From NCBI RefSeq assembly GCF_008728855.1, contig NZ_CP042906.1, forward strand, positions 3,771,570 to 3,835,569: a stretch of DNA of 64,000 nt, in the 5' to 3' direction. Shown piece after piece: positions 1 to 64,000 of the stretch (positions are counted from its first letter, which is position 1; every line of letters starts with the position of its first letter). Both the position numbers and the translations under genes were made by a program. Below the pieces are notes generated by a model. It was not told where the DNA came from, searched no databases, and worked only from the letters and a program-made list of their open reading frames with translations. Origin of the DNA: Hypericibacter terrae. Its GTDB lineage: Bacteria; Pseudomonadota; Alphaproteobacteria; Dongiales; Dongiaceae.

Positions 1-249
1 CTCCTGCCGTCCGCCCTCACCCAGCGTGAGGAGTCCGTTCGGCTCTTCGATGCCGGCCGCCATCAGCCCGCGCGGACGATGATATTTGAAGCTGCGGCCG
101 ACCAGCGCCACGCCATTGGCCAGCATCGCCGAGGCCAGCGTGTCGCCGGCAAAGCCGTTGATCCGCGCGCCATCGAGGGTGAAGGAGAGCGGCCGGCTGC
201 GGTCGATCCGCCCACCTTGCGGCAGGCGATGAGAATTGCCCTTCATCAT
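1..249 (-). CDS. soxA: Sarcosine oxidase alpha subunit, N-terminal part (cut by window edge)
   Basis: Only the first 83 codons are inside the window; the gene runs off the left edge. SoxA is the large subunit of heterotetrameric sarcosine oxidase, which demethylates sarcosine to glycine and passes the one-carbon unit to tetrahydrofolate. The visible N-terminus (LPQGGRIDRSRPLSFTLDG, then FAGDTLASAMLANG and VGRSFKYHRPRG) is the conserved start of the family. Its ATG overlaps the soxD stop as ATGA, so translation is probably coupled. The order soxB-soxD-soxA is the standard operon; soxG would be expected beyond the edge. Confidence 0.93.
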   Translation of the reverse strand, partial: MMKGNSHRLPQGGRIDRSRPLSFTLDGARINGFAGDTLASAMLANGVALVGRSFKYHRPRGLMAAGIEEPNGLLTLGEGGRQE

Positions 250-530
250 CGGCCGGCTCCGCCTTTGGCGGCGGCTTCGCGCGCGGACCTGGCGGCGCCG
301 GGCGTGTTGGTCGCCGTGTCGCGCTCCAGCACCAGCCATTGCCGGCAACCCAGCACATGCTGCCAATATTCGCGATGCGGACCCTTGGGGTTGTCGAACA
401 GGAAGACATGATCGTGCCAGGCCTTCAGGTCGCCCGTGCCATGCGCGGGCCGCGCCTTGCTGGCATCGCTGCCATAGCGGAACTCGGAGTAGTCGCGCTC
501 GCCGCACCAGGGGCAGGTGATTCTCAGCAT
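246..530 (-). CDS. soxD: Sarcosine oxidase delta subunit
   Basis: This 94-residue protein is the small zinc-binding subunit of heterotetrameric sarcosine oxidase. It opens with the family signature CPWCGERDYSEFRYG, whose two cysteines (about residues 6 and 9) are zinc ligands. The middle part (HDHVFLFDNPKGPHREYWQH) is also typical. The tail after about residue 75 is Ala/Gly-rich and not conserved. It lies 12 bp after soxB and overlaps soxA by four bases, as expected for a stoichiometric complex. Confidence 0.95.
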   Translation of the reverse strand: MLRITCPWCGERDYSEFRYGSDASKARPAHGTGDLKAWHDHVFLFDNPKGPHREYWQHVLGCRQWLVLERDTATNTPGAARSAREAAAKGGAGR

Positions 531-542
531 CGTCGAAGAGCC

Positions 543-1883
543 TTACTGCTTGTAGTTCCAGTTGCCGGCGCCGTGATCGTCGAGCTCGCCGCCCTTCTCG
601 AACCGGTCGAGGCTGAAGCAGCGGTTGAGCTCATGCGCCTCGCCCTTGGCGACCGTATGGGCGAAGGTCCAGCCCGACGCCGGGATCGCCTTGAAGCCCT
701 GATAGCACCAGCCGCCATCGAGATAGAGATTGGGGATCGGCGTCCCGCAGATGAAAGGCGCGCCGTCGGGCGTCATGTCCATGATGCCGGCCCAATGCCG
801 CAGCAGCCGCAGACGCGAGACCGCCGGGATCAACGAGACGGCGCATTCCGCCACGGTCTGGATCTTCGGCAGCTGGCCGCGCTGGGTGTAGTTGTTGAAG
901 CCGTCGATATGGCCGCCGAAGACGAGGCCGCCCTTGTCGGATTGAGAGATGTAGAAGAGCTCGGCGCCGAACGAGACGACGTGATGGATCAGCGGCTTGA
1001 TCGGCTCGGAAACGAAGGCCTGCAGCAGATGGCTTTCGACCGGCAGCCTCAGGCCCGCCTTGGCCGCCACATGCGAGCTGTGGCCCGCGACTGCGATGGC
1101 GGTCTTGCCGGCGCGGATGGGCCCCTTGGTCGTCTCGATCCCGGTGACCTTCCCCTGCTCCATGGTGAAGCCGGTCATCTCGCAATTCTCGATGATGTCG
1201 ACGCCGAGATCGCTGGCCGCGCGCGCATAGCCCCAGGCGACCGCGTCATGGCGCACCGTGCCGGCGCGCTGCTGGATGATGCCGCCCACGACCGGAAAGC
1301 GCGCCGCGTCGCTGTAATCGAGATAGGGGAGCAGCTTCATTACTTGCCCGCGATCGAGCAGCTCGGCATCGATGCCATGCAGGCGCATGATGTTGCCCTT
1401 GCGCGCCAGCACATCCATCTGCGACGGGTTGTGCGCCAGGCCGATCTGGCCACGCTGCGACAGCATCACGTTGAAATTGAGGGTATGCGACAGCCCTTCC
1501 CAGAGCTGTAGCGAGAATTCGAAGAATTTCGTGTTGCCGCCGATCATGTAGTTCGAGCGCACGATTGTCGTGTTACGCCCGACATTGCCCGAGCCGATAT
1601 AGCCCCGCTCGATCACCGCGACATTCTTGATGCCGTGATTGGCCGCCAGATAATAGGCCGTCGCCAGCCCATGCCCGCCGCCGCCGATAATGACGACGTC
1701 ATAGCTCGATTTGGGCGCCGGCGACCGCCAGGCGCGCGGCCAGGGGCTCGAGGGAAGGAGGGCGTGGCGGAGAAGGGAGAGGGCCGAATAGCGTTTTGCC
1801 AAGGCGGGAAACCCGAACTGATGCTTTAGCGCGGGGATGATAGGGACATGAGAGACGCGCCGGCTGTCAATAGCGACGGGCAT
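543..1883 (-). CDS. soxB: Sarcosine oxidase beta subunit
   Basis: SoxB carries the sarcosine-oxidising site: it binds FAD and, in characterised enzymes, a covalent FMN on a histidine. The frame has the dinucleotide-binding motif VVIIGGGGHGLATAYYLA near residues 63-80, the block GRNTTIVRSNY, the region RAGTVRHDAVAWGYARAA and the C-terminal DGGWCYQGFKAIPASGW. Total length is 446 residues, about 30 more than usual. The family normally starts near the KRYSALSLLRHAL stretch, so the first 30 residues are doubtful, although no ATG lies there and only a TTG (LAKRYS) would fit. First gene of the sox operon in this window. Confidence 0.93.
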   Translation of the reverse strand: MPVAIDSRRVSHVPIIPALKHQFGFPALAKRYSALSLLRHALLPSSPWPRAWRSPAPKSSYDVVIIGGGGHGLATAYYLAANHGIKNVAVIERGYIGSGNVGRNTTIVRSNYMIGGNTKFFEFSLQLWEGLSHTLNFNVMLSQRGQIGLAHNPSQMDVLARKGNIMRLHGIDAELLDRGQVMKLLPYLDYSDAARFPVVGGIIQQRAGTVRHDAVAWGYARAASDLGVDIIENCEMTGFTMEQGKVTGIETTKGPIRAGKTAIAVAGHSSHVAAKAGLRLPVESHLLQAFVSEPIKPLIHHVVSFGAELFYISQSDKGGLVFGGHIDGFNNYTQRGQLPKIQTVAECAVSLIPAVSRLRLLRHWAGIMDMTPDGAPFICGTPIPNLYLDGGWCYQGFKAIPASGWTFAHTVAKGEAHELNRCFSLDRFEKGGELDDHGAGNWNYKQ

Positions 1884-1943
1884 TAGCGACAGGGCGTCGC
1901 CCAGCCCATCATTTTCAGGGGACGATTCCGCCCCCTGCCGGGG

Positions 1944-2825
1944 CTATGTCCGTCCGGGGCCCGTTGCGGGGCCGCGGCCTCCCCAGCGGCGCACCAACCC
2001 GGCCTTGAGCAGCCGTCCGCTCTTGGCGGCCGCCCGTTTCAAGGTCAGCGTGTCGAGCTCCTCCCGAACCGCCTCGCGGGCCAGGGCATCGGCGGCCTGG
2101 CGCCAGATTCCCTCTCGAAATCCGGGTTCCTGGAATCGGGCCCGCCAGGCGGCCAGCTCGTCGGCCCGCTCCTGGTCGGTCAGGTTCGGCCGCGCGCTGC
2201 TGGCGGTGCAGATGCAGGTCGGCACCAGGGCCGACCGGGCGCGGCACCAGGGCTCGGCCAGGAACTGCCGCCACATATAGAGGTCGGTCCAGGGGAATTC
2301 CGGCGGGGTGGTCCGCCAGCCGTAAGGCAGCTTCCGGTAGGCTTCCAGCGTATGGCCGGCGAAGGTGAAATCGAACCGGTTGAAGAGCTGCGTCAGCATC
2401 AGCCGGCGGAACTCGGGGTTCTCCAGATCCGCCGGCAGAAACCGCAAGGCGCCCGCGTCGTCGAGGCCGATATGAAGCGTATGGCCGAAATCGACCTCCC
2501 GCAGCAGCCGGTCCAGGGTCTCGAGATGCTCGGGCATCCAGGCATCGTCATCGCCGAGATAGGCGACAATGCGCCCGGTGGCCTGCTTCAGCGCCTCGTG
2601 ACGATGGATCTCGCCCTTGCGCGGCCCCTTCGGGAAATCGAAGAAGCGGATCCGGGGGTCGGCCGCACCCAGCTCGCGCATCACGTCCCGCGTGGCGTCG
2701 CCGACGCCGTCGCCCACCACGAACAGCTCGAAATCCTGAAGGGTCTGGCTTTGCGCACTCGCGATCGCGTGGCGCAGGGGCGCCACATGGTTGTGCGTCG
2801 GGATCAGGATGGTTGCGGCCGGCAT
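1944..2825 (-). CDS. Family 2 glycosyltransferase
   Basis: Predicted cytoplasmic GT-A glycosyltransferase of 293 residues transferring a sugar from a nucleotide donor; acceptor unknown. The N-terminus ATILIPTHNHVAPLRHAI is the GT2 nucleotide-binding strand. FVVGDGVGDATRDV follows, and YLGDDDAWMPEHLETLDRLL holds the Asp-rich metal motif. No membrane segment is visible. It lies 18 bp after the RmlC-like gene on the same strand, so the pair is likely an operon for modifying a surface glycan. A W-rich segment (PPEFPWTDLYMWRQFL) may form the acceptor side. Confidence 0.85.
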   Translation of the reverse strand: MPAATILIPTHNHVAPLRHAIASAQSQTLQDFELFVVGDGVGDATRDVMRELGAADPRIRFFDFPKGPRKGEIHRHEALKQATGRIVAYLGDDDAWMPEHLETLDRLLREVDFGHTLHIGLDDAGALRFLPADLENPEFRRLMLTQLFNRFDFTFAGHTLEAYRKLPYGWRTTPPEFPWTDLYMWRQFLAEPWCRARSALVPTCICTASSARPNLTDQERADELAAWRARFQEPGFREGIWRQAADALAREAVREELDTLTLKRAAAKSGRLLKAGLVRRWGGRGPATGPGRT

Positions 2826-2843
2826 CGCGGTCGGGTCAGCGCC

Positions 2844-3422
2844 TCATGACCGCCGCGGCACCCCGCCCGCGGCCTCGAACTGGCGCAGGAGGGTCGCGAA
2901 ATCCGGCAGGTCGGCGTCGCGCGGCAGCAGGATCGGCGCGCGCGAAGGCCAGTCGATATCCAGGTCGGGATCGTCGAACCGGCATCCGGCCTGGTCGACG
3001 CCATCGTAATAGGCGCTGAGGCCGTAGAGATAGGTCACGGGGTCATGGGCATAAATGCCATGCGCGACGCCGGGCGGGATGATCAGCACCTGGGGCGCCT
3101 CGCCCTCGGCCTGGAGCGTCATGCCCCGTCGGAAGCTCGGCCCGTCCCGGCGCAGATCGGCCAGACCGATCGTCGCCCGGCCGCCGACGACAACGATGTA
3201 GTCGACGCGCAAGCGGTGCACATGCACACCGCGCAACACATGGCGGCGCGTATTGATGAAATCCCACTGCACCGGCCTTGCGGCCAGCTCCCAGGAGTCG
3301 CGATGAATCTCGCAAAGGCTGCCACGCAGATCGGGGGCGGGCGTCAAGGGTCGCAGCCGAACGCCCGCGATTGCAACGGGCTTCACCTTCAAACCGGTCT
3401 TGGGAACGAGATCGCCGTCCAT
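2844..3422 (-). CDS. RmlC-like sugar epimerase (cupin)
   Basis: The protein resembles dTDP-4-dehydrorhamnose 3,5-epimerase (RmlC) and related sugar isomerases of the double-stranded beta-helix fold. Seen: the start RLRPLTPAPDLRGSLCEIHR, the strand VLRGVHVHRLRVDYIVVV with a histidine where RmlC has its catalytic base, IIPPGVAHGIYA, and the Tyr-rich TYLYGLSAYYDG. I chose the ATG at 3422 because AAGGGG sits six bases upstream; the frame stays open for 10 more codons. Probably makes the sugar donor for the adjacent glycosyltransferase; the exact substrate is unknown. Confidence 0.8.
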   Translation of the reverse strand: MDGDLVPKTGLKVKPVAIAGVRLRPLTPAPDLRGSLCEIHRDSWELAARPVQWDFINTRRHVLRGVHVHRLRVDYIVVVGGRATIGLADLRRDGPSFRRGMTLQAEGEAPQVLIIPPGVAHGIYAHDPVTYLYGLSAYYDGVDQAGCRFDDPDLDIDWPSRAPILLPRDADLPDFATLLRQFEAAGGVPRRS

Positions 3423-3659
3423 CTCCGACCCCTTGCACCGAGCTATCGCCACCCCCCCCGCACGACAATCTCGGAACTTCCGGCTGTCCCCCCAGTTAGA
3501 CTACTGCTTTCGCCCGCCTCTGCCCAGCCGCCCGTTCCTGATCACTGGACCCGTAACTCCTGGCTGTCTATCCGGTCACTCTCGGCTGACCGCCGCCGCC
3601 CCATCGGTACGGAGACGTCTCTGGCCGTCCGCTTTCTCAGCATTAGCACCGCGATCACG

Positions 3660-4655
3660 ATGCGGCGCCGGCCGGTTGCGGCCGGCATTTGCGCCGTCAT
3701 GATCGGCCTTGGCATTTCCCCGCAAGCCCGCGCCGACGAGTTCGAAGACGGCACCTTCAACCTGGTGCTCGAGAACGACCTCGTCTCCGGCTTCGACCAG
3801 GACTATACGAACGGCATTCAACTGAGCTGGACTTCGGGCCTGGGCGGAGCGCCCTCCTGGGCCGTGGACGCCGCCCGCTGGCTGCCCTTCTTCGCCGACC
3901 AAGGCGATGTCCGGGTCAGCTACGGCATCGGCCAGAACATGTACACCCCCAGCGATATCACGGTCGCCGACCCGCCTGCCGACGACCGACCCTACGCGGG
4001 CTGGCTCTATGGCTCGATCGGCCTGATGGAAGAAACCGGCACGCGGCTCGACCAGTTGCAATTGCAGATCGGCATGGTCGGACCCGCCTCGCTCGCCGAC
4101 AAGACCCAGAGCTGGGTTCATGGGATCATCGGCGCCGATAAGCCCCAAGGCTGGGATCATCAGATCAACAACGAGCCCGGAATCGTTCTCACCTATGAAC
4201 GCAGCTGGCGCGCCTTCGTGTCCGGCGACATCTGGGGGTTCTCCTTCGACGCCACCCCGCATATCGGCGGCGCGGTCGGCAACGTCTTCACTTACGCGAA
4301 CGCCGGCGCGACCTTGCGGCTTGGCTGGAACCTGCCGGACGATTATGGCCCACCGCGAATCGAGCCGAGCCTCCCCGGTTCCGGTTTCTTCGAACCCCAG
4401 GACGATTTCGGGCTCTATTTCTTCGCCGGATTGGATGGACGGGCGGTCGCGCGAAACATTTTCCTGGACGGCAATACATTCCAGGACAGCCGGAGCGTCG
4501 ATCGGAATATCTTTGTCGGCGATGCGCAGGTCGGCGTGGCCTTCACGATCCGGACCGTGCGCCTGGCTTACACCCATGTCTTCCGGACGCCGGAGTTCGA
4601 CGGGCAGCACAACGTCGACAAATTCGGCGCGCTCAGCCTCACGCTCCGCTTTTGA
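3660..4655 (+). CDS. Outer-membrane beta-barrel protein, LpxR-like (DUF2219)
   Basis: Residues 1-24 (MRRRPVAAGICAVMIGLGIS to QARA) look like a signal peptide. The mature start NLVLENDLVSGFDQDYTNG and the later GWDHQINNEPGIVL match LpxR, an outer-membrane lipid A 3'-O-deacylase; the Asn-Asp pair, the Ser after YTNG and the His of WDH are catalytic or metal residues in Salmonella LpxR. The C-terminal LSLTLRF ends in Phe, as beta-barrel proteins do. About 331 residues, the family size. The frame is open far upstream, and the start rests on the signal peptide because no clear ribosome site precedes it. Lipid A deacylation is inferred. Confidence 0.85.
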   Translation: MRRRPVAAGICAVMIGLGISPQARADEFEDGTFNLVLENDLVSGFDQDYTNGIQLSWTSGLGGAPSWAVDAARWLPFFADQGDVRVSYGIGQNMYTPSDITVADPPADDRPYAGWLYGSIGLMEETGTRLDQLQLQIGMVGPASLADKTQSWVHGIIGADKPQGWDHQINNEPGIVLTYERSWRAFVSGDIWGFSFDATPHIGGAVGNVFTYANAGATLRLGWNLPDDYGPPRIEPSLPGSGFFEPQDDFGLYFFAGLDGRAVARNIFLDGNTFQDSRSVDRNIFVGDAQVGVAFTIRTVRLAYTHVFRTPEFDGQHNVDKFGALSLTLRF

Positions 4656-4747
4656 CACTGGCGGATCGGTTGATCTCCCTCCGGGGCGGCCTTAGACTCG
4701 GGAACCAACGTCGCAACGGCATCGGATTCGCAAGAGAGGATCGCCCC

Positions 4748-5389
4748 TTGGCCGCCCTCAGGAAAGAGAGCCCCAATGCGGGCCTCATCGTCATCGACCT
4801 GCAGAACGATTTTTGCCCCGGCGGCGCGCTCGCTGTCGCCGGCGGCGACGAGATCGTGCCCCTCGTCAACCGCCTCATCGGCTCCTTCGAGCATGTGGTG
4901 CTGACGCAGGACTGGCATCCCGCCGGCCATTCGAGCTTTGCCTCGACCCATGCCGGCCAGGCGCCCTTCGCTGCGGTTCAGATGGCTTACGGCTCGCAGA
5001 CGCTCTGGCCGGATCACTGCGTTCAGGGAACCCCCGGCGCCGAGTTCCACCGGGACCTGGCCTGGACCAAGGCCGAGCTCGTCATCCGCAAAGGGTTCCG
5101 GAAGGCGATCGACAGCTATTCCGCCTTCTATGAGAACGACCGCAAGACCCCGACGGGCCTCGCCGGTTACCTGCGCGAGCGCGGCCTGACCAAGCTGGCC
5201 CTGGTCGGCCTGGCGACCGATTTCTGCGTCGCCTATTCGGCGCTGGATGCGGCACGCCTCGGTTTCGACACGACCGTGCTGCTGGATGCCTGCCGCGCCA
5301 TCGACCTCAATGGCTCGCTGGCGACGGCCCGGCGGCAGATGCAGCTGGCGGGCGTGAGCCTCGGCGAGGCCGCCCGGCTCGTTGCCTAG
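4748..5389 (+). CDS. pncA: Nicotinamidase
   Basis: Isochorismatase-fold amidase converting nicotinamide to nicotinate for NAD salvage. All three catalytic positions are visible: Asp of LIVIDLQNDFCPGG, Lys of VIRKGFRKAIDSYSAF and Cys of ATDFCVAYSALDA. The metal-site His region LTQDWHPAGHSSFASTH is intact. About 213 residues, normal for the family. The preferred start is a TTG at 4748, seven bases after AGAGAGGA; no in-frame ATG exists near the conserved N-terminus. It may be relevant that its product, nicotinate, is the presumed type of substrate of the pathway at 12-24 kb. Confidence 0.93.
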   Translation: MAALRKESPNAGLIVIDLQNDFCPGGALAVAGGDEIVPLVNRLIGSFEHVVLTQDWHPAGHSSFASTHAGQAPFAAVQMAYGSQTLWPDHCVQGTPGAEFHRDLAWTKAELVIRKGFRKAIDSYSAFYENDRKTPTGLAGYLRERGLTKLALVGLATDFCVAYSALDAARLGFDTTVLLDACRAIDLNGSLATARRQMQLAGVSLGEAARLVA

Positions 5390-5401
5390 GCCGCCCAGCC
5401 A

Positions 5402-6111
5402 TCACATCGATCGCAACCCGACCCCGACATAACGCTGCAGGGGCGTCGGATCGGACCTGAGGCTGGGGACATCGCAGGTCTCCTTCACCGTGCCATTCTC
5501 GATGAAGGCGACCCGGTCCGCGACCGACAACGCCGCCTCGACCCGCTGCTCGACCAGGATGGTGGCCACGCCCTGGCTCCGGAGCAGCCGGACCGTATCG
5601 AGGATCGCCGCGATCATGCTGGGCATCAACCCCTCGGTCGGCTCGTCCAGCAGCAGAACGGCCGGTTCCAGGCAAAGGGCACGGGCGACGGCCAGCATCT
5701 CCTGCTCGCCGCCGGAGAGCGTGCCGGCGGCTTGAGCCAGACGTTCCTTCAGGACCGGAAACAAAGCCAGGACGCGTTCGCGCACCGAGGCGCCCCGGTC
5801 CCGGGCCATAAGGCCGATCGCCAGATTTTCCTCGACCGTCAGCTCGGCGAACAGACGCCGGCCCTGCGGCACATAAGCGATGCCGCGGCGCGGGATCTCA
5901 TGCGCCGGCAGCCCGCCGAGATCGACATCGCCGAGGCATACCCGCCCCGAGCGCGGTTTGATGAGACCCATAATGGTCTTGAGCGTCGTGGTCTTGCCGG
6001 CGCCGTTGCGGCCGAGCAGACAAAGCACCTCGCCCGGCGCCACGCGCAGCGAGAGATCGCGCAGCACTTGGACGCGCCCATAGAAACAGTTCACGGCGTC
6101 GAGGGTCAGGA

Positions 6112-6115
<4 letters not shown>
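5402..6115 (-). CDS. livF: LIV-type ABC transporter ATPase LivF (cassette 1)
   Basis: Second ATPase of a branched-chain-amino-acid-type uptake transporter, 237 residues. Walker A is GRNGAGKTT near residue 37, the signature is LSGGEQEML, Walker B is VLLLDEPTEGLMP and the switch histidine is replaced by Gln in ILVEQRVEAAL, which is usual for LivF. Last gene of the minus-strand cassette livK-livH-livM-livG-livF, and its start overlaps the livG stop. Substrate cannot be read from the sequence; the family also takes up amides and urea. Confidence 0.92.
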
Positions 6116-6839
<724 letters not shown>

Positions 6840-6861
<22 letters not shown>

Positions 6862-7835
6862 TTCTGCCGCAACGTGCCGAGGATGCCTTTCGGGAACCAG
6901 AGCACGAGCAGCACCAGGGCCACGCCGACGATCAGCATGTAGCTCGAGGTATATTCGCTGGAGAAATCGATCAGGTAATACATCAGGGCCGTGCCCAGGA
7001 GCGGGCCCAGGATCGTACCCTGCCCACCCAGCAGCACCCAGAGCAGCGGCAGGATCGAATATTGGATGCCGGCGAAGGTCGAGCCGACATAAGAGAAAAG
7101 GAGCGCATAGGTGGCGCCGGCCGCCGCCGACAGTGTGCCGGAAAGCGCGAGCGAGCCCAACTTGTAGCGGAAGCTGTGATAACCCAGCATCACCGTCCGC
7201 GCCTCGTTCTCGCGGATCGCCACGAGCACGCGGCCGATGCGCGAGCGAACAAGGAAGAGCGAGACCAGCAGGCTGATCGCGAAGAGCAGCAGCGCCAGAT
7301 TATAGCGGATCGGCGGCGAGACCAGGGTCAGGGGTCCCTCCTCGCTGCCCGTGTCCCAGCTCCAGGCGCTCAGATCGATGACGATACCCTGGTCGCCCTG
7401 CGTGATCTCGTTGAAATAGAGCGTCAGGAGGAAACAGGCCTGGGCGAACATCAGCGTCACGATCATGAAGGAGACGCCACTGGTGCGCAGCGCGATCATG
7501 CCGACTACGAGCGACAGGGCGAGGCCCGTGAGCAGGCCGACCACGAAGGCCGAGAGCGGATCGAATCCCAGATAATAGGCGCTGAGGCCCGCGCCATAGA
7601 GACCGGCCGCGAAGAACATCGCATGACCGAGGCTCATCAGGCCGGTGTAGCCCAGCAGCAGATTGTAACCCATGGCGTAGCTCGCCAGGATCATGATCCG
7701 GCTCATATTGGTGTGGTCATAGGCCGGCAACAGGAACTGCAGCGCGAACAGCGCCGCGATCACGCCGAGATGCAGCCAGAGCGGCCGCCGATCATCGTGC
7801 CGGGAGGCGAAGGCGGGCAAGGCCGGCGCGCTCAT
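6840..7835 (-). CDS. livM: LIV-type ABC transporter permease LivM (cassette 1)
   Basis: Inner-membrane permease of 331 residues with several hydrophobic segments. It carries the LivM landmarks YNLLLGYTGLMSLGHAMFF, the EAA-like loop RIGRVLVAIRENEARTVMLG and the C-terminal LVLLVLWFPKGILGT. The ATG at 7835 overlaps the livH stop as ATGA, which fixes the start even though the frame is open further upstream. Forms the channel with LivH. Confidence 0.93.
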
Positions 7836-8713
7836 CGGGCGCTCCGGGCGAACAGCCCTTCCGGTCGGAACACCAGCACCAGCGCCACCAGCAGGGTCGC
7901 GATGATCTTGGAGAGTGTGCCGGAGAAGAAGACCGAAATCATTCCATCGGAAAGCCCGATCACGAAGGCGGCGATCACCGTGCCGCGCAGGCTGCCGAGC
8001 CCGCCGATGATGACGGTGATGAAGGAGAGCAGCAGCGGGTCGAGTCCCATCAGATAATGGGCCTGCTGGATCGGCACGATCAGCACGCCCGCGACCGCCG
8101 CCAGCATGGCGCCCAGCGCGAAGATCATCGAATAGACGCGGGCGACGGGGATGCCGAAATTCTGCGCGGTCTCGCGATCGAACTGGGTCGCCCGCATGAC
8201 GAGGCCGATGCGGGTGCGCATCAGCAGGAACCAGGTCAGCAGCAGCAGGGCGGCCGAGGCCGCGACCACAACGAGCTTGTAGCCGGAGTAACCGAACCAG
8301 GGGAACTGAATGCGGAAGCTGATCGGCGGTTCGACCGGATGAGCATCGGGTCCGTAGAAGGTCAGCACCAACTGCTGGATGATATAGAGCATGCCGATGG
8401 TGGCGACGATGGTCGCCTCGGGATTGTAATTGAGTCGGGCGAGGACCAGCCGGTCGGCGCTCCAGGCGATGGCGCCCACCACCAGCGGGCTCAGGACCAG
8501 CGCCAGCAGAAAGCCCAGGGCCGGAATGCCGGGAACGAGGCTGCTGAAGCCATAGGCCAGCACCGCCCCCAGCATGAAGAACTCGCCATGCGCCACATTG
8601 ACGATGCGCATGACGCCGAACACGAGCGAGAGCCCCAGCGCCGTCAGCGCCAGCACGAAGGCGGCGGCGGTTCCTTCCAGGAAGGCCAGGAGAAGATGGG
8701 GACCGAGACTCAT
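7832..8713 (-). CDS. livH: LIV-type ABC transporter permease LivH (cassette 1)
   Basis: Permease of about 293 residues. It has the LivH signature near the N-terminus (LSLVFGVMRIVNVAHGEFFM), the cytoplasmic coupling loop (RTRIGLVMRATQFDRETAQN) and the glycine-rich FITVIIGGLGSLRGTVIA. The start at 8713 gives MSLGPHLLLAFLEGTAAAF; the frame is open ten codons further. A hairpin lies between it and the upstream binding-protein gene. Confidence 0.92.
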   Translation of the reverse strand: MSLGPHLLLAFLEGTAAAFVLALTALGLSLVFGVMRIVNVAHGEFFMLGAVLAYGFSSLVPGIPALGFLLALVLSPLVVGAIAWSADRLVLARLNYNPEATIVATIGMLYIIQQLVLTFYGPDAHPVEPPISFRIQFPWFGYSGYKLVVVAASAALLLLTWFLLMRTRIGLVMRATQFDRETAQNFGIPVARVYSMIFALGAMLAAVAGVLIVPIQQAHYLMGLDPLLLSFITVIIGGLGSLRGTVIAAFVIGLSDGMISVFFSGTLSKIIATLLVALVLVFRPEGLFARSAR

Positions 8714-8743
8714 GGCGCGCGGCTTCCCGCGATGAAGCCGCAC

Positions 8744-8778
8744 GCCCTCTCTTCACCCTTACCGGAGGAAGAGAGGGC
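8744..8778 (-). other. Intercistronic hairpin between livK and livH
   Basis: GCCCTCTCTTC at 8744-8754 is perfectly complementary to 8768-8778: an 11-bp stem with a 13-base loop and no T-tract. It sits between the binding-protein gene and the permease genes of the same operon. Such structures often stabilise the upstream message or partly attenuate, giving more binding protein than membrane components. That role is inference. Confidence 0.6.
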
Positions 8779-8810
8779 GCCGCCGTTGGAAATCACGACC
8801 TCGGATGCCG

Positions 8811-10133
8811 TCAGAGCGGCTTGGTTGTGTAATCCGTTTCGGGCGGATAGAGCCCATCCTGGATCGCCGTCTTGTGGACGACGTTCAGCTTGCCGCCCTC
8901 GACCTTCGAGATGTACTGGTGGCCGTAGCACTGGTGGAGCTTGCCGTTGAAGGTCTTGTCGCCCTGCGGATGCTCGTCGCCCTCGGCGAAGACCGTCATC
9001 GCCTCGACCGCCTCGATCAGCGTGCCCTTGTCATGGAAGGTCGGCTTCTGGTAACCGCTCTTCTCCATGCCGGCCTTGATGACATAGAGCGTCTCCCAGC
9101 AGCCGAACATATGGGAGTAGGTCGAGACTTCCTTCGGATCGGCGGTCGAGGCACCATTGTCGTCGACGCCGACTGCGGCGCGGTAATGCTTGTCGAAATC
9201 GGTCTGGTCCTTCTGGGCGTAGCGTGGGAAAGCCTCCCAGAAATAGGTGCCGTCCAGATATTCGAGGCCGGGGCTCGCCATATCGGTGGCTTCGAGCGAA
9301 TCGATGAAGCCGAAGATCTGCGGCCGGGTCGTGCCGAAATGATCGCCCATCTCCTTGACGAAGGTGAGCACGCCGGGACCGACCATCACATGGTAGATGA
9401 CCTCGGTGTCGGCCGGGACCTGCGCGAAATATTTCGAGTAGGAGGTTTCGGTCGGCGCCACCGGAATGAGCGCCGAGATCGAGCCGCCCTGCTCCTTGAT
9501 CGCGGCCGAGAAGAAATCGCGATGGTCGTAGCCGAACGCGTAGTCCGGATAGATCATCGACACCTTCTTGCCGAGATTGTTCGCGATCCAGGGCGCCATC
9601 GCGATCACCTGCGATTTCACGTCGGTGATGCCGGGCTGGAAGGTGTAGCGGTTCAAGGCGCCCGAGGCGACATGATGGCCCTCGCTGACGACGAAGTAGG
9701 GCATCTTGAGCTGACCCGCGGTCGGCGCCGATCCCATCACCACATGAGAGAACAGCGTACCGAACACCGCATCGACCTTATGTTTGGTCGCGAACTTCTC
9801 GACCACCTCGGCGCCGCGCTTCGGATCGGTGCCGTCGTCCTCGGCGATGATCACGATCTGACGGCCGTTGATGCCGCCGGCGTCGTTGATCAGCTTGACC
9901 GCGGCGGTCGTGGTCTGTTCGTACCAGCGCCCGTAGGCGGCGCCGATGCCGGTGCGGTGCACCTGGAAGCCCAGCTTGATCGGCTCGGCGGCGTGGGCCT
10001 GGATGAAGCGCATCGGCGTCGGCAGCAATCCCGACGCGGCGGCGGCACCGGCGGCAGCACCCAGCCCCTTGACCAGGCTGCGGCGCGTGATCAGCGAGCC
10101 ACTTGATTTCTTGATGGTTCCCTTGGCAGTCAT
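8811..10133 (-). CDS. ABC transporter substrate-binding protein, Tat-exported (cassette 1)
   Basis: Periplasmic binding protein of the LivK/type I fold, 440 residues. Residues 15-50 carry a twin-arginine signal (LITRRSLVKGLGAAAGAAAA followed by a hydrophobic stretch and AHAAEP). The mature part has IKLGFQVHRTGIGAAYG, DAGGINGRQIVIIAEDDGTD and VDAVFGTLFSHVV, the usual LivK landmarks. The start at 10133 has GGGGAGG seven bases upstream. First gene of cassette 1. The ligand is unknown; amides or urea are as possible as amino acids. Confidence 0.9.
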   Translation of the reverse strand: MTAKGTIKKSSGSLITRRSLVKGLGAAAGAAAASGLLPTPMRFIQAHAAEPIKLGFQVHRTGIGAAYGRWYEQTTTAAVKLINDAGGINGRQIVIIAEDDGTDPKRGAEVVEKFATKHKVDAVFGTLFSHVVMGSAPTAGQLKMPYFVVSEGHHVASGALNRYTFQPGITDVKSQVIAMAPWIANNLGKKVSMIYPDYAFGYDHRDFFSAAIKEQGGSISALIPVAPTETSYSKYFAQVPADTEVIYHVMVGPGVLTFVKEMGDHFGTTRPQIFGFIDSLEATDMASPGLEYLDGTYFWEAFPRYAQKDQTDFDKHYRAAVGVDDNGASTADPKEVSTYSHMFGCWETLYVIKAGMEKSGYQKPTFHDKGTLIEAVEAMTVFAEGDEHPQGDKTFNGKLHQCYGHQYISKVEGGKLNVVHKTAIQDGLYPPETDYTTKPL

Positions 10134-10260
10134 CGTCGCGCCTCCCCAGCGTTGAGCGGTGGCCTGCACGCTTCTCCCGCGCGGGCACCGGTTCTTGTTA
10201 TGGCGAACGTTTGCATAGAAATGAAATCATGCGACCCGGGAAAAGGCAATATCCGGCCCT

Positions 10261-11763
10261 CTATCCAATCGTAGGAGCCGCCAGCAGCCAGAGCCCGAAC
10301 AGCGTGTAGCCGATCATCAGCAGCGCCAGAGGCCACTGGCTCGCCAGGGCGGCGCGCTTGTCGGGAAAGCGCTCGATCGCGATCAGATGGGCCAGCAGCA
10401 CCGCCAGGATATGGACCAGCATCACGGCCCCTGCCTGCGCCGAGAAGATGAGCCAGACCGAATTCATGTCCGACAGGAAAGAAACCCTGACATGGGGATC
10501 AGCGATTCCCAGCAGGTGCCAGCCCCAGCCGAACGGATCGTCGATCGAGAACACCGCATATTGGGCATTCACCAGGAACGACGTCAGGTAATGGGCGAAG
10601 TGGTAGCCGATCGAGATCGGCAGGATCGACAGGACGAAGGCGCCGAGCAGGGTGCCGATGTCAATCCGGCCGCCGGCCAGGCGCCCACCCAGCCCCATCG
10701 CCAGACCATAGGCCGCGCCGAGCAGCAGCCACGCCCCGATCAGTCCCAGGCTATTCGGCAACATGAGCACGGTCCGGCCTGGAAATTCGAGCGGGTTGAC
10801 GCCCCAGACTCCAAGCCACCAGAAGGTCTTGTCGAGCCCGTCGAAGGAAACGGTCGCCAGGGTCAACAGCACGAACAGGGCGCCGCTCAGGGGCAGCGGC
10901 CCAAATTGCAGGAGCGCCCGCCCCGGCAGTCCCAGCGTCAGGCGGTATCGCCGGCTGGGACCGGTCGAGGTATCCGGCTCGACCGGTTCCGCGCGCAAGG
11001 GCGCGAGCAGCGCCACGAAGCGGAAGAAGACCGCGAAGCCATCGCCCTTGGCGAGCCAGGCCCGCTCGCCGAACAGGACCATGCCGGCCAGGGTAATGGC
11101 CGAGTAAATCACGATCGCCTCGGCCAGCCGCGCGGGATCGTCGGGCGCCGGGTCGATCAGCTCGAACCAGGCGAAGCCCAAAAACAACAGGATCGCCGGC
11201 CCGTAACCGAACCAGGGCGGATAGCCCAGAAGTGCCGGCGACGAGCCCGTGTCGCCCGAAAGCCGCCGGATCAGGCGATAGGGCGCCAGCCAGGGATTGA
11301 GAAAGCTCCAGAGATTGCCGAACAGCGCCTGGGCGACCGTGAGCCCGCCCCACCAGACCGTCCAGATGAAGAGCGGCAAGGGGTTCGACAGCGGATCGCG
11401 GCTGCCATAGACGCCGGCGATCAGGAGCAAGACCAGGAGCAGGAAGCTGGCCGCGCTGATCGCGGTCCGGGGCAGCGCCGGCCAGACGCCGAGATCGAAC
11501 CGTGCCGCCGCGATGCGGCGCAGGAAGCTGTCGGAAACCGCAAGCAACAACAGGAAGGAGGCGGCCACGGCAAGCGTGCCCCCAACGATGTAGTAATGCG
11601 TCGGCAGCAGCAGGACGAAGCCCTTGTCGGAGGCATGAGCCCAGGCGGGAGTGGCCGCGACGACCGACAAGAGGCTTCCGAACCACAGACGCAAAGGCCA
11701 AATGGCGGATCTCAATGCGACCCTGCGTCGGGTGTCACGGATGGGGGCTTCTTCTTGATGCAA
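10261..11763 (-). CDS. Conserved multi-pass membrane protein
   Basis: A 500-residue integral membrane protein with about ten hydrophobic segments and a possible N-terminal signal (LSVVAATPAWAHASDKGF). The stretch HASDKGFVLLLPTHYYIVGG and the blocks WTVWWGGLTVAQALFGNLWS and FVLSILPISIGYHFAHYLTS, with paired histidines inside membrane segments, look conserved. I recall related proteins being labelled fenitrothion hydrolase in databases, but nothing here demonstrates that activity. Overlaps the upstream small membrane-protein gene by 52 bases, so its true start may be slightly downstream. Confidence 0.7.
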   Translation of the reverse strand: MHQEEAPIRDTRRRVALRSAIWPLRLWFGSLLSVVAATPAWAHASDKGFVLLLPTHYYIVGGTLAVAASFLLLLAVSDSFLRRIAAARFDLGVWPALPRTAISAASFLLLVLLLIAGVYGSRDPLSNPLPLFIWTVWWGGLTVAQALFGNLWSFLNPWLAPYRLIRRLSGDTGSSPALLGYPPWFGYGPAILLFLGFAWFELIDPAPDDPARLAEAIVIYSAITLAGMVLFGERAWLAKGDGFAVFFRFVALLAPLRAEPVEPDTSTGPSRRYRLTLGLPGRALLQFGPLPLSGALFVLLTLATVSFDGLDKTFWWLGVWGVNPLEFPGRTVLMLPNSLGLIGAWLLLGAAYGLAMGLGGRLAGGRIDIGTLLGAFVLSILPISIGYHFAHYLTSFLVNAQYAVFSIDDPFGWGWHLLGIADPHVRVSFLSDMNSVWLIFSAQAGAVMLVHILAVLLAHLIAIERFPDKRAALASQWPLALLMIGYTLFGLWLLAAPTIG

Positions 11764-12008
11764 AAAAGATCACGATCGTTCATTCCGGTGCAAAGCCAGT
11801 CTGGACCGAATCCAGCATTCATTCTTCCAGGTAAGATCGGATTTGCGAAGAAGCTCCACGTCATCGCCGCCGTGGCCGCGATCAGAGGAACCGCTATCGC
11901 GGCACAAATCCAGAAGCGGCGCATCTCCCGCCATTTATGGGCATCGAATGCCCTGGCAACCGCCAAGCCGGCGCAGATCCCGAGGAAGATGACAGCCAGG
12001 AATTGCAT
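11712..12008 (-). CDS. Small membrane protein of unknown function
   Basis: A 98-residue protein with two hydrophobic segments (AVIFLGICAGLAVARAF and FWICAAIAVPLIAATAAM). Its C-terminal part, GPDWLCTGMNDRDLFCIKKK, has two cysteines and looks like the small conserved alphaproteobacterial family with a WxC...C ending. The end overlaps the start of the 500-residue membrane protein, which suggests co-transcription and translational coupling. Function unknown. Confidence 0.6.
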   Translation of the reverse strand: MQFLAVIFLGICAGLAVARAFDAHKWREMRRFWICAAIAVPLIAATAAMTWSFFANPILPGRMNAGFGPDWLCTGMNDRDLFCIKKKPPSVTPDAGSH

Positions 12009-12079
12009 GGACCAAGGCGATCACTATTGACGCGAGCTACCATCATGGGGGGATGGCAGGCCGGCAAACAAGGCCCGCC

Positions 12080-12108
12080 TTGACAGTTTCAGGCCTCCCG
12101 GAGATCAT
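12080..12108 (+). promoter_or_regulatory. Tentative sigma70-type promoter for the Mo-hydroxylase operon
   Basis: TTGACA at 12080-12085 is a perfect -35 box; 17 bases later lies GATCAT (12103-12108), a poor -10. It is the only good -35 in the 174-bp gap ahead of the plus-strand cluster starting at 12183. The weak -10 would fit an activated or repressed promoter. I did not find a clear inverted repeat here for the MarR protein. Confidence 0.3.
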
Positions 12109-12182
12109 TTGCATACGAACGAACCCCTGCGGGCCGCGGGGTGCGAGGGCAGTGGAGAGACGGGCCCCATGTTCAAGTTTTC

Positions 12183-13013
12183 ATGTTCCTGAGACCGACA
12201 AGCCTGCGCGAGGCGGTCGATGCCTTGGCGACGCCCGGGATCCAGATCCTGGCGGGCGGCACCGACTTCTATCCGGCGCTGGGCGACCGCCATCTCTCCG
12301 CGCCGGTGCTCGACATCACGGCGGTGCGCGAGCTGAGCGGCATCCGTGAGGAACCGTCGCAGTTCCGCATCGCGGGCGGCACGACCTGGAGCGAGCTGGT
12401 CGCCACCCCCCTGCCCCGTTGCTTCGACGCGCTGAAAGCCGCCGCGCGCGAGGTCGGCTCGATCCAGATCCAGAACCGGGGCACCGTCGCCGGCAATCTC
12501 TGCAACGCTTCGCCCGCCGCCGATGGGGTCCCGCCGCTCCTGGCTTTGGATGCCGAGGTCGAGCTCATGTCACGCGCCGGCACGCGCCGCCTCAAGCTCG
12601 GCGACTTCATCACCGGCAATCGCAAGACCGAGCGCCGGCCCGACGAGCTGGTCTCTGCCATCCTGGTGCCCCGCACGATCGAGGGGCCTTCGGTGTTTCT
12701 CAAGCTCGGCGCGCGGCGCTATCTGGTGATCTCGATCGCCATGGTGGCCGCGATCCTCGAAGCGGACGACAAGGGCCGGGTGGCGCAGGCGCGGATCGCG
12801 GTGGGTTCCTGCTCCGCGGTCGCGCGCCGCCTGCCCGACCTGGAGGGCGCGCTCCAGGGTGTCGCCATGACCGCCGGCATCGGAAACCGGGTCGAGCCCT
12901 CGCATCTGGCGGCCCTGGCGCCGATAGACGATATCCGTGCCACCGCCGCCTATCGCCGCGACGCGGCGCGCACGCTGGTGGCGCGCGCGCTCGAGCAATG
13001 CGTGGCGGGCTGA
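12183..13013 (+). CDS. FAD-binding subunit of molybdenum hydroxylase (CoxM type)
   Basis: A 276-residue FAD subunit of the xanthine dehydrogenase/CO dehydrogenase family, carrying electrons from the Fe-S clusters to an acceptor. Seen: FLRPTSLREAVDAL, the FAD loop ILAGGTDFYPALG, VGSIQIQNRGTVAGNLCNAS and PAADGVPPLLALDAEVEL. The ATG at 12183 begins at the conserved MFLRPTSL; an in-frame GTG at 12141 is an alternative. First gene of the plus-strand cluster that runs to 19847, followed by the Mo/Fe-S subunit after five bases. Confidence 0.92.
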   Translation: MFLRPTSLREAVDALATPGIQILAGGTDFYPALGDRHLSAPVLDITAVRELSGIREEPSQFRIAGGTTWSELVATPLPRCFDALKAAAREVGSIQIQNRGTVAGNLCNASPAADGVPPLLALDAEVELMSRAGTRRLKLGDFITGNRKTERRPDELVSAILVPRTIEGPSVFLKLGARRYLVISIAMVAAILEADDKGRVAQARIAVGSCSAVARRLPDLEGALQGVAMTAGIGNRVEPSHLAALAPIDDIRATAAYRRDAARTLVARALEQCVAG

Positions 13014-13018
13014 CCGCC

Positions 13019-15793
13019 ATGGATCGTCCCGCCACCAGCATCGATTTCACCCTCAATGGCCGCGCTGTCAGCGTCGCGACGCCGCCCGGCCAGCGCCTGA
13101 CGCGAGCCTTGCGCGACGAGCTGGGTCTGACCGGCACCAAGGTCGGCTGCGATGCCGGCGATTGCGGCGCCTGCACCGTGCTGCTCGAGGGCGAGCCGGT
13201 CTGTGCCTGCCTGGTCGCGGTTGGCCAGGTCGAGGGCCAGCGGGTCGAGACCATCGAAGGCCTCACCGCCAGCTCGGCCGTGACGCAAAAGCTGCAGGAC
13301 TCGTTCCTTCGTCATGGCGCCGCGCAGTGCGGCATCTGCACGCCGGGCATGCTGGTCGCGGCGACACGGCTCCTGGAGCGGAATCCGCAGCCGACCGAGG
13401 CCGAGGCCATGGATGCGGTCGGCGGCGTGCTCTGCCGCTGCACCGGCTACCGCAAGATCGTCTCGGCCATCCTCGACCAGGGCGAGCCGGGAGTCGCCGA
13501 TTCCGATCCCGCCGCCGGCAGCGCCGTCGGCAAGCGGCTACGTCGTGTCGACGGCAAGCCCAAGACCGATGGCACTGAGATCTTCGGCGCCGACGAGACG
13601 CCGGCCCATTCGCTGCTCCTGCGCGCCGTCCGCAGCCCGCATCATCACGCGCGATTCACCTTTGGCGATCTCGACCGCTATGTCGCGAGCCATCCGGGTA
13701 TCGTGAGAGTGGTGACCGCCAAGGATGTGCCGGGCGTCGATTGCTACGGACCGATCCCCCCCTTCGCCGACCAGTCCGTGTTCGCCCGCGACGAGGTGCG
13801 CTTCCGCGGCGAGGCGGTGGCGGCGGTCGTCGGCCAACCCGCCGCGATCGCGGCGCTCGATCTCGCGAAATTTCCGGTCGTCTGGGAGCCCCTGCCCGCC
13901 CTCACCAGCATGGCGGCGGCGCTCGACGGGACCGCGCCGCTGGTCCATGACAAACGCCCCGGCAACATCCTGACGCGCGGCCGCGTCGTGAAAGGCGATG
14001 TCGAGGCGGCGCTGGCCTCCGCGCCCGTCACCGTCGAAGGCGAGTTCGAGACCGGCTTCGTCGAGCATGCCTATATCGAGCCCGAGGCGGGCTTCGCGCG
14101 GCGCGTCGGCGACCGGATCGAGGTCCAGGTCTGCACCCAGGCGCCCTACATGAATCTCGAGGACATCGCCAAGATCCTGGGGATCCCGCAGAGCGCGGTG
14201 CGCATCATCCCGACCGCGGTCGGCGGCGGCTTCGGCGCCAAGCTCGACATGTCGGTCCAGCCCTTCCTCGCGGTCGCGGCCTGGGTCACCGGCCAGCCGG
14301 TGCAGATGGTTTATACGCGGCCGGAATCCCTCATGACCTCGACCAAGCGCCATCCGTCGAAGATCCGCGCGAAGATCGGCGCCGCGCGCGACGGCGCGCT
14401 GCTGGCGATCGATGTCGCGGCCGATTTCAACACCGGCGCCTATTCCTCCTGGGGGCCGACCGTCGCCAACCGCGTGCCGGTCCATGCCTCGGGGCCCTAT
14501 TACGTGCCGAATTACCGGGCGCTGACGCGCGCGGTGCATACCCATCTGGTCCCCGCCGGCGCCTTTCGCGGCTTCGGCGTGCCGCAAGCGACCCTGGCGC
14601 AGGAGCAGCTTTTCGACGAGCTCGCCGACAAGCTGGGCCTGGACCGCCTCGAGTTCCGCATCAAGAACGCGCTGCGCGGCGATCAGCCGACGGCGACCGG
14701 CCAGGTGATCGGCGAAGGGGTCGGCATCAAGGCCTGCCTCGAAGCCTTGCGGCCGCGCTGGCACGCCGCCCGTGCGGAGGCGGCCGCCTTCAATCGCAGC
14801 ACCAAAGCGCCGCTGCGCCGCGGCGTCGGCGTCGCCGGCATGTGGTATGGCTGCGGCAACACCTCGATGGCCAATCCCTCGACGATGCGAACCGGCCTCA
14901 AGCCCGATGGCAGGGTGGCGCTGCATCAAGGGGCGGTCGATATCGGCCAGGGTTCGAACACGGTCATCCTGCAGATCTTCGCCGATGCGCTGGGAGCGCC
15001 GATCGATCGCATCGACCGCGTCGCGGCCGATACCGATCTGACGCCCGATTGCGGCAAGACCTCCGCCTCGCGCCAGACCTTCGTCTCCGGCAAGGCGGCG
15101 GAACTCGCGGCCCGGGGCCTGCGCGCGCAGATATTGCGCGCCGCCAATGCCGGCGAGGACGCCAAGATTCATTTCAACGCCGGCCATGTCACGGTCCAGG
15201 ACGGCACTCGCGAACGCCGGATCGATCTGACCGCGCTGCCGGTCGATGCGCGCGGCTATGTGTTCGCCGAGGAAGCGACCTTCAATCCGCCGACCACCGG
15301 GCTCGACGAGAACGGCCAGGGCGTGCCCTACGCAGTCTATGGCTTCGGCGCGCATCTGGCTGAGATCGAGGTCGATATGGATCTCGGCACGGTGAAGCTG
15401 GCCGCGCTCACCGCCGCCCACGATGTCGGCCGGGCGATCAATCCGACCCTGGTCGAGGGCCAGATCGAGGGCGGTGCCGCGCAGGGGCTGGGGCTCGCCC
15501 TGATGGAGGAGTTCCTGCCCGGCCGCGGCGAGAATCTGCATGACTATCTGATCCCCTCCGCCGGCGACATGCCGAAGGTCCATTCGATCCTGATCGAGGA
15601 TGCCTCGCCGGTCGGTCCCTTCGGCGCCAAGGGCATCGGCGAGCAGGCGCTGATTCCGACGGCACCGGCGATCTTCAACGCGATCTTCGACGCCACCGGC
15701 GCCCGTATTCGCCGCGCGCCGGCGACGCCGGACCGGGTGCGCGCGGCGATCCTGGCCACGCGGTTGCGGGTCATGGGAAAGGAGGGCGGCTGA
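13019..15793 (+). CDS. Molybdenum hydroxylase, fused Fe-S and Mo-binding subunit
   Basis: A 924-residue fusion of the small two-[2Fe-2S] subunit and the large molybdopterin subunit of the xanthine dehydrogenase family. Residues 1-160 hold GCDAGDCGACTVLLEGEPVC (plant-type cluster), CGICTPGM and CRCTGYRK (second cluster). The Mo part shows VGGGFGAKLD, AGAFRGFGVPQATLAQEQL, VDIGQGSNTVILQ and, near the end, GAKGIGEQAL with the catalytic Glu. Such enzymes hydroxylate N-heterocycles or aldehydes with water as oxygen source. The neighbours (6-hydroxynicotinate-reductase-like protein, enamidase) favour a pyridine carboxylate substrate. No XdhC-type maturation factor is in the window. Confidence 0.92.
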   Translation: MDRPATSIDFTLNGRAVSVATPPGQRLTRALRDELGLTGTKVGCDAGDCGACTVLLEGEPVCACLVAVGQVEGQRVETIEGLTASSAVTQKLQDSFLRHGAAQCGICTPGMLVAATRLLERNPQPTEAEAMDAVGGVLCRCTGYRKIVSAILDQGEPGVADSDPAAGSAVGKRLRRVDGKPKTDGTEIFGADETPAHSLLLRAVRSPHHHARFTFGDLDRYVASHPGIVRVVTAKDVPGVDCYGPIPPFADQSVFARDEVRFRGEAVAAVVGQPAAIAALDLAKFPVVWEPLPALTSMAAALDGTAPLVHDKRPGNILTRGRVVKGDVEAALASAPVTVEGEFETGFVEHAYIEPEAGFARRVGDRIEVQVCTQAPYMNLEDIAKILGIPQSAVRIIPTAVGGGFGAKLDMSVQPFLAVAAWVTGQPVQMVYTRPESLMTSTKRHPSKIRAKIGAARDGALLAIDVAADFNTGAYSSWGPTVANRVPVHASGPYYVPNYRALTRAVHTHLVPAGAFRGFGVPQATLAQEQLFDELADKLGLDRLEFRIKNALRGDQPTATGQVIGEGVGIKACLEALRPRWHAARAEAAAFNRSTKAPLRRGVGVAGMWYGCGNTSMANPSTMRTGLKPDGRVALHQGAVDIGQGSNTVILQIFADALGAPIDRIDRVAADTDLTPDCGKTSASRQTFVSGKAAELAARGLRAQILRAANAGEDAKIHFNAGHVTVQDGTRERRIDLTALPVDARGYVFAEEATFNPPTTGLDENGQGVPYAVYGFGAHLAEIEVDMDLGTVKLAALTAAHDVGRAINPTLVEGQIEGGAAQGLGLALMEEFLPGRGENLHDYLIPSAGDMPKVHSILIEDASPVGPFGAKGIGEQALIPTAPAIFNAIFDATGARIRRAPATPDRVRAAILATRLRVMGKEGG

Positions 15794-15794
15794 C

Positions 15795-17288
15795 ATGTCT
15801 GCGTCTCCGACGAGCGCCACGGGACCCGCAGGGGCCGACGGCAAGATCCGCTGCGATGCCTGTCCGGTCATGTGCTACATCAAACCGGGTGCTGTCGGCG
15901 CCTGCGACCGCTATGCCAATCATGACGGCCAGATCGTCCGCGTCGATCCGCATCTGCTGCTGAACCGCACGGTCTCGCAGGGCGGCACCGTGGTGCCGTT
16001 CGAACGCGCCGGCTGGGACGGACAACTCGTCAATAGCGGCGGCACCTTCGTCACCGCGATCGGCGCCGGCACCACCTATCCCGACTACAAGCCCGCCCCC
16101 TTCATCGTGTCGTCCGAGATGGACGGCGTCGACATGGTCACGGTCGTGACCGAGGGCATCTTCAGCTATTGCGGCGTGAAGATCAAAATCGACACCGACC
16201 GGCATCTGGGGCCCGAACGGAATATCGTGCGCGCCAAGGGCGAGGCCGTCGGTCATGTGACGACGGGCGAATATGGCTCGCAGATGCTGTCGCTGGGTGG
16301 CGTGCATCACCTGACGGGCGGCAGCAAGAAGGAAGGCCGCGTCACCTGCGAGACGCTGCTCGATCTCTGCAACGGCAAGGCGGTCGAGCTCACGGTCGAT
16401 GAGGGCGCCTCGGTGCGGGTCCAGGCCGGCAAGCCGCCGGTCGTCAACGGCACGGCCGAGGAACGGATGCGGGTCGGCTGCGGCTCCGCCACCATCGGCA
16501 TGTTCGCACGCCAATGGTTCGGCAAGGTCGACGAGGTAGTGGTGGTCGACGACCACATCACCGGCGTGCTCTCCGAGCATCAGGCCGGCAAATATCTCGG
16601 CATCGGCGAGACCGGCATCCGCATGAAGGGCCGGCGCTCGACGCCCGGCCGCTATTTCCAGGTGGCCGAGCCCGGCACCGGCTGGGGCGGCACCAACATC
16701 TCCGATCCGCTCTCGATCCTCGAGCCCTTCGACAGGAAGGTGGCGAAGCCCGGCACCTCGATGCTGATGGTCAGCACCACCGGCGAGCAATATGGCTTCT
16801 ATCGGCTGAACGAAGCGCTGCAGCCGGTCGAGGAAGAGCTGCCCGAGGCCTTGCGCGTCTCGGTCGAGCGAATCCGCGAGAATTGCGAGCCCGCGCTCTG
16901 CACGGTGCTCTTCATGGGCGGTGCGGGCGGATCGCTGCGCGCCGGCGTCACCGAGAATCCGGTGCGGCTGACACGCTCGGTAGAGGACTCCCTCACCCGC
17001 GTCACCTGCGGCGGCGCCCCGGTCTATATCTGGCCCGGCGGCGGCATCACCTTCATGGTCGATGTCAGCCGCGTGCCCGAGAACGGCTTCGGCTATGTGC
17101 CGACGCCGGCCCTGGTGGCGCCGATCGAATTCACCATGACGCTCGAGGATTACGCGGCGCTCGGCGGGCATCTCGACCAGGTGCGGCCGCTGGCCTCGCT
17201 CGACCGCGGCAGCGACCGGCGCGAAGTGACGCCGCACGCAGAGAATCCCTGGCCCATGGCGCCGGTGCGCGGCGGGAGCGGCCGGTAA
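15795..17288 (+). CDS. 6-hydroxynicotinate reductase-like Fe-S flavoprotein
   Basis: A 497-residue protein resembling the family named for 6-hydroxynicotinate reductase (Hnr) of Eubacterium barkeri, which reduces the pyridone ring to 1,4,5,6-tetrahydro-6-oxonicotinate. The N-terminus has a Cys cluster C20-x2-C23-x3-C27-x9-C37 (DACPVMCYIKPGAVGACDRY) for an Fe-S centre. Gly-rich blocks follow (EPGTGWGGTNISDP, LFMGGAGGSLRAGVT, YIWPGGGITFMVD). Hnr is described as an Fe-S protein with covalently bound flavin; two possible flavinylation sites are D113-MVTVV-T119 and S81-GG-T84. It follows the Mo subunit by one base and precedes the UPF0280 gene by one base. The exact substrate here is inferred. Confidence 0.78.
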   Translation: MSASPTSATGPAGADGKIRCDACPVMCYIKPGAVGACDRYANHDGQIVRVDPHLLLNRTVSQGGTVVPFERAGWDGQLVNSGGTFVTAIGAGTTYPDYKPAPFIVSSEMDGVDMVTVVTEGIFSYCGVKIKIDTDRHLGPERNIVRAKGEAVGHVTTGEYGSQMLSLGGVHHLTGGSKKEGRVTCETLLDLCNGKAVELTVDEGASVRVQAGKPPVVNGTAEERMRVGCGSATIGMFARQWFGKVDEVVVVDDHITGVLSEHQAGKYLGIGETGIRMKGRRSTPGRYFQVAEPGTGWGGTNISDPLSILEPFDRKVAKPGTSMLMVSTTGEQYGFYRLNEALQPVEEELPEALRVSVERIRENCEPALCTVLFMGGAGGSLRAGVTENPVRLTRSVEDSLTRVTCGGAPVYIWPGGGITFMVDVSRVPENGFGYVPTPALVAPIEFTMTLEDYAALGGHLDQVRPLASLDRGSDRREVTPHAENPWPMAPVRGGSGR

Positions 17289-17289
17289 C

Positions 17290-18192
17290 ATGGCTCGCGC
17301 GCACATCGCCCTCCTGCCCGACGGCCGCCGGCTGCATCTGCAGGACGGGCCGATCGACCTGATCGTCGAAGCCTGGGCCGGTCGCGCGGACGTCGAAGCC
17401 GCCTATCGAGCCGCGGCCGAGCGCTTCGTCACGATCCTCGACGAGCTCTGCGCCGAGCTGCCCTTACTGCGCACCGCCGCCCATCCGGTTCGGAACGAAC
17501 TCACCGGCATCGTGGCGCAGCGCATGCAGAAGGCCGTCGCGAGCTTCTCAAAGCAGATCTTCATCACGCCGATGGCGGCCGTCGCCGGCGCCGTGGCGGA
17601 GGAAATCCTGGGCGCGATGACGGCAGCGGCTCCCCTCGCCCGAGCCTATGTCAATAACGGCGGGGATATCGCCCTGCATCTGGCGCCCGGCGAGAGCTTC
17701 AAGATCGCGATGATCGACCGGCCCGACCGGCCCTCGCTCTTCGGCACCGCGACGATCGGCCATGAAGCCCCAGTACGCGGCATCGCCACCAGCGGCTGGC
17801 GCGGCCGCAGCTTCTCGCTCGGGATCGCCGATGCGGTGACGGTGCTGGCGCCGGGCGCGGCGATGGCCGATGCCGCCGCGACCGTGATTGCCAATGCGGT
17901 CGATCTGCCGGGTCATCGCGGCATTCTCCGCCTGCCGGCCACCGACCTTCAGCCCGACAGCGATCTGGGCCCGCGCCTGGTCACGCGTCATGTCCCGGAA
18001 CTGACGCAGGGCCAGATCGCCGCGGCGCTCGACGCCGGCCAGGCGACCGCTCTATCGTTACAGGCGCGAAGCCTCATCGTGGCAGCCGCCCTGCATCTCC
18101 AGGGCCAGACCCGGTTCATCGGCATCGCATCCGACGCTATCGTACCGCAGCTCTTCAACCCGGCCCCCATGAAGGCGATCGCTCATGCATGA
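17290..18192 (+). CDS. UPF0280 protein, ApbE-like fold (candidate flavin transferase)
   Basis: A 300-residue UPF0280 family member. It carries marks of the ApbE (FAD:protein FMN transferase) fold: AYVNNGGDIALHL near residues 118-130 matches the ApbE xNxGGD segment, GIATSGW near 163-169 matches its ATSG loop, and MADAAATVIANAV near 191-203 matches its metal-binding ADAxAT segment. No signal peptide or lipobox is visible, unlike exported ApbE. It sits directly after the Hnr-like gene, so a role in attaching flavin to that enzyme is an attractive inference. The family has no firmly established function that I know of. Confidence 0.85.
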   Translation: MARAHIALLPDGRRLHLQDGPIDLIVEAWAGRADVEAAYRAAAERFVTILDELCAELPLLRTAAHPVRNELTGIVAQRMQKAVASFSKQIFITPMAAVAGAVAEEILGAMTAAAPLARAYVNNGGDIALHLAPGESFKIAMIDRPDRPSLFGTATIGHEAPVRGIATSGWRGRSFSLGIADAVTVLAPGAAMADAAATVIANAVDLPGHRGILRLPATDLQPDSDLGPRLVTRHVPELTQGQIAAALDAGQATALSLQARSLIVAAALHLQGQTRFIGIASDAIVPQLFNPAPMKAIAHA

Positions 18193-18769
18193 CGTGATCC
18201 TGCGCAAATATCTGATCTCGGTCGAAGAGATCTATCACGAAGGCGGCCCCGCCCCGGCCAAATCCCTGAAGCGCGGCGCCGCTCTCGCCGTCATTCACAA
18301 TCCCTTTGCCGGCCGTTATGTCGAGGACATCGCCGGCTTCATGGACGATCTCAAACCGCTCGGCACGCGGATGGCGAAGGATCTGATCGCGGCCATGGGC
18401 GGCAATGCCAAGGCGATCGAAGGCTATGGCAAGGGCGCCATCGTCGGCGCGGGTGGCGAGCTCGAGCATGGCGCGCTCTGGCACGTGCCGGGCGGCTATG
18501 GCATGCGCGAGATGCTGGGCGGCGCCAAGGCCATCGTGGCCTCGACCAAGAAGGTCGGGGGTCCCGGCACGCGGCTCGACGTGCCGGTCACCCATATCAA
18601 CGCCTCCTATGTGCGCAGCCATTTCGACGCCATCGAGGTCGGCATCGCGGACGCGCCGCGCGCGGACGAGATCCTGCTGGCGCTGGTGATGACCACGGGA
18701 CCGCGTATCCATGCCCGCGTCGGCGGGCTCAAGGCGAGCGAAGTCAAGGGAGAGGACGGCCTCAGATGA
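18185..18769 (+). CDS. DUF1185 (amino acid synthesis family) protein, copy 1
   Basis: A 194-residue protein of the family called amino acid synthesis (DUF1185/PF06684), whose function is not known. Seen: the start MHDVILRKYLISVEEIYHEG, the conserved AVIHNPFAGRYVEDIAG and the end HARVGGLKASEVKGEDGLR. It overlaps the UPF0280 gene by eight bases and the next paralogue by four. A role in the N-heterocycle pathway, perhaps as an isomerase, hydrolase or maturation factor, is guesswork from position. Confidence 0.85.
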   Translation: MHDVILRKYLISVEEIYHEGGPAPAKSLKRGAALAVIHNPFAGRYVEDIAGFMDDLKPLGTRMAKDLIAAMGGNAKAIEGYGKGAIVGAGGELEHGALWHVPGGYGMREMLGGAKAIVASTKKVGGPGTRLDVPVTHINASYVRSHFDAIEVGIADAPRADEILLALVMTTGPRIHARVGGLKASEVKGEDGLR

Positions 18770-19350
18770 AAGCCAGGATCCGCAAGATCGTCACGGTGGT
18801 GGAGGAGACCAGCCAGGAGCTGGGCCATGACGTGAAGCCGCCGGTGCGCCGCGCCGCCGCGGTCGCGATCATCGAGAACCCCTTTGCCGGACGCTATGTC
18901 GAGGATCTCGCGGAGCTGATCGATATCGGCGAGGAACTGGGCGGGCTGCTATCGGAACGCGCGGTCGCGGCGCTGGGTATTCCTGGCGCCAAGGTCGAGA
19001 GCTATGGCAAGGCCGCGGCCGTGGGCGAGAATGGCGAGCTCGAGCATGCGGCGGCGATCCTGCATCCCAAGCTGGGCGCGCCCTTCCGCAAGACGCTGGG
19101 CAAGGGTGCCGCCCTCATCCCCTCCTCCAAGAAGCGCGGCGGGCTCGGCGTGGCGCTCGACATTCCGCTGGGCCACAAGGACGCCGCCTTCGTGCGCAGC
19201 CATTTCGACGGCATGGAGGTCCGGGTCCATGACGCGCCGCGCGCCAACGAGATCATGGTCGCCGTGGCGGTGACCGACAGCGGGCGGCCCTTGCCGCGCG
19301 TGGGCGGCCTGACCAAAGCCGAGATCAAGGGCGAGGACGGCCTGCGGTGA
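18766..19350 (+). CDS. DUF1185 (amino acid synthesis family) protein, copy 2
   Basis: Paralogue of the preceding gene with the same length (194 residues) and the same blocks: AIIENPFAGRYVEDLAELID, LGHKDAAFVRSHFDGMEV and PRVGGLTKAEIKGEDGLR. The two are clearly homologous but diverged throughout, so they may form a heteromer or act on successive intermediates. The start overlaps copy 1 (ATGA) and the end overlaps the MarR gene, indicating a single transcript. Confidence 0.85.
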   Translation: MKARIRKIVTVVEETSQELGHDVKPPVRRAAAVAIIENPFAGRYVEDLAELIDIGEELGGLLSERAVAALGIPGAKVESYGKAAAVGENGELEHAAAILHPKLGAPFRKTLGKGAALIPSSKKRGGLGVALDIPLGHKDAAFVRSHFDGMEVRVHDAPRANEIMVAVAVTDSGRPLPRVGGLTKAEIKGEDGLR

Positions 19351-19847
19351 GGCCGCGGGCCGCCGCAACCCTTGCCCTGGTCGCAGAAGGCGTGAGCGCG
19401 CCCCGGCTGCGCAAGAGCGTCCGGGCCACGCCGGTTGCGCATTACCGGCTCGACGACCAGGTGGGATTCATGCTGCGTCGTGTCAGCCAGCGCCATGTCG
19501 CGATCTTCGCGCGCCATATGGACAAGGACATCACGCCCACGCGCTGGGCGACGCTCGCCAAGCTCTATGAGGAAGGCCCGACCACCCAGAACCGCCTCGG
19601 TCGGCTGACCGCCATGGATGCGGCCACCATCAAGGGCGTGGTCGACCGCCTTATCAAGCGCCATCTGATCGAGACCCGCGCCGATCCCGAGGACGGGCGA
19701 CGGCGTGTCGTGGCCCTGACCGAGGCGGGACAGACCCTGGTCGAGCGCTCGCTGGCGCATGCCAGTGCGATCAGCCGCAAGACCCTCGAACCCTTGAGCT
19801 CCCGCGAGCAGGCCGTGCTGCTGGAGCTGCTGCGCAAGCTGGCGTGA
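19347..19847 (+). CDS. MarR-family transcriptional regulator
   Basis: A 166-residue winged-helix regulator. The core runs from LDDQVGFMLRRVSQRHVAIF through TPTRWATLAKLYEEGPTTQN and the recognition helix region LTAMDAATIKGVVDRLIKRH to the wing RADPEDGRRRVVALTEAG, all typical of MarR. The GTG start overlaps the DUF1185 stop. About 25 residues precede the usual domain start, so a later start is possible. As the last gene of the cluster it probably controls it in response to the pathway substrate or an intermediate. Confidence 0.9.
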   Translation: MRPRAAATLALVAEGVSAPRLRKSVRATPVAHYRLDDQVGFMLRRVSQRHVAIFARHMDKDITPTRWATLAKLYEEGPTTQNRLGRLTAMDAATIKGVVDRLIKRHLIETRADPEDGRRRVVALTEAGQTLVERSLAHASAISRKTLEPLSSREQAVLLELLRKLA

Positions 19848-19936
19848 CGACTCCCCGTTCCTTGTGCTTGAGTGCGCCCGGCTGAGGCGCTGCCCCGCGC
19901 CCGATCAGCGACCCTGAGGAGCCCTCGCGACCCCGC

Positions 19937-21592
19937 ATGACCCAGACTGCATCCCAGGACGGCCCGGCCGGCTCTCCCGACCGCTACGACTACATCATCG
20001 TCGGCGCCGGCTCGGCCGGCTGCGTGCTGGCCAACCGCCTGACCGAGAACGGGCGCCACAAGGTGCTGCTGCTCGAGGCCGGCCCCTCCGACCGCCGCTT
20101 CTGGGTCCAGGTGCCGATCGGCTATGGCAAGACTTTCTACAATCCCGTCCTCAACTGGATGTATCAGTCCGAACCCATCCCCGGCCTGAACAACCGCACC
20201 AACTATGTGCCGCGCGGCAAGATCCTGGGCGGATCCAGCTCGATCAACGCCATGGTCTATTCGCGGGGCCAGGCGGGCGACTACGAAGACTGGGAGGCGA
20301 TGGGCAACAGCGGCTGGGGCTGGAAAGAGGTGCTCCAGACCTATCGCAAGATGGAGGACCATGCGCTGGGTGCCGGTCCCTTCCACGGCGCCGGCGGACC
20401 GCTCCATGTCGACGACATCAGAAACGCCGTCCATCCGCTGAGTCACCTCTATGTGAAGGCGGGCCAGGAGGCCGGGCTGAAATACACGCCCGATCTCAAT
20501 GGCGAGACGATCGAGGGTGTCGGTCTCTACCAGATCACCACCAAGAACGGGCTGCGCTGGTCCTCCTCACGCGCCTATCTCTGGCCGGCGCAGGGCCGCG
20601 CCAATCTCCGCGTCGAGACCGGCGCGCTCGCGACCCGGATCCTGTTCGAGGGCAAGCGCGCGACCGGGATCGCCTATCGCCAGAACGGCCGGGAGATGAG
20701 GGCCTTCGCAGCCCGCGAGGTCATCCTCTCCGGCGGCTCGATCAACACGCCCCAGCTGCTGCAGCTTTCAGGCGTCGGACCGGCCGAGCTCCTGAAGCGG
20801 GTCGGCGTCGCCGTCCATCACGAGAGCCCGGCGGTCGGCCGCTATATGCAGGACCATGTCTGCTACGACTATATCTACCGGGCCTCGCAGCCGAGCCTGA
20901 ACAACGTTCTCTATCCCTGGTGGGGCAAGCTGCGGGTCGGGCTGCAATATATCCTGACGCGCAAGGGGCCGCTCTCGCTCAGCGTCAATCAGGGCGGCGG
21001 TTACTTCCGCTCCCGGCCCGATCTGGACCGGCCCAACATCCAGCTCTATTTCTCGCCGCTCACCTATGAGAAGGCGCTGCCCGGCGTGAAGAAGCTGATG
21101 GGCCCCGACCCCTTCCCCGGCTTCATCATCAGCGTCTCGCCCACCCGGCCGACCAGCCGCGGGCATCTCGAGATCAAATCGAGCGATCCGAACCAGGCGC
21201 CGGCGATCCAGCTCAACCTGATGTCGACCAATCACGACATGCAGGAACTGGTCGAGGGCATCCGTTTCATGGCGAAACTGGCGAAGGCCCCCTCGCTCGC
21301 CTCGGTCATTGCGGAACGGCTGCATCCGGGCCCGGGCGGCACCACCGACGACGAAATCGCCGCCGACATCCGCGCCCGCGCCTATTCGGTCTTCCATCCC
21401 TGCGGCAGCGCGCGCATGGGGCCGGACCCGAAGGAGTCCGTGGTCGATCCGCGGCTGCGCGTGCATGGCCTGTCGGGCTTGCGGATCGTCGATTCCTCGA
21501 TCTTCCCCACCGTGACGTCCGGCAACATCAACGCGCCGACGATCATGATCGGCGAACGCGGCTCGGAATTCGTGCTGGCGGATGCGAAATAG
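19937..21592 (+). CDS. GMC-family FAD oxidoreductase (choline dehydrogenase-like)
   Basis: A 551-residue flavoprotein oxidising an alcohol group. The FAD motif YDYIIVGAGSAGCVLANRL is at residues 15-33; the GMC signatures PRGKILGGSSSINAMVYSRG and SGGSINTPQLLQLSGVGPAE follow, and the C-terminus holds the catalytic His region (SVFHPCGSARMG and TSGNINAPTIMIGER). It lies 89 bp after the MarR gene on the same strand, so it may have its own promoter. Alcohols generated in the neighbouring pathway are possible substrates, but choline-like or other alcohols cannot be excluded. Confidence 0.92.
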   Translation: MTQTASQDGPAGSPDRYDYIIVGAGSAGCVLANRLTENGRHKVLLLEAGPSDRRFWVQVPIGYGKTFYNPVLNWMYQSEPIPGLNNRTNYVPRGKILGGSSSINAMVYSRGQAGDYEDWEAMGNSGWGWKEVLQTYRKMEDHALGAGPFHGAGGPLHVDDIRNAVHPLSHLYVKAGQEAGLKYTPDLNGETIEGVGLYQITTKNGLRWSSSRAYLWPAQGRANLRVETGALATRILFEGKRATGIAYRQNGREMRAFAAREVILSGGSINTPQLLQLSGVGPAELLKRVGVAVHHESPAVGRYMQDHVCYDYIYRASQPSLNNVLYPWWGKLRVGLQYILTRKGPLSLSVNQGGGYFRSRPDLDRPNIQLYFSPLTYEKALPGVKKLMGPDPFPGFIISVSPTRPTSRGHLEIKSSDPNQAPAIQLNLMSTNHDMQELVEGIRFMAKLAKAPSLASVIAERLHPGPGGTTDDEIAADIRARAYSVFHPCGSARMGPDPKESVVDPRLRVHGLSGLRIVDSSIFPTVTSGNINAPTIMIGERGSEFVLADAK

Positions 21593-21601
21593 CTTCTTCT
21601 T

Positions 21602-21776
21602 CCCTCCCCTTCACGGAGCGAGGGGAGGGTTGCGAAGAGTTAGTCGGAGCGAAGCGGAGACTTACTCGGAGCTGGGAGAGGGTGTGTGCGCAAGAAAGGC
21701 CCACCTCTCCCAGCTTCGGCTAAGGCTCGACTTCGTCTCGCCTAAGCCTGCGCAACCCTCTTCCCCCGCTACGCGG
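21602..21776. repeat. Composite palindromic intergenic element
   Basis: Several nested hairpins fill the gap between two convergent genes. CCCTCCCCT (21602-21610) pairs with 21621-21629; a 12-bp stem pairs 21670-21681 with 21704-21715; GGGTTGCG (21627-21634) is complementary to 21751-21758; and CCCGC-TAC-GCGGG spans 21764-21776. It probably ends transcription from both sides and may belong to a dispersed repeat family. A second copy is not in this window, so the repeat status is inferred from the structure. Confidence 0.6.
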
Positions 21777-21795
21777 GCGGAGAGGAGAGAAGACA

Positions 21796-22776
21796 CTACC
21801 CGTTCAAATAACCCTTCAACGCCCGCCCGATCCGCTCCATCGGCGCGACCTTCGGATCGGGCCAGGCGAATGTCTGCCCTGTGATCCGCTCGAACGCCTC
21901 GATATAGACCGCCGCCGTCTTCAACCGCATCTCGCGGGGGATCTCGGGGATCGGGTCCTTGTAGGGATTGCAGCGCGCGGTCACCCAGCTCCTCACGAAA
22001 TCCTTGTCGAAGCTTTCGGGCCGCTGGCCGGCCGCGACGCGCGCCTCGTAGCTGTCGGCGAACCAGTAGCGGCTGCTGTCGGGCGTGTGGATCTCGTCGG
22101 CGAGGATGATCCGGCCGCCCTCGTCGAGACCGAACTCGTATTTGGTATCGACCAGGATCAGCCCGCGCCTGGCGGCCATTTCGCGGCCGCGCGCGAACAG
22201 CGCCAGCGCGTATCGGGAGAGCTGGTCCCATTGCGGGCGGGTCAGGACCTTGCGCTCGACGATCTCGGCCGCCGAGAGCGGCTCGTCATGGCCGGCATCG
22301 AAGGCCTTGGTCGTCGGCGTGATGATGGTCTGCGGCAGCTTCTGGTTCTCGCGCATGCCGTCCGGGAACCTGATCCCGTACATCTCGCGCTTTCCCGCCT
22401 TGTACATCGGCCAGATCGAGGTGCCGGTGGTGCCGGCCAGATAATCGCGCACCACGATCTCGACCGGCATGATGGTCAGGCGCCGACAGGCCACGACATT
22501 GGGATCGGGATAGGCCAGCACATGGTTGGGACAGATGTCGCCGGTCGCCTCGAACCAGAAGCGCGCGGTCTGGGTCAGCACCTGGCCCTTTAGAGGAATC
22601 GAGGTCAGGATCCGGTCGAAGGCGCTCAGGCGATCGGTCGCGACGATGATGCGCCGCCCATCGGGCAGGTCGTAATTGTCGCGCACCTTGCCCTTGTAAT
22701 GGTTGGGCAGCTCGGGGAAGGAAACTTCGGCGAGAACCCGATCGAGATAGGGTTCCACGGACTTCGGATCGATCAT
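21796..22776 (-). CDS. purC: SAICAR synthase (phosphoribosylaminoimidazole-succinocarboxamide synthase)
   Basis: ATP-dependent ligation of CAIR with aspartate in purine synthesis. The 326-residue protein is the longer form of the family. Landmarks: [77 protein letters not shown] and [14 protein letters not shown]. It is convergent with the GMC gene and separated from it by the palindromic element. A housekeeping gene inserted between the catabolic genes and the enamidase homologue. Confidence 0.95.
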
Positions 22777-22822
22777 GAATAAGGCTTCGTCTCTGGCGTG
22801 AATGAGGGAATTGCGGCCGCGC

Positions 22823-24022
22823 TCAATGCGCGGCGAGCTCGGGGATGCGGGTCGCGGGCGGCGTGTTGCGGCTGCGCTGGGTGCGGACGATCCCGTCGAT
22901 GACGGTCATGCCCACGCCCGGCAGGTCACCCAGCCGGATGCTGTCGAGCATGGTCTTGCCCGGCGAATGCTGCGCCTTGTCGAGGAAGACGAAGTCGGCC
23001 GCCCGCCCCTTCTCGATCAGGCCGCAATCGAGCGAGCGCATCCGCGCGGTGTTGCCGGTGGCGAAGCAGATCGCGATCTCGGCCGGAATGTCGCCCAGCG
23101 AGGACAGCATCGAGATCATGCGCAGGATGCCGAGCGGCTGCACGCCCGATCCCGCCGGCGCATCGGTGCCGAGGATGACGCGCTCGAGCTGACCCATCTC
23201 CTTGGCGGTGCGCAGCGTGAAGAGCGCCGAGCGCTCATTGCCGTTATGGACCAGTTCGAGCCCGCGCTGGCAGCCCTCGCAGATGCAGCGGATCTGATCG
23301 TCCGGCAGGGCCGTATGTCCGCCATTGATATGGCCGACCACGTCGGTGTCGGCCTCCAGCACCACATCCTTGTCGATCAGGCCCGAGCCCGGGATCGAGG
23401 GGCCGCCGGTATGGATCGTGCTCTGGATTCCGTATTTGCGGGCCCAGGCGACCATCTTCCGGGCGGTCGGCCCGTCCTTGACGCCGCCCAGCCCCACCTC
23501 GCCCAGATACTTCACGCCGGCGGCGCCGAGTTCCTTGAAATCCTCCTCGCTCATGCCGGTCTCGATCACCGGCGCGCCGCCATGGACCTTGACCCCGCTG
23601 GAGCGGAAATTGGCGAAGGCGCGCTGGGCGAAGATCGCCATCGCCTTGACCCCGACGATGTCCTTGGGTCGGCCCGGCATATGGACCTCGCCGGCCGAGA
23701 TCATGGTGGTCACGCCGCCATGGAGATAGCTGTCGATCCAGTTGATCTGACTCTGGCGCGGCGTCCAGTCGCCGGCCACCGGATGGACGTGGCTGTCGAT
23801 CAGGCCCGGCGCCACGGCCGTCTCCTTGGCGTCGATCACCGTGCCCGCGCCCGACAGGTCCAGGTCTCTGGCCCGGCCGACGGCGGAGATGCGGCCGTCG
23901 ACCGCGACGATCGCGTCGGCGTCGAGGATGGGTTTCTGCAGGTCGCCGCTCAGCAGCAGACCGATATTGCGGATGACGAGCTTGCCGGGCCCGCCGGCCG
24001 GCTTGGCTTCCTCGGCTGCCAT
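22823..24022 (-). CDS. Enamidase-like amidohydrolase
   Basis: A 399-residue metal-dependent amidohydrolase. The N-terminus [20 protein letters not shown], the metal site [58 protein letters not shown] and [12 protein letters not shown] closely follow enamidase (Ena) of Eubacterium barkeri as I recall its sequence; Ena opens the tetrahydro-6-oxonicotinate ring to 2-formylglutarate. The C-terminal [16 protein letters not shown] also fits. The ATG at 24022 has GGGAG upstream. The same pathway supplies the Hnr-like gene 6 kb away, which supports the assignment. Other cyclic amide substrates are possible. Confidence 0.82.
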
Positions 24023-24168
24023 GATCGCACTCCCGGGAGGTCTTGAGGGTTGGGACCGCCAGTATTCAAAGAACCGGCCCCCGCCGCAAGGCCGCGGAAC
24101 CGCCCGCCTGCGCCCGCCGTTGAGAAGCAGGCCGGCGCCGCCGGCCGCCATCAGCGGGAGACCCCTCC

Positions 24169-24402
24169 ATGAAGCCCTGCGAATCCTGCGGAAATAGCTA
24201 CGACAAGGCGTTCGAAGTCATCATCGGCGGCACCAGCCACACCTTCGATTCCTTCGAATGCGCCATCCAGGCCCTGGCGCCCATTTGCGCCCATTGCGGC
24301 GTCAAGATCGTCGGCCACGGGCTCGAAGCCGATGGCGCCATCTTCTGCTGCAATCACTGCGCCGGCCATAAAGGCGAGACGAGGCTCCGCGACCGCGCCT
24401 AG
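24169..24402 (+). CDS. Small cysteine-rich protein, probable metal binder
   Basis: A 77-residue protein with eight cysteines in spaced pairs: CESCGNSYD, FECAIQALAP, CAHCGVKIVGHG and FCCNHCAGHKG. The pattern CxxC...CxxC plus His suggests one or two zinc sites. The block HTFDSFECAIQALAPICAHC looks like a widespread small conserved protein. No partner gene is obvious; it is divergent from the enamidase gene and convergent with the DUF3175 gene. Function unknown. Confidence 0.75.
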   Translation: MKPCESCGNSYDKAFEVIIGGTSHTFDSFECAIQALAPICAHCGVKIVGHGLEADGAIFCCNHCAGHKGETRLRDRA

Positions 24403-24440
24403 CGGATCCGTTCCCACTCATTCGCGGTGAAAGAGCTCCT

Positions 24441-24782
24441 TCAGCTCCATCTTCGCCCGCTCGAGAACTTTTTTCTGGCTGGCGAGAGATTGCGGCCGCC
24501 GCGATTAATATAGAAGTTCAACATCGACATGGCGGACTGGTAAGGGCCTGCTCTCCGTCGGTGGCTGGTTTCGGCCGAGCGCTTGAGCGAGCGGGCGATG
24601 CGCTTCGGATCCGCCCATTTGAACACCGTCGGGGTGAGGTCGAGGGCATCGCTCTTAGCCATCACGCCCGCAGACCAGCGTTTAATCTTGCTCGCGCTGG
24701 GACTGGTCTTGCGCCGGCCGGTTTTGAGAGAGGCCCTCTTGGATGAGGTCTTTCTTGGAGACATCTTCTTCCGGGTTGCCAT
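24441..24782 (-). CDS. DUF3175 protein, 0-frame product (full-length form needs a -1 frameshift)
   Basis: A basic protein: Lys/Arg/Ser-rich N-terminus, then the DUF3175 core (KRWSAGVMAKSDALDLTP, FKWADPKRIARSLKRSAE, GPYQSAMSMLNFYINRGG). The 0 frame ends with ARKKFSSGRRWS, which does not look like the family. Reading -1 after codons AGA-AAA-AAG gives VLERAKMELKELFHRE and a stop at 24418-24420, the expected helical C-terminus. The shift falls exactly on an A AAA AAG heptamer. AAAGGAG precedes the ATG, and an EcfG-type promoter lies 34 bp upstream, so the gene is probably induced in general stress. Function unknown. Confidence 0.8.
   Translation of the reverse strand: MATRKKMSPRKTSSKRASLKTGRRKTSPSASKIKRWSAGVMAKSDALDLTPTVFKWADPKRIARSLKRSAETSHRRRAGPYQSAMSMLNFYINRGGRNLSPARKKFSSGRRWS
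24468..24474 (-). other. Candidate -1 programmed frameshift site (A AAA AAG)
   Basis: The minus strand reads A AAA AAG with the codon phase X XXY YYZ (codons 103-105 are AGA, AAA, AAG), the same heptamer used in E. coli dnaX. Slipping back one base continues into the frame that gives the normal DUF3175 C-terminus. A small hairpin, GAGCT-GAAGG-AGCTC, follows about 21 bases downstream; that is further than usual for stimulatory structures. The alternative is a one-base deletion or sequencing error in an A tract. Confidence 0.5.
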
Positions 24783-24815
24783 CGTCTGCTCCTTTCTGGG
24801 TGCAGAAAACGACGT

Positions 24816-24840
24816 AACGCCTGCTACGCGGCGATGTTCC
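24816..24840 (-). promoter_or_regulatory. EcfG-type stress promoter for DUF3175 gene
   Basis: On the minus strand GGAAC (24840-24836) is followed after 16 bases by CGTT (24819-24816), the consensus of EcfG-dependent general stress promoters in alphaproteobacteria. The start codon is 34 bases further at 24782, leaving room for a short leader with AAAGGAG. It matches the three promoters found at 48.4 and 50.2 kb. Confidence 0.7.
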
Positions 24841-24856
24841 CTCGCACCGGTCTTAT

Positions 24857-26914
24857 TCAGACCCTCAATTCAACCAGATAGTTCCGGTGCGCATCGGTCA
24901 CGGCCGTCTGGCCCTTGAGCAGCAGGATGGTCGTGGTGGGCTCCTCGATCAGCGCCGGACCGTCGATGCGCGCGCCGCTGCCCAGTTTGTCGCCCTGATA
25001 GACCGGCAGCTCGACGAAGCCCTGCTTGGCGCCGAGATAGACCTTCCGGCGTGACTTCGGCGCCGGCAGGCCTACCTGCCTCGGCAGATCGACGCCCCGG
25101 CGGTCAGCCCCGCCGGTGTCGCCCACCGCCCGCACCTTCCAGGTGGTGAACTCGACCACGTCGTTCTCATCCTTGATGGTGTAGATGCGCTCATGCATCT
25201 GGTGGAAGGCCGCCGCCAGCCGCGGGAAGTCGCCCGCGCCGAGCCGGTCGCCCGGCAGCGTGAAGGGCACCTCGATATCCCAGGACTGGTAGAGATAGCG
25301 GCCCTGATAGGCATATTCGAAGCGCTGCCTGTTGCGCGGGAAGCCGGCCCGGTCGAGGAAATCGCGGCCGCGCTGGCGCAGGCGGTCGATCAGGGCGTTG
25401 GTGCGCTCGACATCGAAATCCGTATGCGTTTCATGCAGCGTCGCCGCCTCTTCCCAGCGCACGTCGGAGATGAGGCCGCCATAGGCGCTCAAACCGGCCG
25501 CGAAGCTCGGGATCATGAAGCGCTTGATGCCCAGGATCTGCGCCATCTCGCCGATATGGCAGGCGGTGGCCCCGCCGCCCGACACCAGATAGCTGTCGCG
25601 CGGGTCGATGCCCTCATTGACGGTGATGTCCTCGACCGCGCCGATCATGTTGTGGTTCGAGGTGGTGTAGATCGCGTAGGCCGCCTCGACCGTGCCGAGA
25701 CCGACCTTCCTGGCGAAGCGCTCGACCGCCTCGACCGCCCTGCCCCGATCGAGCTTCATCTGCCCGCCGAGGAAATAGTCCGGATCGATGATGCCGAGCA
25801 CGACATTGGCGTCGGTGACCGTGGCCTCGGTCCCGCCCTTGCCATAGCAGGCCGGACCGGGCTTGGCGGCGGCACTCTGCGGGCCGACCTTGATCAGGCC
25901 GCCGGCATCGACCCAGGCGATGCTGCCGCCGCCGGCCCCTACCGAGCGCACGTCGATCTTGGGGATTCCCAGCATGTCCATGCCAAAGGTCGCCTCCGGC
26001 GTGACCACGAGCTGGCGGTCGCGCAGCGCCGAGACGTCGAAGGTGGTGCCGCCCATATCGACCACGATCACGTTGGGATCGGTGGTGAGATGCATCGCGG
26101 CGATCGGCGCCAAAGTGGGGCCCGACATGACGCTGTAGATCGGCCGGGCGATGATTTCGTCCGGCGGCATCATGCCGCCGACGCAATTGGCGATGAGGAG
26201 CTCGTTCTTGTAGCCGGCCGCGCGCAGCGCCTGGTCGAGCTGGCTCACATAGGCGCCGACGATCGGATAGAGCGAGGCGTTGATCGCGGTCGCAATGGTG
26301 CGGCGGTATTCGCGCGGCACCGGATTGAGCTCATGGCTCAGGGTCACGGGGATGCCGGGCAGCTCGTTCTGCAGGATCTCGCGCACGCGCAGCTCATGCT
26401 TCGGATTGACGATCGACCAGAGCAGACTGACGGCAACCGCCGCGACGTTGCAGGTCTCGAGATGCTTCGCCGCCGCCACGACGTCGGCCTCGACCAGGGG
26501 ATCGATCTCGTTGCCCATGGAGTCGATCCGGCCCCGCACCTCGCAGGTGAATTTGCGCGGGATATAGGGCTCCGGATAATCGATCTTGGTCAGGAAGGCG
26601 CGTTTGCGCGGCGCCTCGCGCAGCGTGAGGATGTCGGGATGGCCCGCATTGCAGATCAGACCCGCGGTCGCGACCTTGCCTTCGACCAGCGCATTGGTCG
26701 AAACGGTGGTGCCATGCACCAGAAGCTCGAGCTTCGCCAGGAAGTCGGTCAGGGACAGCCCGCGCGATTTGGCGGCCAGGGTCAGCACATCCATGAAGCC
26801 GCGCTCGAACTCGCCGGGCGTGGTCGGGGATTTCATGATCTCGAGCCCTTTGCCGCGCTCATAGAGGATGAGGTCGGTGAAGGTTCCGCCGATATCGATG
26901 CAGCCTACGAACAT
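24857..26914 (-). CDS. hyuA: Hydantoinase/oxoprolinase family protein, A subunit
   Basis: A 685-residue ASKHA-fold ATPase subunit of the N-methylhydantoinase/5-oxoprolinase family, hydrolysing a cyclic amide or activating a substrate at ATP cost. Seen: VGCIDIGGTFTDLILYERGK at the start, LELLVHGTTVSTNALVEG, VIVVDMGGTTFDVSALRD and GAGGGSIAWVDAGGLIKVGP. Last gene of the seven-gene operon whose first gene is the B subunit, with a LIV transporter between them. The substrate is unknown; a hydantoin or lactam taken up by this transporter is the natural guess. Confidence 0.9.
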   Translation of the reverse strand: MFVGCIDIGGTFTDLILYERGKGLEIMKSPTTPGEFERGFMDVLTLAAKSRGLSLTDFLAKLELLVHGTTVSTNALVEGKVATAGLICNAGHPDILTLREAPRKRAFLTKIDYPEPYIPRKFTCEVRGRIDSMGNEIDPLVEADVVAAAKHLETCNVAAVAVSLLWSIVNPKHELRVREILQNELPGIPVTLSHELNPVPREYRRTIATAINASLYPIVGAYVSQLDQALRAAGYKNELLIANCVGGMMPPDEIIARPIYSVMSGPTLAPIAAMHLTTDPNVIVVDMGGTTFDVSALRDRQLVVTPEATFGMDMLGIPKIDVRSVGAGGGSIAWVDAGGLIKVGPQSAAAKPGPACYGKGGTEATVTDANVVLGIIDPDYFLGGQMKLDRGRAVEAVERFARKVGLGTVEAAYAIYTTSNHNMIGAVEDITVNEGIDPRDSYLVSGGGATACHIGEMAQILGIKRFMIPSFAAGLSAYGGLISDVRWEEAATLHETHTDFDVERTNALIDRLRQRGRDFLDRAGFPRNRQRFEYAYQGRYLYQSWDIEVPFTLPGDRLGAGDFPRLAAAFHQMHERIYTIKDENDVVEFTTWKVRAVGDTGGADRRGVDLPRQVGLPAPKSRRKVYLGAKQGFVELPVYQGDKLGSGARIDGPALIEEPTTTILLLKGQTAVTDAHRNYLVELRV

Positions 26915-26923
26915 GTCGGTTCT

Positions 26924-27991
26924 CTATGCTCTCGCGTCGGGGGCCGCCGACGCCGCCGGCTTCGGGTCGCCCCGACCCCATTTTGGCCAAGCCAGCTCGA
27001 AATCGCCCACCAGCCCCTGCGGGCGGAAGATCAGGATCAACAGCATCATCAGCGCCAGCGCGATCTCCTGCAGGCCGGGCGGCGCCGACAGGACCGTGTC
27101 ACCGATGGAAATGCCCTTCTCGATGGTACGGAAGATCTCCGATACCGCCGAGACCACGGCGACGCCGACCACCGCCCCCGTCAGACTGCGCATCCCGCCG
27201 ACCACCAGCATCGCGAGCGTGGTGAAGGTCAGGTTGAGATAGAAGGTGTTGGCGGTGACCGTGCCGATGAAATGCGCATAGAGCACGCCGCCCAAACCGA
27301 CGAAGACGGCGCTGATGACGAAGGCCACCAGCCGCTCGCGCGCCGGATCGATGCCGGACGCCGTCGCCGCCACCTCGTTCTCACGCGAGCATTGCAGCAG
27401 CAGGCCGCGCCGCGACTGCTTATACGCGGCGGCCACGACCAGCGTCACCAGCGCCGCCCCCAGCGCCACCCAGAGATTGACATAGACCGGCAGTCCCACC
27501 AGCGCCTGGCGCCCGCCCGTCACCTCCTGCCAGTTGGCGGTGACGACATGGACCACCATCAGCACGCCGAAGGTCGCCATCGGCAGGGCGATGCCCTTGA
27601 GCCGCATGATCGGCGCACCAACGATGAGCGCGAAGAGCCCGGTCACCGCGGCGGCGATGACCGCCGCCACGGCGACGGGCACCTGCAGGGCTTCGAGCGC
27701 CGGCGGCAGCTTCAGCAGCACCGCCTTCTTGACCGGCGGAATGGTCATGATGGCCGAGCTGTAGCCGGCGATCGCCATGAAGGCGATATGGCCGAAGGAG
27801 AGCACGCCCGAATTGCCGACGAAGATGAACATGCCGAGCACGACCACCAGCTTGATGATGGCCTCGGTGACCGTACGTTGCAGCGCCGGCGGACCCAGCG
27901 CCGCCAGCAAGGCCGCGAGCACGATCAGCGCCGCGAGGAACAGGCAGCTCTTGAGCTTGCGCTGGCGTTCGACGGACCAGGATTCGGCCAT
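26924..27991 (-). CDS. livM: LIV-type ABC transporter permease LivM (cassette 2)
   Basis: A 355-residue permease with multiple membrane segments. Typical parts are FVGNSGVLSFGHIAFMAIAG, the coupling loop RRGLLLQCSRENEVAATASG and LALMMLLILIFRPQGLVGD near the C-terminus. It starts three bases after livH and ends nine bases before hyuA. Belongs to the hyuB-livKGFHM-hyuA operon. Confidence 0.92.
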   Translation of the reverse strand: MAESWSVERQRKLKSCLFLAALIVLAALLAALGPPALQRTVTEAIIKLVVVLGMFIFVGNSGVLSFGHIAFMAIAGYSSAIMTIPPVKKAVLLKLPPALEALQVPVAVAAVIAAAVTGLFALIVGAPIMRLKGIALPMATFGVLMVVHVVTANWQEVTGGRQALVGLPVYVNLWVALGAALVTLVVAAAYKQSRRGLLLQCSRENEVAATASGIDPARERLVAFVISAVFVGLGGVLYAHFIGTVTANTFYLNLTFTTLAMLVVGGMRSLTGAVVGVAVVSAVSEIFRTIEKGISIGDTVLSAPPGLQEIALALMMLLILIFRPQGLVGDFELAWPKWGRGDPKPAASAAPDARA

Positions 27992-27994
27992 GGC

Positions 27995-28876
27995 CTAGAC
28001 CCTCTCCCGGTCGGAAGCCTTCACCAGCAACCCTTCCGGCCGCCAGAGCAGGAAGGCGATGAAGAGCGCGAAGACGAAGGCGTCGCGATAGAGCCGCATG
28101 CCTTCGGGCAGATAGGTCTGGAGCAGCACCGAGACGACGCCGACCAGGAAACCGCCCAGGGCCGCCCCGGCGAGCGAACCCATGCCGCCGATGACCGAAG
28201 CGACGAAGGCGAACAGCACCATATTGACGCCCATCTTGTAGGAGGCGCCGCCGGTCTGCGCCACCATATAGACCGAGACGATGCTGGCGAGCGTGCCGGA
28301 GATGGCGAAGGCCGCCGCGATCACGCGGTTGGCGGGAATGCCCACCAGGCGCGCCATGGTGAAATCCTCGGCCGCCGCCCGCATCTGCACCCCGATCGCG
28401 GTCCAGCGGAAGAAGCTGGAGAGCCCGACCAGCAGCAGGAGGGTGACGCCCAGCGCCAGCAATTGGAGCCACGGCACCCGCAACGCGCCGATCTCGAGAC
28501 TCTGATTGAGGGGCGAGAGGAAGTCGATCGCTACCGGCCGCGCACCGAAGATCATCATGGCGACATGTTGCAGCAGGAAGGAGACAGCAAAGGACGCGAT
28601 CAGCAGGGTGGCCGGGCTGGCGCCGCGCAGAGGCCGGAAGGCTACGCGCTCCATCCCCAGCGCCAGGATCGTCACCACCAGAAGGGCCGCGATCCCCATC
28701 ACCAGATAGGGCTGGCTCGCCGACATATAGAGCGTGTAGCCGCCGATCATGATGAGCTCGCCATGGGCGAAATTGATCAGCCGCATGATCGAGAATGTCA
28801 GGCCGATGCCGAGCGCCGCCAGCGCGTAGACGGCGCCGAGGCTGCTGGCATCGATGAGGCTTTGCAGGAAATTCAC
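27995..28876 (-). CDS. livH: LIV-type ABC transporter permease LivH (cassette 2)
   Basis: A 293-residue permease. The N-terminal signature GIGLTFSIMRLINFAHGELI, the coupling-loop region GVQMRAAAEDFTMARLVGIP and the glycine-rich VIGGMGSLAGAALGGFLVGV identify LivH. The start overlaps the livF stop by four bases. The C-terminus (LLWRPEGLLVKASDRERV) is the usual end. Confidence 0.92.
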   Translation of the reverse strand: MNFLQSLIDASSLGAVYALAALGIGLTFSIMRLINFAHGELIMIGGYTLYMSASQPYLVMGIAALLVVTILALGMERVAFRPLRGASPATLLIASFAVSFLLQHVAMMIFGARPVAIDFLSPLNQSLEIGALRVPWLQLLALGVTLLLLVGLSSFFRWTAIGVQMRAAAEDFTMARLVGIPANRVIAAAFAISGTLASIVSVYMVAQTGGASYKMGVNMVLFAFVASVIGGMGSLAGAALGGFLVGVVSVLLQTYLPEGMRLYRDAFVFALFIAFLLWRPEGLLVKASDRERV

Positions 28877-29607
28877 GCGACCACCCCCTTGGCGGCGCGG
28901 AAGCCGAAATAGGCCTCCTGAAAACCCTCGGCCGTCTTCAGCTCCGAGGAACGGCCCGCCATGGTGACCGAGCCGGAATTCATCACATAAGTGCGGTCGG
29001 CGACGGCGAGCGCGCGATGGACGTTCTGCTCCACCACCAGCACCGTGACGCCGCCGTCGCGCAGCGCCGAGACCGCCTCATAGACCTGGTTGACGATAAG
29101 CGGTGCCAGGCCCAGCGACGGCTCGTCGATCAGCAACAATCGCGGCCGCGCCATGATCGCGCGCGCGATCGCCAGCATCTGCTGCTCGCCGCCGGAAAGC
29201 TGGCCCGCCTTCTGCTGCAGCCGCTGCTGCAGGATCGGGAACATGGCGAGCACCCGGTCGCGGTCCTGCGCGATCGCGGGCTTGTCCTGCCGTCCAGTGC
29301 CGCCCAGGCGGATATTCTCCGCGACCGTCATGGAAGCGAAGATATGACGGCCCTCCGGCACCAGCGACAGCCCGCGCGTGACCAGTTTTTCCGGCGCGAT
29401 GCCGAGGATCGAGCTGTCTTCGAGCGCGACGGCGCCGCGGGCCGGCTTCACCACGCCCGCGATGGTCAGCAACAGGGTCGATTTGCCGGCGCCATTGGGG
29501 CCGATCACGGCGACGATCTCGCCCGCCTGCACTTCGATCGAGACGCCGCGGAGCGCCGCGACATTGCCGTAGGTCACATGGAGATCGCTGACCTTCAGCA
29601 TGATCAC
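28873..29607 (-). CDS. livF: LIV-type ABC transporter ATPase LivF (cassette 2)
   Basis: A 244-residue ATPase with Walker A GPNGAGKSTLLL, signature LSGGEQQMLAIARA, Walker B LLLIDEPSLGLAP and Gln at the switch (VLVVEQNVHRAL). The frame opens MIMLKVSDLHVTYG, so an ATG at codon 3 is an alternative start. Overlaps livG and livH by four bases each. Confidence 0.92.
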   Translation of the reverse strand: MIMLKVSDLHVTYGNVAALRGVSIEVQAGEIVAVIGPNGAGKSTLLLTIAGVVKPARGAVALEDSSILGIAPEKLVTRGLSLVPEGRHIFASMTVAENIRLGGTGRQDKPAIAQDRDRVLAMFPILQQRLQQKAGQLSGGEQQMLAIARAIMARPRLLLIDEPSLGLAPLIVNQVYEAVSALRDGGVTVLVVEQNVHRALAVADRTYVMNSGSVTMAGRSSELKTAEGFQEAYFGFRAAKGVVA

Positions 29608-30362
29608 GCGACCTCGTCGCCGAGATAGGCCTGGCGCACCAGCGGATCGGCCGCGACCGCCGTCGGCACGCCGAGCGCAATGGTGCGGCCCTGGTCCAGC
29701 ACCTGGATGCGATCGCAGAGACCGAACACCAGCGGCATCTTATGCTCGATCAACAGCACGCCGCAGCCGAACTCCTTGCGGATGCCGCTGATGATCGTCA
29801 GCAGCTCGTCGCATTCGGCGGTGTTGAGCCCGGCCGCAGGCTCGTCCAGCAGCAGGAAGGTGGGCCGGCCGCAAAGCGCGCGACCGATGCCGATGCGGCG
29901 CTCCTCGCCGAAGGGCAGGGTGTCAGCGCGGGCCTCGGCCAGATGCGCCAACCCCAGCCATTCGAGCGTTTCCCAGGCGCGGCGGCGGCCGGCATGGCGA
30001 TCGAGACCGCACGCGATGGCGCCTGCCTCGACATTCTCGATCACGCTCATGCCCCCGAAGAGCAGGACGTTCTGGAAGGTCCGGGCCAGCCCCAGACGGC
30101 TGCGCTTGTATGAGACCAGACCGGTGATGTCCTCTCCACCCATCCGGACGGAGCCGCGGGCGGGCTGCTGGAAGCCCGTCAGGACATTCACCAGCGTGGT
30201 CTTGCCGGCGCCGTTGGGCCCGATCAGCCCGAGGATCTCACCGAGATTGAGCGTCAGGCTCACGCCATCGATCGCGCGCACACCCTGGAAATGGACGGCC
30301 ACGTCGATGGTCTCGAGCGAGGCCGGGGCATGGCCCCGGCCTGCTTCCTTCCGCTCCTGCAT
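29604..30362 (-). CDS. livG: LIV-type ABC transporter ATPase LivG (cassette 2)
   Basis: A 252-residue ATPase: Walker A GPNGAGKTTLVNVL, LivG-type insertion SRLGLARTFQNVLLFGG, degenerate signature LPFGEERRIGIGRA, Walker B FLLLDEPAAGLN and switch His in VLLIEHKMPLVF. It is the first ATPase after the binding protein (44-base gap). The N-terminal 18 residues before IDVAVHFQGVRAIDG are not typical, so translation may begin later. Confidence 0.9.
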   Translation of the reverse strand: MQERKEAGRGHAPASLETIDVAVHFQGVRAIDGVSLTLNLGEILGLIGPNGAGKTTLVNVLTGFQQPARGSVRMGGEDITGLVSYKRSRLGLARTFQNVLLFGGMSVIENVEAGAIACGLDRHAGRRRAWETLEWLGLAHLAEARADTLPFGEERRIGIGRALCGRPTFLLLDEPAAGLNTAECDELLTIISGIRKEFGCGVLLIEHKMPLVFGLCDRIQVLDQGRTIALGVPTAVAADPLVRQAYLGDEVA

Positions 30363-30406
30363 GGGCAGAGCACCAATCCTCGAATGCCGATCTTCGGTCT
30401 CAGGCG

Positions 30407-31591
30407 CTACTGCGGCACTTCCTGCGCGCGGAAGACGCCTTCGCTGTTGCCGTGTTTGCCGTTCTGGATGCCGAGCACGATCATGTCACGCTGCAAGTTG
30501 ATATGGACATCCTTGGTATAGGTCGTGGGACCCACGAGCGTCGGCACGTCCTTGAAACTCTGCAACTGCTCACGAACTTTATCGGTGTCGAGTGTCCCCG
30601 CATCGGTGACGGCCTTGCTCCAGGCCTGGATCACGCCATATCCGGTCATGGCATGCGACGTCACGGGACGGGCGCCGAACTTGTCCTGGAAGGCTTTGAA
30701 GAACGCCTGCGCCTCGGGCCGCGGATCGGTGCCGAAGATCGAGCCATAGGTCACGATATACATGTTGGAAAGATCGGGAACAGCCTCGAGCCAGAAGTCG
30801 CCATCCCAGGATTCCGAGCCGATCAGCGGCTGATTCAGACCGGCTGCCCGCAACTGCCGGATTGCGCTCGGACCCTGCGGCGGGAAGGAGCAGATCACAA
30901 TCAGGTCAGGTTGTTTCGCGAGCCCCTTGATCCTGGTGATCTGCGAAGCGATCGAAGTATCCTCGCCGCCGAAGGTATCCTGGCCGAGAAAATTGTCCTT
31001 GCCGGCCAACTCGATCCAACGCTTCTGGAAGGTCGCGGCCCAGGTGGCGTCGAAGGCGATGCTGGTGTCGAGCAGCACATAGGCCGTCTTCCAGCCCTTC
31101 TTCTGATAGGCCCATTCGGCCATCAGCGCCGCCTGACCGGGCGAACCGGTCGCCATGGTGAAGGCGTTGGGGCCGATGCCGCTGGGACCGAACTTGGGAT
31201 CGCCGGCGCAGGTCGAGAAGGCGATCAGATTCTTGGAATCGGCGACCGTCGCCGCCGCTCCGCCGTAATCGTAATCGCAGGTCACGACGACCATGTCGGC
31301 GCCCTTGTCGATCACGTCCTGCGCCGCGGTCGAGCCATAGGCGATGTCGGATTTGGTGTCCGAATAGATGATCTTGATCTGCCGGCCGAGGAGGCCGCCA
31401 TTCTTGTTGATGTCGGCGATCGCCAGTTCCATGCCCTTGGCGGGACCGTCGTCGTAGGGGGCGATATCGCCGCTGAGTGCAATGGCGGCGCCGATGATGA
31501 TCGGCTTCTCGTCGGCGCGCGTGGCGCCGGTGGCGAGCAGCGAGGCAGCCAGGCCCAACGCCGCGGCCGTTCCGAACAGTTTCAGGCCCAT
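30407..31591 (-). CDS. ABC transporter substrate-binding protein (cassette 2)
   Basis: LivK-type periplasmic binding protein, 394 residues. A Sec signal peptide is clear (MGLKLFGTAAALGLAASLLA then ATRADEKP). The mature part shows IIIGAAIALSGDIAPYDDGP, NKNGGLLGRQIKIIYSDTKS and DMVVVTCDYDYGGAAATVAD. The start at 31591 has GGGAGGA upstream, although the frame is open 47 more codons. It sits between hyuB and the transport genes, so its ligand is probably the substrate of the HyuAB enzyme. Confidence 0.9.
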   Translation of the reverse strand: MGLKLFGTAAALGLAASLLATGATRADEKPIIIGAAIALSGDIAPYDDGPAKGMELAIADINKNGGLLGRQIKIIYSDTKSDIAYGSTAAQDVIDKGADMVVVTCDYDYGGAAATVADSKNLIAFSTCAGDPKFGPSGIGPNAFTMATGSPGQAALMAEWAYQKKGWKTAYVLLDTSIAFDATWAATFQKRWIELAGKDNFLGQDTFGGEDTSIASQITRIKGLAKQPDLIVICSFPPQGPSAIRQLRAAGLNQPLIGSESWDGDFWLEAVPDLSNMYIVTYGSIFGTDPRPEAQAFFKAFQDKFGARPVTSHAMTGYGVIQAWSKAVTDAGTLDTDKVREQLQSFKDVPTLVGPTTYTKDVHINLQRDMIVLGIQNGKHGNSEGVFRAQEVPQ

Positions 31592-31676
31592 GATGCGATC
31601 CTCCCTATGAAAGTCTTTTATCGTTCGAGTTTCATGACCGGCCCGGCCCCATCTGTCCGAGCTGGCCTCCAACGCC

Positions 31677-33503
31677 TCAGGCCGGAGTGCGCGCTTCCCG
31701 CAGCCGGCGCGTTGCCGCCAAATCGACGTCATAGTCGATGCCGTCCTTCGACAGGCTCAGCGCCACGCCATAGATCTCGGCCGCCTTTTGCGGGGTCAGC
31801 CATTTCTTGTTCACGTCGCGGGCCACACGTTCGGGCGGCCGCTTCAGCGGATCGCCATAGCCGCCGCCGGCAGCGCTGCGGAACATGACCGCCTCGCCGG
31901 AGCGAACCTTCTCCTGGTGGAAATCCGGCAGCCGGTCGACATGGCCGTTGGCGCTGCGCTTCCAGGTGCCCGAGGGCGCGCCGTCGAGGCCCTTCAGCAC
32001 GCCGCGCGCCGGAAAGGTCCCGCCATCGCCGCAATATTCGAGCACCATGTCGCCCGTGAGCGAGCGATAGGCCCCCTGCGTGCCGGGGGCGCCGTTCCAT
32101 TCGCCGAAGCCCATGCTGTCAGGCGCGACGCGGCGCTCCTCGATCAGGATCGGGTACATGGCCTCGTCGACCTCGATCGAATCGCTCACCATGATCCCGT
32201 TGCCGACGGAACATTCGTAGGTCAGCCAGCCGTCATGGCCCTTATGGCCCGGTCCGCCGGAAAGGCCCAGCATGAGCTGTGTGATGTACTGCACTGTTTC
32301 CTTGCGCCGGCTGTCGGTGCCCGAGACGACACCCAGGGCCGCCGAGAAATTGCCGCCGCCTTCGGCCATGCCATAGGGCTCGCCCATCTGCGAGAAGGTG
32401 CATTGCACGGCATTGGCCAGCCGCTCGTTGCAGTTGCTGGTGGCGCAGGAGGTGCCGATCGGATAGGTCGGGCGACCGACGACGCAGCCGTCGCGCAACA
32501 GCGGCACGATGCGGCTGGCGCTGCCCGCATTATGCGGGATCGACGGATCGATATTGTAGAAGACGCCGATGCGGCAGGAGGCGACGGCGCAGGCTTCGGA
32601 CAGATTCAGCCCGCCCGGCACGCAGTCCGGATTGTCGCGCACATCGACGGTGATGAGACCTTCCTGGGAATCGATCGTCACCACGGCCTTGATCGGCACG
32701 CCCTCGTCGGCGACGCCGGGAACGGGATCGTGACGGACCTGATAGCTGAAGGTTCCGCTCGGCAGCTTCTGGATCGCCGCAATCGCGCGCCGCTTGCCAT
32801 ATTCCATCCACGCTTCGATGAACTGCTTGATGGTGGCGGCGCCGTACTTCTGGATCAACTCCTTGATGCGCCGCTCGCCGGTGCGGCAGGCGCCGACCTG
32901 GGCGCGATAGTCGCCATACCAGATGTTGTTGACGCGGATCTTCTGCTTCGCCATGCGAACCAGATCGGCCTTGTCCTTGAAATTCTCCTGGAAGCGCACG
33001 CAGGGAAAATGCATGCCCTCTTCATAGATGTCCTTGGCGTAAGGCAGGTAGGTCGTGGGCTGCGGCGCGCCGACATCGGCATGGTGCGACCGCGCCAGAG
33101 TCCAGAACAGCGGCTCGCCCTCATGGAACACCGGGACGCAGAGCGTCAGGTCGGCATGATGCGTGCCGCCGAAGAAGGGGCTGTTGTTGAGATAGGCGTC
33201 GCCTTCCTTGATATCGTCGAAGAGCTTGGTGATGGGCTCGGTGGTCAGCTCGAGCGCGGTCACATGGATCGGCAGCGCTTCCTCGACCGACACCAGGCGA
33301 TGGTCGTAGGTGAGGATGCCGCAGGACATGTCGCGCGCGTTCTTGATCACGCTCGACCGGCTCGCCTTCATGACCGTGTTGGTCATCTCCCGGATGATCG
33401 ATTCGAAGCGGCTCGAAAGCACGGCCATCAGAATCGGATCGAAACCGACATCGGCGGCCGAGGGCTGCTGCGTTTCGGGACTGCTCACTCCGACCTCCCC
33501 CAT
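31677..33503 (-). CDS. hyuB: Hydantoinase/oxoprolinase family protein, B subunit
   Basis: A 608-residue partner of HyuA. Conserved parts: DPILMAVLSSRFESIIREMT, SCGILTYDHRLVSVEEALPI, YLNNSPFFGGTHHADLTLCV with paired histidines likely binding metal, and GGPGHKGHDGWLTYECSVGN. First gene of the operon hyuB-livKGFHM-hyuA, 343 bp from a divergent GntR gene. Splitting the A and B subunits to opposite ends of the operon around the transporter is unusual; they are normally adjacent. Confidence 0.9.
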   Translation of the reverse strand: MGEVGVSSPETQQPSAADVGFDPILMAVLSSRFESIIREMTNTVMKASRSSVIKNARDMSCGILTYDHRLVSVEEALPIHVTALELTTEPITKLFDDIKEGDAYLNNSPFFGGTHHADLTLCVPVFHEGEPLFWTLARSHHADVGAPQPTTYLPYAKDIYEEGMHFPCVRFQENFKDKADLVRMAKQKIRVNNIWYGDYRAQVGACRTGERRIKELIQKYGAATIKQFIEAWMEYGKRRAIAAIQKLPSGTFSYQVRHDPVPGVADEGVPIKAVVTIDSQEGLITVDVRDNPDCVPGGLNLSEACAVASCRIGVFYNIDPSIPHNAGSASRIVPLLRDGCVVGRPTYPIGTSCATSNCNERLANAVQCTFSQMGEPYGMAEGGGNFSAALGVVSGTDSRRKETVQYITQLMLGLSGGPGHKGHDGWLTYECSVGNGIMVSDSIEVDEAMYPILIEERRVAPDSMGFGEWNGAPGTQGAYRSLTGDMVLEYCGDGGTFPARGVLKGLDGAPSGTWKRSANGHVDRLPDFHQEKVRSGEAVMFRSAAGGGYGDPLKRPPERVARDVNKKWLTPQKAAEIYGVALSLSKDGIDYDVDLAATRRLREARTPA

Positions 33504-33846
33504 TCCTGGCCGCGGGTTCCGGGCCCGCGCTCACCGCGACGCCCCGCGCGAAGCAAGGTGCGCTCGACCGGTTGCGTTGAACCGCGCCGCGCCCCCTTGC
33601 TGTCGTCCGAGGCGACCGTTGGATGTCCGGTCACTGGGTCTTGATGCCCGCTTCCGACCCTCAACCCATTAGCAAAAATGCCATGTGATCACAAGGCATG
33701 ATATTCTATTATTCTCGTCCCGCCGGTCAGGAGTCCTGGGTACCCTCGCCGGTAGCACTTGCCGGCCGGCGGCCCTTGTGATGATTCGCGGGGGGCGCCG
33801 GGCGCCAAGCCCCAGTTCGCCGGCCCGGGCCGATCGGAGTTCGTCG
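33504..33846. promoter_or_regulatory. Divergent control region, hyuB / GntR gene
   Basis: This 343-bp gap separates hyuB (minus) from the GntR regulator (plus). Its only structured site is the 20-bp palindrome at 33679-33698 within an AT-richer stretch (33670-33715), where both promoters probably lie. I see no gene in it. Confidence 0.6.
33679..33698. promoter_or_regulatory. Candidate GntR operator, 20-bp palindrome
   Basis: TGCCATGTGATCACAAGGCA is palindromic except for one central-flank pair (A/A at 33683 and 33694). It lies between the divergent hyuB operon and the FCD-type GntR gene, where an autoregulated operator is expected. Its TGTGATCACA core differs from the classic FadR site. Binding is inferred from position and symmetry. 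Confidence 0.6.
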
Positions 33847-34593
33847 ATGACCAAGCATCCCGCCAAGAAGCCTGCCCGTGCAAGCCTGTCGCTAGACGCG
33901 GTGGCGGCGGCGCGCCCCAAGCGCGCCGGGAACGGTCCGTTCGAAGTGCCGAAGCTCCAGCGCAACACGCTGAACGACGAGGTCTATCTGCAGTTGAAGC
34001 AGGCGATCATGGCGGGCCGGCTCGAGCCCGGCGTGCGCATGACGATCCGCAGCCTCGCCGCCGCCTTCGGCATCAGCCTCATGCCGGTGCGCGAGGCCCT
34101 GCGCCGGCTGGTGGCGGAGCAGGTCCTGGAAATGCTGCCCAACCGCTCGGTGGCACTTCCCGTCATCACGCGCGAACGCTTCTACGAGATCACCCAGATC
34201 CGGATTTCGCTGGAGAGCCTGGCTGCCGAAGAAGCCGCGGGCCGCATCACCGATGCCGATATTGGGGCGCTCGAACGCCTCAACGACGTGATGGAGCGTC
34301 CCAACGCGACCCAGTCGCCGGGCTATCTCGAGAGTAATCGCGAGTTCCATTTCTATCTCTATCGGAAGTCCGGCCTGCCGATCCTGGTTTCCCTCATCGA
34401 ATCGCTCTGGCTCCAGATCGGGCCGCTGCTGACGATCCAGCAGGCGGCCTATGCCAAGTCGACGGCCGTGCCGCCGCAGATCCATCACCATGCGCTGCTC
34501 AAGGCCCTGAAGAAGCGCGACGGCAAGGCCGCCGGCCGCGCCATCGGCACGGATATCGACGACGCCGCCAAGATCATCGCCGAGGCGCTGTAA
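33847..34593 (+). CDS. GntR-family transcriptional regulator (FCD type)
   Basis: A 248-residue regulator. Residues 40-110 form the winged helix (NDEVYLQLKQAIMAGRLEPG, MTIRSLAAAFGISLMPVREA, LRRLVAEQVLEMLPNRSVAL); the rest is an all-helical FCD ligand domain (RISLESLAAEEAAGRI, NREFHFYLYRKSGLPILVSL with the metal-site His). The ATG at 33847 has GGAG upstream. The basic N-terminal tail (MTKHPAKKPARASL) is unusual. It probably controls the divergent hyu-liv operon through the palindrome at 33679 and is co-transcribed with the following hydrolase. Confidence 0.9.
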   Translation: MTKHPAKKPARASLSLDAVAAARPKRAGNGPFEVPKLQRNTLNDEVYLQLKQAIMAGRLEPGVRMTIRSLAAAFGISLMPVREALRRLVAEQVLEMLPNRSVALPVITRERFYEITQIRISLESLAAEEAAGRITDADIGALERLNDVMERPNATQSPGYLESNREFHFYLYRKSGLPILVSLIESLWLQIGPLLTIQQAAYAKSTAVPPQIHHHALLKALKKRDGKAAGRAIGTDIDDAAKIIAEAL

Positions 34594-34602
34594 TCCCCGC
34601 TC

Positions 34603-35403
34603 ATGACCATCGAGTTCGCCGAGATCGCGTGGGACGGCCGCCAGCTGCGGCTGGAATATCGCTGGATCGGACGCGGGCGCGATGGCGCGCCCCTGGTCGT
34701 GTTCTTGCATGAGGGGCTGGGCTCGATCGCGGCCTGGCGCGATTATCCCCTCACCCTGTGCGAGGCCGGCGGCTTCCGCGGCCTGGTCTATTCGCGGCCC
34801 GGCTATGGGCGCTCCAGCCCACGCGCGCCCGGCGAACGCTGGGCGCCCGACTATCTCCATCGCCAGGCGCGCGAGGTCCTGCCCGCCCTGCTGCAGGCAG
34901 CCGGCGCCGGCACGGAGAAACCCTGGCTCTTCGGCCATAGCGACGGCGGCACGATCGCGCTGCTCTATGCGGCGTCGATGCCCGACGCGCTGAAAGGCGC
35001 CATCGTCGTGGCGCCGCATTATTTCGTCGAAGAGAAGGGCGTGAAGGGTATCGCCAAGGCCAAGCTGGCTTACGAGACCACCGACTTCCGCGATCGGCTC
35101 TCGACCTATCATGTCGATCCGGATTCGGCCTTCTATGGCTGGTGCGATGCCTGGCTAAGCCCCGAGTTCCGTGACTGGAACATCGAAAAGGAACTCGGCG
35201 CCATTCGCTGCCCGCTGCTCGCGGTCCAGGGGATCGACGACGAGTATGCGACCATGCAGCAGATCGACGGCATCAAGGCGCAGGCACCGCAGACCGAGCT
35301 CCTGAAGATCCCGGCCTGCCGGCACTCGCCCCACCGCGATCAGCCGGAGATCCTGACCCGCGCGACGGTGGATTTCATCCGCCGTCACGAAGAAGGCCGC
35401 TAG
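34603..35403 (+). CDS. Alpha/beta hydrolase
   Basis: A 266-residue cytosolic hydrolase: oxyanion region VVFLHEGLGSIAAWRDYP, VYSRPGYGRSS, nucleophile elbow FGHSDGGTIALLYA (Ser near 107), and a distal His in PACRHSPHRDQPEIL. An Asp in AVQGIDDEYATM would complete the triad. Nine bases after the GntR gene, so it is probably in the same transcript and may hydrolyse an ester or amide product of the HyuAB pathway. Substrate unknown. Confidence 0.85.
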   Translation: MTIEFAEIAWDGRQLRLEYRWIGRGRDGAPLVVFLHEGLGSIAAWRDYPLTLCEAGGFRGLVYSRPGYGRSSPRAPGERWAPDYLHRQAREVLPALLQAAGAGTEKPWLFGHSDGGTIALLYAASMPDALKGAIVVAPHYFVEEKGVKGIAKAKLAYETTDFRDRLSTYHVDPDSAFYGWCDAWLSPEFRDWNIEKELGAIRCPLLAVQGIDDEYATMQQIDGIKAQAPQTELLKIPACRHSPHRDQPEILTRATVDFIRRHEEGR

Positions 35404-35404
35404 G

Positions 35405-36160
35405 TCAGTTCCGCAGAAGCAGCCCGCCATCGACCGGCAGCTCGACGCCGGTAATGTAGCTGGCATGATCTGAAAGCAGGAACATCGTCGCCCGCGCCAT
35501 GTCCTCCGCCGTGCCGATGCGCTTGATCGGGATATAGTCCGCCACCTGGCGCCGCACATCGTCGGTGTCCCAGCGCGCCTGGAGCGGCGTCAGGGTGGCG
35601 CCGGGCAGGATGGAGTTGGAGCGGATCTTGTCGGCCGCGAGCTGCATGGCGAGCGAGCGCGAGAAGGCGCAGACCGCGGCCTTCGAGGCCTGATAGGCGT
35701 CCTGGGGATGCGGATCGCCGCGCATCCACTGCACGGTCGAGACATGGACCATGGCGCCGCCGCCGCTCTTGCGCATGAATGGCACCGCCGCCCGCGCGGT
35801 ATGGACCATGGTCTTGAGATTGATCGCCATCACCTCGTCCCAGACGCCCAGATCCATCTCCAGCGCCGACTTGTCGCGCCCGAACCAGAGCACACCCGCG
35901 ACATTGGCCAGATAATCGAGCCGGCCGGCGCGCTGGTTGGCGCCGGCGATGGTCTTCTCGACGAAGGCGAGGTCGCGCAGATCGCCTTGCGCGAAATGGA
36001 TGCGGTCGCCGGCGGCCGCCAAGCTGTCGGGCTTGCCCTTCATGTCGATGGCCGTGACCCTGGCGCCGGCCCGGGCCAGCGCCAGCGCGATCGCCTCGCC
36101 CATGCCGCCGCCCGCACCCGTGACCACCGCTGACTTGCCGCTGAAATCGTAGGCGAGCAT
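35405..36160 (-). CDS. Short-chain dehydrogenase/reductase
   Basis: A 251-residue SDR: cofactor motif VVTGAGGGMGEAIALALARA at residues 14-33, NVAGVLWFG, and the active-site YxxxK in DAYQASKAAVCAFSRSLA. The C-terminus (ITGVELPVDGGLLLRN) is the classic SDR end. An acidic residue after strand 2 (VTAIDMKG) suggests NAD preference. It is convergent with the hydrolase gene and divergent from the aldehyde dehydrogenase gene. Substrate unknown. Confidence 0.9.
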   Translation of the reverse strand: MLAYDFSGKSAVVTGAGGGMGEAIALALARAGARVTAIDMKGKPDSLAAAGDRIHFAQGDLRDLAFVEKTIAGANQRAGRLDYLANVAGVLWFGRDKSALEMDLGVWDEVMAINLKTMVHTARAAVPFMRKSGGGAMVHVSTVQWMRGDPHPQDAYQASKAAVCAFSRSLAMQLAADKIRSNSILPGATLTPLQARWDTDDVRRQVADYIPIKRIGTAEDMARATMFLLSDHASYITGVELPVDGGLLLRN

Positions 36161-36292
36161 CGCGAACCTGCCTTTGTCTGCTGACCGTTATCCTGGCTGG
36201 CGGAACCGCCGAACGCGCGCGTTCCTGCGCGGGGCCACCGCCGCCATGCAGGGAAAGCATACATCCGGCCTTTTGGGCTGAATACGAAAAAA

Positions 36293-36309
36293 TTTTCCAA
36301 ATCGGATAA
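36293..36309. promoter_or_regulatory. Candidate XRE-cupin operator, copy 1
   Basis: TTTTCC-AAATC-GGATAA is an inverted repeat 56 bp upstream of the aldehyde dehydrogenase ATG. The same architecture recurs at 38606 and 39266. It lies in an AT-rich patch unlike the surrounding DNA. Proposed as the binding site of the regulator encoded at 38640. Confidence 0.6.
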
Positions 36310-36364
36310 TCACGCTACACTTGGGGCCTATTCCTTCTTCCGATCCGGCATTTCAGGAGCAGCC

Positions 36365-37780
36365 ATGAACATCGCGGTCAATGCCCAGGGCCCTGCCCTG
36401 GAGGTCGTCTCTCCGGTCGACGGCAAGGTCTATGCGCGCCGCAGTTATTCCACCGGTGCGGCGATCGAGGCGGCGCTGGCCCGCGCCGAAGCCGCTTCGC
36501 GCGACTGGGCCCGCACCCCGCTCGAGGTCCGGGTGGCGCTGGTCGCGCGCTTCGGCCAGGAAATGATCAAGCGCGCGCCGCAGCTGGCCGAGACGCTGGC
36601 CTGGCAGATGGGCCGCCCGCTCTGGCAGGCCGACGAGACGCCGCGCCTGAAGCTGGTCGGAGAGCTGGCTTCGCAGGCCGCCGGTGCCGCCCTGGCCGAG
36701 GAAGGCTATCCCGCCGACCCCGGCATCCGCCGTTTCGTGCGCCGCGTGCCGCATGGCGTGACGCTCGCGATCTGCGCCTGGAACTACCCGGTCGCGATGA
36801 TGGGCTATCTGGTGACCGCCCCGCTGATCGCCGGCAATGTCGTGATCTTCAAGCATTCGCCGCAGACGCCGCTCACGGCGGAGATCGCGGCCGAGGCCTT
36901 CGCGGCCGCAGGCCTGCCCGAGGGCGTGTTCCAAGCGGTCCATATGACCCATCCCGATGCCGAGAAGGTGATCGGCTCGGGCCGGTTGCGCGCCGTCAAT
37001 TTCATCGGCTCGCTCGCCGGCGGCAGGCGTGTCCATGCGGCCGCGGCCGGGACTCTCACCCAAGTCCATCTCGAGCTCGGCGGCAAGGACCCGGCCTATA
37101 TCCGTGCCGATGCCGACATCGAGCGCGCCATTCCGCTCATGGTCGAGGGTTGCTATTCCAACGCCGGCCAGTCCTGCTGCTCGGTGGAGCGGATCTATGT
37201 CCACAAGTCGATCGCCAAACGGTTCACCGAGGCCTTCGTGGCCGAGGCGCAGAACGTGACCCTCGACCATCCGATCACCGGCAAGCAGCCCTATATCGGT
37301 CCCGTCGTCCGGGCAGTCGCGGCGGAGAACATCCGCAACCATGTGGCCGACGCCCTGGCCAAGGGCGCGAAACAGGCGCTTGCGACCGGCCGCAGCGCGG
37401 CACGCGATCTGGGGCCGGCCTATGTCGAGCCCGAAGTGCTGATCGACGTGAACCATTCGATGGCGGTCATGCGCGACGAGACCTTCGGGCCGGTGGCGGC
37501 GATCCAGGCCGTCAGCGGCGACGAGGAAGCGGTGAAGCTGATGAACGACACCGAATATGGCCTGACTGCAAGTGTGTGGACCGCCGACAGCGAGACCGGC
37601 GTGGCCTTGCTCGATCAGGTGGATGCAGGCACGGTCTATCTCAACCGATGCGACCATGCCGACCTCTATCTGCCCTGGGGCGGCTTGCGCAATTCGGGCA
37701 CCGGCCGGGTCAATGGCCGCGAGGGCATCCTGCAATCGACGGAGACCAAATCCTTCCATGTCCGCACCCGTTTTGTCTGA
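36365..37780 (+). CDS. Aldehyde dehydrogenase family protein
   Basis: A 471-residue NAD(P)-dependent aldehyde dehydrogenase. Seen: CAWNYPVAMMGYLVTAPLIA, FKHSPQTPLTAEIAAEAFAA, HLELGGKDPAYI (Glu base) and NAGQSCCSVERIYV with the catalytic Cys. CAGGAGC lies just before the ATG. It overlaps the next gene by 23 bases. In the PuuR-regulated putrescine pathway an aldehyde dehydrogenase oxidises the gamma-glutamylated aldehyde; the neighbouring ligase and amidohydrolase suggest a similar role here. Confidence 0.92.
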   Translation: MNIAVNAQGPALEVVSPVDGKVYARRSYSTGAAIEAALARAEAASRDWARTPLEVRVALVARFGQEMIKRAPQLAETLAWQMGRPLWQADETPRLKLVGELASQAAGAALAEEGYPADPGIRRFVRRVPHGVTLAICAWNYPVAMMGYLVTAPLIAGNVVIFKHSPQTPLTAEIAAEAFAAAGLPEGVFQAVHMTHPDAEKVIGSGRLRAVNFIGSLAGGRRVHAAAAGTLTQVHLELGGKDPAYIRADADIERAIPLMVEGCYSNAGQSCCSVERIYVHKSIAKRFTEAFVAEAQNVTLDHPITGKQPYIGPVVRAVAAENIRNHVADALAKGAKQALATGRSAARDLGPAYVEPEVLIDVNHSMAVMRDETFGPVAAIQAVSGDEEAVKLMNDTEYGLTASVWTADSETGVALLDQVDAGTVYLNRCDHADLYLPWGGLRNSGTGRVNGREGILQSTETKSFHVRTRFV

Positions 37781-38540
37781 GGCGGATACCGAAAGACTGG
37801 CGGCTTCATCGATCCGGACGATCGATGGCGACACGAAGCCCGGCATTCTCCTGATCTGTGAGCATGCCGGGCGGGTCGTTCCCGAGCCCTGGGCCGATCT
37901 CGGCCTGCCGCGATCGCTGCTCGACACGCATTTCGGCTGGGATGCCGGCGCGGGCGCCCTGACCGAAGCACTGGCGGAGCGGTTGAAGGCGCCAGCGGTG
38001 CTCGCGACCTATTCGCGGCTCTTTCTCGACATCAACCGCTTCGAGACCGATTGGGACGCGATGCGCCCCGACCTGGCCGGCATCCCGGTGCCGGCCAATC
38101 TCGACCCCGATCCGGCGGACCGCGCCTTGCGCGAACGCGTGGCGCGCCAGCCCTTCGACCAGTCGACGCTGGTGCAGATCGCCCGCTTTCGCGCGGGGGC
38201 GCGGCCGGCCATCGTCTCGATCCACAGCTTCACGCCCCTGGTGAGCGGCAAGCCGCGACTGACCGAGATCGGCGTGCTCTGGCGCGAGGCCTGCCGCATG
38301 GGTCCATCGGTGCTGGAATCGCTCCGCCGCGAAGGGCGCTACAGCATCGGCGACAACGATCCCTATGACTGGCGGCTGGTCGAGGGTTATACCCTGCGCC
38401 GCTACGCGCTCGACCGCGAGCTTCCCTGCCTCTATCTCGAGATCCGCAACGACCGGCTTGCGACCGCGCGCGGCGTCGACGAGATCGCCGACAGCCTGGC
38501 CCCCGCGCTGGCCGCCTGCGTCGCCGGGCTCCCGGCCTGA
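37758..38540 (+). CDS. N-formylglutamate amidohydrolase family protein
   Basis: A 260-residue metal-dependent amidohydrolase of the HutG-like family. The N-terminal core ILLICEHAGRVVPEPWADLG and the middle PAIVSIHSFTPLVSG, with His and Glu ligand candidates, are typical, as is DNDPYDWRLVEGYTLRRYAL. The start at 37758 overlaps the aldehyde dehydrogenase stop. In this setting it could release glutamate from a gamma-glutamylated or formylated product; that is inferred. Confidence 0.85.
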   Translation: MSAPVLSEADTERLAASSIRTIDGDTKPGILLICEHAGRVVPEPWADLGLPRSLLDTHFGWDAGAGALTEALAERLKAPAVLATYSRLFLDINRFETDWDAMRPDLAGIPVPANLDPDPADRALRERVARQPFDQSTLVQIARFRAGARPAIVSIHSFTPLVSGKPRLTEIGVLWREACRMGPSVLESLRREGRYSIGDNDPYDWRLVEGYTLRRYALDRELPCLYLEIRNDRLATARGVDEIADSLAPALAACVAGLPA

Positions 38541-38605
38541 AGCGGCTTCCGCGCTCGACGCGGCCATGGACAGGCTGCCGACCGCAACGCTAGCTTGGGG
38601 ATGGA

Positions 38606-38622
38606 TTTGCCAAATCGGAAAG
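38606..38622. promoter_or_regulatory. Candidate XRE-cupin operator, copy 2
   Basis: TTTGCC-AAATC-GGAAAG shares the full AAATC spacer with copy 1. It lies just downstream of an in-frame ATG (38601) of the regulator gene, so if it is the operator, translation more likely begins at the GTG at 38640. Fits autoregulation. Confidence 0.58.
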
Positions 38623-38639
38623 GGAGGCTTGCGTCACCC

Positions 38640-39233
38640 GTGCGTCGGCCCATCGTCCTCGCCAAGATTCGCGAAATTCGCAAGAGCAAAGGCCTGACTC
38701 TGGAGCAATTAAGCCAGGCCAGCGGTCTTTCGGTTTCGCAGCTTTCCAAAATCGAGAACGGGAAAGCGCGCCTCACCTTCGATACCGCGCTGATGCTCTC
38801 GGGGCTGCTCAAGGTGCCGGTCACGGCGTTCCTCTCTAGCCCGACCTCCGCCCCCGTCGCGCGGCGCTCGATCACGCGGGCCGGCGGCGGCATCGTCCAC
38901 AACACGCCCGGCATGAAGTTCGAGGTGCTGTGCAGCGATTTTCGCGAAAAGCGCAATGTTTTCTGGCGTGTGGTGGTCACGGCCAAGACCGTCGAGGAGG
39001 CCGGCGGCTGGCGCCATCATCCGGGCGAGGAATTCCTCTTCGTGCTGGAAGGGACGCTCGAGATCCACACCGAGCATTACGAGCCGGTCCGGCTCAAGCC
39101 CGGCGACAGCATCCTGTTCGACGCCAACATGCCCCACTCCTATGTCTCGCAGGGCAAGCGTGATGCGGTGGTGCTGATGTCCAACACCGTGCCGGCCGAC
39201 GGCGAGCCGCCGGCGGTGGTGACGCACCGCTGA
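38640..39233 (+). CDS. XRE-cupin transcriptional regulator (PuuR-like)
   Basis: An N-terminal helix-turn-helix (LAKIREIRKSKGLTLEQLSQ, ASGLSVSQLSKIENGKARLT) is joined to a C-terminal cupin (HHPGEEFLFVLEGTLEIHTE, LKPGDSILFDANMPHSYVSQ), the PuuR architecture. The start is uncertain: ATG at 38601 lacks a ribosome site and would overlap the presumed operator, whereas the GTG at 38640 has AGGGAGG 12 bases upstream. Probably senses an amine or a gamma-glutamyl intermediate through the cupin and represses its own, the dehydrogenase and the transporter units. Confidence 0.88.
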   Translation: MRRPIVLAKIREIRKSKGLTLEQLSQASGLSVSQLSKIENGKARLTFDTALMLSGLLKVPVTAFLSSPTSAPVARRSITRAGGGIVHNTPGMKFEVLCSDFREKRNVFWRVVVTAKTVEEAGGWRHHPGEEFLFVLEGTLEIHTEHYEPVRLKPGDSILFDANMPHSYVSQGKRDAVVLMSNTVPADGEPPAVVTHR

Positions 39234-39265
39234 CCGCTCCCGCCCGGGCCGGCTGAACCGGTGGT

Positions 39266-39282
39266 TTTTCCAAAAAAGAAAA
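39266..39282. promoter_or_regulatory. Candidate XRE-cupin operator, copy 3
   Basis: TTTTCC-AAAAA-AGAAAA has the same left half-site and spacing as copies 1 and 2, with an imperfect right half. It lies 61 bp upstream of the livG start of cassette 3, so transporter and ligase genes would share control with the dehydrogenase. Confidence 0.5.
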
Positions 39283-39342
39283 TCACCTTGCGGATCGGAA
39301 AAGCGGCTCCTACCATCGCCTCGCGGAAAGGGTTGGCGCAGG

Positions 39343-40062
39343 GTGCTTTCGGTCCAGGGTGTCAGCAAGAGTTTCGGGGGCGTACATGCGCTGCGCGACG
39401 TCACGGTCGCCTGCGGCGCGGCCGAGATTCTGGGCCTGATCGGACCCAACGGAGCCGGCAAATCGACCCTGGTCAATGCCATCAGCGGCGTGCTGCGCCC
39501 CAGCCGGGGAAGCATTTCGCTGGGCGACGAGGATCTGACCGGCCGCGGGCCCGAACATGCCGCGCGCCAGGGCGTCGGCCGCACCTTCCAGAACCTGCGC
39601 CTGTTCCCCTTCATGACCGCGCGCCAGAACGTGGAGGTCGCCCATATCACCTGTCGGCGCCATCGCCCCGAGACCGCCGCGGCAATCGATGTGGATGCGC
39701 TGATGGCGGAATATGGCCTGGACGTGGTCGCCGAGCGGCCGGCCGGCACCCTTCCCTACGGCCAGCAGCGCCGGCTCGAGATCGTCCGCGCGCTGGCGCT
39801 GGGCCCGCGGCTGCTGCTGCTCGACGAGCCGGCGGCGGGCCTCAACGACTATGAGTCCGAGGAGCTGGCCCATGCGGTCCAGCGCATCCGCGACCGCACG
39901 CAAGCCGCCCTCATCGTGATCGACCACGATCTGCGCTTCATCATGTCGGTCTGCGACCGCATCTGCGTGCTCGACATGGGCGAGGTGGTCGCGATCGACG
40001 TACCGGGTGCGATCCGCGCCAATCCGAAGGTGATCGATATCTATCTCGGCCAGATGAACTGA
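39343..40062 (+). CDS. livG: LIV-type ABC transporter ATPase LivG (cassette 3)
   Basis: A 239-residue ATPase starting with GTG (LSVQGVSKSFGGVHALRD). Walker A is GPNGAGKSTLVNAI, the LivG insertion is RQGVGRTFQNLRLFPFMTAR, the degenerate signature LPYGQQRRLEIVRA and Walker B LLLLDEPAAGLNDYE are present, and the switch His is in LIVIDHDLRFIM. First gene of cassette 3, behind operator copy 3. An ATPase gene ahead of the binding-protein gene is an uncommon order. Confidence 0.92.
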   Translation: MLSVQGVSKSFGGVHALRDVTVACGAAEILGLIGPNGAGKSTLVNAISGVLRPSRGSISLGDEDLTGRGPEHAARQGVGRTFQNLRLFPFMTARQNVEVAHITCRRHRPETAAAIDVDALMAEYGLDVVAERPAGTLPYGQQRRLEIVRALALGPRLLLLDEPAAGLNDYESEELAHAVQRIRDRTQAALIVIDHDLRFIMSVCDRICVLDMGEVVAIDVPGAIRANPKVIDIYLGQMN

Positions 40063-40138
40063 AGGTCCGGCCGATATCCGAGCGTGACGAACAGACTTCG
40101 AACAAAGCAAAACATCTGGGAACTGGGAGGATGAATTC

Positions 40139-41305
40139 ATGAAAGCGGTAAGACTCATGCCGGCGGCCGCGCTGGCGATCCTGGCGGCGGGCTTCGGCGC
40201 GGCGCCCGCCTCGGCGGACAACACGGTCAAGATCGGCGTCGCCGTCGCCTTGACGGGCCCTCTGGCGCCCTACGAGGAGACCGAGGGCGCCCGCTGCATG
40301 GCGGACAAGCTCAACAAGGCGGCCGGTCCCAACGATCCCAAGATCGAGGTGCTGACCGCCGACAACCGCTCAGACGCGCAGCTCTCCGTGTCGCTGGGCC
40401 AGAAATTCCTCGATGACGGCGACCAGGTCATCGCCGGCCTGCCTTTCCCCGACGCGCTGATCCCGATGACCACCATGGCCAAGAGCTATGGCGTGACGGT
40501 CTTCTCCGCGCCGAACACGCAGGTCGAGATGCAGGAGCTCGATACCGACAACTTCATCGCCGGTGCCGTGCCCGATCCGATCAATGCCGCGGCCACCGCG
40601 GCGGTGGTCTATGCCAAGGGCGGCCGCAATGCCGTGCTGCTGACCTCGGAGGATGCCGGCTCCTGGTCGGCCAAGCTGCCGGAATGGTTCGGCGAGGCCT
40701 TCACCGCCTGGGGCGGCAAGGTGCTGGGCAAGTTCAATTACAGCTTCGGCATCACCGACTGGTCGCCGCAGATCGCCAGCATCAAGGCGCTGCCCGAGAA
40801 GCCGGACGTGGTCCATGTCTGCGGCGTGCTGCCGGATGTCGGCATCCTGATCCGTCAGCTCCGCGCCAACGGTTATGACGGCTGGGTCGTCGGCTGCGAC
40901 GGCTTCGACGATCCCTCGCTCGAATCCACCGTCGGCAAGCCGGAAGACCTGGACAAGGTCATCTTCGCGACGCACGGCCTCGTCGGCATGGGCGGCCCGA
41001 TCGATACCTTCCTCGCCCAGTGTAAGGCCGACGGCTTCAAGGTCAACGGCATCTTCGACGCGCTCGGCGCCGACATGGTGATGGTCGTCGCGGGCGCCGC
41101 CAAGAAGGCGGGCAGCACCGATCCGGTGAAGCTGCGGGAGGCGATGCGCGCCGAAGGCGGCTATCCGGGCCTCACCGCCCCGACCATCTCCTTCTTCGAG
41201 CATAAGAGCTATCCGGTGAAGACGGTGCCGGTGATCGGCTTCGAGAACGGCAAGCGCGTGCTGCTGACCGACGCGATGCCGACCAAGATCCCCTACCTGA
41301 AGTGA
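40139..41305 (+). CDS. ABC transporter substrate-binding protein (cassette 3)
   Basis: A 388-residue LivK-type protein with a Sec signal peptide (MPAAALAILAAGFGAAPASA). The mature start VKIGVAVALTGPLAPYEETE and the later DDGDQVIAGLPFPDALIPMT, DIGILIRQ-like PDVGILIRQLRANG and GCDGFDDPSLEST follow the family. GGGAGGA lies about eight bases before the ATG. The context with a glutamine-synthetase-like ligase suggests an amine or amino acid ligand. Confidence 0.9.
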   Translation: MKAVRLMPAAALAILAAGFGAAPASADNTVKIGVAVALTGPLAPYEETEGARCMADKLNKAAGPNDPKIEVLTADNRSDAQLSVSLGQKFLDDGDQVIAGLPFPDALIPMTTMAKSYGVTVFSAPNTQVEMQELDTDNFIAGAVPDPINAAATAAVVYAKGGRNAVLLTSEDAGSWSAKLPEWFGEAFTAWGGKVLGKFNYSFGITDWSPQIASIKALPEKPDVVHVCGVLPDVGILIRQLRANGYDGWVVGCDGFDDPSLESTVGKPEDLDKVIFATHGLVGMGGPIDTFLAQCKADGFKVNGIFDALGADMVMVVAGAAKKAGSTDPVKLREAMRAEGGYPGLTAPTISFFEHKSYPVKTVPVIGFENGKRVLLTDAMPTKIPYLK

Positions 41306-41392
41306 CGGTTCGGCAGGCCGGCGGCGGGTGCTGACAACAGCGCCTGCCTGCCGGCCCGCCTTTCCCTCGCCTCAGGCTCCGTCCGAGCGCCC

Positions 41393-42094
41393 ATGCTATC
41401 CGTCGAAAGTCTTTCGGTCCGTTACGGCGCCATCCGCGCCCTGCATGGCGCCTCCATCCGGGTGGGCGCGGGCGAGTTCGTCGCCCTGTTGGGACCCAAC
41501 GGCGCCGGCAAAACCTCGCTCATTTCCGGCATTGCCGGCCTTGTCGCCGCCGAGGGCAGCGTCGTCTTCAAGGACAAGCAGATCGTCCGCCTGCCGACGG
41601 AGGATCGCGTGCGGCGCGGCCTCTCCATGACGCCCGAGGGCCGGCATGTCTTCGCCAACCTGACGGTCGCCGAGAATCTCCGGCTGGGCGCCGCGATCCA
41701 GACCGACCGCGCCGCCTTCGCCGCCGACCTCGACAAATATCTGACGCTGTTTCCGATCCTGAAGAGCCGCTACAACCAGCTGGCCGGGACGCTGTCCGGC
41801 GGCGAGCAGCAGATGCTGGCGATCGCGCGCTCGATGATGTCGCGCCCCAGCCTCCTGATGCTGGACGAGCCGTCGCTCGGCCTGGCGCCGCGGATCGTGG
41901 CGCAGATCTTCGACTATATCGCCATCCTCAAGGCCGAAGGCGTGACCCTGCTGGTGGTCGAGCAGAACGTGATGCAGGCGCTGAAGATCGCGGACCGTGC
42001 CTATGTGATCAGCTCCGGCGTGATCCGCCATGAGGGGCCGGCGCAGGAGCTGCGCGAGGACCCGCGCCTGATCGACCTCTATCTGGGCGGGTGA
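41393..42094 (+). CDS. livF: LIV-type ABC transporter ATPase LivF (cassette 3)
   Basis: A 233-residue ATPase: Walker A GPNGAGKTSLISGI, signature LSGGEQQMLAIARS, Walker B LLMLDEPSLGLAPRI and the LivF-type VEQNVMQAL. It overlaps livH by four bases. No other peculiarity. Confidence 0.92.
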   Translation: MLSVESLSVRYGAIRALHGASIRVGAGEFVALLGPNGAGKTSLISGIAGLVAAEGSVVFKDKQIVRLPTEDRVRRGLSMTPEGRHVFANLTVAENLRLGAAIQTDRAAFAADLDKYLTLFPILKSRYNQLAGTLSGGEQQMLAIARSMMSRPSLLMLDEPSLGLAPRIVAQIFDYIAILKAEGVTLLVVEQNVMQALKIADRAYVISSGVIRHEGPAQELREDPRLIDLYLGG

Positions 42095-43002
42095 AGCGGA
42101 AGATGGATTACGCGGTCCAGCAATTCGTCAATGCCCTCGCCTTCGGCGCCGAATACGCGCTGATCGCGCTAGGGCTGGCGCTGGTCTATTCGATCATGAA
42201 CCTGATGAATTTCGCCCATGGCGAGATCATCGCCTCGGCCGGCTACAGCATGTATCTGGCGATCCTGATCGGCTTCGATTCCCCCTGGCTGGTGGCGCCG
42301 GTCGCCATCATCGCCGGCGCCGTCACCGCCATGCTGTTCGAGCGCATCGCCTTCCGGCCGGTGCGCCATGCCCCCGCCACCACCGGGCTCCTCACCGCCT
42401 TCGGCGTCAGCATCGTGGTGCAGAATCTCTTCACCCTGCTGGTCTCGCCGCGCCCGCGCGCCGTTCCGGCTCTCACCAGCCTCAACCAGACCATCTTCAT
42501 CGGACCCTATGCGATCTCCTCGCTGCAGCTCCTCGAGCTGGTCACAGTGGCGATCGCCATCACCGGCCTGGTCCTGTTCCTCAAGCGCTCGACCCTCGGG
42601 CTCGCGATCCGCGCCGCCACCCGCGAATTCTCGACCGTGCGCCTGATGGGCGTGCGCGCCAACCGCGTGATCGCCACTGCCTTCGCGCTCTCAGGTTTGC
42701 TCGCCGGCATCGCCGCGATCTTCATGGTGGCGCGGCGCGGCAGCGTCGATCCCGATTTCGGCTTCCAGCCGGTGATCAAGGCCTTCGTGGCCTGCGTGCT
42801 CGGCGGCTTCGGTTCGCTCGGCGGCGCCGTCTTCGGCGGCATGCTGCTGGGCTTCCTCGATGTCGCCATCGTCATGTTGCTGCCGCAAGACATGGGCGGC
42901 CTCAGCGACGCCATCACCTACTCGATCATCGCGGCCCTGCTGGTCTGGCGGCCCGACGGGCTGCTGACGCGCCGGATCGAGCTCGGCGACAAGGAGATCT
43001 GA
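42091..43002 (+). CDS. livH: LIV-type ABC transporter permease LivH (cassette 3)
   Basis: A 303-residue permease with LALVYSIMNLMNFAHGEIIA, coupling loop GLAIRAATREFSTVRLMGVR and glycine-rich CVLGGFGSLGGAVFGGMLLG. The GTG at 42091 overlaps the livF stop; an ATG at 42103 (MDYAVQQFVNALAFG) is an equally good start. Confidence 0.92.
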   Translation: MKRKMDYAVQQFVNALAFGAEYALIALGLALVYSIMNLMNFAHGEIIASAGYSMYLAILIGFDSPWLVAPVAIIAGAVTAMLFERIAFRPVRHAPATTGLLTAFGVSIVVQNLFTLLVSPRPRAVPALTSLNQTIFIGPYAISSLQLLELVTVAIAITGLVLFLKRSTLGLAIRAATREFSTVRLMGVRANRVIATAFALSGLLAGIAAIFMVARRGSVDPDFGFQPVIKAFVACVLGGFGSLGGAVFGGMLLGFLDVAIVMLLPQDMGGLSDAITYSIIAALLVWRPDGLLTRRIELGDKEI

Positions 43003-43024
43003 TGGCCATGGGAATCTCGATGCG

Positions 43025-44179
43025 ATGACGACGGCCGTTCCCGAACCCGCCGCTCCGATGGCCGCCGCCGCCAGGCCCGCGGCCGGGAAGGCGCTGCTGC
43101 GCTCGCTGGCCGGCGGCCTCCTGACCGCGGTGCCGATCGTCGTCATCGGCCTCCTGATCCTGGAGTTCGCGCCGGCCTATCTCGTCCGCATCACCTTCGC
43201 GGCCTATGTCAATCTGCTCATCGTCCTGGGTCTGCAGATCTTCATGGGCAATTCCATGGTCGCCAATCTGGGCCAGGGCGCCTTCGTCGGCATCGGCGCC
43301 TATACGGTGGCGATCCTGGCGACGCCGATCGCGATGAAGAAGATGTCGATCCCCAACGCGCCCTTCGGCCTTTCCCATGTCGCGATCGACCCGCTGCTGG
43401 CGGCGGGCGCCGGGCTCGGCATCGCCGGCATCGTCGCGTTCCTGACCGGCATCGTGGTGGCGCGGGTCTCGGGCGAGGCGGCGACCATCCTCACCTTCAG
43501 CCTCCTGATGATCGTCCACTCGGTCTTCATCCATTGGACCGACCTGTTCAAGGGTGCCCAGGCCTTCTTCGGCATCCCCCAGGTGGTCAATCTGCAGATC
43601 GCGGTGGCGCTTTCGGTCGTCGGGATCGTACTGGCGCGGCTCTTCAAGGACAGCCGGGTGGGCCTGCAGCTGCGCGCCAGCGCGGAGAGCCTGCTGGCCG
43701 CGCGCGCCTTCGGCGTCGATGTGGTGCGGCTGCGCCTGATCGCCTGGGTGGTCGGCGCCATGTTCTGCGCGACAGGCGGCGTCCTCTACGCCTATTTCAT
43801 GGGCACCATCAATGCCCGCGCCTTCCATTTCGAGCTGGTGCTGACCACGCTCGCCATGCTGATCCTCGGCGGCCTGCGGACGGTCTCTGGTGCCGTCTTC
43901 GGCTGCGTGCTGCTCTCGACCGTGCTCGAGGTCATCCGCACGCTGGAGAACGGCGTCACCATTGGCAATTGGCAGACCCCGCCTTTGCTCGGCCTCTCCG
44001 GCCTCGCCATGGGCGGCGTCATCGTGTTCAGTATGATCTTCCGTCCCAAGGGCATGATTTCCCGCCTCGAGTTCGACGAGCTGCTGCGGCAATGGTTCGG
44101 CCGCCGGACTTCCGTCGAGGCGGCTTCCGGATCGCAAGGCGATCCCGGCGACCAGAACGATGCGAGCAAGGCGAGGTAG
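43025..44179 (+). CDS. livM: LIV-type ABC transporter permease LivM (cassette 3)
   Basis: A 384-residue permease. An Ala/Pro-rich cytoplasmic N-terminus precedes the membrane part with FMGNSMVANLGQGAFVGIGA, the coupling loop RVGLQLRASAESLLAARAFG and VIVFSMIFRPKGMISRLEFD. The C-terminal tail is longer than usual and hydrophilic. Ends three bases before the ligase gene. Confidence 0.92.
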   Translation: MTTAVPEPAAPMAAAARPAAGKALLRSLAGGLLTAVPIVVIGLLILEFAPAYLVRITFAAYVNLLIVLGLQIFMGNSMVANLGQGAFVGIGAYTVAILATPIAMKKMSIPNAPFGLSHVAIDPLLAAGAGLGIAGIVAFLTGIVVARVSGEAATILTFSLLMIVHSVFIHWTDLFKGAQAFFGIPQVVNLQIAVALSVVGIVLARLFKDSRVGLQLRASAESLLAARAFGVDVVRLRLIAWVVGAMFCATGGVLYAYFMGTINARAFHFELVLTTLAMLILGGLRTVSGAVFGCVLLSTVLEVIRTLENGVTIGNWQTPPLLGLSGLAMGGVIVFSMIFRPKGMISRLEFDELLRQWFGRRTSVEAASGSQGDPGDQNDASKAR

Positions 44180-44182
44180 GAT

Positions 44183-45586
44183 ATGACGACGGATTTCGAG
44201 AACGCGGTTTCGGCGCGCAAGGCGCGGCTTCAGGAACTCCAGCGCGAACTCGCGGAGAAGGGCGCCCGCTTCATCCATGTGCATATGCCGGAGATCAACG
44301 GCGTCTATCGCAGCAAGACCACGCCCTTCAAACTCTCCTATAACGGCGACGCGCTGAACGCGATTCTCTACTGCGTCGCCCATAGCGACGGCAATCCGCT
44401 GCCGGTGCCGGTCTTCGGCGGCCCGATCAGCAACGACGACAATGGCTATCCCAACATCATGGCACTGCCCGACCCGGCAAGCGTGCGCCATCACGGCTGG
44501 GATCCGCGCTTCGCCTCGGTGATCCTCAACTCCTTCATGCTGGACGGACGGCGCTGCGGGCTCGACCCGCGGGCCATACTGCAGGCGCAGGAGGATCGCT
44601 CGCGCAAGCTGGGATACGAGCCGATCTTCGCGCTCGAATACGAGTTCGGCATCTTCCATGCCGATCACGACCTGATGCGCGCCGGGCGCTATCGCGAGCT
44701 CAAACCCTGGGGCCATTCCTTCGTCAACTACGACCTGGTCCGCAGCGGCGACTACCAGTCCTTCATGGCCGAATTCATCGACCGTCTGGCCAGCCTCAAT
44801 ATCGGCGTGGCCTCGGTCGTGACCGAATATGGCTATGGCATGTACGAGTTCGCGCTGGCGCCGAAGCCGGCGCTCGAGGCTGCCGACGACGCGATGCGGG
44901 CCAAGCTGCACTTACGCGAGCTCTGTGCCGAGCGCGGCATGGTCGCGACCTTCATGACCCGCTTCCAGACCCCTGGCCGCGAGAGCGCCTGCGGCGGCCA
45001 TCACCATCAGAGCCTCTGGCGCGACGGCAAGAACAGCTTCGCCGCCGGCGCCAACAAGCTCTCCGAGGTGGCGCAGCATTATCTGGCGGGCCTCCTGGCA
45101 AGGCTGCCGGAATCGCATCTGTTGTTCCGGCCCACGGTCAATTCCTACCGCCGGCTCGATCGCGGTGCCTGGTCGCCGGAGGATGCGTCCTGGGGCTACG
45201 AGAACCGCACCGCGGCCGTGCGCGCCATTACCACGCCGGTGGCCGATGCCGCGCGCTTCGAGCATCGCGTACCGGGTGCCGACATCAATCCCTATCTCTC
45301 GATCGCGGCGATGCTCGCGGCCGGACTCGACGGTGTCGAGGAGAAGATGGCGCTGGAACCGGCCGCACCCGGCAATCCCGGTGTGCTCAACCGGCCGGGT
45401 CTGTCGCGCACCCTGAAAGGCTCGATCGAGAGCTTCACCGGATCCGCCTTCATCGACCGCGTCTTCGGAGCGGAGTTCAAGGCGCATTACGCGCTGAGCC
45501 GTCAGGCCGAGCTCGACGCTTTCGACAGCTGGATGGCCGCCCAGATCACGGACTTCGAGTTCCAGCGCTACTTCATCGGGACTTGA
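44183..45586 (+). CDS. Glutamine synthetase family protein (gamma-glutamyl ligase-like)
   Basis: A 467-residue enzyme of the GS fold, probably joining glutamate to an amine with ATP, as PuuA does with putrescine. Seen: the GS beta-grasp start, ALEYEFGIFHADHDLMRAG, VVTEYGYGMYEFALAPKPAL, the ATP-loop region ACGGHHHQSLWRDGKNSF, FRPTVNSYRRLDRGAWSPED and the end EFQRYFIGT. It follows livM by three bases and presumably acts on the imported compound. True glutamine synthetase activity is unlikely given the context and sequence divergence. Ends before a hairpin terminator. Confidence 0.88.
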   Translation: MTTDFENAVSARKARLQELQRELAEKGARFIHVHMPEINGVYRSKTTPFKLSYNGDALNAILYCVAHSDGNPLPVPVFGGPISNDDNGYPNIMALPDPASVRHHGWDPRFASVILNSFMLDGRRCGLDPRAILQAQEDRSRKLGYEPIFALEYEFGIFHADHDLMRAGRYRELKPWGHSFVNYDLVRSGDYQSFMAEFIDRLASLNIGVASVVTEYGYGMYEFALAPKPALEAADDAMRAKLHLRELCAERGMVATFMTRFQTPGRESACGGHHHQSLWRDGKNSFAAGANKLSEVAQHYLAGLLARLPESHLLFRPTVNSYRRLDRGAWSPEDASWGYENRTAAVRAITTPVADAARFEHRVPGADINPYLSIAAMLAAGLDGVEEKMALEPAAPGNPGVLNRPGLSRTLKGSIESFTGSAFIDRVFGAEFKAHYALSRQAELDAFDSWMAAQITDFEFQRYFIGT

Positions 45587-45600
45587 TGCGCAGCAACCTC

Positions 45601-45629
45601 GCGGCGGATTCCCCTATGGGATCCGTCGC
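45601..45629. terminator. Bidirectional hairpin between convergent genes
   Basis: A stem of about 12 pairs with one bulged T (45610) and a CTAT loop: GCGGCGGAT(T)CCC against GGGATCCGTCGC. It lies between the ligase gene (plus) and the anti-sigma-like gene (minus), which end 49 bp apart. No T-tract on either side, so efficiency is uncertain. Confidence 0.5.
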
Positions 45630-45635
45630 GCGCCG

Positions 45636-45881
45636 CTATTTCGCCTTGCGCGGAATGGCGTCCAGCAGGCGCTGCGGGATTTCCTCCCGCAGCAGCGCCT
45701 TGCCGAACAGCCTCATCCGGTTCGCCTGCTGGCGGAGCTTCTCCACATTCGCGGCACCGTTGGGATTCTCGCGCAGATAGGCCTCGACGCGGGCCGCCTC
45801 CTGCTTTGCGAGGCGACCTTCGACATAATCCTGCAACTCGCGACTCGAGACCCTGCGCGGCATCTCTTGCCTTGACCTCAT
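45636..45881 (-). CDS. Small anti-sigma-factor-like protein
   Basis: An 81-residue protein whose N-terminal half (SSRELQDYVEGRLAKQEAAR, VEAYLRENPNGAANVEKLR) resembles the cytoplasmic part of anti-sigma factors of the ChrR/zinc-finger type, followed by PQRLLDAIPRKAK. It lacks the HxxxCxxC zinc motif and any membrane segment. A second ATG at codon 7 (MPRRVSS) has AAGG upstream and may be the true start. Its neighbours are two EcfG-like sigma genes, so control of one of them is plausible but unproven. Confidence 0.6.
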   Translation of the reverse strand: MRSRQEMPRRVSSRELQDYVEGRLAKQEAARVEAYLRENPNGAANVEKLRQQANRMRLFGKALLREEIPQRLLDAIPRKAK

Positions 45882-46283
45882 TTCTCTTTCGAAGAATGCG
45901 GCTCCCCCGAGCCCGCATCTGATTCGACATCTGAACTAAACGAGATGGTCGAGGGTTTGATCCTCGATTGTTTCCGACCTAAGTCGGAAACCGCCCGACT
46001 TAAGTCGGAGAAAAAGCGCCCTGCTACAATCATACGCGATTCCTATGTGATTTCATAACTGCCTTCTAACTCGCTGTTTGCAAAGCAGAGATCGCAGATG
46101 CCACAACCTTCCCACGCGAAACACCCTTCTCACTTCCGGCGATTCGAGCCAAGTCTGTTCCCGTGAAGGCAAAACGTGGTTAGCAAAACACTAAGCTCGC
46201 CGACATGGTTTGAAGTCGAGACGACAAGAGACAAGACGATCCAGATCCTCGCCAGCACGGCATCACAAACGAGGTCAGATCCA
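45882..46283. promoter_or_regulatory. Divergent regulatory region
   Basis: A 402-bp gap between the anti-sigma-like gene (minus) and the next plus-strand gene at 46284. It is AT-richer than average and holds the twin palindromes at 45971-46008. I see no coding potential and no EcfG-type promoter in it. Confidence 0.5.
45971..46008. promoter_or_regulatory. Twin palindromes, centres 21 bp apart
   Basis: TTTCCGACCTAAGTCGGAAA (45971-45990) is palindromic except at the centre; CCGACTTAAGTCGG (45995-46008) is a perfect 14-bp palindrome. Their centres are 21 bp apart, two helical turns, so two dimers would sit on the same face of the DNA. Likely an operator controlling the anti-sigma-like gene and/or the 46284 gene. 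The regulator is not identified. Confidence 0.65.
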
Positions 46284-46595
46284 ATGCTCGAAGCGAATTT
46301 GACGAAGACACCATTGCCGGAGCTCATCGATCCCGAAGCGATGTTCGGGCTTCCGGAAAATCTCCTGATCTATTCCTGCCTCGCCGACGAGACCAAGATT
46401 CAGGCGCTCAATCTTTGGAAGCACGACCTCGTGCTCCTGATGACGGCGACAGACGAGAATATGCCGGCGCATACGGGCCAACCGTCGTATATGCCGGGTG
46501 AGAGCACCGCAGAGATGTTGCGGCGTGTCTCGAACGTTCTGCTGGCCCTCGATCCTCTCGAGACCGGCAAGAGCGGCCCATCCCATCGCGCATAA
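46284..46595 (+). CDS. Small conserved hypothetical protein
   Basis: A 103-residue protein. The middle, FGLPENLLIYSCLADETKIQ followed by ALNLWKHDLVLLMTATDENM, resembles a small alphaproteobacterial family with a pattern of (L/P)xDExxxxL..W..D; the C-terminal MLRRVSNVLLALDPL fits too. GAGG lies nine bases before the ATG at 46284; the frame is open 36 codons upstream. It precedes the first EcfG-like gene by 82 bp and may be co-transcribed. Function unknown. Confidence 0.6.
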   Translation: MLEANLTKTPLPELIDPEAMFGLPENLLIYSCLADETKIQALNLWKHDLVLLMTATDENMPAHTGQPSYMPGESTAEMLRRVSNVLLALDPLETGKSGPSHRA

Positions 46596-46677
46596 CTGCC
46601 GCGCGAGCCCGCTGGCGAGAGCCGGGGGTAAACCAACGCGAACAAGAAATCACAGGTTTTGGAAAAGGGAGTTCGTC

Positions 46678-47292
46678 ATGACACACCATCTCGCTGACAA
46701 CCAGCCCGAGAGCTTCGATATCGCCGAGCAATTCCGGGAGGTGATGCCGCATCTGCGGGGCTACGCCCGGTCGCTTACCCGCAACGCGGATGCCGCGGAC
46801 GATCTCGTCCAGGATGCGCTGGTGCGGGCCTGGGCGTCGCGGACGCAGTTCATCCCCGGTACCAATTTCCGCGCATGGATGTTTACCATCATGCGCCACC
46901 GCTTCCTCGACGAGTGCCGTCGCAACAAGGGCCCGCATCTGGCGATCGAAGATGTCAGCAATCATGCGGCCCTGGTCAGCGGTCCGGCCCAGGACTCGGC
47001 GATCGAGTTCGAGGAGATGGCCTGCGCCTACTGGCAGATGGCGCCCAACCATCGGGAGATCCTGATGCTGGTGGGCGCTCTCGGGCTCGAATATGAGGAA
47101 GCCGCCAAGGTCATCGGCTGCGCGGTCGGAACAGTCCGCAGCCGCCTGTCCCGGGCGCGCACCGAGCTGCAGAATCAGATCGAGCGCGGCGCCGGGCGCC
47201 TGATCCAGCGGCCCTCGAGCAAAAAGGGCGCGCCAGCTCCCCGCTCGATTGCCACGCAGGAGTTCCTGCGAATGCTGAACGCGGCCGCTTAA
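46678..47292 (+). CDS. EcfG-like RNA polymerase sigma factor, copy 1
   Basis: A 204-residue ECF sigma factor. Sigma region 2 runs HLRGYARSLTRNADAADDLV, QDALVRAWASRTQF, FRAWMFTIMRHRFLDECRR; region 4 is MAPNHREILMLVGALGLEYE, EAAKVIGCAVGTVRSRLSRA. This is the pattern of EcfG, the general stress sigma factor of alphaproteobacteria, controlled by NepR and PhyR (neither is in the window). The start at 46678 has GGGAG upstream. A C-terminal tail of about 35 residues is not conserved. Recognises GGAAC-N16-CGTT promoters by analogy; four such sites are in this window. Confidence 0.9.
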   Translation: MTHHLADNQPESFDIAEQFREVMPHLRGYARSLTRNADAADDLVQDALVRAWASRTQFIPGTNFRAWMFTIMRHRFLDECRRNKGPHLAIEDVSNHAALVSGPAQDSAIEFEEMACAYWQMAPNHREILMLVGALGLEYEEAAKVIGCAVGTVRSRLSRARTELQNQIERGAGRLIQRPSSKKGAPAPRSIATQEFLRMLNAAA

Positions 47293-47685
47293 GCCGGCGC
47301 CTGGAATCCGACCACTCCCCGGGGCGCGCAAGCGCCCTGGGGAAATCGGCCCGCTCGCAAAACCTCCTCCATCTCTGCGTAGTTTCCGAACCTATCCCCT
47401 GTGCCAGCGCGGTCTATCCTGCGAGCGGTCATTCTGATGCTCGCGACTCATCTGCGGCGTGGGGTCGCCCTCCTGGTCGAGGGTATCCGGGTGACGCCTC
47501 TATACCAGGCGCTGACTTGAGACAGGACGGCAAGAGTCCGGTTCGTCTCGAAGCTCTTTGCGCTCCATGCCGGCAAGACCGGCCACCAACACTGCAGACG
47601 AAACCACGCGGGCGACCTGGTTTGTGCCAGGGGGAAGCCGCCTCGCCGCTCATTGCTGTTGACTTCAGGAAGAGGGAACTTGCCC
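47293..47685. other. Gap between the two sigma genes
   Basis: A 393-bp stretch without a convincing gene. It contains a strong GCAA-loop hairpin (47316-47343) and a weaker one (GCGAGC...GCTCGC around 47430-47455). I find no EcfG-type promoter here, so the second sigma gene probably has an unrecognised promoter. Confidence 0.5.
47316..47343 (+). terminator. Strong hairpin after first sigma gene
   Basis: A 12-bp stem closed by a GCAA tetraloop: TCCCCGGGGCGC (47316-47327) pairs with 47332-47343 with a single G-T wobble. It starts 24 bases after the sigma gene stop. The T-tract expected of an intrinsic terminator is missing, so it may be a terminator or an mRNA stabiliser. Confidence 0.55.
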
Positions 47686-48300
47686 ATGACACGCCATCTC
47701 GCCGCGACTTCCGACTCGTCCGTGACGCCTGATCTTGCCGACCAATTCGTCGGTTCGATTCTCAATCTGCGTGGCTTTGCCCGCGCCCTCACCCGCAACC
47801 CCGATTGGGCCGATGACCTGGTGCAGGAGACGCTCGCCCGGGGCTGGGCCTCGCGCAGTCAGTTCGTGCCGGGGACGAACTTCCGGGCCTGGATGTTCAC
47901 CATCATGCGTCATCGCTTTCTCGACGAATGCCGACGCAACAAGACTCCGGCGCTGGAAATCGAAGAGGCAAGCCATCACGCGGCCCTGATCAGCGGACCG
48001 GCTCAGGATTCGGCGATCGAGTTCGAAGAGATGGCCGCTGCCTATTGGCAGCTCGCTCCCAACCATCGGGAGGTCCTGATGCTGGTGGGGGCGTTGGGGC
48101 TCGAATATGAAGAAGCCGCCAAGGTCATCGGCTGCGCCATCGGCACCATTCGCAGCCGCTTGTTCCGAGCGCGCGCCGAGCTGCAAGGCCGGATCGAGCG
48201 CGGTACCGGCCGGGTCAGCCGGGCGGCCGGCTGTCGGCAGCAAAAGCGATCGCATCCGACGGCGGGCGAGGCCTTTCTGCGCCAGCTTCGAAATGCCTGA
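47686..48300 (+). CDS. EcfG-like RNA polymerase sigma factor, copy 2
   Basis: A 204-residue paralogue of the upstream sigma factor. FRAWMFTIMRHRFLDECRRN, AALISGPAQDSAIEFEEMA and LEYEEAAKVIGCAIGTIRSR are nearly identical to copy 1, while the N-terminus and the tail differ. The ATG at 47686 follows AGAGGGAA. Two tandem EcfG paralogues may respond to different inputs or form a cascade; the near-identical region 4 predicts overlapping promoter recognition. Confidence 0.9.
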   Translation: MTRHLAATSDSSVTPDLADQFVGSILNLRGFARALTRNPDWADDLVQETLARGWASRSQFVPGTNFRAWMFTIMRHRFLDECRRNKTPALEIEEASHHAALISGPAQDSAIEFEEMAAAYWQLAPNHREVLMLVGALGLEYEEAAKVIGCAIGTIRSRLFRARAELQGRIERGTGRVSRAAGCRQQKRSHPTAGEAFLRQLRNA

Positions 48301-48426
48301 GCCGTCAGGCGTCGCCGCAGCAGATATGTTCTCAAAGTCGCGGCGGCGGGCCCAGGCGCGGACCCGCCTTCTCCTCCCCGCCGGAAATATGAGCTGCGAG
48401 CGACGCCCCCACCGGCCGGAAAGAGC

Positions 48427-48451
48427 GGAACCGATGGCAAGCCATTGCGTT
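48427..48451 (+). promoter_or_regulatory. EcfG-type stress promoter for the 48.5-kb operon
   Basis: GGAAC (48427-48431), 16 bases, then CGTT (48448-48451): the EcfG consensus. The whole site is nearly palindromic (GGAAC...GTTCC flanking ATGGC/GCCAT), so the opposite strand also reads GGAAC-N16-GGTT. The first downstream start codon is at 48529. Confidence 0.72.
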
Positions 48452-48528
48452 CCTCGGTCAGGCCCTGCCAACCGGCAACGGCCTGATATTGCTCATCAAG
48501 CCATTTGAACCTGAAGCAGAGGGCCATT

Positions 48529-48735
48529 ATGACCCCGTTTCGCGCCTTGGGCATCGCCGTCGCCGTTGCCGGCTCCGTCTTTCTCTTTTTCGGATTGAAT
48601 GCCTCCGACGCGCCGCTGGCGCAGGCCAGCGAAGCCTTGACCGGCAGCTACAGCAACCACACGCTCTGGTATATCGCCGGCGGCCTTGGTGCCATGATCG
48701 CCGGCGCGTCCATGGCGCTGCCGAGCCGGCGCTGA
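48529..48735 (+). CDS. DUF3185 family small membrane protein
   Basis: A 68-residue protein with two membrane helices (LGIAVAVAGSVFLFFGLNAS and WYIAGGLGAMIAGASMAL) and between them EALTGSYSNHTLWY, the pattern of DUF3185. AGAGGG precedes the ATG at 48529. First gene behind an EcfG-type promoter, followed after 43 bp by the DUF883 gene. Probably an envelope stress protein; function unknown. Confidence 0.8.
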   Translation: MTPFRALGIAVAVAGSVFLFFGLNASDAPLAQASEALTGSYSNHTLWYIAGGLGAMIAGASMALPSRR

Positions 48736-48778
48736 CCGCCACCCCGATGGCCTCTCTTCAGATGAAGGACCGAACCCC

Positions 48779-49093
48779 ATGAAAGCCAATGCCGACGACG
48801 CCACGATCAACACCGTACGCGAGGATCTGGATCAGCTCCGGGCGGACCTCAAAAGCGTCATGGAGGCGATCGGCACTCTCAAGAGCGATGCCGGCGCGGC
48901 CATGAAGGACCAGGCGGCACGCGCCGCCGGCAATATCGGCCGTAAGGCCGAGGATATCTTCGAGGATCTCAAGGGCGAGGGCGAGCGCGCCACGAAGCTG
49001 CTGACCAGCGCCGTCAACGAGCATCCCTACAGCTCTCTCGCCATCGCGCTGGCCATCGGGATCGTCATCGGCCGCACACTGGATCGGCGGTAA
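48779..49093 (+). CDS. DUF883 (ElaB/YqjD-like) membrane-anchored protein
   Basis: A 104-residue protein with a long amphipathic helical region (NTVREDLDQLRADLKSVMEA, RKAEDIFEDLKGEGERATKL) ending in one membrane helix (SSLAIALAIGIVIGRTL) and RR. This is the layout of ElaB/YqjD, stationary-phase inner-membrane proteins of E. coli, some of which bind ribosomes. Second gene of the EcfG-controlled operon. Confidence 0.88.
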   Translation: MKANADDATINTVREDLDQLRADLKSVMEAIGTLKSDAGAAMKDQAARAAGNIGRKAEDIFEDLKGEGERATKLLTSAVNEHPYSSLAIALAIGIVIGRTLDRR

Positions 49094-49096
49094 TCC

Positions 49097-49522
49097 ATGA
49101 CGAACCTCGATGCCGGCCTGCTCCGGCTGCTCCTTGGCGTGGCCGTCCTCGAGCGTGCCGAGGCGGCCAAGCGTCGGGCAAAGAAGGCCCTGGCACTGGC
49201 CGGGGTCGGTCTTGCCCTGGCGGTGGCGCTGGGCGGGACTGCCGTGCTCGTCCTCGGCGAACTCTCGGTGTTCCTGATCGAGCTGCATCTGGGCCGCGCC
49301 AACGCGCTGCTGATCACGGCCGCGGGCGCCGTCGTCCTTGCGGCCGCCGCCGGCTATTTCGCCTGGACTCAGCTGCTGCATCTTCTGGATCCCAAATCCG
49401 CGAGGAAGAGGGCGACGGCTGCGGGCGAGGCGGACGCTTCGAAGGATCCGCTCTGGAACCTCGCCGGGGCGCTGGCCGTGGGCATCATCGCCGGCGCATC
49501 TCGGGGTCGAGACGCCGAATAG
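49097..49522 (+). CDS. Putative holin-like (phage holin family) membrane protein
   Basis: A 141-residue protein with two strongly hydrophobic segments (ALALAGVGLALAVALGGTAV and ALLITAAGAVVLAAAAGYFA) and a charged tail. It resembles the small membrane proteins grouped as holin superfamily III, usually found beside YqjD-type genes. It starts three bases after the DUF883 gene. A role in envelope stress is inferred; no lysis function is suggested. Confidence 0.7.
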   Translation: MTNLDAGLLRLLLGVAVLERAEAAKRRAKKALALAGVGLALAVALGGTAVLVLGELSVFLIELHLGRANALLITAAGAVVLAAAAGYFAWTQLLHLLDPKSARKRATAAGEADASKDPLWNLAGALAVGIIAGASRGRDAE

Positions 49523-49650
49523 CCGCTTCCCACGGTAAATCGGGACGTAGAGAAGCCCGCTGGCGCTCGGCCTCCGCATGGCCAAACCCCGGCGGGCTCG
49601 AAGTTTCGGAACCGACCATGCCGCCGGCAGGCCGGCGGCGCTGTCTGCCG

Positions 49651-49806
49651 CTAGATGCGACCCATCAGCAACAGAACCACGATCACCACCAGCACGACCG
49701 AGAAGATGCCGGTGGGGTAGTAGCCCCATTCACGGCTGTAGGGCCAGGCCGGCAAGGCGCCAATCAGCAACAGCACGAGAATGATCAGAAGAATTGTGCC
49801 AAGCAT
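49651..49806 (-). CDS. DUF3309 family small membrane protein
   Basis: A 51-residue protein, MLGTILLIILVLLLIGALPA then WPYSREWGYYPTG and a second hydrophobic segment ending LLLMGRI. The motif around WGYYPTG is the hallmark of DUF3309. GGGAG precedes the ATG at 49806. It lies 108 bp after csbD on the same strand and is probably transcribed from the csbD promoter. Function unknown; often linked to stress genes. Confidence 0.85.
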   Translation of the reverse strand: MLGTILLIILVLLLIGALPAWPYSREWGYYPTGIFSVVLVVIVVLLLMGRI

Positions 49807-49914
49807 GGGGATTCTCCCTCATGAAAAAAGAACGGCAATGAACAAAGCCGTCGATTGATCGGGAACCTCGGGCAACGCCGGACTTGCATCCGCGCCGCCC
49901 GAGCGAGGCACCCG

Positions 49915-50115
49915 TTAGTGGTAGCGGCGCTCCCAGTCCTTCACCTGGCGCTCGGCCTCGTCTTTGGCGATGCCGTAACGCTCCTGGATCCGGCCCACGA
50001 GCTGGTCGCGCTTGCCCGCGATCCGCGTCAAATCGTCGTCGGTGAGATCGCCCCACTCTTCCTTGAGCTTGCCGGTGGCCTGCTTCCAATTTCCTGCGAT
50101 GGTGTCCCAATTCAT
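49915..50115 (-). CDS. CsbD-like stress protein
   Basis: A 66-residue hydrophilic protein of the CsbD family: MNWDTIAGNWKQATGKLKEE, WGDLTDDDLTRIAGKRDQLV, GRIQERYGIAKDEAERQVKD. CsbD is a general stress protein of Bacillus under sigma B, and the family is common in the alphaproteobacterial stress response. AAAGGAG lies before the ATG at 50115, and an EcfG-type promoter lies about 50 bp upstream. Molecular function unknown. Confidence 0.93.
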   Translation of the reverse strand: MNWDTIAGNWKQATGKLKEEWGDLTDDDLTRIAGKRDQLVGRIQERYGIAKDEAERQVKDWERRYH

Positions 50116-50163
50116 GGACAGCTCCTTTGGTTGTGCGGCGCTGCAATCGACCGCTGCCCCAAG

Positions 50164-50189
50164 AACGCAATCCCATTCGCCCGAGTTCC
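50164..50189 (-). promoter_or_regulatory. EcfG-type stress promoter for csbD
   Basis: On the minus strand GGAAC (50189-50185), 17 bases, then CGTT (50167-50164). The csbD ATG is at 50115, giving a leader of about 45 bases. The site is about 80 bp from the plus-strand EcfG promoter of the PRC-barrel gene. Confidence 0.7.
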
Positions 50190-50268
50190 CGCCAATGGGT
50201 CGCCGCCCCGTCGGCGTGTGGCATCCTTGTGACCTCGAGCCGTTCGGACCGCGGGCGATTCCGGCGCA

Positions 50269-50293
50269 GGAACCAAGCCAACCGGCTCCCGTT
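50269..50293 (+). promoter_or_regulatory. EcfG-type stress promoter for PRC-barrel gene
   Basis: GGAAC (50269-50273), 16 bases, then CGTT (50290-50293). The PRC-barrel ATG at 50394 is about 100 bases downstream. Together with the csbD promoter it makes the 50116-50393 gap a divergent stress control region. Confidence 0.7.
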
Positions 50294-50393
50294 CTCTCCC
50301 TATCGTCGCAACGGCAGATCGCCTTGGCCTCTGCTGCGGCGTCACCGCACGCGATGCGGATCACCGTTGTGGGAACAATGTTTGGAGGCTGAT

Positions 50394-50831
50394 ATGAACC
50401 GAGTTTCACTCCTGCTCGCGAGCGGCGCCATGCTCCTTGGCAGCAGCGTCGTGTGGGCGGACGACACCACCACGACCACGGTCCCGACACCGCCGTCGGA
50501 TACCATCACTCAGACCAGTTCGGCGCAGGTGCCGGCGACGGGCGAGGTCGGCGTCAGGCAGCTCGTGGGCGTGGACATCCGCAATGCCAACGACGAGAAG
50601 GTTGCCGAAATCAAGGACGTGCTGATCGGCAACGACAACACGGTCGACACCGCGATCGTCACCGTCGGTGGCGTGATGGGTGTGGCGGGTCGCAATGTCG
50701 CCATCGCGTGGAACCAGATTCAGTTCTTCCGCGATGCCGACACGATCAAGGCCAAGACCAGCCTGACAGAGGATCAGCTCAAGGCGCTGCCTGAGTACAC
50801 TTCCGACGGGGGCGTCTGGCATACCAAGTAG
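50394..50831 (+). CDS. Exported PRC-barrel domain protein
   Basis: A 145-residue protein. Residues 1-22 are a Sec signal (MNRVSLLLASGAMLLGSSVV then WADD). A Thr/Pro-rich linker follows, and residues 50-130 form a PRC-barrel (GVRQLVGVDIRNANDEKVAE, IKDVLIGNDNTVDTAIVTVG, NVAIAWNQIQFF). GGAGG sits six bases before the ATG. Periplasmic PRC-barrel proteins are frequent members of the alphaproteobacterial stress regulon; function unknown. Confidence 0.88.
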   Translation: MNRVSLLLASGAMLLGSSVVWADDTTTTTVPTPPSDTITQTSSAQVPATGEVGVRQLVGVDIRNANDEKVAEIKDVLIGNDNTVDTAIVTVGGVMGVAGRNVAIAWNQIQFFRDADTIKAKTSLTEDQLKALPEYTSDGGVWHTK

Positions 50832-50951
50832 ACCCCGGAAGCCAGAAACTCTCGTCGAAGCGAAAGGGGAGTGTTGGTTGCGGCGATCATCTGGCCGCCG
50901 CCAGCCTCCCTTCTTTGCGTTTATCGATCGTCATCGGCACCCGGCGCCGGG

Positions 50952-51152
50952 TCAACGGCGTCCGTAACCGTGATAGCCGTGATAGCCGTGATAACCGTAG
51001 TAGCCGGGATAGCCGTAGTAGTAGGGGTGATAGTAGTAAGGTCGCGGTGCGTCATAGTAAGCCGGATAGGCGCTCACGGCGCAGCCGCTCAGGATGACCG
51101 CCGCCAGCAGCAGCGGCGCTCCAACCCGCAGAACGCGTAGCGAGTTTCTCAT
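50952..51152 (-). CDS. Small Tyr/His/Gly-rich lipoprotein
   Basis: A 66-residue protein with a lipoprotein signal (LLLAAVILSGCAVSAYPAYY; lipobox LSGC). The mature part is almost only Tyr, Gly, His and Pro (PYYYHPYYYGYPGYYGYHG), ending in GYHGYHGYGRR encoded by imperfect 9-bp tandem repeats (50963-51000). GGAG precedes the ATG at 51152. It is convergent with the PRC-barrel gene. A structural or metal-binding surface role is possible; no function known. Confidence 0.75.
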   Translation of the reverse strand: MRNSLRVLRVGAPLLLAAVILSGCAVSAYPAYYDAPRPYYYHPYYYGYPGYYGYHGYHGYHGYGRR

Positions 51153-51333
51153 TGAAGTCGCACTCCAAGCCGATATGGGGCCCGGAACGGGTTTCATGAA
51201 CCCGGGTTTCGGGTTGGGTCGGGCCTGACCGACCCTCTGCTCCTTACACGGCATAGGCGGCGAAATCCGTCGCCCGCCGCGGCCCGATACGCTATTCAAG
51301 AACCCGTTATCGGGCTGTCCAGGAGCGAGGGAT

Positions 51334-52503
51334 ATGGATCTCGAATTGTCGGTGCGCGAGAAGGAACTTGCTGCAAAGGGTCGGGACTTCTGCGATCAGG
51401 TCTTGGTGCCGCTGGAGCTGATCGCGGATGAACATGGAGAAGTGCCCATGGAGCGCCGCGCCGCCATTCGCCAGGCGGTGCGCGACTGGGGTCTTGCCGG
51501 CATCAACCACAGCAAGGAAAACGGCGGGCTGGGCCTGACCATGGTCGAGCAGACCGTCATCGAGGAGCAGCTCGGCCGCGTGACCAACGGACTCTGGAGC
51601 TGCGTCTGGCGGCCGCCGGTCAGTCTCAAATTCGGCACGGCCGCGCAGAAGCGCGACTATCTCCAGCCCTCCTGCCATGGCGAGCGGCGCGGCTGCTTCG
51701 CCATCACCGAACCCAATGCCGGCTCCGATCCGCGCCAGGTGGAGACTACCGCCGTGCGCAAAGGCGACCGCTGGCTGCTCAACGGGGAGAAGTGGTTCGT
51801 CACCTCCTACAACGCGTCGGACTTCATTATCGTCCATGCCCATGTCGACAACGATCCCAACAAGCCGACCCTGTTCCTGGTCGACAAGCCGGCCAAGGGC
51901 ATGACCCATCTGCGCTCGCCGAAATTCATGCACAACTTCGCCTTCGATCATGCCGAGCTGCGGTTCGAGAATGTCGAAGTCCCGGCCGACCGCATGCTGG
52001 GCGACGTCGGCCAGGGCCTCGAACTGACCAAGGACTGGTTCGTCGAGGCGCGGCTGCAGATCGCGTCGCATGCGCTCGGGGCGGCGATCCGCGCGGCCGA
52101 GATTGCCAACGACTACGCCACGAACCGGGTCCAGTTCGGCAAGCCGATCCGCGATTTCCAGGCGATCGAGTTCATGCTGGCCGACATGGCGGTCGAGATC
52201 TTCGCCGCCAAGTCGATGCTCTATCGCGTCGCCTGGGAGATCGATCGCAAGATCGACCGCAAATTGATCCATGGCCGCGCGAGCGCCCTCAAGCTCTTCT
52301 GCTCCGAGATGGCCGGCCGTGTCATCGACAAGGCGCTGCAGATCCTGGGCGGACGCGGCTATATGCGCGAAAGCCCGCTCGAGCGGCTCTATCGCGATAT
52401 CCGCGTGGATCGTATCTGGGAAGGCACCTCCGAGATTCAGCGCCTCGTGGTGGCGGGCCAGATCCGCAAGCGCGGCTTCGATGTCTATTCGGGCTGGGAA
52501 TGA
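51334..52503 (+). CDS. Acyl-CoA dehydrogenase family protein
   Basis: A 389-residue FAD enzyme forming an alpha,beta double bond in an acyl-CoA. Seen: GGLGLTMVEQTVIEEQLGRV, CFAITEPNAGSDPRQVETTA, WLLNGEKWFVTSYNASDFII, ALGAAIRAAEIANDYATNRV, QFGKPIRDFQ, ILGGRGYMRESPLERLYRDI and RIWEGTSEIQRLVVAGQI with the usual catalytic Glu. GAGGG precedes the ATG. It is 104 bp upstream of an MttB-family gene on the same strand. Which acyl-CoA is used is unknown. Confidence 0.92.
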   Translation: MDLELSVREKELAAKGRDFCDQVLVPLELIADEHGEVPMERRAAIRQAVRDWGLAGINHSKENGGLGLTMVEQTVIEEQLGRVTNGLWSCVWRPPVSLKFGTAAQKRDYLQPSCHGERRGCFAITEPNAGSDPRQVETTAVRKGDRWLLNGEKWFVTSYNASDFIIVHAHVDNDPNKPTLFLVDKPAKGMTHLRSPKFMHNFAFDHAELRFENVEVPADRMLGDVGQGLELTKDWFVEARLQIASHALGAAIRAAEIANDYATNRVQFGKPIRDFQAIEFMLADMAVEIFAAKSMLYRVAWEIDRKIDRKLIHGRASALKLFCSEMAGRVIDKALQILGGRGYMRESPLERLYRDIRVDRIWEGTSEIQRLVVAGQIRKRGFDVYSGWE

Positions 52504-52607
52504 ATTCGGTAGATCTCCGCAGCTTCAAATCGACGGTATTTTGCAATTATTTGTGGTTGCGCTATCCTGACTCTTGAAAGCGGTGTTCTCGAACTCAGGG
52601 GGATGGG

Positions 52608-54170
52608 ATGACGGAGCGACCCTCACGCCGCTCGGGCGGGCGCGATGCGCGGATCGCGGCGCGCCAGACCAGCGATTCCAGCCGCGTCGTCCGGCCGGGC
52701 CTCATGGGCGGCCAGTACCGGCCGCTCTCCGACCGCGACGTCGAGCGCATCCACGCGGCAGCCTTGTCGGTCCTGGCCGAGATCGGCGTTGCGGATGCGC
52801 CGCCGGCCCTGCAGTCGCTGGCGCTCGAGCGCGGCTGCAAGCTCGATCCGAGCGGACGCCTTCTCTTTCCCCGCATGCTGGTCGAAGACGTCATCGCCAA
52901 GGCGGCCCGCGAATTCTGGGTCCATGGCCGCACGGATTCCCGCTATGACGTCCATGTCGGCGGCCAGCGCGTCCATTTCACGACGGCCGGCGAAGCGGTT
53001 ACGGTGCTCGACCTGAAGAAGCGCCGATTCCGGCCCTCGACCCTGGTGGACCTTTACGACTTCGCGCGCCTGGTCGACCGGCTCGAGCATATCCATCAGT
53101 TCGGCCAGACCATCGTGGCGACCGAGATCGCCGATCCGCTGGCCCATGCGGCCAGCATCGCCTATGCCTGCCTCTCCGGAACCGCCAAAACCTTCGGCAT
53201 CAGCATCGGCCAGGCCGAGCATGTGGCGCCGATCGTCCAGCTGTTCGACATGGCGATGGGCGGCGAAGGCCGGTTCGTCAAACGGCCGTTCGCGGTCGTC
53301 GGCTGCTGCCCGATCGTCTCGCCCCTGCGCTTCGCCGAGGATTCGACCGCCGTCCTGATGGAGACCACGCGGCTGGGGCTGATCGGCGACGTCGCCATCG
53401 CCGCGCAAGCCGGGGCGACCGCGCCGGCGGCGCTGGCCGGCACGCTGGTCCAGACCGTCGCCGAGACGCTGGCGACCGTGATGGTGGTCAATCTGGTGCG
53501 GCCGGGTCACCCGACCACCTTCGGCATCTGGCCCTTCGTCTCGGACCTGCGGACCGGCTCCTTCACCGGCGGGGGCGGCGAGGAGGCGATCTTGAGCGCC
53601 GCCGCCATGCAGATCGCCCGCTATTACGACCTGCCGGCCTCGGTCGGGGCCGGCATGACCGATTCCAAGCTGCCGGACAACCAGGCGGGCTTCGAGAAGG
53701 GCGTCTCGGTCGCGATGGCCGCGCTGGCGGGCGGTAACTATGTCTGCGAATGCGCCGGGATGCTGGCCAGCCTGATGGGCTGCTCCTTCGAGGCCATGGT
53801 CATCGACAACGACATGCTGGGCATGGTCCAGCGCAGCCTCCGGGGCATCGAGGTTAACGACGAGACCCTGTCGCTCGACGCCATCCGCCAGGCGGTCGAC
53901 GGCCAGGGCCATTTCCTGGGATCCGACCAGACCCTGGAGCTGATGCAGACCGAATATCTCTATCCCGAGATCGCCGACCGCAAATCGGCCTCGGTCTGGG
54001 CCGAAGCCGGCGGCCGGGACGTGCTCGAGGCCGCCCATGAGCGGGTCCATGAGATCCTGGGGTCGCATTATCCGAATTATCTAGATGCCGGGACCGACAC
54101 CGCGATCAGGGATCGTTTCCCGATCCGACTGGCTCCGGAGGATATGCGGGCAGCCTGCAAGCGCTGGTAG
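52608..54170 (+). CDS. Trimethylamine methyltransferase (MttB) family protein, non-pyrrolysine
   Basis: A 520-residue TIM-barrel methyltransferase of the MttB family. The frame has no internal amber codon, so this is the pyrrolysine-free branch, some members of which demethylate glycine betaine or other quaternary amines onto a corrinoid protein. Landmarks: GGQYRPLSDRDVERIHAAAL, IGVADAPPALQSLALERGCK, TDSKLPDNQAGFEKGVSVAM and LSLDAIRQAVDGQGHFLGSD. No corrinoid protein gene is adjacent, so the methyl acceptor is unclear. Ends in TAG, followed by a GGCCGG/CCGGCC hairpin. Confidence 0.88.
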   Translation: MTERPSRRSGGRDARIAARQTSDSSRVVRPGLMGGQYRPLSDRDVERIHAAALSVLAEIGVADAPPALQSLALERGCKLDPSGRLLFPRMLVEDVIAKAAREFWVHGRTDSRYDVHVGGQRVHFTTAGEAVTVLDLKKRRFRPSTLVDLYDFARLVDRLEHIHQFGQTIVATEIADPLAHAASIAYACLSGTAKTFGISIGQAEHVAPIVQLFDMAMGGEGRFVKRPFAVVGCCPIVSPLRFAEDSTAVLMETTRLGLIGDVAIAAQAGATAPAALAGTLVQTVAETLATVMVVNLVRPGHPTTFGIWPFVSDLRTGSFTGGGGEEAILSAAAMQIARYYDLPASVGAGMTDSKLPDNQAGFEKGVSVAMAALAGGNYVCECAGMLASLMGCSFEAMVIDNDMLGMVQRSLRGIEVNDETLSLDAIRQAVDGQGHFLGSDQTLELMQTEYLYPEIADRKSASVWAEAGGRDVLEAAHERVHEILGSHYPNYLDAGTDTAIRDRFPIRLAPEDMRAACKRW

Positions 54171-54707
54171 ACGCAGGGCCGGTCGGCCGCATCCCGGCCT
54201 TTCCGCCAACGACGCGGCGGTTCGTCGCAGTATCGCCCGGCTGATTACAGAACCGTAACACACACCGGTTTTGCCCCCGGACGACATGGCCTCATGTCGC
54301 GTGGAAACGCTTCCGATCCTTACGCCACAGAAATCGCACGATGCGTCGGGTTGTGCGTTGATCGCAGATTTGAATTGCGATAATTACGCATGAATACGCC
54401 ATCAAATTACCTGAATTACAGGCGTAACTGTGCCCGTTAGGGCGCTGACAAGGCGAGCCAAGAAAGGAAGATCAGAACCGACCGCGGCGCGACGCGTGGT
54501 TGTGCGATCGGCTCCTCGAGAGCCGGCACTGGTCTCTTTCATTTTCGGGACAAGTGGGATTTGGCGGCACGCAGAGCGATCTGCGGTGCGGCAAAGCCGC
54601 GCGAACACAGCGCCGACACAGGATTTGAGCGACCTCTGCGTGATATGCGACGGGGAACAAACTTTAAGTTCCGCAGTTGAACAGCGGAACGGGCGACGAC
54701 AGGGACC
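54171..54707. promoter_or_regulatory. Terminator and promoter gap before the glucan genes
   Basis: A 537-bp gap. At 54177-54202 a GGCCGG/CCGGCC hairpin followed by TTT could end the MttB transcript. From 54300 to 54430 the DNA is AT-rich and holds GATAAT (54379-54384), a good -10 element, with TTGATC only 15 bases upstream, so the promoter is uncertain. Direct repeats TTACGCATGAATACGCC and TTACCTGAATTACAGGC lie at 54385-54425. I see no gene. Confidence 0.45.
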
Positions 54708-57326
54708 ATGCGTATTTCAAATTGGATCATTGGATTGGTCACGGCGGCATTTTTTGCTGGCGCGTGGGGCATCACCAATCGACCGGTGGACGAGCAGCCC
54801 TGGCGCGGCGAACTGCGCGGACTGTCCTTCGCGCCCTATACCGACGCCCACAATCCCATGACCAAGGTCGACCCGACGCCCGAGGAGATCTCGCGCGATC
54901 TCAAGGCCGTCGCCAGCGTCGCCCGCTCGGTCCGTACCTACACCACGCAAGGCACCATGATGCAGGTGCCGCGGCTGGCTTGGAAACAGGGCCTGACCGT
55001 CACCGCCGGCGCCTGGATCGGGCCCGATCTCGAAGCGAACAAGCGCGAGATCTCGAACCTGATCGACATGACGCGCAGCAACGGCAACATCACCCAGCTC
55101 ATCGTCGGCAACGAGTCCGTCCTGCGCGCCGATGTGACGGTGCCGGAGCTCATTCAATATATCCGCGCCGTCAAGGCACTGACCCCGCTCCCCGTCAGCA
55201 CCGCCGAACCCTGGCATGTCTGGCTCGCCCATCCCGAGCTGGCGCAGCAGGTCGATTTCATCGCGGTCCATATCCTGCCCTTCTGGGAAGGCATCGACCC
55301 GGACCAGGCGGTCCAGTTCGTGATGGAGCGCTATGAGGATCTGCAGCGCAAATTCCCCAACAAGCGCATCGTCATCTCGGAAATCGGCTGGCCGTCCGAG
55401 GGCCTGACCCGCAAGGACGCGGTCGCCTCGCCGGTCAATCAGGGCCTGTTCCTGCGCCGCTTCCTCGCGGTCGCCCAGGAACATAATCTCGACTATTTCG
55501 TGATCGAAGCCTTCGACCAGCCCTGGAAGATGCAGGTGGAAGGCGGCGTCGGTGCCTATTGGGGCATCTTCGACGCCGACCGCAAGCTCAAGCCCGCGCT
55601 CGACGGCGTGCTGATGAACCGGCCCGACTGGCCCTGGCTTTCGCTGGCGACCCTCGCCATGGGCCTGCCCTTCGTGCTCTGGCTGCTGCGCCAGGAACTG
55701 GGCCTGAAACGCCGCGGCCGCCTGATCCTCGCCATCCTGGCGCAGGGCACCGTTTCCGCCGGCGTCTGGGTCTATGCCGCCTATTCGGGCCTCTATCTGA
55801 CCGATCTCGATATCGGCGTGCTGGGCGTGATCGCGCCGGCGACGCTGCTGCTGCTCGGCGTGTTCCTGACCGAGGGCATCGAGATGGTGGAATGCCTCTG
55901 GCGCGGCTCCTCGCGCCGCCGCCTGGCGCCGCCCGCCGCCCTGGGCGACACGCCGCCGCCGATGGTCTCGATCCATGTCCCCTGCCGCAACGAGCCGGCC
56001 GACATGATGATCCGCACCATCAAGGCGCTCGAGCGGCTCGACTATCCGAACTTCGAAGTGCTGATCATCGACAACAACTCGACCGACGACAGCTGCTGGC
56101 AGCCGGTCGAGGTCTATTGCCGCAATCTCGGGCCGAACTTCCGCTTCTTCCATCTGCCGAAATGGCCCGGCTTCAAGGCGGGCGCGCTCAACTTCGCCCT
56201 GGCGCACACCAACCCGGATGCCCAGGTCGTCGCCACCATCGACAGCGACTATGAAGTCAGCCGCGAATGGCTCAAGGACCTCGTCGGCCATTTCGCCGAT
56301 CCGCAGGTGGCGCTGGTGCAGGCGCCGCAGGATTACCGCGACGGCAAGGACGACCTCTTCAAGCGCTTCTGCTTCTGGGAATATGCCGGCTTCTTCCATC
56401 TCGGCATGAAGACCCGCGACGAGCACAACGCCATCATCCAGCATGGCACCATGGCGCTGATCCGGAAGGATGCCCTGACGCGCGTCGGCGGCTGGGCCGA
56501 ATGGTGCATCACCGAGGATGCCGAGCTGGGCCTGCGCCTGTTCGAGGCGGGTTACCGCGCCGTCTACACCGAGAAGAGCTACGGCAAGGGCCTGATCCCC
56601 GACAGCTTCGACGCCTTCCGCAAGCAGCGCTATCGCTGGGCCTATGGTGCGATGCAGATCATGAAGACCCATTGGCGCGAGCTGCTGCCCTGGGGCGAGC
56701 GCAAGCTCACCCGCGCCCAGCGCTACCAGTTCGTCGCCGGCTGGCTGCCCTGGATCGCCGACGGCTTCCAGCTGATGTTCGTCGCCCTCGCCATCCTCTG
56801 GACCGCCGGCATGATCGTCCTGCCGCAGTTCATCGAGCCGCCTTTGACGCTGTTCCTCATCGTCACGCTCGGCATGTTCACCTTCAAGGTGGGCAAGTCG
56901 CTCTGGCTCTATACCCAGCGCGTCCCCTGCAGCTTCATCGAGCGGCTGGGCGCCTCGCTCGCGGGGCTCGCCCTCGGCCACACCGTCGCCAAGGCGGTCT
57001 GGCGCGGCGCCTTCACCACCAACCTGCCCTTCATGCGCACGCCCAAGCTGGAGAACCAGCCGGCCTTCATCCGCGGCCTGCTCGCCGCCTGGGAGGAGAC
57101 GCTGATCGCGGCGCTCCTGGTCGGCTTCGGCGTCCTCATCATGATGACCCGCGGCGTGGTCGAACCGGCGGCCAAGCTGTGGGCCATGCTGCTCTTCGTG
57201 CAGGCCCTGCCCTTCGCCTCGGCGCTGGTGCTGTCCATGATCAATGCCCTGCCCTTCGGCCAGCGCCGCCATGTGGCGCTGCCGCTGGGTGCCGCGGAGC
57301 AGGCCAAATCGCCTGCCGCCGAATAG
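54708..57326 (+). CDS. Membrane GH17-GT2 fusion, beta-glucan synthase-like
   Basis: An 872-residue inner-membrane protein. Residues 30-300 form a GH17 (beta-1,3-glucanase-type) domain with the acid/base Glu in LIVGNESVLRA and the nucleophile in IVISEIGWPSEG. After several membrane helices, a GT2 synthase domain (about 420-680) carries VSIHVPCRNEPADMMIRTIK, DSDYE, the EDAELG motif and KQRYRWAYG (QxxRW), followed by more helices. The layout resembles the Bradyrhizobium NdvB system for cyclic beta-1,3/1,6-glucans. AGGGA precedes the ATG. Followed 15 bp later by a second GH17 protein, probably its partner. Confidence 0.85.
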   Translation: MRISNWIIGLVTAAFFAGAWGITNRPVDEQPWRGELRGLSFAPYTDAHNPMTKVDPTPEEISRDLKAVASVARSVRTYTTQGTMMQVPRLAWKQGLTVTAGAWIGPDLEANKREISNLIDMTRSNGNITQLIVGNESVLRADVTVPELIQYIRAVKALTPLPVSTAEPWHVWLAHPELAQQVDFIAVHILPFWEGIDPDQAVQFVMERYEDLQRKFPNKRIVISEIGWPSEGLTRKDAVASPVNQGLFLRRFLAVAQEHNLDYFVIEAFDQPWKMQVEGGVGAYWGIFDADRKLKPALDGVLMNRPDWPWLSLATLAMGLPFVLWLLRQELGLKRRGRLILAILAQGTVSAGVWVYAAYSGLYLTDLDIGVLGVIAPATLLLLGVFLTEGIEMVECLWRGSSRRRLAPPAALGDTPPPMVSIHVPCRNEPADMMIRTIKALERLDYPNFEVLIIDNNSTDDSCWQPVEVYCRNLGPNFRFFHLPKWPGFKAGALNFALAHTNPDAQVVATIDSDYEVSREWLKDLVGHFADPQVALVQAPQDYRDGKDDLFKRFCFWEYAGFFHLGMKTRDEHNAIIQHGTMALIRKDALTRVGGWAEWCITEDAELGLRLFEAGYRAVYTEKSYGKGLIPDSFDAFRKQRYRWAYGAMQIMKTHWRELLPWGERKLTRAQRYQFVAGWLPWIADGFQLMFVALAILWTAGMIVLPQFIEPPLTLFLIVTLGMFTFKVGKSLWLYTQRVPCSFIERLGASLAGLALGHTVAKAVWRGAFTTNLPFMRTPKLENQPAFIRGLLAAWEETLIAALLVGFGVLIMMTRGVVEPAAKLWAMLLFVQALPFASALVLSMINALPFGQRRHVALPLGAAEQAKSPAAE

Positions 57327-57341
57327 CCCGTTCGGGCTGAC

Positions 57342-59045
57342 ATGGGCGAGCCAGCGGTGAACCGCCAACCGGCGGCGCAGCGGTCGGGTTTTCTGGCCCC
57401 TCTCCTGGCGCTGCTGCTGGCCGGCCTCGCCGGCTTCGGCTTCTGGTGGCAGATGGGCCGGCCGGTCACCCTCACCGACGCGCCGCCCGGCAAGATCCAT
57501 TGCGTCTCCTACACGCCCTTCCGCGGCAGCCAGACGCCGTTCGATCCCACGCTCCATATCCCGGCCTGGCAGATCGAGGAGGATTTCAAGATCCTCAGCA
57601 CCGACGTCGATTGCGTGCGGCTCTACGCGACCGACCAGGGCCTCGACCAGGTCCTGCCGATCGCCCAGCGCTACGGCATGACCGTCCTGGTCGGCGCCTG
57701 GATCGGGCGCGATCCGCTGGCGAACGAGCGCCAGTTGAGCGACGTGATCCGGCTCGCCAATGCCTATCCCGACACGGTCAGGGCGATCATCGTCGGCAAC
57801 GAGGTGCTGCTGCGCGGCGAGCAGACGCCCGAGGCCCTCGCCGCCATGCTGGCGCGGGTCAAGCAGGCGACCGGCAAGCCCGTCACCTATGCCGACGTCT
57901 GGGAGTTCTGGCTCAAGGCGCCGCAGCTCGCCGACGCCGTCGATTTCGTCACCGTCCACGTCCTCCCCTATTGGGAGGACCAGCCGCAGCCGGTCGCGGC
58001 CGGCCTCGCCCATCTCGAGGCGATCGTCGACAAGGTTCGCGCCGCCTTCCCCGCGAAGCCGATCCTGATCGGCGAAACCGGCTGGCCCAGCGAGGGCCGA
58101 GAGCGCGAGGACGCAACCCCGAGCCTGGTCAACCAGGCCCGTTACCTGCGCGAGTTCATGGCCTATGTGGCCGGAGCCGGCGCCGGGCTCGACTACAATC
58201 TGATCGAGGCCTTCGACCAGCCCTGGAAACGCGCGCTCGAAGGCACGGTCGGGGGCTATTGGGGCATCTTCGATGCGGATCGTCAGGCGAAGTTCCCCTG
58301 GCGCGGCCCGGTCAGCGAATATCCGCAATGGCAGACCGACTTCGCGATCGCCAGTGGGCTCGGTTTCGTCCTGCTCGGCGCCGCTTTCCTCCGGGGCTAT
58401 CGCGGCACTATCGGCGACTGGATCCTGGCCGGCCTGATTGCCGAAGCGACCGGCAGCGCGCTCCTGCTGCAGGTTCGCCATTCGCTGCTCGCTTCCATGG
58501 CCTCCTATGATTATGCCGCCGAAGCCCTGCTGCTGCTGGTGACCGCCGGCAGCGCGCTCGCGGTGTTTCATGCGCAGGCGACCGGGCGCTTCAAGATCGC
58601 CGCCTTCTCTTCGGCTCTCGCCTGGCTGTGCCGTCCCTGGCGCAAGCGCCTCGATCTCCCGACGATCCTGGCGCTGCTGCAGGGGTCCGCCGTGGTCACG
58701 GCGCTGGCGCTGTCGCTCGGATTCATCTTCGATCCGCGTTATCGCGACTTTCCGCTGGCAGCGCTGCTCACGCCGGCGATCGCCTTCGCGTGGCTCGCCT
58801 GGAGTGCCCGCGACATCGCGGCCGCGCGCAAGGCCGACCGGCGCGAGGAGGCGTTGCTCTCGGGGCTGCTGTTCCTGGCGGGCTTGCTGGTGGCGATCCG
58901 CGAAGGGCCGCTCAATTTCGTGGCGCTGGGCTGGGCCGCCACCGCGCTGCTGCTGGCGCTACCGCTGCTGCCGGCCTTGCGGGCGCTCCGGGTCGGGGCC
59001 GCTGAGCCCGGTATCGGCGCGCACCAGGCGCAGCAGGCCAAATAG
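57342..59045 (+). CDS. Membrane protein with GH17 domain (NdvC-like)
   Basis: A 567-residue (about 60 kDa) protein: one N-terminal membrane helix, a GH17 domain (VSYTPFRGSQTPFDPTLHIP, AIIVGNEVLLRGEQTPEAL, ILIGETGWPSEGRERED, YNLIEAFDQPWKRALEGT) and about eight membrane helices in the C-terminal half. Size and layout are like Bradyrhizobium NdvC, needed for beta-1,6 branches in cyclic glucans. The GH17 domain is homologous to that of the upstream protein and may act as a transglycosylase. Its end overlaps a convergent gene by 87 bp. Confidence 0.82.
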   Translation: MGEPAVNRQPAAQRSGFLAPLLALLLAGLAGFGFWWQMGRPVTLTDAPPGKIHCVSYTPFRGSQTPFDPTLHIPAWQIEEDFKILSTDVDCVRLYATDQGLDQVLPIAQRYGMTVLVGAWIGRDPLANERQLSDVIRLANAYPDTVRAIIVGNEVLLRGEQTPEALAAMLARVKQATGKPVTYADVWEFWLKAPQLADAVDFVTVHVLPYWEDQPQPVAAGLAHLEAIVDKVRAAFPAKPILIGETGWPSEGREREDATPSLVNQARYLREFMAYVAGAGAGLDYNLIEAFDQPWKRALEGTVGGYWGIFDADRQAKFPWRGPVSEYPQWQTDFAIASGLGFVLLGAAFLRGYRGTIGDWILAGLIAEATGSALLLQVRHSLLASMASYDYAAEALLLLVTAGSALAVFHAQATGRFKIAAFSSALAWLCRPWRKRLDLPTILALLQGSAVVTALALSLGFIFDPRYRDFPLAALLTPAIAFAWLAWSARDIAAARKADRREEALLSGLLFLAGLLVAIREGPLNFVALGWAATALLLALPLLPALRALRVGAAEPGIGAHQAQQAK

Positions 59046-59384
59046 CAGACCGAAGGCTGCGGCGCCGGCGTTATAGAGCACGACGCCCCAGAGCCCCAAC
59101 GCGCAGGCCAGGACAGCCAGAGGCCGCCAGCCGGTGATCAGCGCCAATATGCCGACGCCGAGCGAGGCCATGCCCCAGCCGCCGCCGCGCGAGATCACCA
59201 CCAGCAGATCGCGCGGACCGCACCACCAGGGCGCGGGCTCGCCCAGGCAGGCGATGCCGATGCCGCGCGGCTCGATCACCAGGAACCGCGCCGCCAGCGC
59301 CAGCGCGAGCACGACCACGGCACTGGCGATCCAGGGACGGATCACGGCCAGCAACGCGCGGCGTGAGATCGGGGCATCGCTCAT
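58959..59384 (-). CDS. Hypothetical membrane protein
   Basis: A 141-residue protein with about four hydrophobic segments (WIASAVVVLALALAARFLV, GMASLGVGILALITGW, LAVLACALGLWGVVLYNAG). The N-terminal MSDAPISRRALLAVI start at 59384 is preferred over an ATG 12 codons upstream. Its last 29 codons overlap the end of the glucan gene on the other strand. No function suggested. Confidence 0.65.
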   Translation of the reverse strand: MSDAPISRRALLAVIRPWIASAVVVLALALAARFLVIEPRGIGIACLGEPAPWWCGPRDLLVVISRGGGWGMASLGVGILALITGWRPLAVLACALGLWGVVLYNAGAAAFGLLFGLLRLVRADTGLSGPDPERPQGRQQR

Positions 59385-59511
59385 GGTGCAGGCTCGAACA
59401 GCGAGGGACATTGGGGACAATGCCTGGAGCCCGATTTCGGGTCCAGCATTTCCACCCCAACATTATGCAATCCCCGAGTTCGGCAATCCCCGAGCCTGCC
59501 TGCTCGAAAGG

Positions 59512-60342
59512 TCAGTGAGGCGGCAATTCATCCGGCTCGTCGAGATCGGCTTCTTCCATCGCGGCGGGGCCTGCGGCCGGGACCACCGGCGTCGTGCCCG
59601 CGAGGCGACGATAGGAGAGCCAGCTCAGCGGCATCGAGCAGAGATAGAGGCCGCAGATGCCGAGCAAGGTGAGCCAGGGGCTCGAGGCCAGGAAGGCCGC
59701 CAACGCCCCTACCATCAACAGGGTAGGAAGAACGAAATGTTGCGGCACCTTGATCCGTTTGAAAGAGTAGGTCGGCAGCCGGCTCACCATCAGGCCGGCG
59801 ACCGCGACCGCGACGATGCCCGCAAGCCACGGATTGTCGAAATAGCCCGGCCCCACGGCGAGGTCGGCCACCATCGGCACCAGCACCAGGCCGGCCGCCG
59901 CCGGCGCCGGCACGCCCATGAAGAAGCGACCGGTCCAGGCCGGCAGGTCGGTGTTGTCGAGCTTGGTGTTGAAGCGGGCCAGACGCAGGCCGCAGCAGAC
60001 GCAATAGAGCAGCACCGCGACCCAGCCCGGCGCCCCGGTCTCCGACAGATTCCAGAAATAGAGCAGCAGCGCCGGGGCCACCCCGAAGCTGACGAAGTCG
60101 GAAAGCGAATCCAGCTCGGCGCCGAACTTGCTGGTGCTGTCGAGCAGGCGCGCGATCCGGCCATCCAGCGCATCGAGGATGGCCGCGATCAGGATCGACA
60201 CCACGGCCGCTTCCCAATGCTGATGCAAGCCGAAGCGAATGCTGGTCAGGCCGGCGCAGAGCGCCAGCAAGGTCAGGATATTGGGGATCAACCGGTTGAA
60301 GGACTGGTCGCGCAGCCGCGCGACCGTAGGACGCCTACGCAT
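59512..60342 (-). CDS. pssA: CDP-diacylglycerol--serine O-phosphatidyltransferase
   Basis: A 276-residue integral membrane enzyme making phosphatidylserine. The CDP-alcohol phosphotransferase motif (DGRIARLLDSTSKFGAELDS followed by LSDFVSFG: DGxxARxxxxxxxxGxxxDxxxD) is complete. About seven membrane segments follow. The start overlaps the psd stop (ATGA), the usual psd-pssA operon for phosphatidylethanolamine synthesis. Confidence 0.95.
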   Translation of the reverse strand: MRRRPTVARLRDQSFNRLIPNILTLLALCAGLTSIRFGLHQHWEAAVVSILIAAILDALDGRIARLLDSTSKFGAELDSLSDFVSFGVAPALLLYFWNLSETGAPGWVAVLLYCVCCGLRLARFNTKLDNTDLPAWTGRFFMGVPAPAAAGLVLVPMVADLAVGPGYFDNPWLAGIVAVAVAGLMVSRLPTYSFKRIKVPQHFVLPTLLMVGALAAFLASSPWLTLLGICGLYLCSMPLSWLSYRRLAGTTPVVPAAGPAAMEEADLDEPDELPPH

Positions 60343-61079
60343 CAGCGCATCTCTCCTCTTCGCATGGGTTCGGCCGATTGCAGGTCGGCAAACACCGTCT
60401 CGCCCGCGACCGAACGCTGGCCCACCACGACCAGCGGCGCGATGCCCTCGGGCAGATAGACATCGACGCGGCTGCCGAAGCGGATCAACCCGAAGCGTTC
60501 GCCCGCGCGCACCGCCTGGTTCGTCTCGATATCGCAGCGGATCCGCCGCGCCACCAGGCCCGCGATCTGGACCACCGCGAACTCATGGCCGTCCGCGCTG
60601 CGTAGCCGGACCGACTGGCGCTCGTTGAACTCGCTCGCCTTGTCGAGCGAGGCGTTGAAGAACTTGCCGGGCCGGTAGCCCAGCGACAGCACCGTGCCGT
60701 CGACCGGCATGCGGTTCACATGCACGTCGAACACATTCATGAAGACGCTGATGCGGATCAGCGGTAAGGCCGGCATGCCCAGCTCCGCCGGCGGCACGGC
60801 GGGCTCGATTGCCTGCACCACGCCATCGGCGGGCGCGATCACCAGCCCGGCGCGGATCGGCGTCACCCGCGGCGGGTCGCGGAAGAAATAGATGCACCAC
60901 AAAGTCGCCACCAGCCCGACCCAGCCGAGCGGCGACCAGAGCCACCACAGCAGCAGCGTCGCGATCGCGAACAGGCCCGCGAAACGCCAGCCCTCGCGAT
61001 GAATGGGAACCAGGATGCGATCGAGCAAGGAAAAGGTCCTGTGGCTTGCCGTGACGGCCGGGTGCCGGGCGGCGCGCAT
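60342..61079 (-). CDS. psd: Phosphatidylserine decarboxylase proenzyme
   Basis: A 245-residue short-type enzyme that self-cleaves to form a pyruvoyl cofactor. Two N-terminal membrane helices, then [49 protein letters not shown] and the cleavage site in [15 protein letters not shown] (Gly-Ser). GAGGA lies just before the ATG at 61079. Makes phosphatidylethanolamine from the product of PssA. Confidence 0.95.
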
Positions 61080-61214
61080 TCTATCCTCGGGCGGTTGCCG
61101 AGGGGGTAAGCATTCCCGGCGGCCCGCCACGCCCTCTCCCGATCCCTCTCAGATCGGCGTTTTACCCTGCTATTTCAAGGGATATATCGGCATCCGGGGC
61201 GGAACTCCCCGGCC

Positions 61215-61922
61215 TCAGGCGACCTCGATCCGGAGCTCGCCCACGCCCTCGACGCCGCCATGGAGCCGGTCGCCGCGCTTGACCGGCCCGACCCCCGCCG
61301 GCGTGCCGGTGAAGATCAGGTCGCCGGGCTTCAGCTCGAACAGCGCCGAAAGATGGCCGACGATCTCCGGCACCGACCAGATCAGCTGGCTGAGATCGCC
61401 CGTCTGGCGCCGCTCGCCATTCACGTCGAGCCAGACGGCGCCCTTGGCCGGATGGCCGATCTGCGACGCCGGCACGATGGCCGAGCAGGGCGCCGCCTGC
61501 TCGAACGCCTTGCCGACCTCCCAGGGCCGGCCCAGCTTCTTGGCCTCGCCCTGCAGGTCGCGCCGCGTCATATCCAGGCCGACCGCATAGCCGAATATGC
61601 AGGCTGCCGCGTCCTTGGGCGCGATGTTCTTGCCGCCCTTGGCCAGGGCCACCACCAGCTCGAGCTCGTGATGCACATCGGTCGATCGGTCGGGATAGGG
61701 GAACCTGCCGCCGTCGGGCACCAGCGTGTCGGGATTCTTCTGGAAGAAGAACGGCGCCTCGCGCTTCGGGTCGTGGCCCATCTCGATCGCATGCTCGGCA
61801 TAGTTTCGCCCGACGCAATAGATGCGATGCACGGGAAAGAGCTGGGTCGTGCCGCGGACGGGCAGGCTTGGCTGTGACGGCGGCGGAAAGACGTAGCGGC
61901 CGGATGCGCTCTGCTGGGTCAC
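61215..61922 (-). CDS. Fumarylacetoacetate hydrolase family protein
   Basis: A protein of about 235 residues with the FAH fold: [35 protein letters not shown], the metal-binding [14 protein letters not shown] and [15 protein letters not shown]. The family includes fumarylpyruvate hydrolases and oxaloacetate decarboxylases; which one this is cannot be decided. I prefer a GTG at 61922 just before the conserved GRYVFPPP; ATGs at 61976 and 61991 would add poorly conserved residues. A GC hairpin (61195-61213) follows the stop. Confidence 0.88.
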
Positions 61923-61987
61923 GTCGAGTTTCTTTCTCGTATGATTGAGGGAGGTGAGCGGATATTTGGAGAGCATGGTCCTAGGGG

Positions 61988-63130
61988 TCAACCCGCGAGA
62001 CTGACGCCGACCAGCCGCCCGATCAGGAAGGTGACGCCGGCAGCGGCGAACCCGATCAGCAGCTGGCGGAATCCGGAGAACAGAACGCCGCGCCCCGTGA
62101 AGAGGCTCGTGCCCGCGCCGATCGCGAACAAGGCCGCGCCGCTGGCGATCAAGCCAGCCAGCAGCGCCGCCTCCGCGCCGAGAAAGAACAGCCCAAGGAT
62201 CGGGAAGACGGCGCCGAAGGCGAACAGGCAGAACGAGGTGCCGGCCGCCGTCCAGGCCGACCCGCCCAGTTCGTCGGGATCGATGCCCAGCTCTTCGCGC
62301 ACCAGCGTATCCAGCGCCGTGTCCTTGTTCGCCATCAACTGATCGGCCAGCGCGCGCGCCTGCTTCTCGTCGAGGCCCTTGGCCTGATAGATCAGGATGA
62401 TCTCTTCCTTCTCCTCATCGGGCGCCTGTTCCAGCTCGCCGGCCTCGGTGTCGATCTGCTGCTGGTAGAGCTCGCGCGCGCTGTTGACCGACAGCCATTC
62501 GCCCATGGCCATGGAACAGGCACCGGCGACAAGGCCGGCGAGACCGGTGATCAGCAGGGTGTGAGAGTCGACGGTGGCGCCCGCCACGCCCATGACCAGG
62601 CTCAGATTGGAGACCAGCCCGTCATTGGCGCCCAGCACGGCCGCCCGCAGGGCATTGCCACCGGTCCGATGGCGCCCCTCGATGCGCCCGAGCGTCGAGC
62701 CGGGCAGCCCGCCCTTGGGACCGCCCGCGATCGCCGCCAGGATCCGGGCGTGAGAGCGCTCCGCTTGCGGCAGTCCACCGGCGACGGCATCGGGCTGGCT
62801 GTCGTAGCTGCCGACATCCGCCCGCTCGAGCCCGCTGATGACCGGCAGCACGAATTCCGGTCCGAAGCGACGCGCCAGCCAGCCCAGGGCCCGGGTGCGC
62901 CAGCCGGCACGCAGGGGCCTGATGCGTTTTCCCAGCCCCTCGAGCTTTCGCTCCCAGAACTCGCCATGGGCCTCCTCGACCGCCGACAACCGCCGATAGA
63001 CCTCGGCGATCTTCGGGTCGGGCTCGGCATCGGCCAGCGAGCGGTAGAGCTGGGCGCCATCCACTTCGCCTTGAAGATTGGCGCGATAGCGTCGTTCGGA
63101 GGCGGCGGGTTTCACGGATTGTTCGGTCAT
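61988..63130 (-). CDS. mbfA: MbfA-type protein: ferritin-like domain plus VIT1 transporter
   Basis: A 380-residue fusion. Residues 15-165 form a rubrerythrin/ferritin-like helical domain with Glu/His metal ligands ([51 protein letters not shown]). Residues 165-380 are a VIT1/CCC1 transporter ([40 protein letters not shown], and two membrane pairs). In rhizobia and Agrobacterium MbfA exports iron and protects from peroxide. I see no Irr-type operator I could defend upstream. Confidence 0.9.
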
Positions 63131-63319
63131 GGCGGCAATCTACAACAGGCTGGGCAGTCCCAGAACGCAAAGGCTGGGACTCGCCGGCAGCCTCGGGGGT
63201 CCGGGTTCAAACCCCTGATTGCCCCTAATTCTGCCAATGTTTCTGGGCATTTAACTTATCCTTAAAAGCGCCCGTGATACGCCTTTCTGAGCGAGTTTCC
63301 CGATAAGGTTCCGAGCCCC

Positions 63320-63790
63320 ATGGCGCAGACAATGTTCGCCCAGATCGCGCGCCAGGCGCTGCCCATCGAGATCAGTGCGGTCTCGGTCAGCGCGGAAGGC
63401 ATCATCGAAGAACGGGGCGAAGACAATCCGGTCGCCTTCCGCTTTGCGTTCCTCGGCCATCGGTTCAGCGGCCAGGCCTTCGCCACGCAGGCAGGCGCCC
63501 GGCTGACGATCGGCGCAGATCTCCTGCCGCTGCCCTACTCGATCGAATCGCGCGAGCGCCGGCAGCGCGCGCTGGCCCTCCTGCAGGCGACCCGCCAGCT
63601 GCCGCACACCCGCCTCATGACCGGCGCCAATATGAGCGTCCGCGCCGTGGGCGAAATTCCGGTCGAACGCCCGCTGACCGCCGGCCGTCTGATCGGCGCC
63701 ACCACCGTCCTGCTGCTGGAACTGATGCCTTATCTGGCGCTGGTGGCCGAGTTCCTGCCGCCCAAGCGGGCGAGCAAGAACGCCGCCTGA
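63320..63790 (+). CDS. Hypothetical protein
   Basis: A 156-residue protein I do not recognise. It opens MAQTMFAQIARQALPIEISA; the middle (VAFRFAFLGHRFSGQAFATQ, GARLTIGADLLPLPYSIESR) looks like a small beta domain; the C-terminus has one hydrophobic helix (GATTVLLLELMPYLALVAEF) and a basic tail. AAGG lies upstream of the ATG. Convergent with the LysM gene. Confidence 0.65.
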   Translation: MAQTMFAQIARQALPIEISAVSVSAEGIIEERGEDNPVAFRFAFLGHRFSGQAFATQAGARLTIGADLLPLPYSIESRERRQRALALLQATRQLPHTRLMTGANMSVRAVGEIPVERPLTAGRLIGATTVLLLELMPYLALVAEFLPPKRASKNAA

Positions 63791-63809
63791 AAGCGCGCCG
63801 CCAGCGCCG

Positions 63810-64000
63810 TCAATTGGTGCTGGCTTGCGGCAGCTTGAAGACCTGACCGGGATAGATCAGGTCGGGATTGCGAATCTGTTCCTTGTTCGCTTCGTAGATC
63901 ACCGAATATTGCCAGCCGCTGCCGTAGGTGCGCCGCGCCATCCGCCACAGGCTGTTGCCGGGCTGGACCACGATGCTCCCGGTCGCGGAATCGGCAGCCG
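63810..64000 (-). CDS. LysM-domain protein, C-terminal part (cut by window edge)
   Basis: Only the last 62 residues are inside the window. They form a LysM-type peptidoglycan-binding module (IVVQPGNSLWRMARRTYGSG, WQYSVIYEANKEQIRNPDLI, YPGQVFKLPQ). The C-terminal position of LysM is typical of Ig-like/LysM envelope proteins of alphaproteobacteria. The rest lies beyond the right edge. Confidence 0.88.
   Translation of the reverse strand, partial: AADSATGSIVVQPGNSLWRMARRTYGSGWQYSVIYEANKEQIRNPDLIYPGQVFKLPQASTN

Follow-up and report, generated by a model that had tools for sequence, protein, structure and literature searches.

Conservation of UPF0280 and DUF1185 genes with a putative reductive nicotinate breakdown cluster in an alphaproteobacterial genome

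Comparison of many genomes tied two protein families, UPF0280 and DUF1185, to the reductive breakdown of nicotinate, closely enough for the roles of both to become testable. The first-pass annotation of the locus had named both as candidate pathway members and proposed a search for their co-occurrence with the 6-hydroxynicotinate reductase-like protein Hnr. In this search, all 44 alphaproteobacterial genomes with Hnr had UPF0280, as against 1 of 245 others (Fisher 2e-51, uncorrected for relatedness), and DUF1185 was in 39 of the 44 (five Hnr genomes were without it) and in 18 of the 245 lacking Hnr. On this basis, each family would have clear partners within a pathway whose three steps are chemically defined.

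Coordinates throughout are positions in the window, the 64-kb stretch of an alphaproteobacterial genome analysed here. In the window, the genes for a Mo-hydroxylase (MoF and MoSL), Hnr, UPF0280, two DUF1185 paralogues (D1 and D2), and a MarR-type regulator (19347-19847, + strand; PF01047) form a single operon-like run (12183-19847), with intergenic gaps of -8 to +5 bases from MoF to MarR. Since the order MoF-MoSL-Hnr-UPF0280 was kept in 34 of 40 loci of other genomes, the grouping of these four genes is not due to chance. All parts listed by the first-pass annotation (Mo-hydroxylase subunits, Hnr-like protein, UPF0280, two DUF1185 proteins, MarR, a GMC oxidoreductase, and an enamidase) were found at the locus. 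Its inclusion of the GMC oxidoreductase (19937-21592) in the module was not upheld: in a comparison with 123 related loci (half length, E 1e-10), none matched either this gene or purC (21796-22776, - strand), which lies between GMC and the enamidase gene. GMC was therefore dropped as a pathway enzyme, and by this comparison both genes are non-conserved members of the cluster.

Hnr and its UPF0280 neighbour

The Hnr-like protein (15795-17288, + strand) was recognized by relatives annotated as hnr or 6-hydroxynicotinate reductase and by synteny; at E 0.001, neither Pfam nor NCBIfam gave a match. Of the 41 frames from loci L078 to L124 (the anaerobe kind; L078 itself is cut), 38 carried two CxxCxxCxxxC motifs N-terminal to the Hnr core; the motifs were absent from 57 of 60 alpha/beta-type frames, the remaining three being unreadable. 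Because these two-cluster ferredoxin motifs are absent, we regard the window protein as a shortened Hnr-like variant without the N-terminal ferredoxin domain. That the alpha/beta-type Hnr, judging from these motifs, lacks the ferredoxin domain which the anaerobic form has is a new observation. In alignment A5, the window Hnr was 41 to 47% identical to each of 24 Hnr proteins from non-alpha/beta loci (24/24), and core cysteines C20, C23, C27, C37, C229, and C364 were invariant across the 38 rows; the L090 Hnr (gapped assembly; 34% in alignment A2) was left out of A5, and the rows of L113 (masked stretch) and L003 were also removed from the alignments. In the tree, the window Hnr fell into a starred clade of nine rows (100/99) that also includes Afipia, Azorhizobium doebereinerae, and Aquabacter. 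A predicted Hnr model (pLDDT 82.9) returned no Foldseek match at E 0.001, and its best Z was 3.9, but the missing matches do not show a new fold, since this long model entered the search undivided. The plasmid type of ferredoxin-NADP reductase was found in only 4 of 120 loci besides the three plasmids, and for this reason it is not claimed as a general electron donor.

UPF0280 (17290-18192, + strand; NF003322, 405.9 bits, cut-off 290), probably a distant protein of the ApbE superfamily, was the next gene downstream of Hnr in 38 of 40 loci. Pfam ApbE (PF02424) matched 20 of 26 UPF0280 proteins (best, 1.1e-7) and did not match the window protein even at E 10. The blocks NNGGD, ATSG, and AD..AT are common to UPF0280 and ApbE. 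The catalytic residues of V. cholerae ApbE are Ser241, His257, and Asp285 (PMC12052999). When UPF0280 was compared with ApbE, the Ser and Asp blocks were kept and the His segment faced a gap, in a weak alignment (E 0.0013, probability 18%) that is provisional; UPF0280 seems to be without the segment bearing the catalytic His. Moreover, the ApbE target motif D-x-x-[ST]-G-A-[ST] was found in none of 101 Hnr proteins. Canonical ApbE, searched as PF02424 at E 0.001, had no match in the complete genome that holds the window; it was present in 2 of 5 genomes searched. A literature search found no assigned function for UPF0280.

From its link to Hnr and its probable distant relation to ApbE with a seemingly missing catalytic His, we infer that UPF0280 matures the Hnr flavin. 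As a cytoplasmic ApbE-like partner it would load or fix this flavin, a role to which we give slightly better than even odds. The gap opposite the His segment amid otherwise kept motif blocks, together with the absence of the target motif from Hnr, would also suit a UPF0280 that is no flavin transferase but either a subunit of Hnr that holds flavin or its partner in electron transfer, which we consider possible, if distinctly short of probable. Against such a subunit or partner stands the flavin itself: Hnr purified from Eubacterium barkeri reportedly carries it covalently, and such a bond needs an installing factor, or else forms by itself. The threonine of the Hnr block GCGSAT was considered as the flavin site and dropped, being Ala or Ser in several rows. 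If UPF0280 does fix flavin on Hnr, it would represent a further, cytoplasmic kind of protein flavinylation.

Pathway steps and substrate

The chemistry of hydroxylation, ring reduction, and ring opening of nicotinate is established in E. barkeri. We read the cluster as degrading nicotinate (vitamin B3) by this known reductive route, with steps 1 to 3 acting on nicotinate itself, at a probability of about 0.8. The route, and the cluster in outline, are already published (PMC3511419). In the scheme proposed for the window, nicotinate would be taken up and hydroxylated at C6 by the Mo-hydroxylase to 6-hydroxynicotinate (step 1); Hnr would reduce the ring to 1,4,5,6-tetrahydro-6-oxonicotinate (THON; step 2); and enamidase would open the lactam, the resulting enamine losing ammonia to give 2-formylglutarate (step 3). 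Mo-hydroxylase, Hnr, and enamidase are encoded together in the window, and we infer the assignment of the three steps to these genes from homology and synteny.

The enamidase gene (22823-24022, - strand; phmmer E 4.7e-110 to 2VUN) encodes a protein 47% identical to the E. barkeri enamidase, with homology over the full length. Residues H67, H69, E164, H193, H220, and D276, which we take to be the ligands of the binuclear metal site, were kept in 9 of 9 rows. In loci L036, L037, L039, and L136, enamidase lies at most ~1 kb from MarR.

The Mo-hydroxylase consists of an FAD subunit, MoF (12183-13013, + strand; PF00941, PF03450), and MoSL (13019-15793, + strand), in which the 2Fe-2S and molybdopterin parts are fused into one chain (Fer2, Fer2_2, Ald_Xan_dh_C, MoCoBD_1 and 2). 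MoSL matched 58 PDB sequences, including the E. barkeri nicotinate dehydrogenase chains 3hrd_A, B, and D; the best match was the aldehyde oxidoreductase 1sij. MoF/MoSL is the presumed nicotinate 6-hydroxylase, but its substrate is not fixed by sequence and its closest PDB relatives are aldehyde oxidoreductases. With the substrate unreadable in this way, and with a Mo-hydroxylase of a type unlike that of the A. doebereinerae, Afipia, and Aquabacter loci (only 26 to 34% match between the Mo enzymes), another N-heterocycle (a pyridine carboxylate, hydroxypyridine, or pyrimidine) might be the main substrate of unchanged chemistry. This is made improbable by the nearby nicotinamidase, the close enamidase homology, and the position of the window Hnr in one clade with relatives of nicotinate degraders. 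A reductive nicotinate-type route was also the proposal of the first-pass annotation, which kept pyrimidines and other pyridones as possible substrates. With nicotinate as the substrate, this route is the reading with the best support, through the enamidase homology, the Hnr clade, the nicotinamidase, and the same gene set in Acetobacterium bakii.

The nicotinamidase and a Liv-type transporter, both upstream of the cluster, had not been mentioned in the first-pass annotation. The former (nicotinamidase/pyrazinamidase, PncA-like; 4652-5389, + strand; NF008623, 213.6 bits, cut-off 174) would feed nicotinamide into the route; four of the 123 related loci have a homologue, namely L039 (80%) and L100, L104, and L106 (33 to 38%). 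The branched-chain (Liv)-type ABC transporter (5402-10169, - strand; PF00005, PF12399, PF02653, PF13458) runs divergently from the operon and comprises ATPases (5402-6115 and 6112-6861), permease frames (~6840-8756), and a binding protein (8811-10169) that is 66 to 73% identical to copies in the Hnr loci L036, L037, L050, and L075. Nicotinate uptake is a possible role of this transporter. The adjacent gene (10261-11763, - strand) encodes a 500-aa protein with many hydrophobic stretches that gave no Pfam match at E 0.001 and no NCBIfam match at E 1e-20; with homologues in 7 of 123 related loci, it may or may not belong to the cluster. Among the chosen frames scanned (546-37777), an aldehyde dehydrogenase at 36365 was the only, loose, candidate for steps past 2-formylglutarate.

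DUF1185, enamidase, and HyuAB

The two DUF1185 paralogues are D1 (18185-18769, + strand; PF06684, 7.7e-71) and D2 (18766-19350, + strand; PF06684, 2.5e-74; phmmer 4.2e-87 to 2QTP/SPO0826), the latter of the type seen in clusters of anaerobes. As a new finding, an E. barkeri-type fermentation cluster also contained DUF1185, flanked by ena and a B12-binding gene. All 18 enamidase-type Hnr genomes have DUF1185, and among the Hnr-less DUF1185 genomes, 14 of 16 looked at were without an enamidase-like gene in the adjoining stretch. A D2 identity cut of 69% parted the enamidase genomes from the other Hnr genomes, two HyuA-type genomes falling just below at 64%. Thus, by sequence identity, enamidase implies D2 in the genomes examined; the reverse is not claimed, because of these two genomes and because D2 adjoins HyuAB in L075 and L076.

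A literature search found no assigned function for DUF1185, structures of which were released in 2007-2008. We tentatively suggest that D2 may have a role downstream of ring opening; in the simplest case it would hydrolyse the 2-aminomethylene-glutarate enamine or steer the reactive aldehyde. A direct role of DUF1185 in opening or rearranging the ring, with the family related to cyclic amide hydrolases (barbiturase/AtzD, Toblerone fold), is rather unlikely. Structure comparison did retrieve the barbiturase-family chains 5hy4, 5hy2, 5hy1, and 5hy0 at Z 5.6 to 6.0 (5hy1: Z 5.9, rmsd 4.0, 105 aligned), but these values tie with chorismate mutase, Rid proteins (enamine deaminase type; PA0814: Z 6.7, rmsd 3.4, 117 aligned), FtsZ, and AIR synthetase, so that matches outside the own family are at background level; moreover, D2 accompanies enamidase, which already is a ring opener. 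The neighbour of DUF1185 at another locus of the same genome (L158) was considered as an acetamidomethylene-succinate hydrolase and rejected: its best PDB match was 3-oxoadipate enol-lactonase (5.8e-32), whereas 3kxp, the structure of such a hydrolase, matched far more weakly (4.4e-14).

Enamidase and one HyuA family divided 43 of the 44 Hnr genomes 18:25 with zero overlap, from which it follows that HyuAB probably replaces enamidase. This substitution in Hnr genomes is a new proposal from gene distribution. Enamidase was counted in 19 genomes at >=68% identity, out of 111 matching the query at E 0.001; a band at 38 to 43% (G202, G060, G210, G104, G279, G185, G064) and many weak amidohydrolase matches were not counted. 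HyuA was counted at E 1e-180; its identities form a continuous series, the weakest Hnr genome having 56% and an Hnr-less genome 55%. The end of the hyuA/hyuB-Liv operon of the window (24857-33503) is only 0.8 kb away from where enamidase starts, and a HyuAB pair is part of Hnr clusters elsewhere, but membership of the window operon in the module is very improbable and was rejected: its HyuA is of the wrong type, only 33% identical to that of Hnr clusters (a type not found in this genome at E 1e-180 or better), and the operon carries its own binding protein and transporter.

If HyuAB does replace enamidase, aerobic nicotinate breakdown would have two unrelated solutions to ring opening, one of them missed by annotation. 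A joint scheme would make UPF0280 a new His-less cytoplasmic flavin-attaching class dedicated to Hnr (unseen fold) and DUF1185 the enamine hydrolase (or enzyme steering the aldehyde) still missing from the pathway of anaerobes and aerobes, with aerobes repeatedly exchanging enamidase for HyuAB, an ATP-dependent opener of the lactam, once Hnr had lost its ferredoxin domain; this scheme is unlikely to hold in its entirety.

Comparison with known systems

The E. barkeri-type fermentation cluster, represented by A. bakii (L078), encodes Hnr (cut by the locus start), UPF0280, FAD, FeS, and two Mo subunits, enamidase, DUF1185, a B12-binding protein, PrpF, MutL, and a PEP mutase/ICL-type lyase. It resembles the window in keeping Mo-hydroxylase, Hnr, UPF0280, enamidase, and DUF1185 together. 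In contrast, the FeS part and the two Mo parts of its Mo enzyme are separate chains, whereas FeS and Mo share one chain in the window; Hnr of the L078-L124 kind has the two CxxCxxCxxxC motifs that the window Hnr lacks; and B12-type fermentation genes follow, none of which were seen in the scanned frames of the window.

For aerobes, the THON route was described in A. caulinodans, and strain SG-6C degrades nicotinate and carries the same kind of cluster (PMC3511419). The aerobic cluster of A. caulinodans, Bradyrhizobium, and SG-6C was compared via the relatives A. doebereinerae (L140), Afipia (L145), and Aquabacter (L148), which are like the window in Hnr clade, enamidase, UPF0280, DUF1185, and Liv-type genes. 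The window differs in the type of its Mo-hydroxylase, a fused FeS-Mo chain with an FAD subunit, and the ferredoxin-NADP reductase gene type of these loci was not found in it.

ApbE (PF02424) and UPF0280 are probably distant relatives in sequence and have the three blocks in common; they differ in the catalytic-His segment, missing from UPF0280 in the alignment made, and in that the presumed partner Hnr is without the ApbE target motif. The DUF1185 structures 2QTP and 3BYQ (PMC2954203) belong to the same family as the window proteins (70% and 39% identity, respectively, over the aligned part). An amino acid synthesis role was suggested for DUF1185 in that study, whereas the context in the window points to N-heterocycle breakdown.

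Gene content of the module and its surroundings

The module begins on the plus strand with genes for the FAD subunit (MoF, 12183-13013) and the fused 2Fe-2S and molybdopterin subunit (MoSL, 13019-15793) of a Mo-hydroxylase, followed by those for the 6-hydroxynicotinate reductase-like protein Hnr (15795-17288), UPF0280 (17290-18192), two DUF1185 (PF06684) paralogues, D1 (18185-18769) and D2 (18766-19350), and a MarR protein (19347-19847). From MoF to MarR, adjacent genes overlap or almost touch. Beyond lie genes for a GMC oxidoreductase (19937-21592, plus strand), purC (21796-22776, minus strand) and an enamidase (22823-24022, minus strand). ORF lists and family models agreed with all genes that the first-pass annotation had named in 12183-24022, and its reading as a nicotinate-type pathway holds as far as sequence goes. 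Neither Pfam nor NCBIfam matched Hnr itself at E 0.001, and its sequence matches in the PDB did not rise above chance. Its name rests on annotated relatives and synteny: the 26 relatives from plasmid records all match at 60-80%, some being annotated as hnr or 6-hydroxynicotinate reductase, and in other phyla Hnr stands beside enamidase.

Over residues 56-436 of its longer frame, the enamidase matched 2VUN, the Eubacterium barkeri enzyme, at E 4.7e-110, with 47% identity in the alignment, and six residues, which we take to be the metal site, were conserved in 9/9 rows. In the window, GMC and purC separate it from MarR. Since the distance from enamidase to MarR is no more than about 1 kb in four related loci (L036, L037, L039 and L136), and since neither GMC nor purC had a match in 123 related loci (cut-off half length or more, E 1e-10), we assign enamidase to the module and exclude GMC, which the first-pass annotation had included.

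Upstream of the operon, and absent from that annotation, a gene at 4652-5389 encodes a protein above the NCBIfam nicotinamidase/pyrazinamidase cut-off (213.6 versus 174 bits); homologues occurred in 4 of the 123 related loci (L039, 80%; L100, L104 and L106, 33-38%). It is convergent with a Liv-type transporter (5402-10169, minus strand) that is itself divergent from the Mo genes, and is directly preceded by an LpxR-type outer membrane protein gene (3045-4655). The nicotinamidase and transporter genes, like the position of the window's Hnr in the tree described below, favour nicotinate as the substrate. A 500-aa protein with many hydrophobic stretches (10261-11763, minus strand) had no family match; seven of the related loci (L035, L036, L037, L049, L050, L075 and L136) encode a homologue.

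UPF0280 as a companion of Hnr

Hnr, UPF0280 and DUF1185, each searched in the same 289 alphaproteobacterial genomes, were found in 44, 45 and 57 of them, respectively (56 passing the cut-off for DUF1185). UPF0280 was present in 44/44 Hnr genomes versus 1/245 others (G099, E 8.7e-9), and DUF1185 in 39/44 versus 18/245; Fisher tests ignoring genome kinship gave 2e-51 and 7e-29 for the link with Hnr. The proposed membership of both families in the pathway was thus backed by co-occurrence. Loci were fetched from 40 of the 43 Hnr genomes besides the window's own. The order MoF-MoSL-Hnr-UPF0280 was kept in 34 of these, and UPF0280 was the next same-strand gene after Hnr in 38; of the other two, L055 ends within UPF0280 and L074 has Hnr broken into two frames.

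The association extends across phyla. An enamidase-alignment scan, from which the best 80 of at least 549 relatives were taken as loci, covered by title Bacillota, Desulfobacterota-type genomes, an archaeon, Chloroflexi and Proteobacteria. By BLAST, Hnr was present in 63 of these best 80, 56 of the 63 also with UPF0280, and all three families were joined in 54 of the 80. Among the seven Hnr loci lacking a UPF0280 match, L115 yielded one with better queries, L117 and L119 end within Hnr, and L083, L103 and L121 have 217, 700 and 5 bases left past it; the 6.4-kb MAG contig L147 has room beside Hnr, with no UPF0280 seen. In L105, UPF0280 lies 3.7 kb away.

The UPF0280 blocks NNGGD, ATSG..GRS and AD..AT were retained in most or all of 26 rows. 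The ApbE model PF02424 matched 20 of the 26 members (best 1.1e-7), the window's not among them; in the PDB, only 2O34 was clearly related (6.8e-18), and FMN transferases scored 0.14 at best. When UPF0280 was aligned, weakly, to one ApbE (E 0.0013, probability 18%), the ApbE segment NHIFDPSTGG, taken as that with the catalytic His, stood opposite a gap. ApbE is described as using catalytic Ser, His and Asp on a target D-x-x-[ST]-G-A-[ST] (PMC12052999). This motif occurred in 0/101 Hnr proteins. Among five genomes searched, PF02424 matched nothing in the window's complete genome, G197 or G203, and one protein each in G028 and G066. E. barkeri Hnr reportedly carries a covalent flavin. Taken together, UPF0280 is likely a dedicated flavin-related partner, with a putative role as flavin transferase. 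A literature word search found no paper on UPF0280 by name, nor, among the matches listed, any joining 6-hydroxynicotinate with ApbE.

Two probable ring openers and the distribution of DUF1185

Of the 44 Hnr genomes, 18 carried window-type enamidase (at least 68% identity), as did one genome outside this set (G082). HyuA akin to the Hnr-side copy of Neorhizobium (E 1e-180 or better) was found in 25/44 Hnr genomes and 10/245 others. No Hnr genome (0/44) had both, and only G226 (70% complete) had neither; the exclusion within the 44 gave 1.8e-11, kinship ignored. Mapped onto the Hnr tree, with six named loci labelled by enamidase presence alone, the enamidase state switched 6 times, and starred branches force no fewer than 5 of these switches; HyuA was opposite to enamidase in 5/5 independent pairs, a number unable to reach 0.05. 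In enamidase and HyuA loci alike, Hnr mostly has the same Mo-hydroxylase type next to it. HyuAB is by family an ATP-dependent oxoprolinase/hydantoinase, and we infer that it replaces enamidase in Hnr genomes lacking the latter; our literature search yielded no paper on this pairing. The window has a HyuA of another type (24857-26914; 33% to the Hnr-linked one), in a minus-strand hydantoinase operon (24857-33503: hyuA, Liv transporter genes, a binding protein, hyuB) that probably serves a separate lactam or hydantoin route.

Among the 44 Hnr genomes, the highest D2 matches (69-100%) were exactly in the 18 enamidase-type genomes, the next (64%) in two HyuA-type ones, and the five genomes lacking DUF1185 were all HyuA type; D2 also adjoins HyuAB on two plasmids (L075, 67%; L076, 62%). 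One readable DUF1185 frame was present in 40 of the 48 loci L078-L125 and none in 8 (L111 has a piece at the locus end by BLAST), and all 40 scored higher with D2 than D1. The Acetobacterium bakii locus (L078), whose enamidase matches the E. barkeri one at 82%, runs Hnr (cut), UPF0280, chemoreceptor, one further frame, FAD, FeS, two Mo chains, enamidase, DUF1185, B12-binding protein, PrpF, MutL and PEP mutase/ICL. We read this cluster as the fermentation pathway, with DUF1185 between enamidase and the presumed B12 mutase. Enamidase-like genes (39-43%) with DUF1185 adjacent or nearby and no Hnr alongside occurred in G202, G060, G210, L128 and L139. A general DUF1185-enamidase pairing is nevertheless disfavoured, because 14 of 16 Hnr-free genomes (of 18 with DUF1185) had no such neighbour within the fetched stretch.

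The D2 structure model (pLDDT 89.7) matched 3BYQ and 2QTP, and resembled Rid proteins, chorismate mutase and barbiturases at background level only. Invariant residues in the DUF1185 alignment (A6) include E91, E93, H94, H100, R108, R144, H146, E162, R174 and R178, and would suit a putative enzyme acting on a dicarboxylate. The structure paper proposes amino-acid metabolism, from nearby branched-chain amino-acid transport and metabolism genes (PMC2954203); such Liv-type neighbours are equally expected in a nicotinate cluster.

Further DUF1185 copies were seen elsewhere. In the window's own genome, one (L158, G000:C1:5197000-5213000) belongs to a gene series coding for a solute-binding protein, two permeases, DUF1185, an alpha/beta hydrolase, an aldehyde dehydrogenase and an ABC ATPase, and a fourth (L159, G000:C1:4368700-4385000) has a GMC oxidoreductase, a class V aminotransferase and an SDR nearby. 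G060, which had no Hnr match, carries in a row DUF1185, an enamidase-like amidohydrolase, a UbiX-type flavoprotein, a 2Fe-2S reductase and an alpha/beta hydrolase (L172, 7668-11980), perhaps a related N-heterocycle route.

Comparison with known nicotinate routes

Two CxxCxxCxxxC motifs ahead of the core CxxC cluster were present in 38 of 41 Hnr frames from L078-L124 (none in L120, two frames unreadable), and were absent from 57 of the 60 alpha/beta-type frames (L035-L074 and L126-L157, including L154, titled Sulfotelmatobacter; three unreadable). Aerobic Hnr is thus without the ferredoxin domain. A plasmid-type ferredoxin-NADP reductase gene was found in 7/123 loci (L075-L077, L140, L145, L148 and L156).

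The Hnr tree (53 proteins) grouped the window's protein with those of Afipia, Azorhizobium doebereinerae and Aquabacter in a starred nine-member set (100/99). Strain SG-6C (Bradyrhizobiaceae) is reported to degrade nicotinate in growth tests; its Hnr shares 42% identity with the E. barkeri protein and is encoded in a cluster also present in A. caulinodans (PMC3511419). The route via 1,4,5,6-tetrahydro-6-oxonicotinate is restated for E. barkeri and Azorhizobium in an Aspergillus paper (PMC9304392). A reductive nicotinate pathway in such bacteria is therefore already known; what is of value here is how tightly UPF0280 and DUF1185 are linked with it across phyla, together with the proposed exchange of enamidase and HyuAB.
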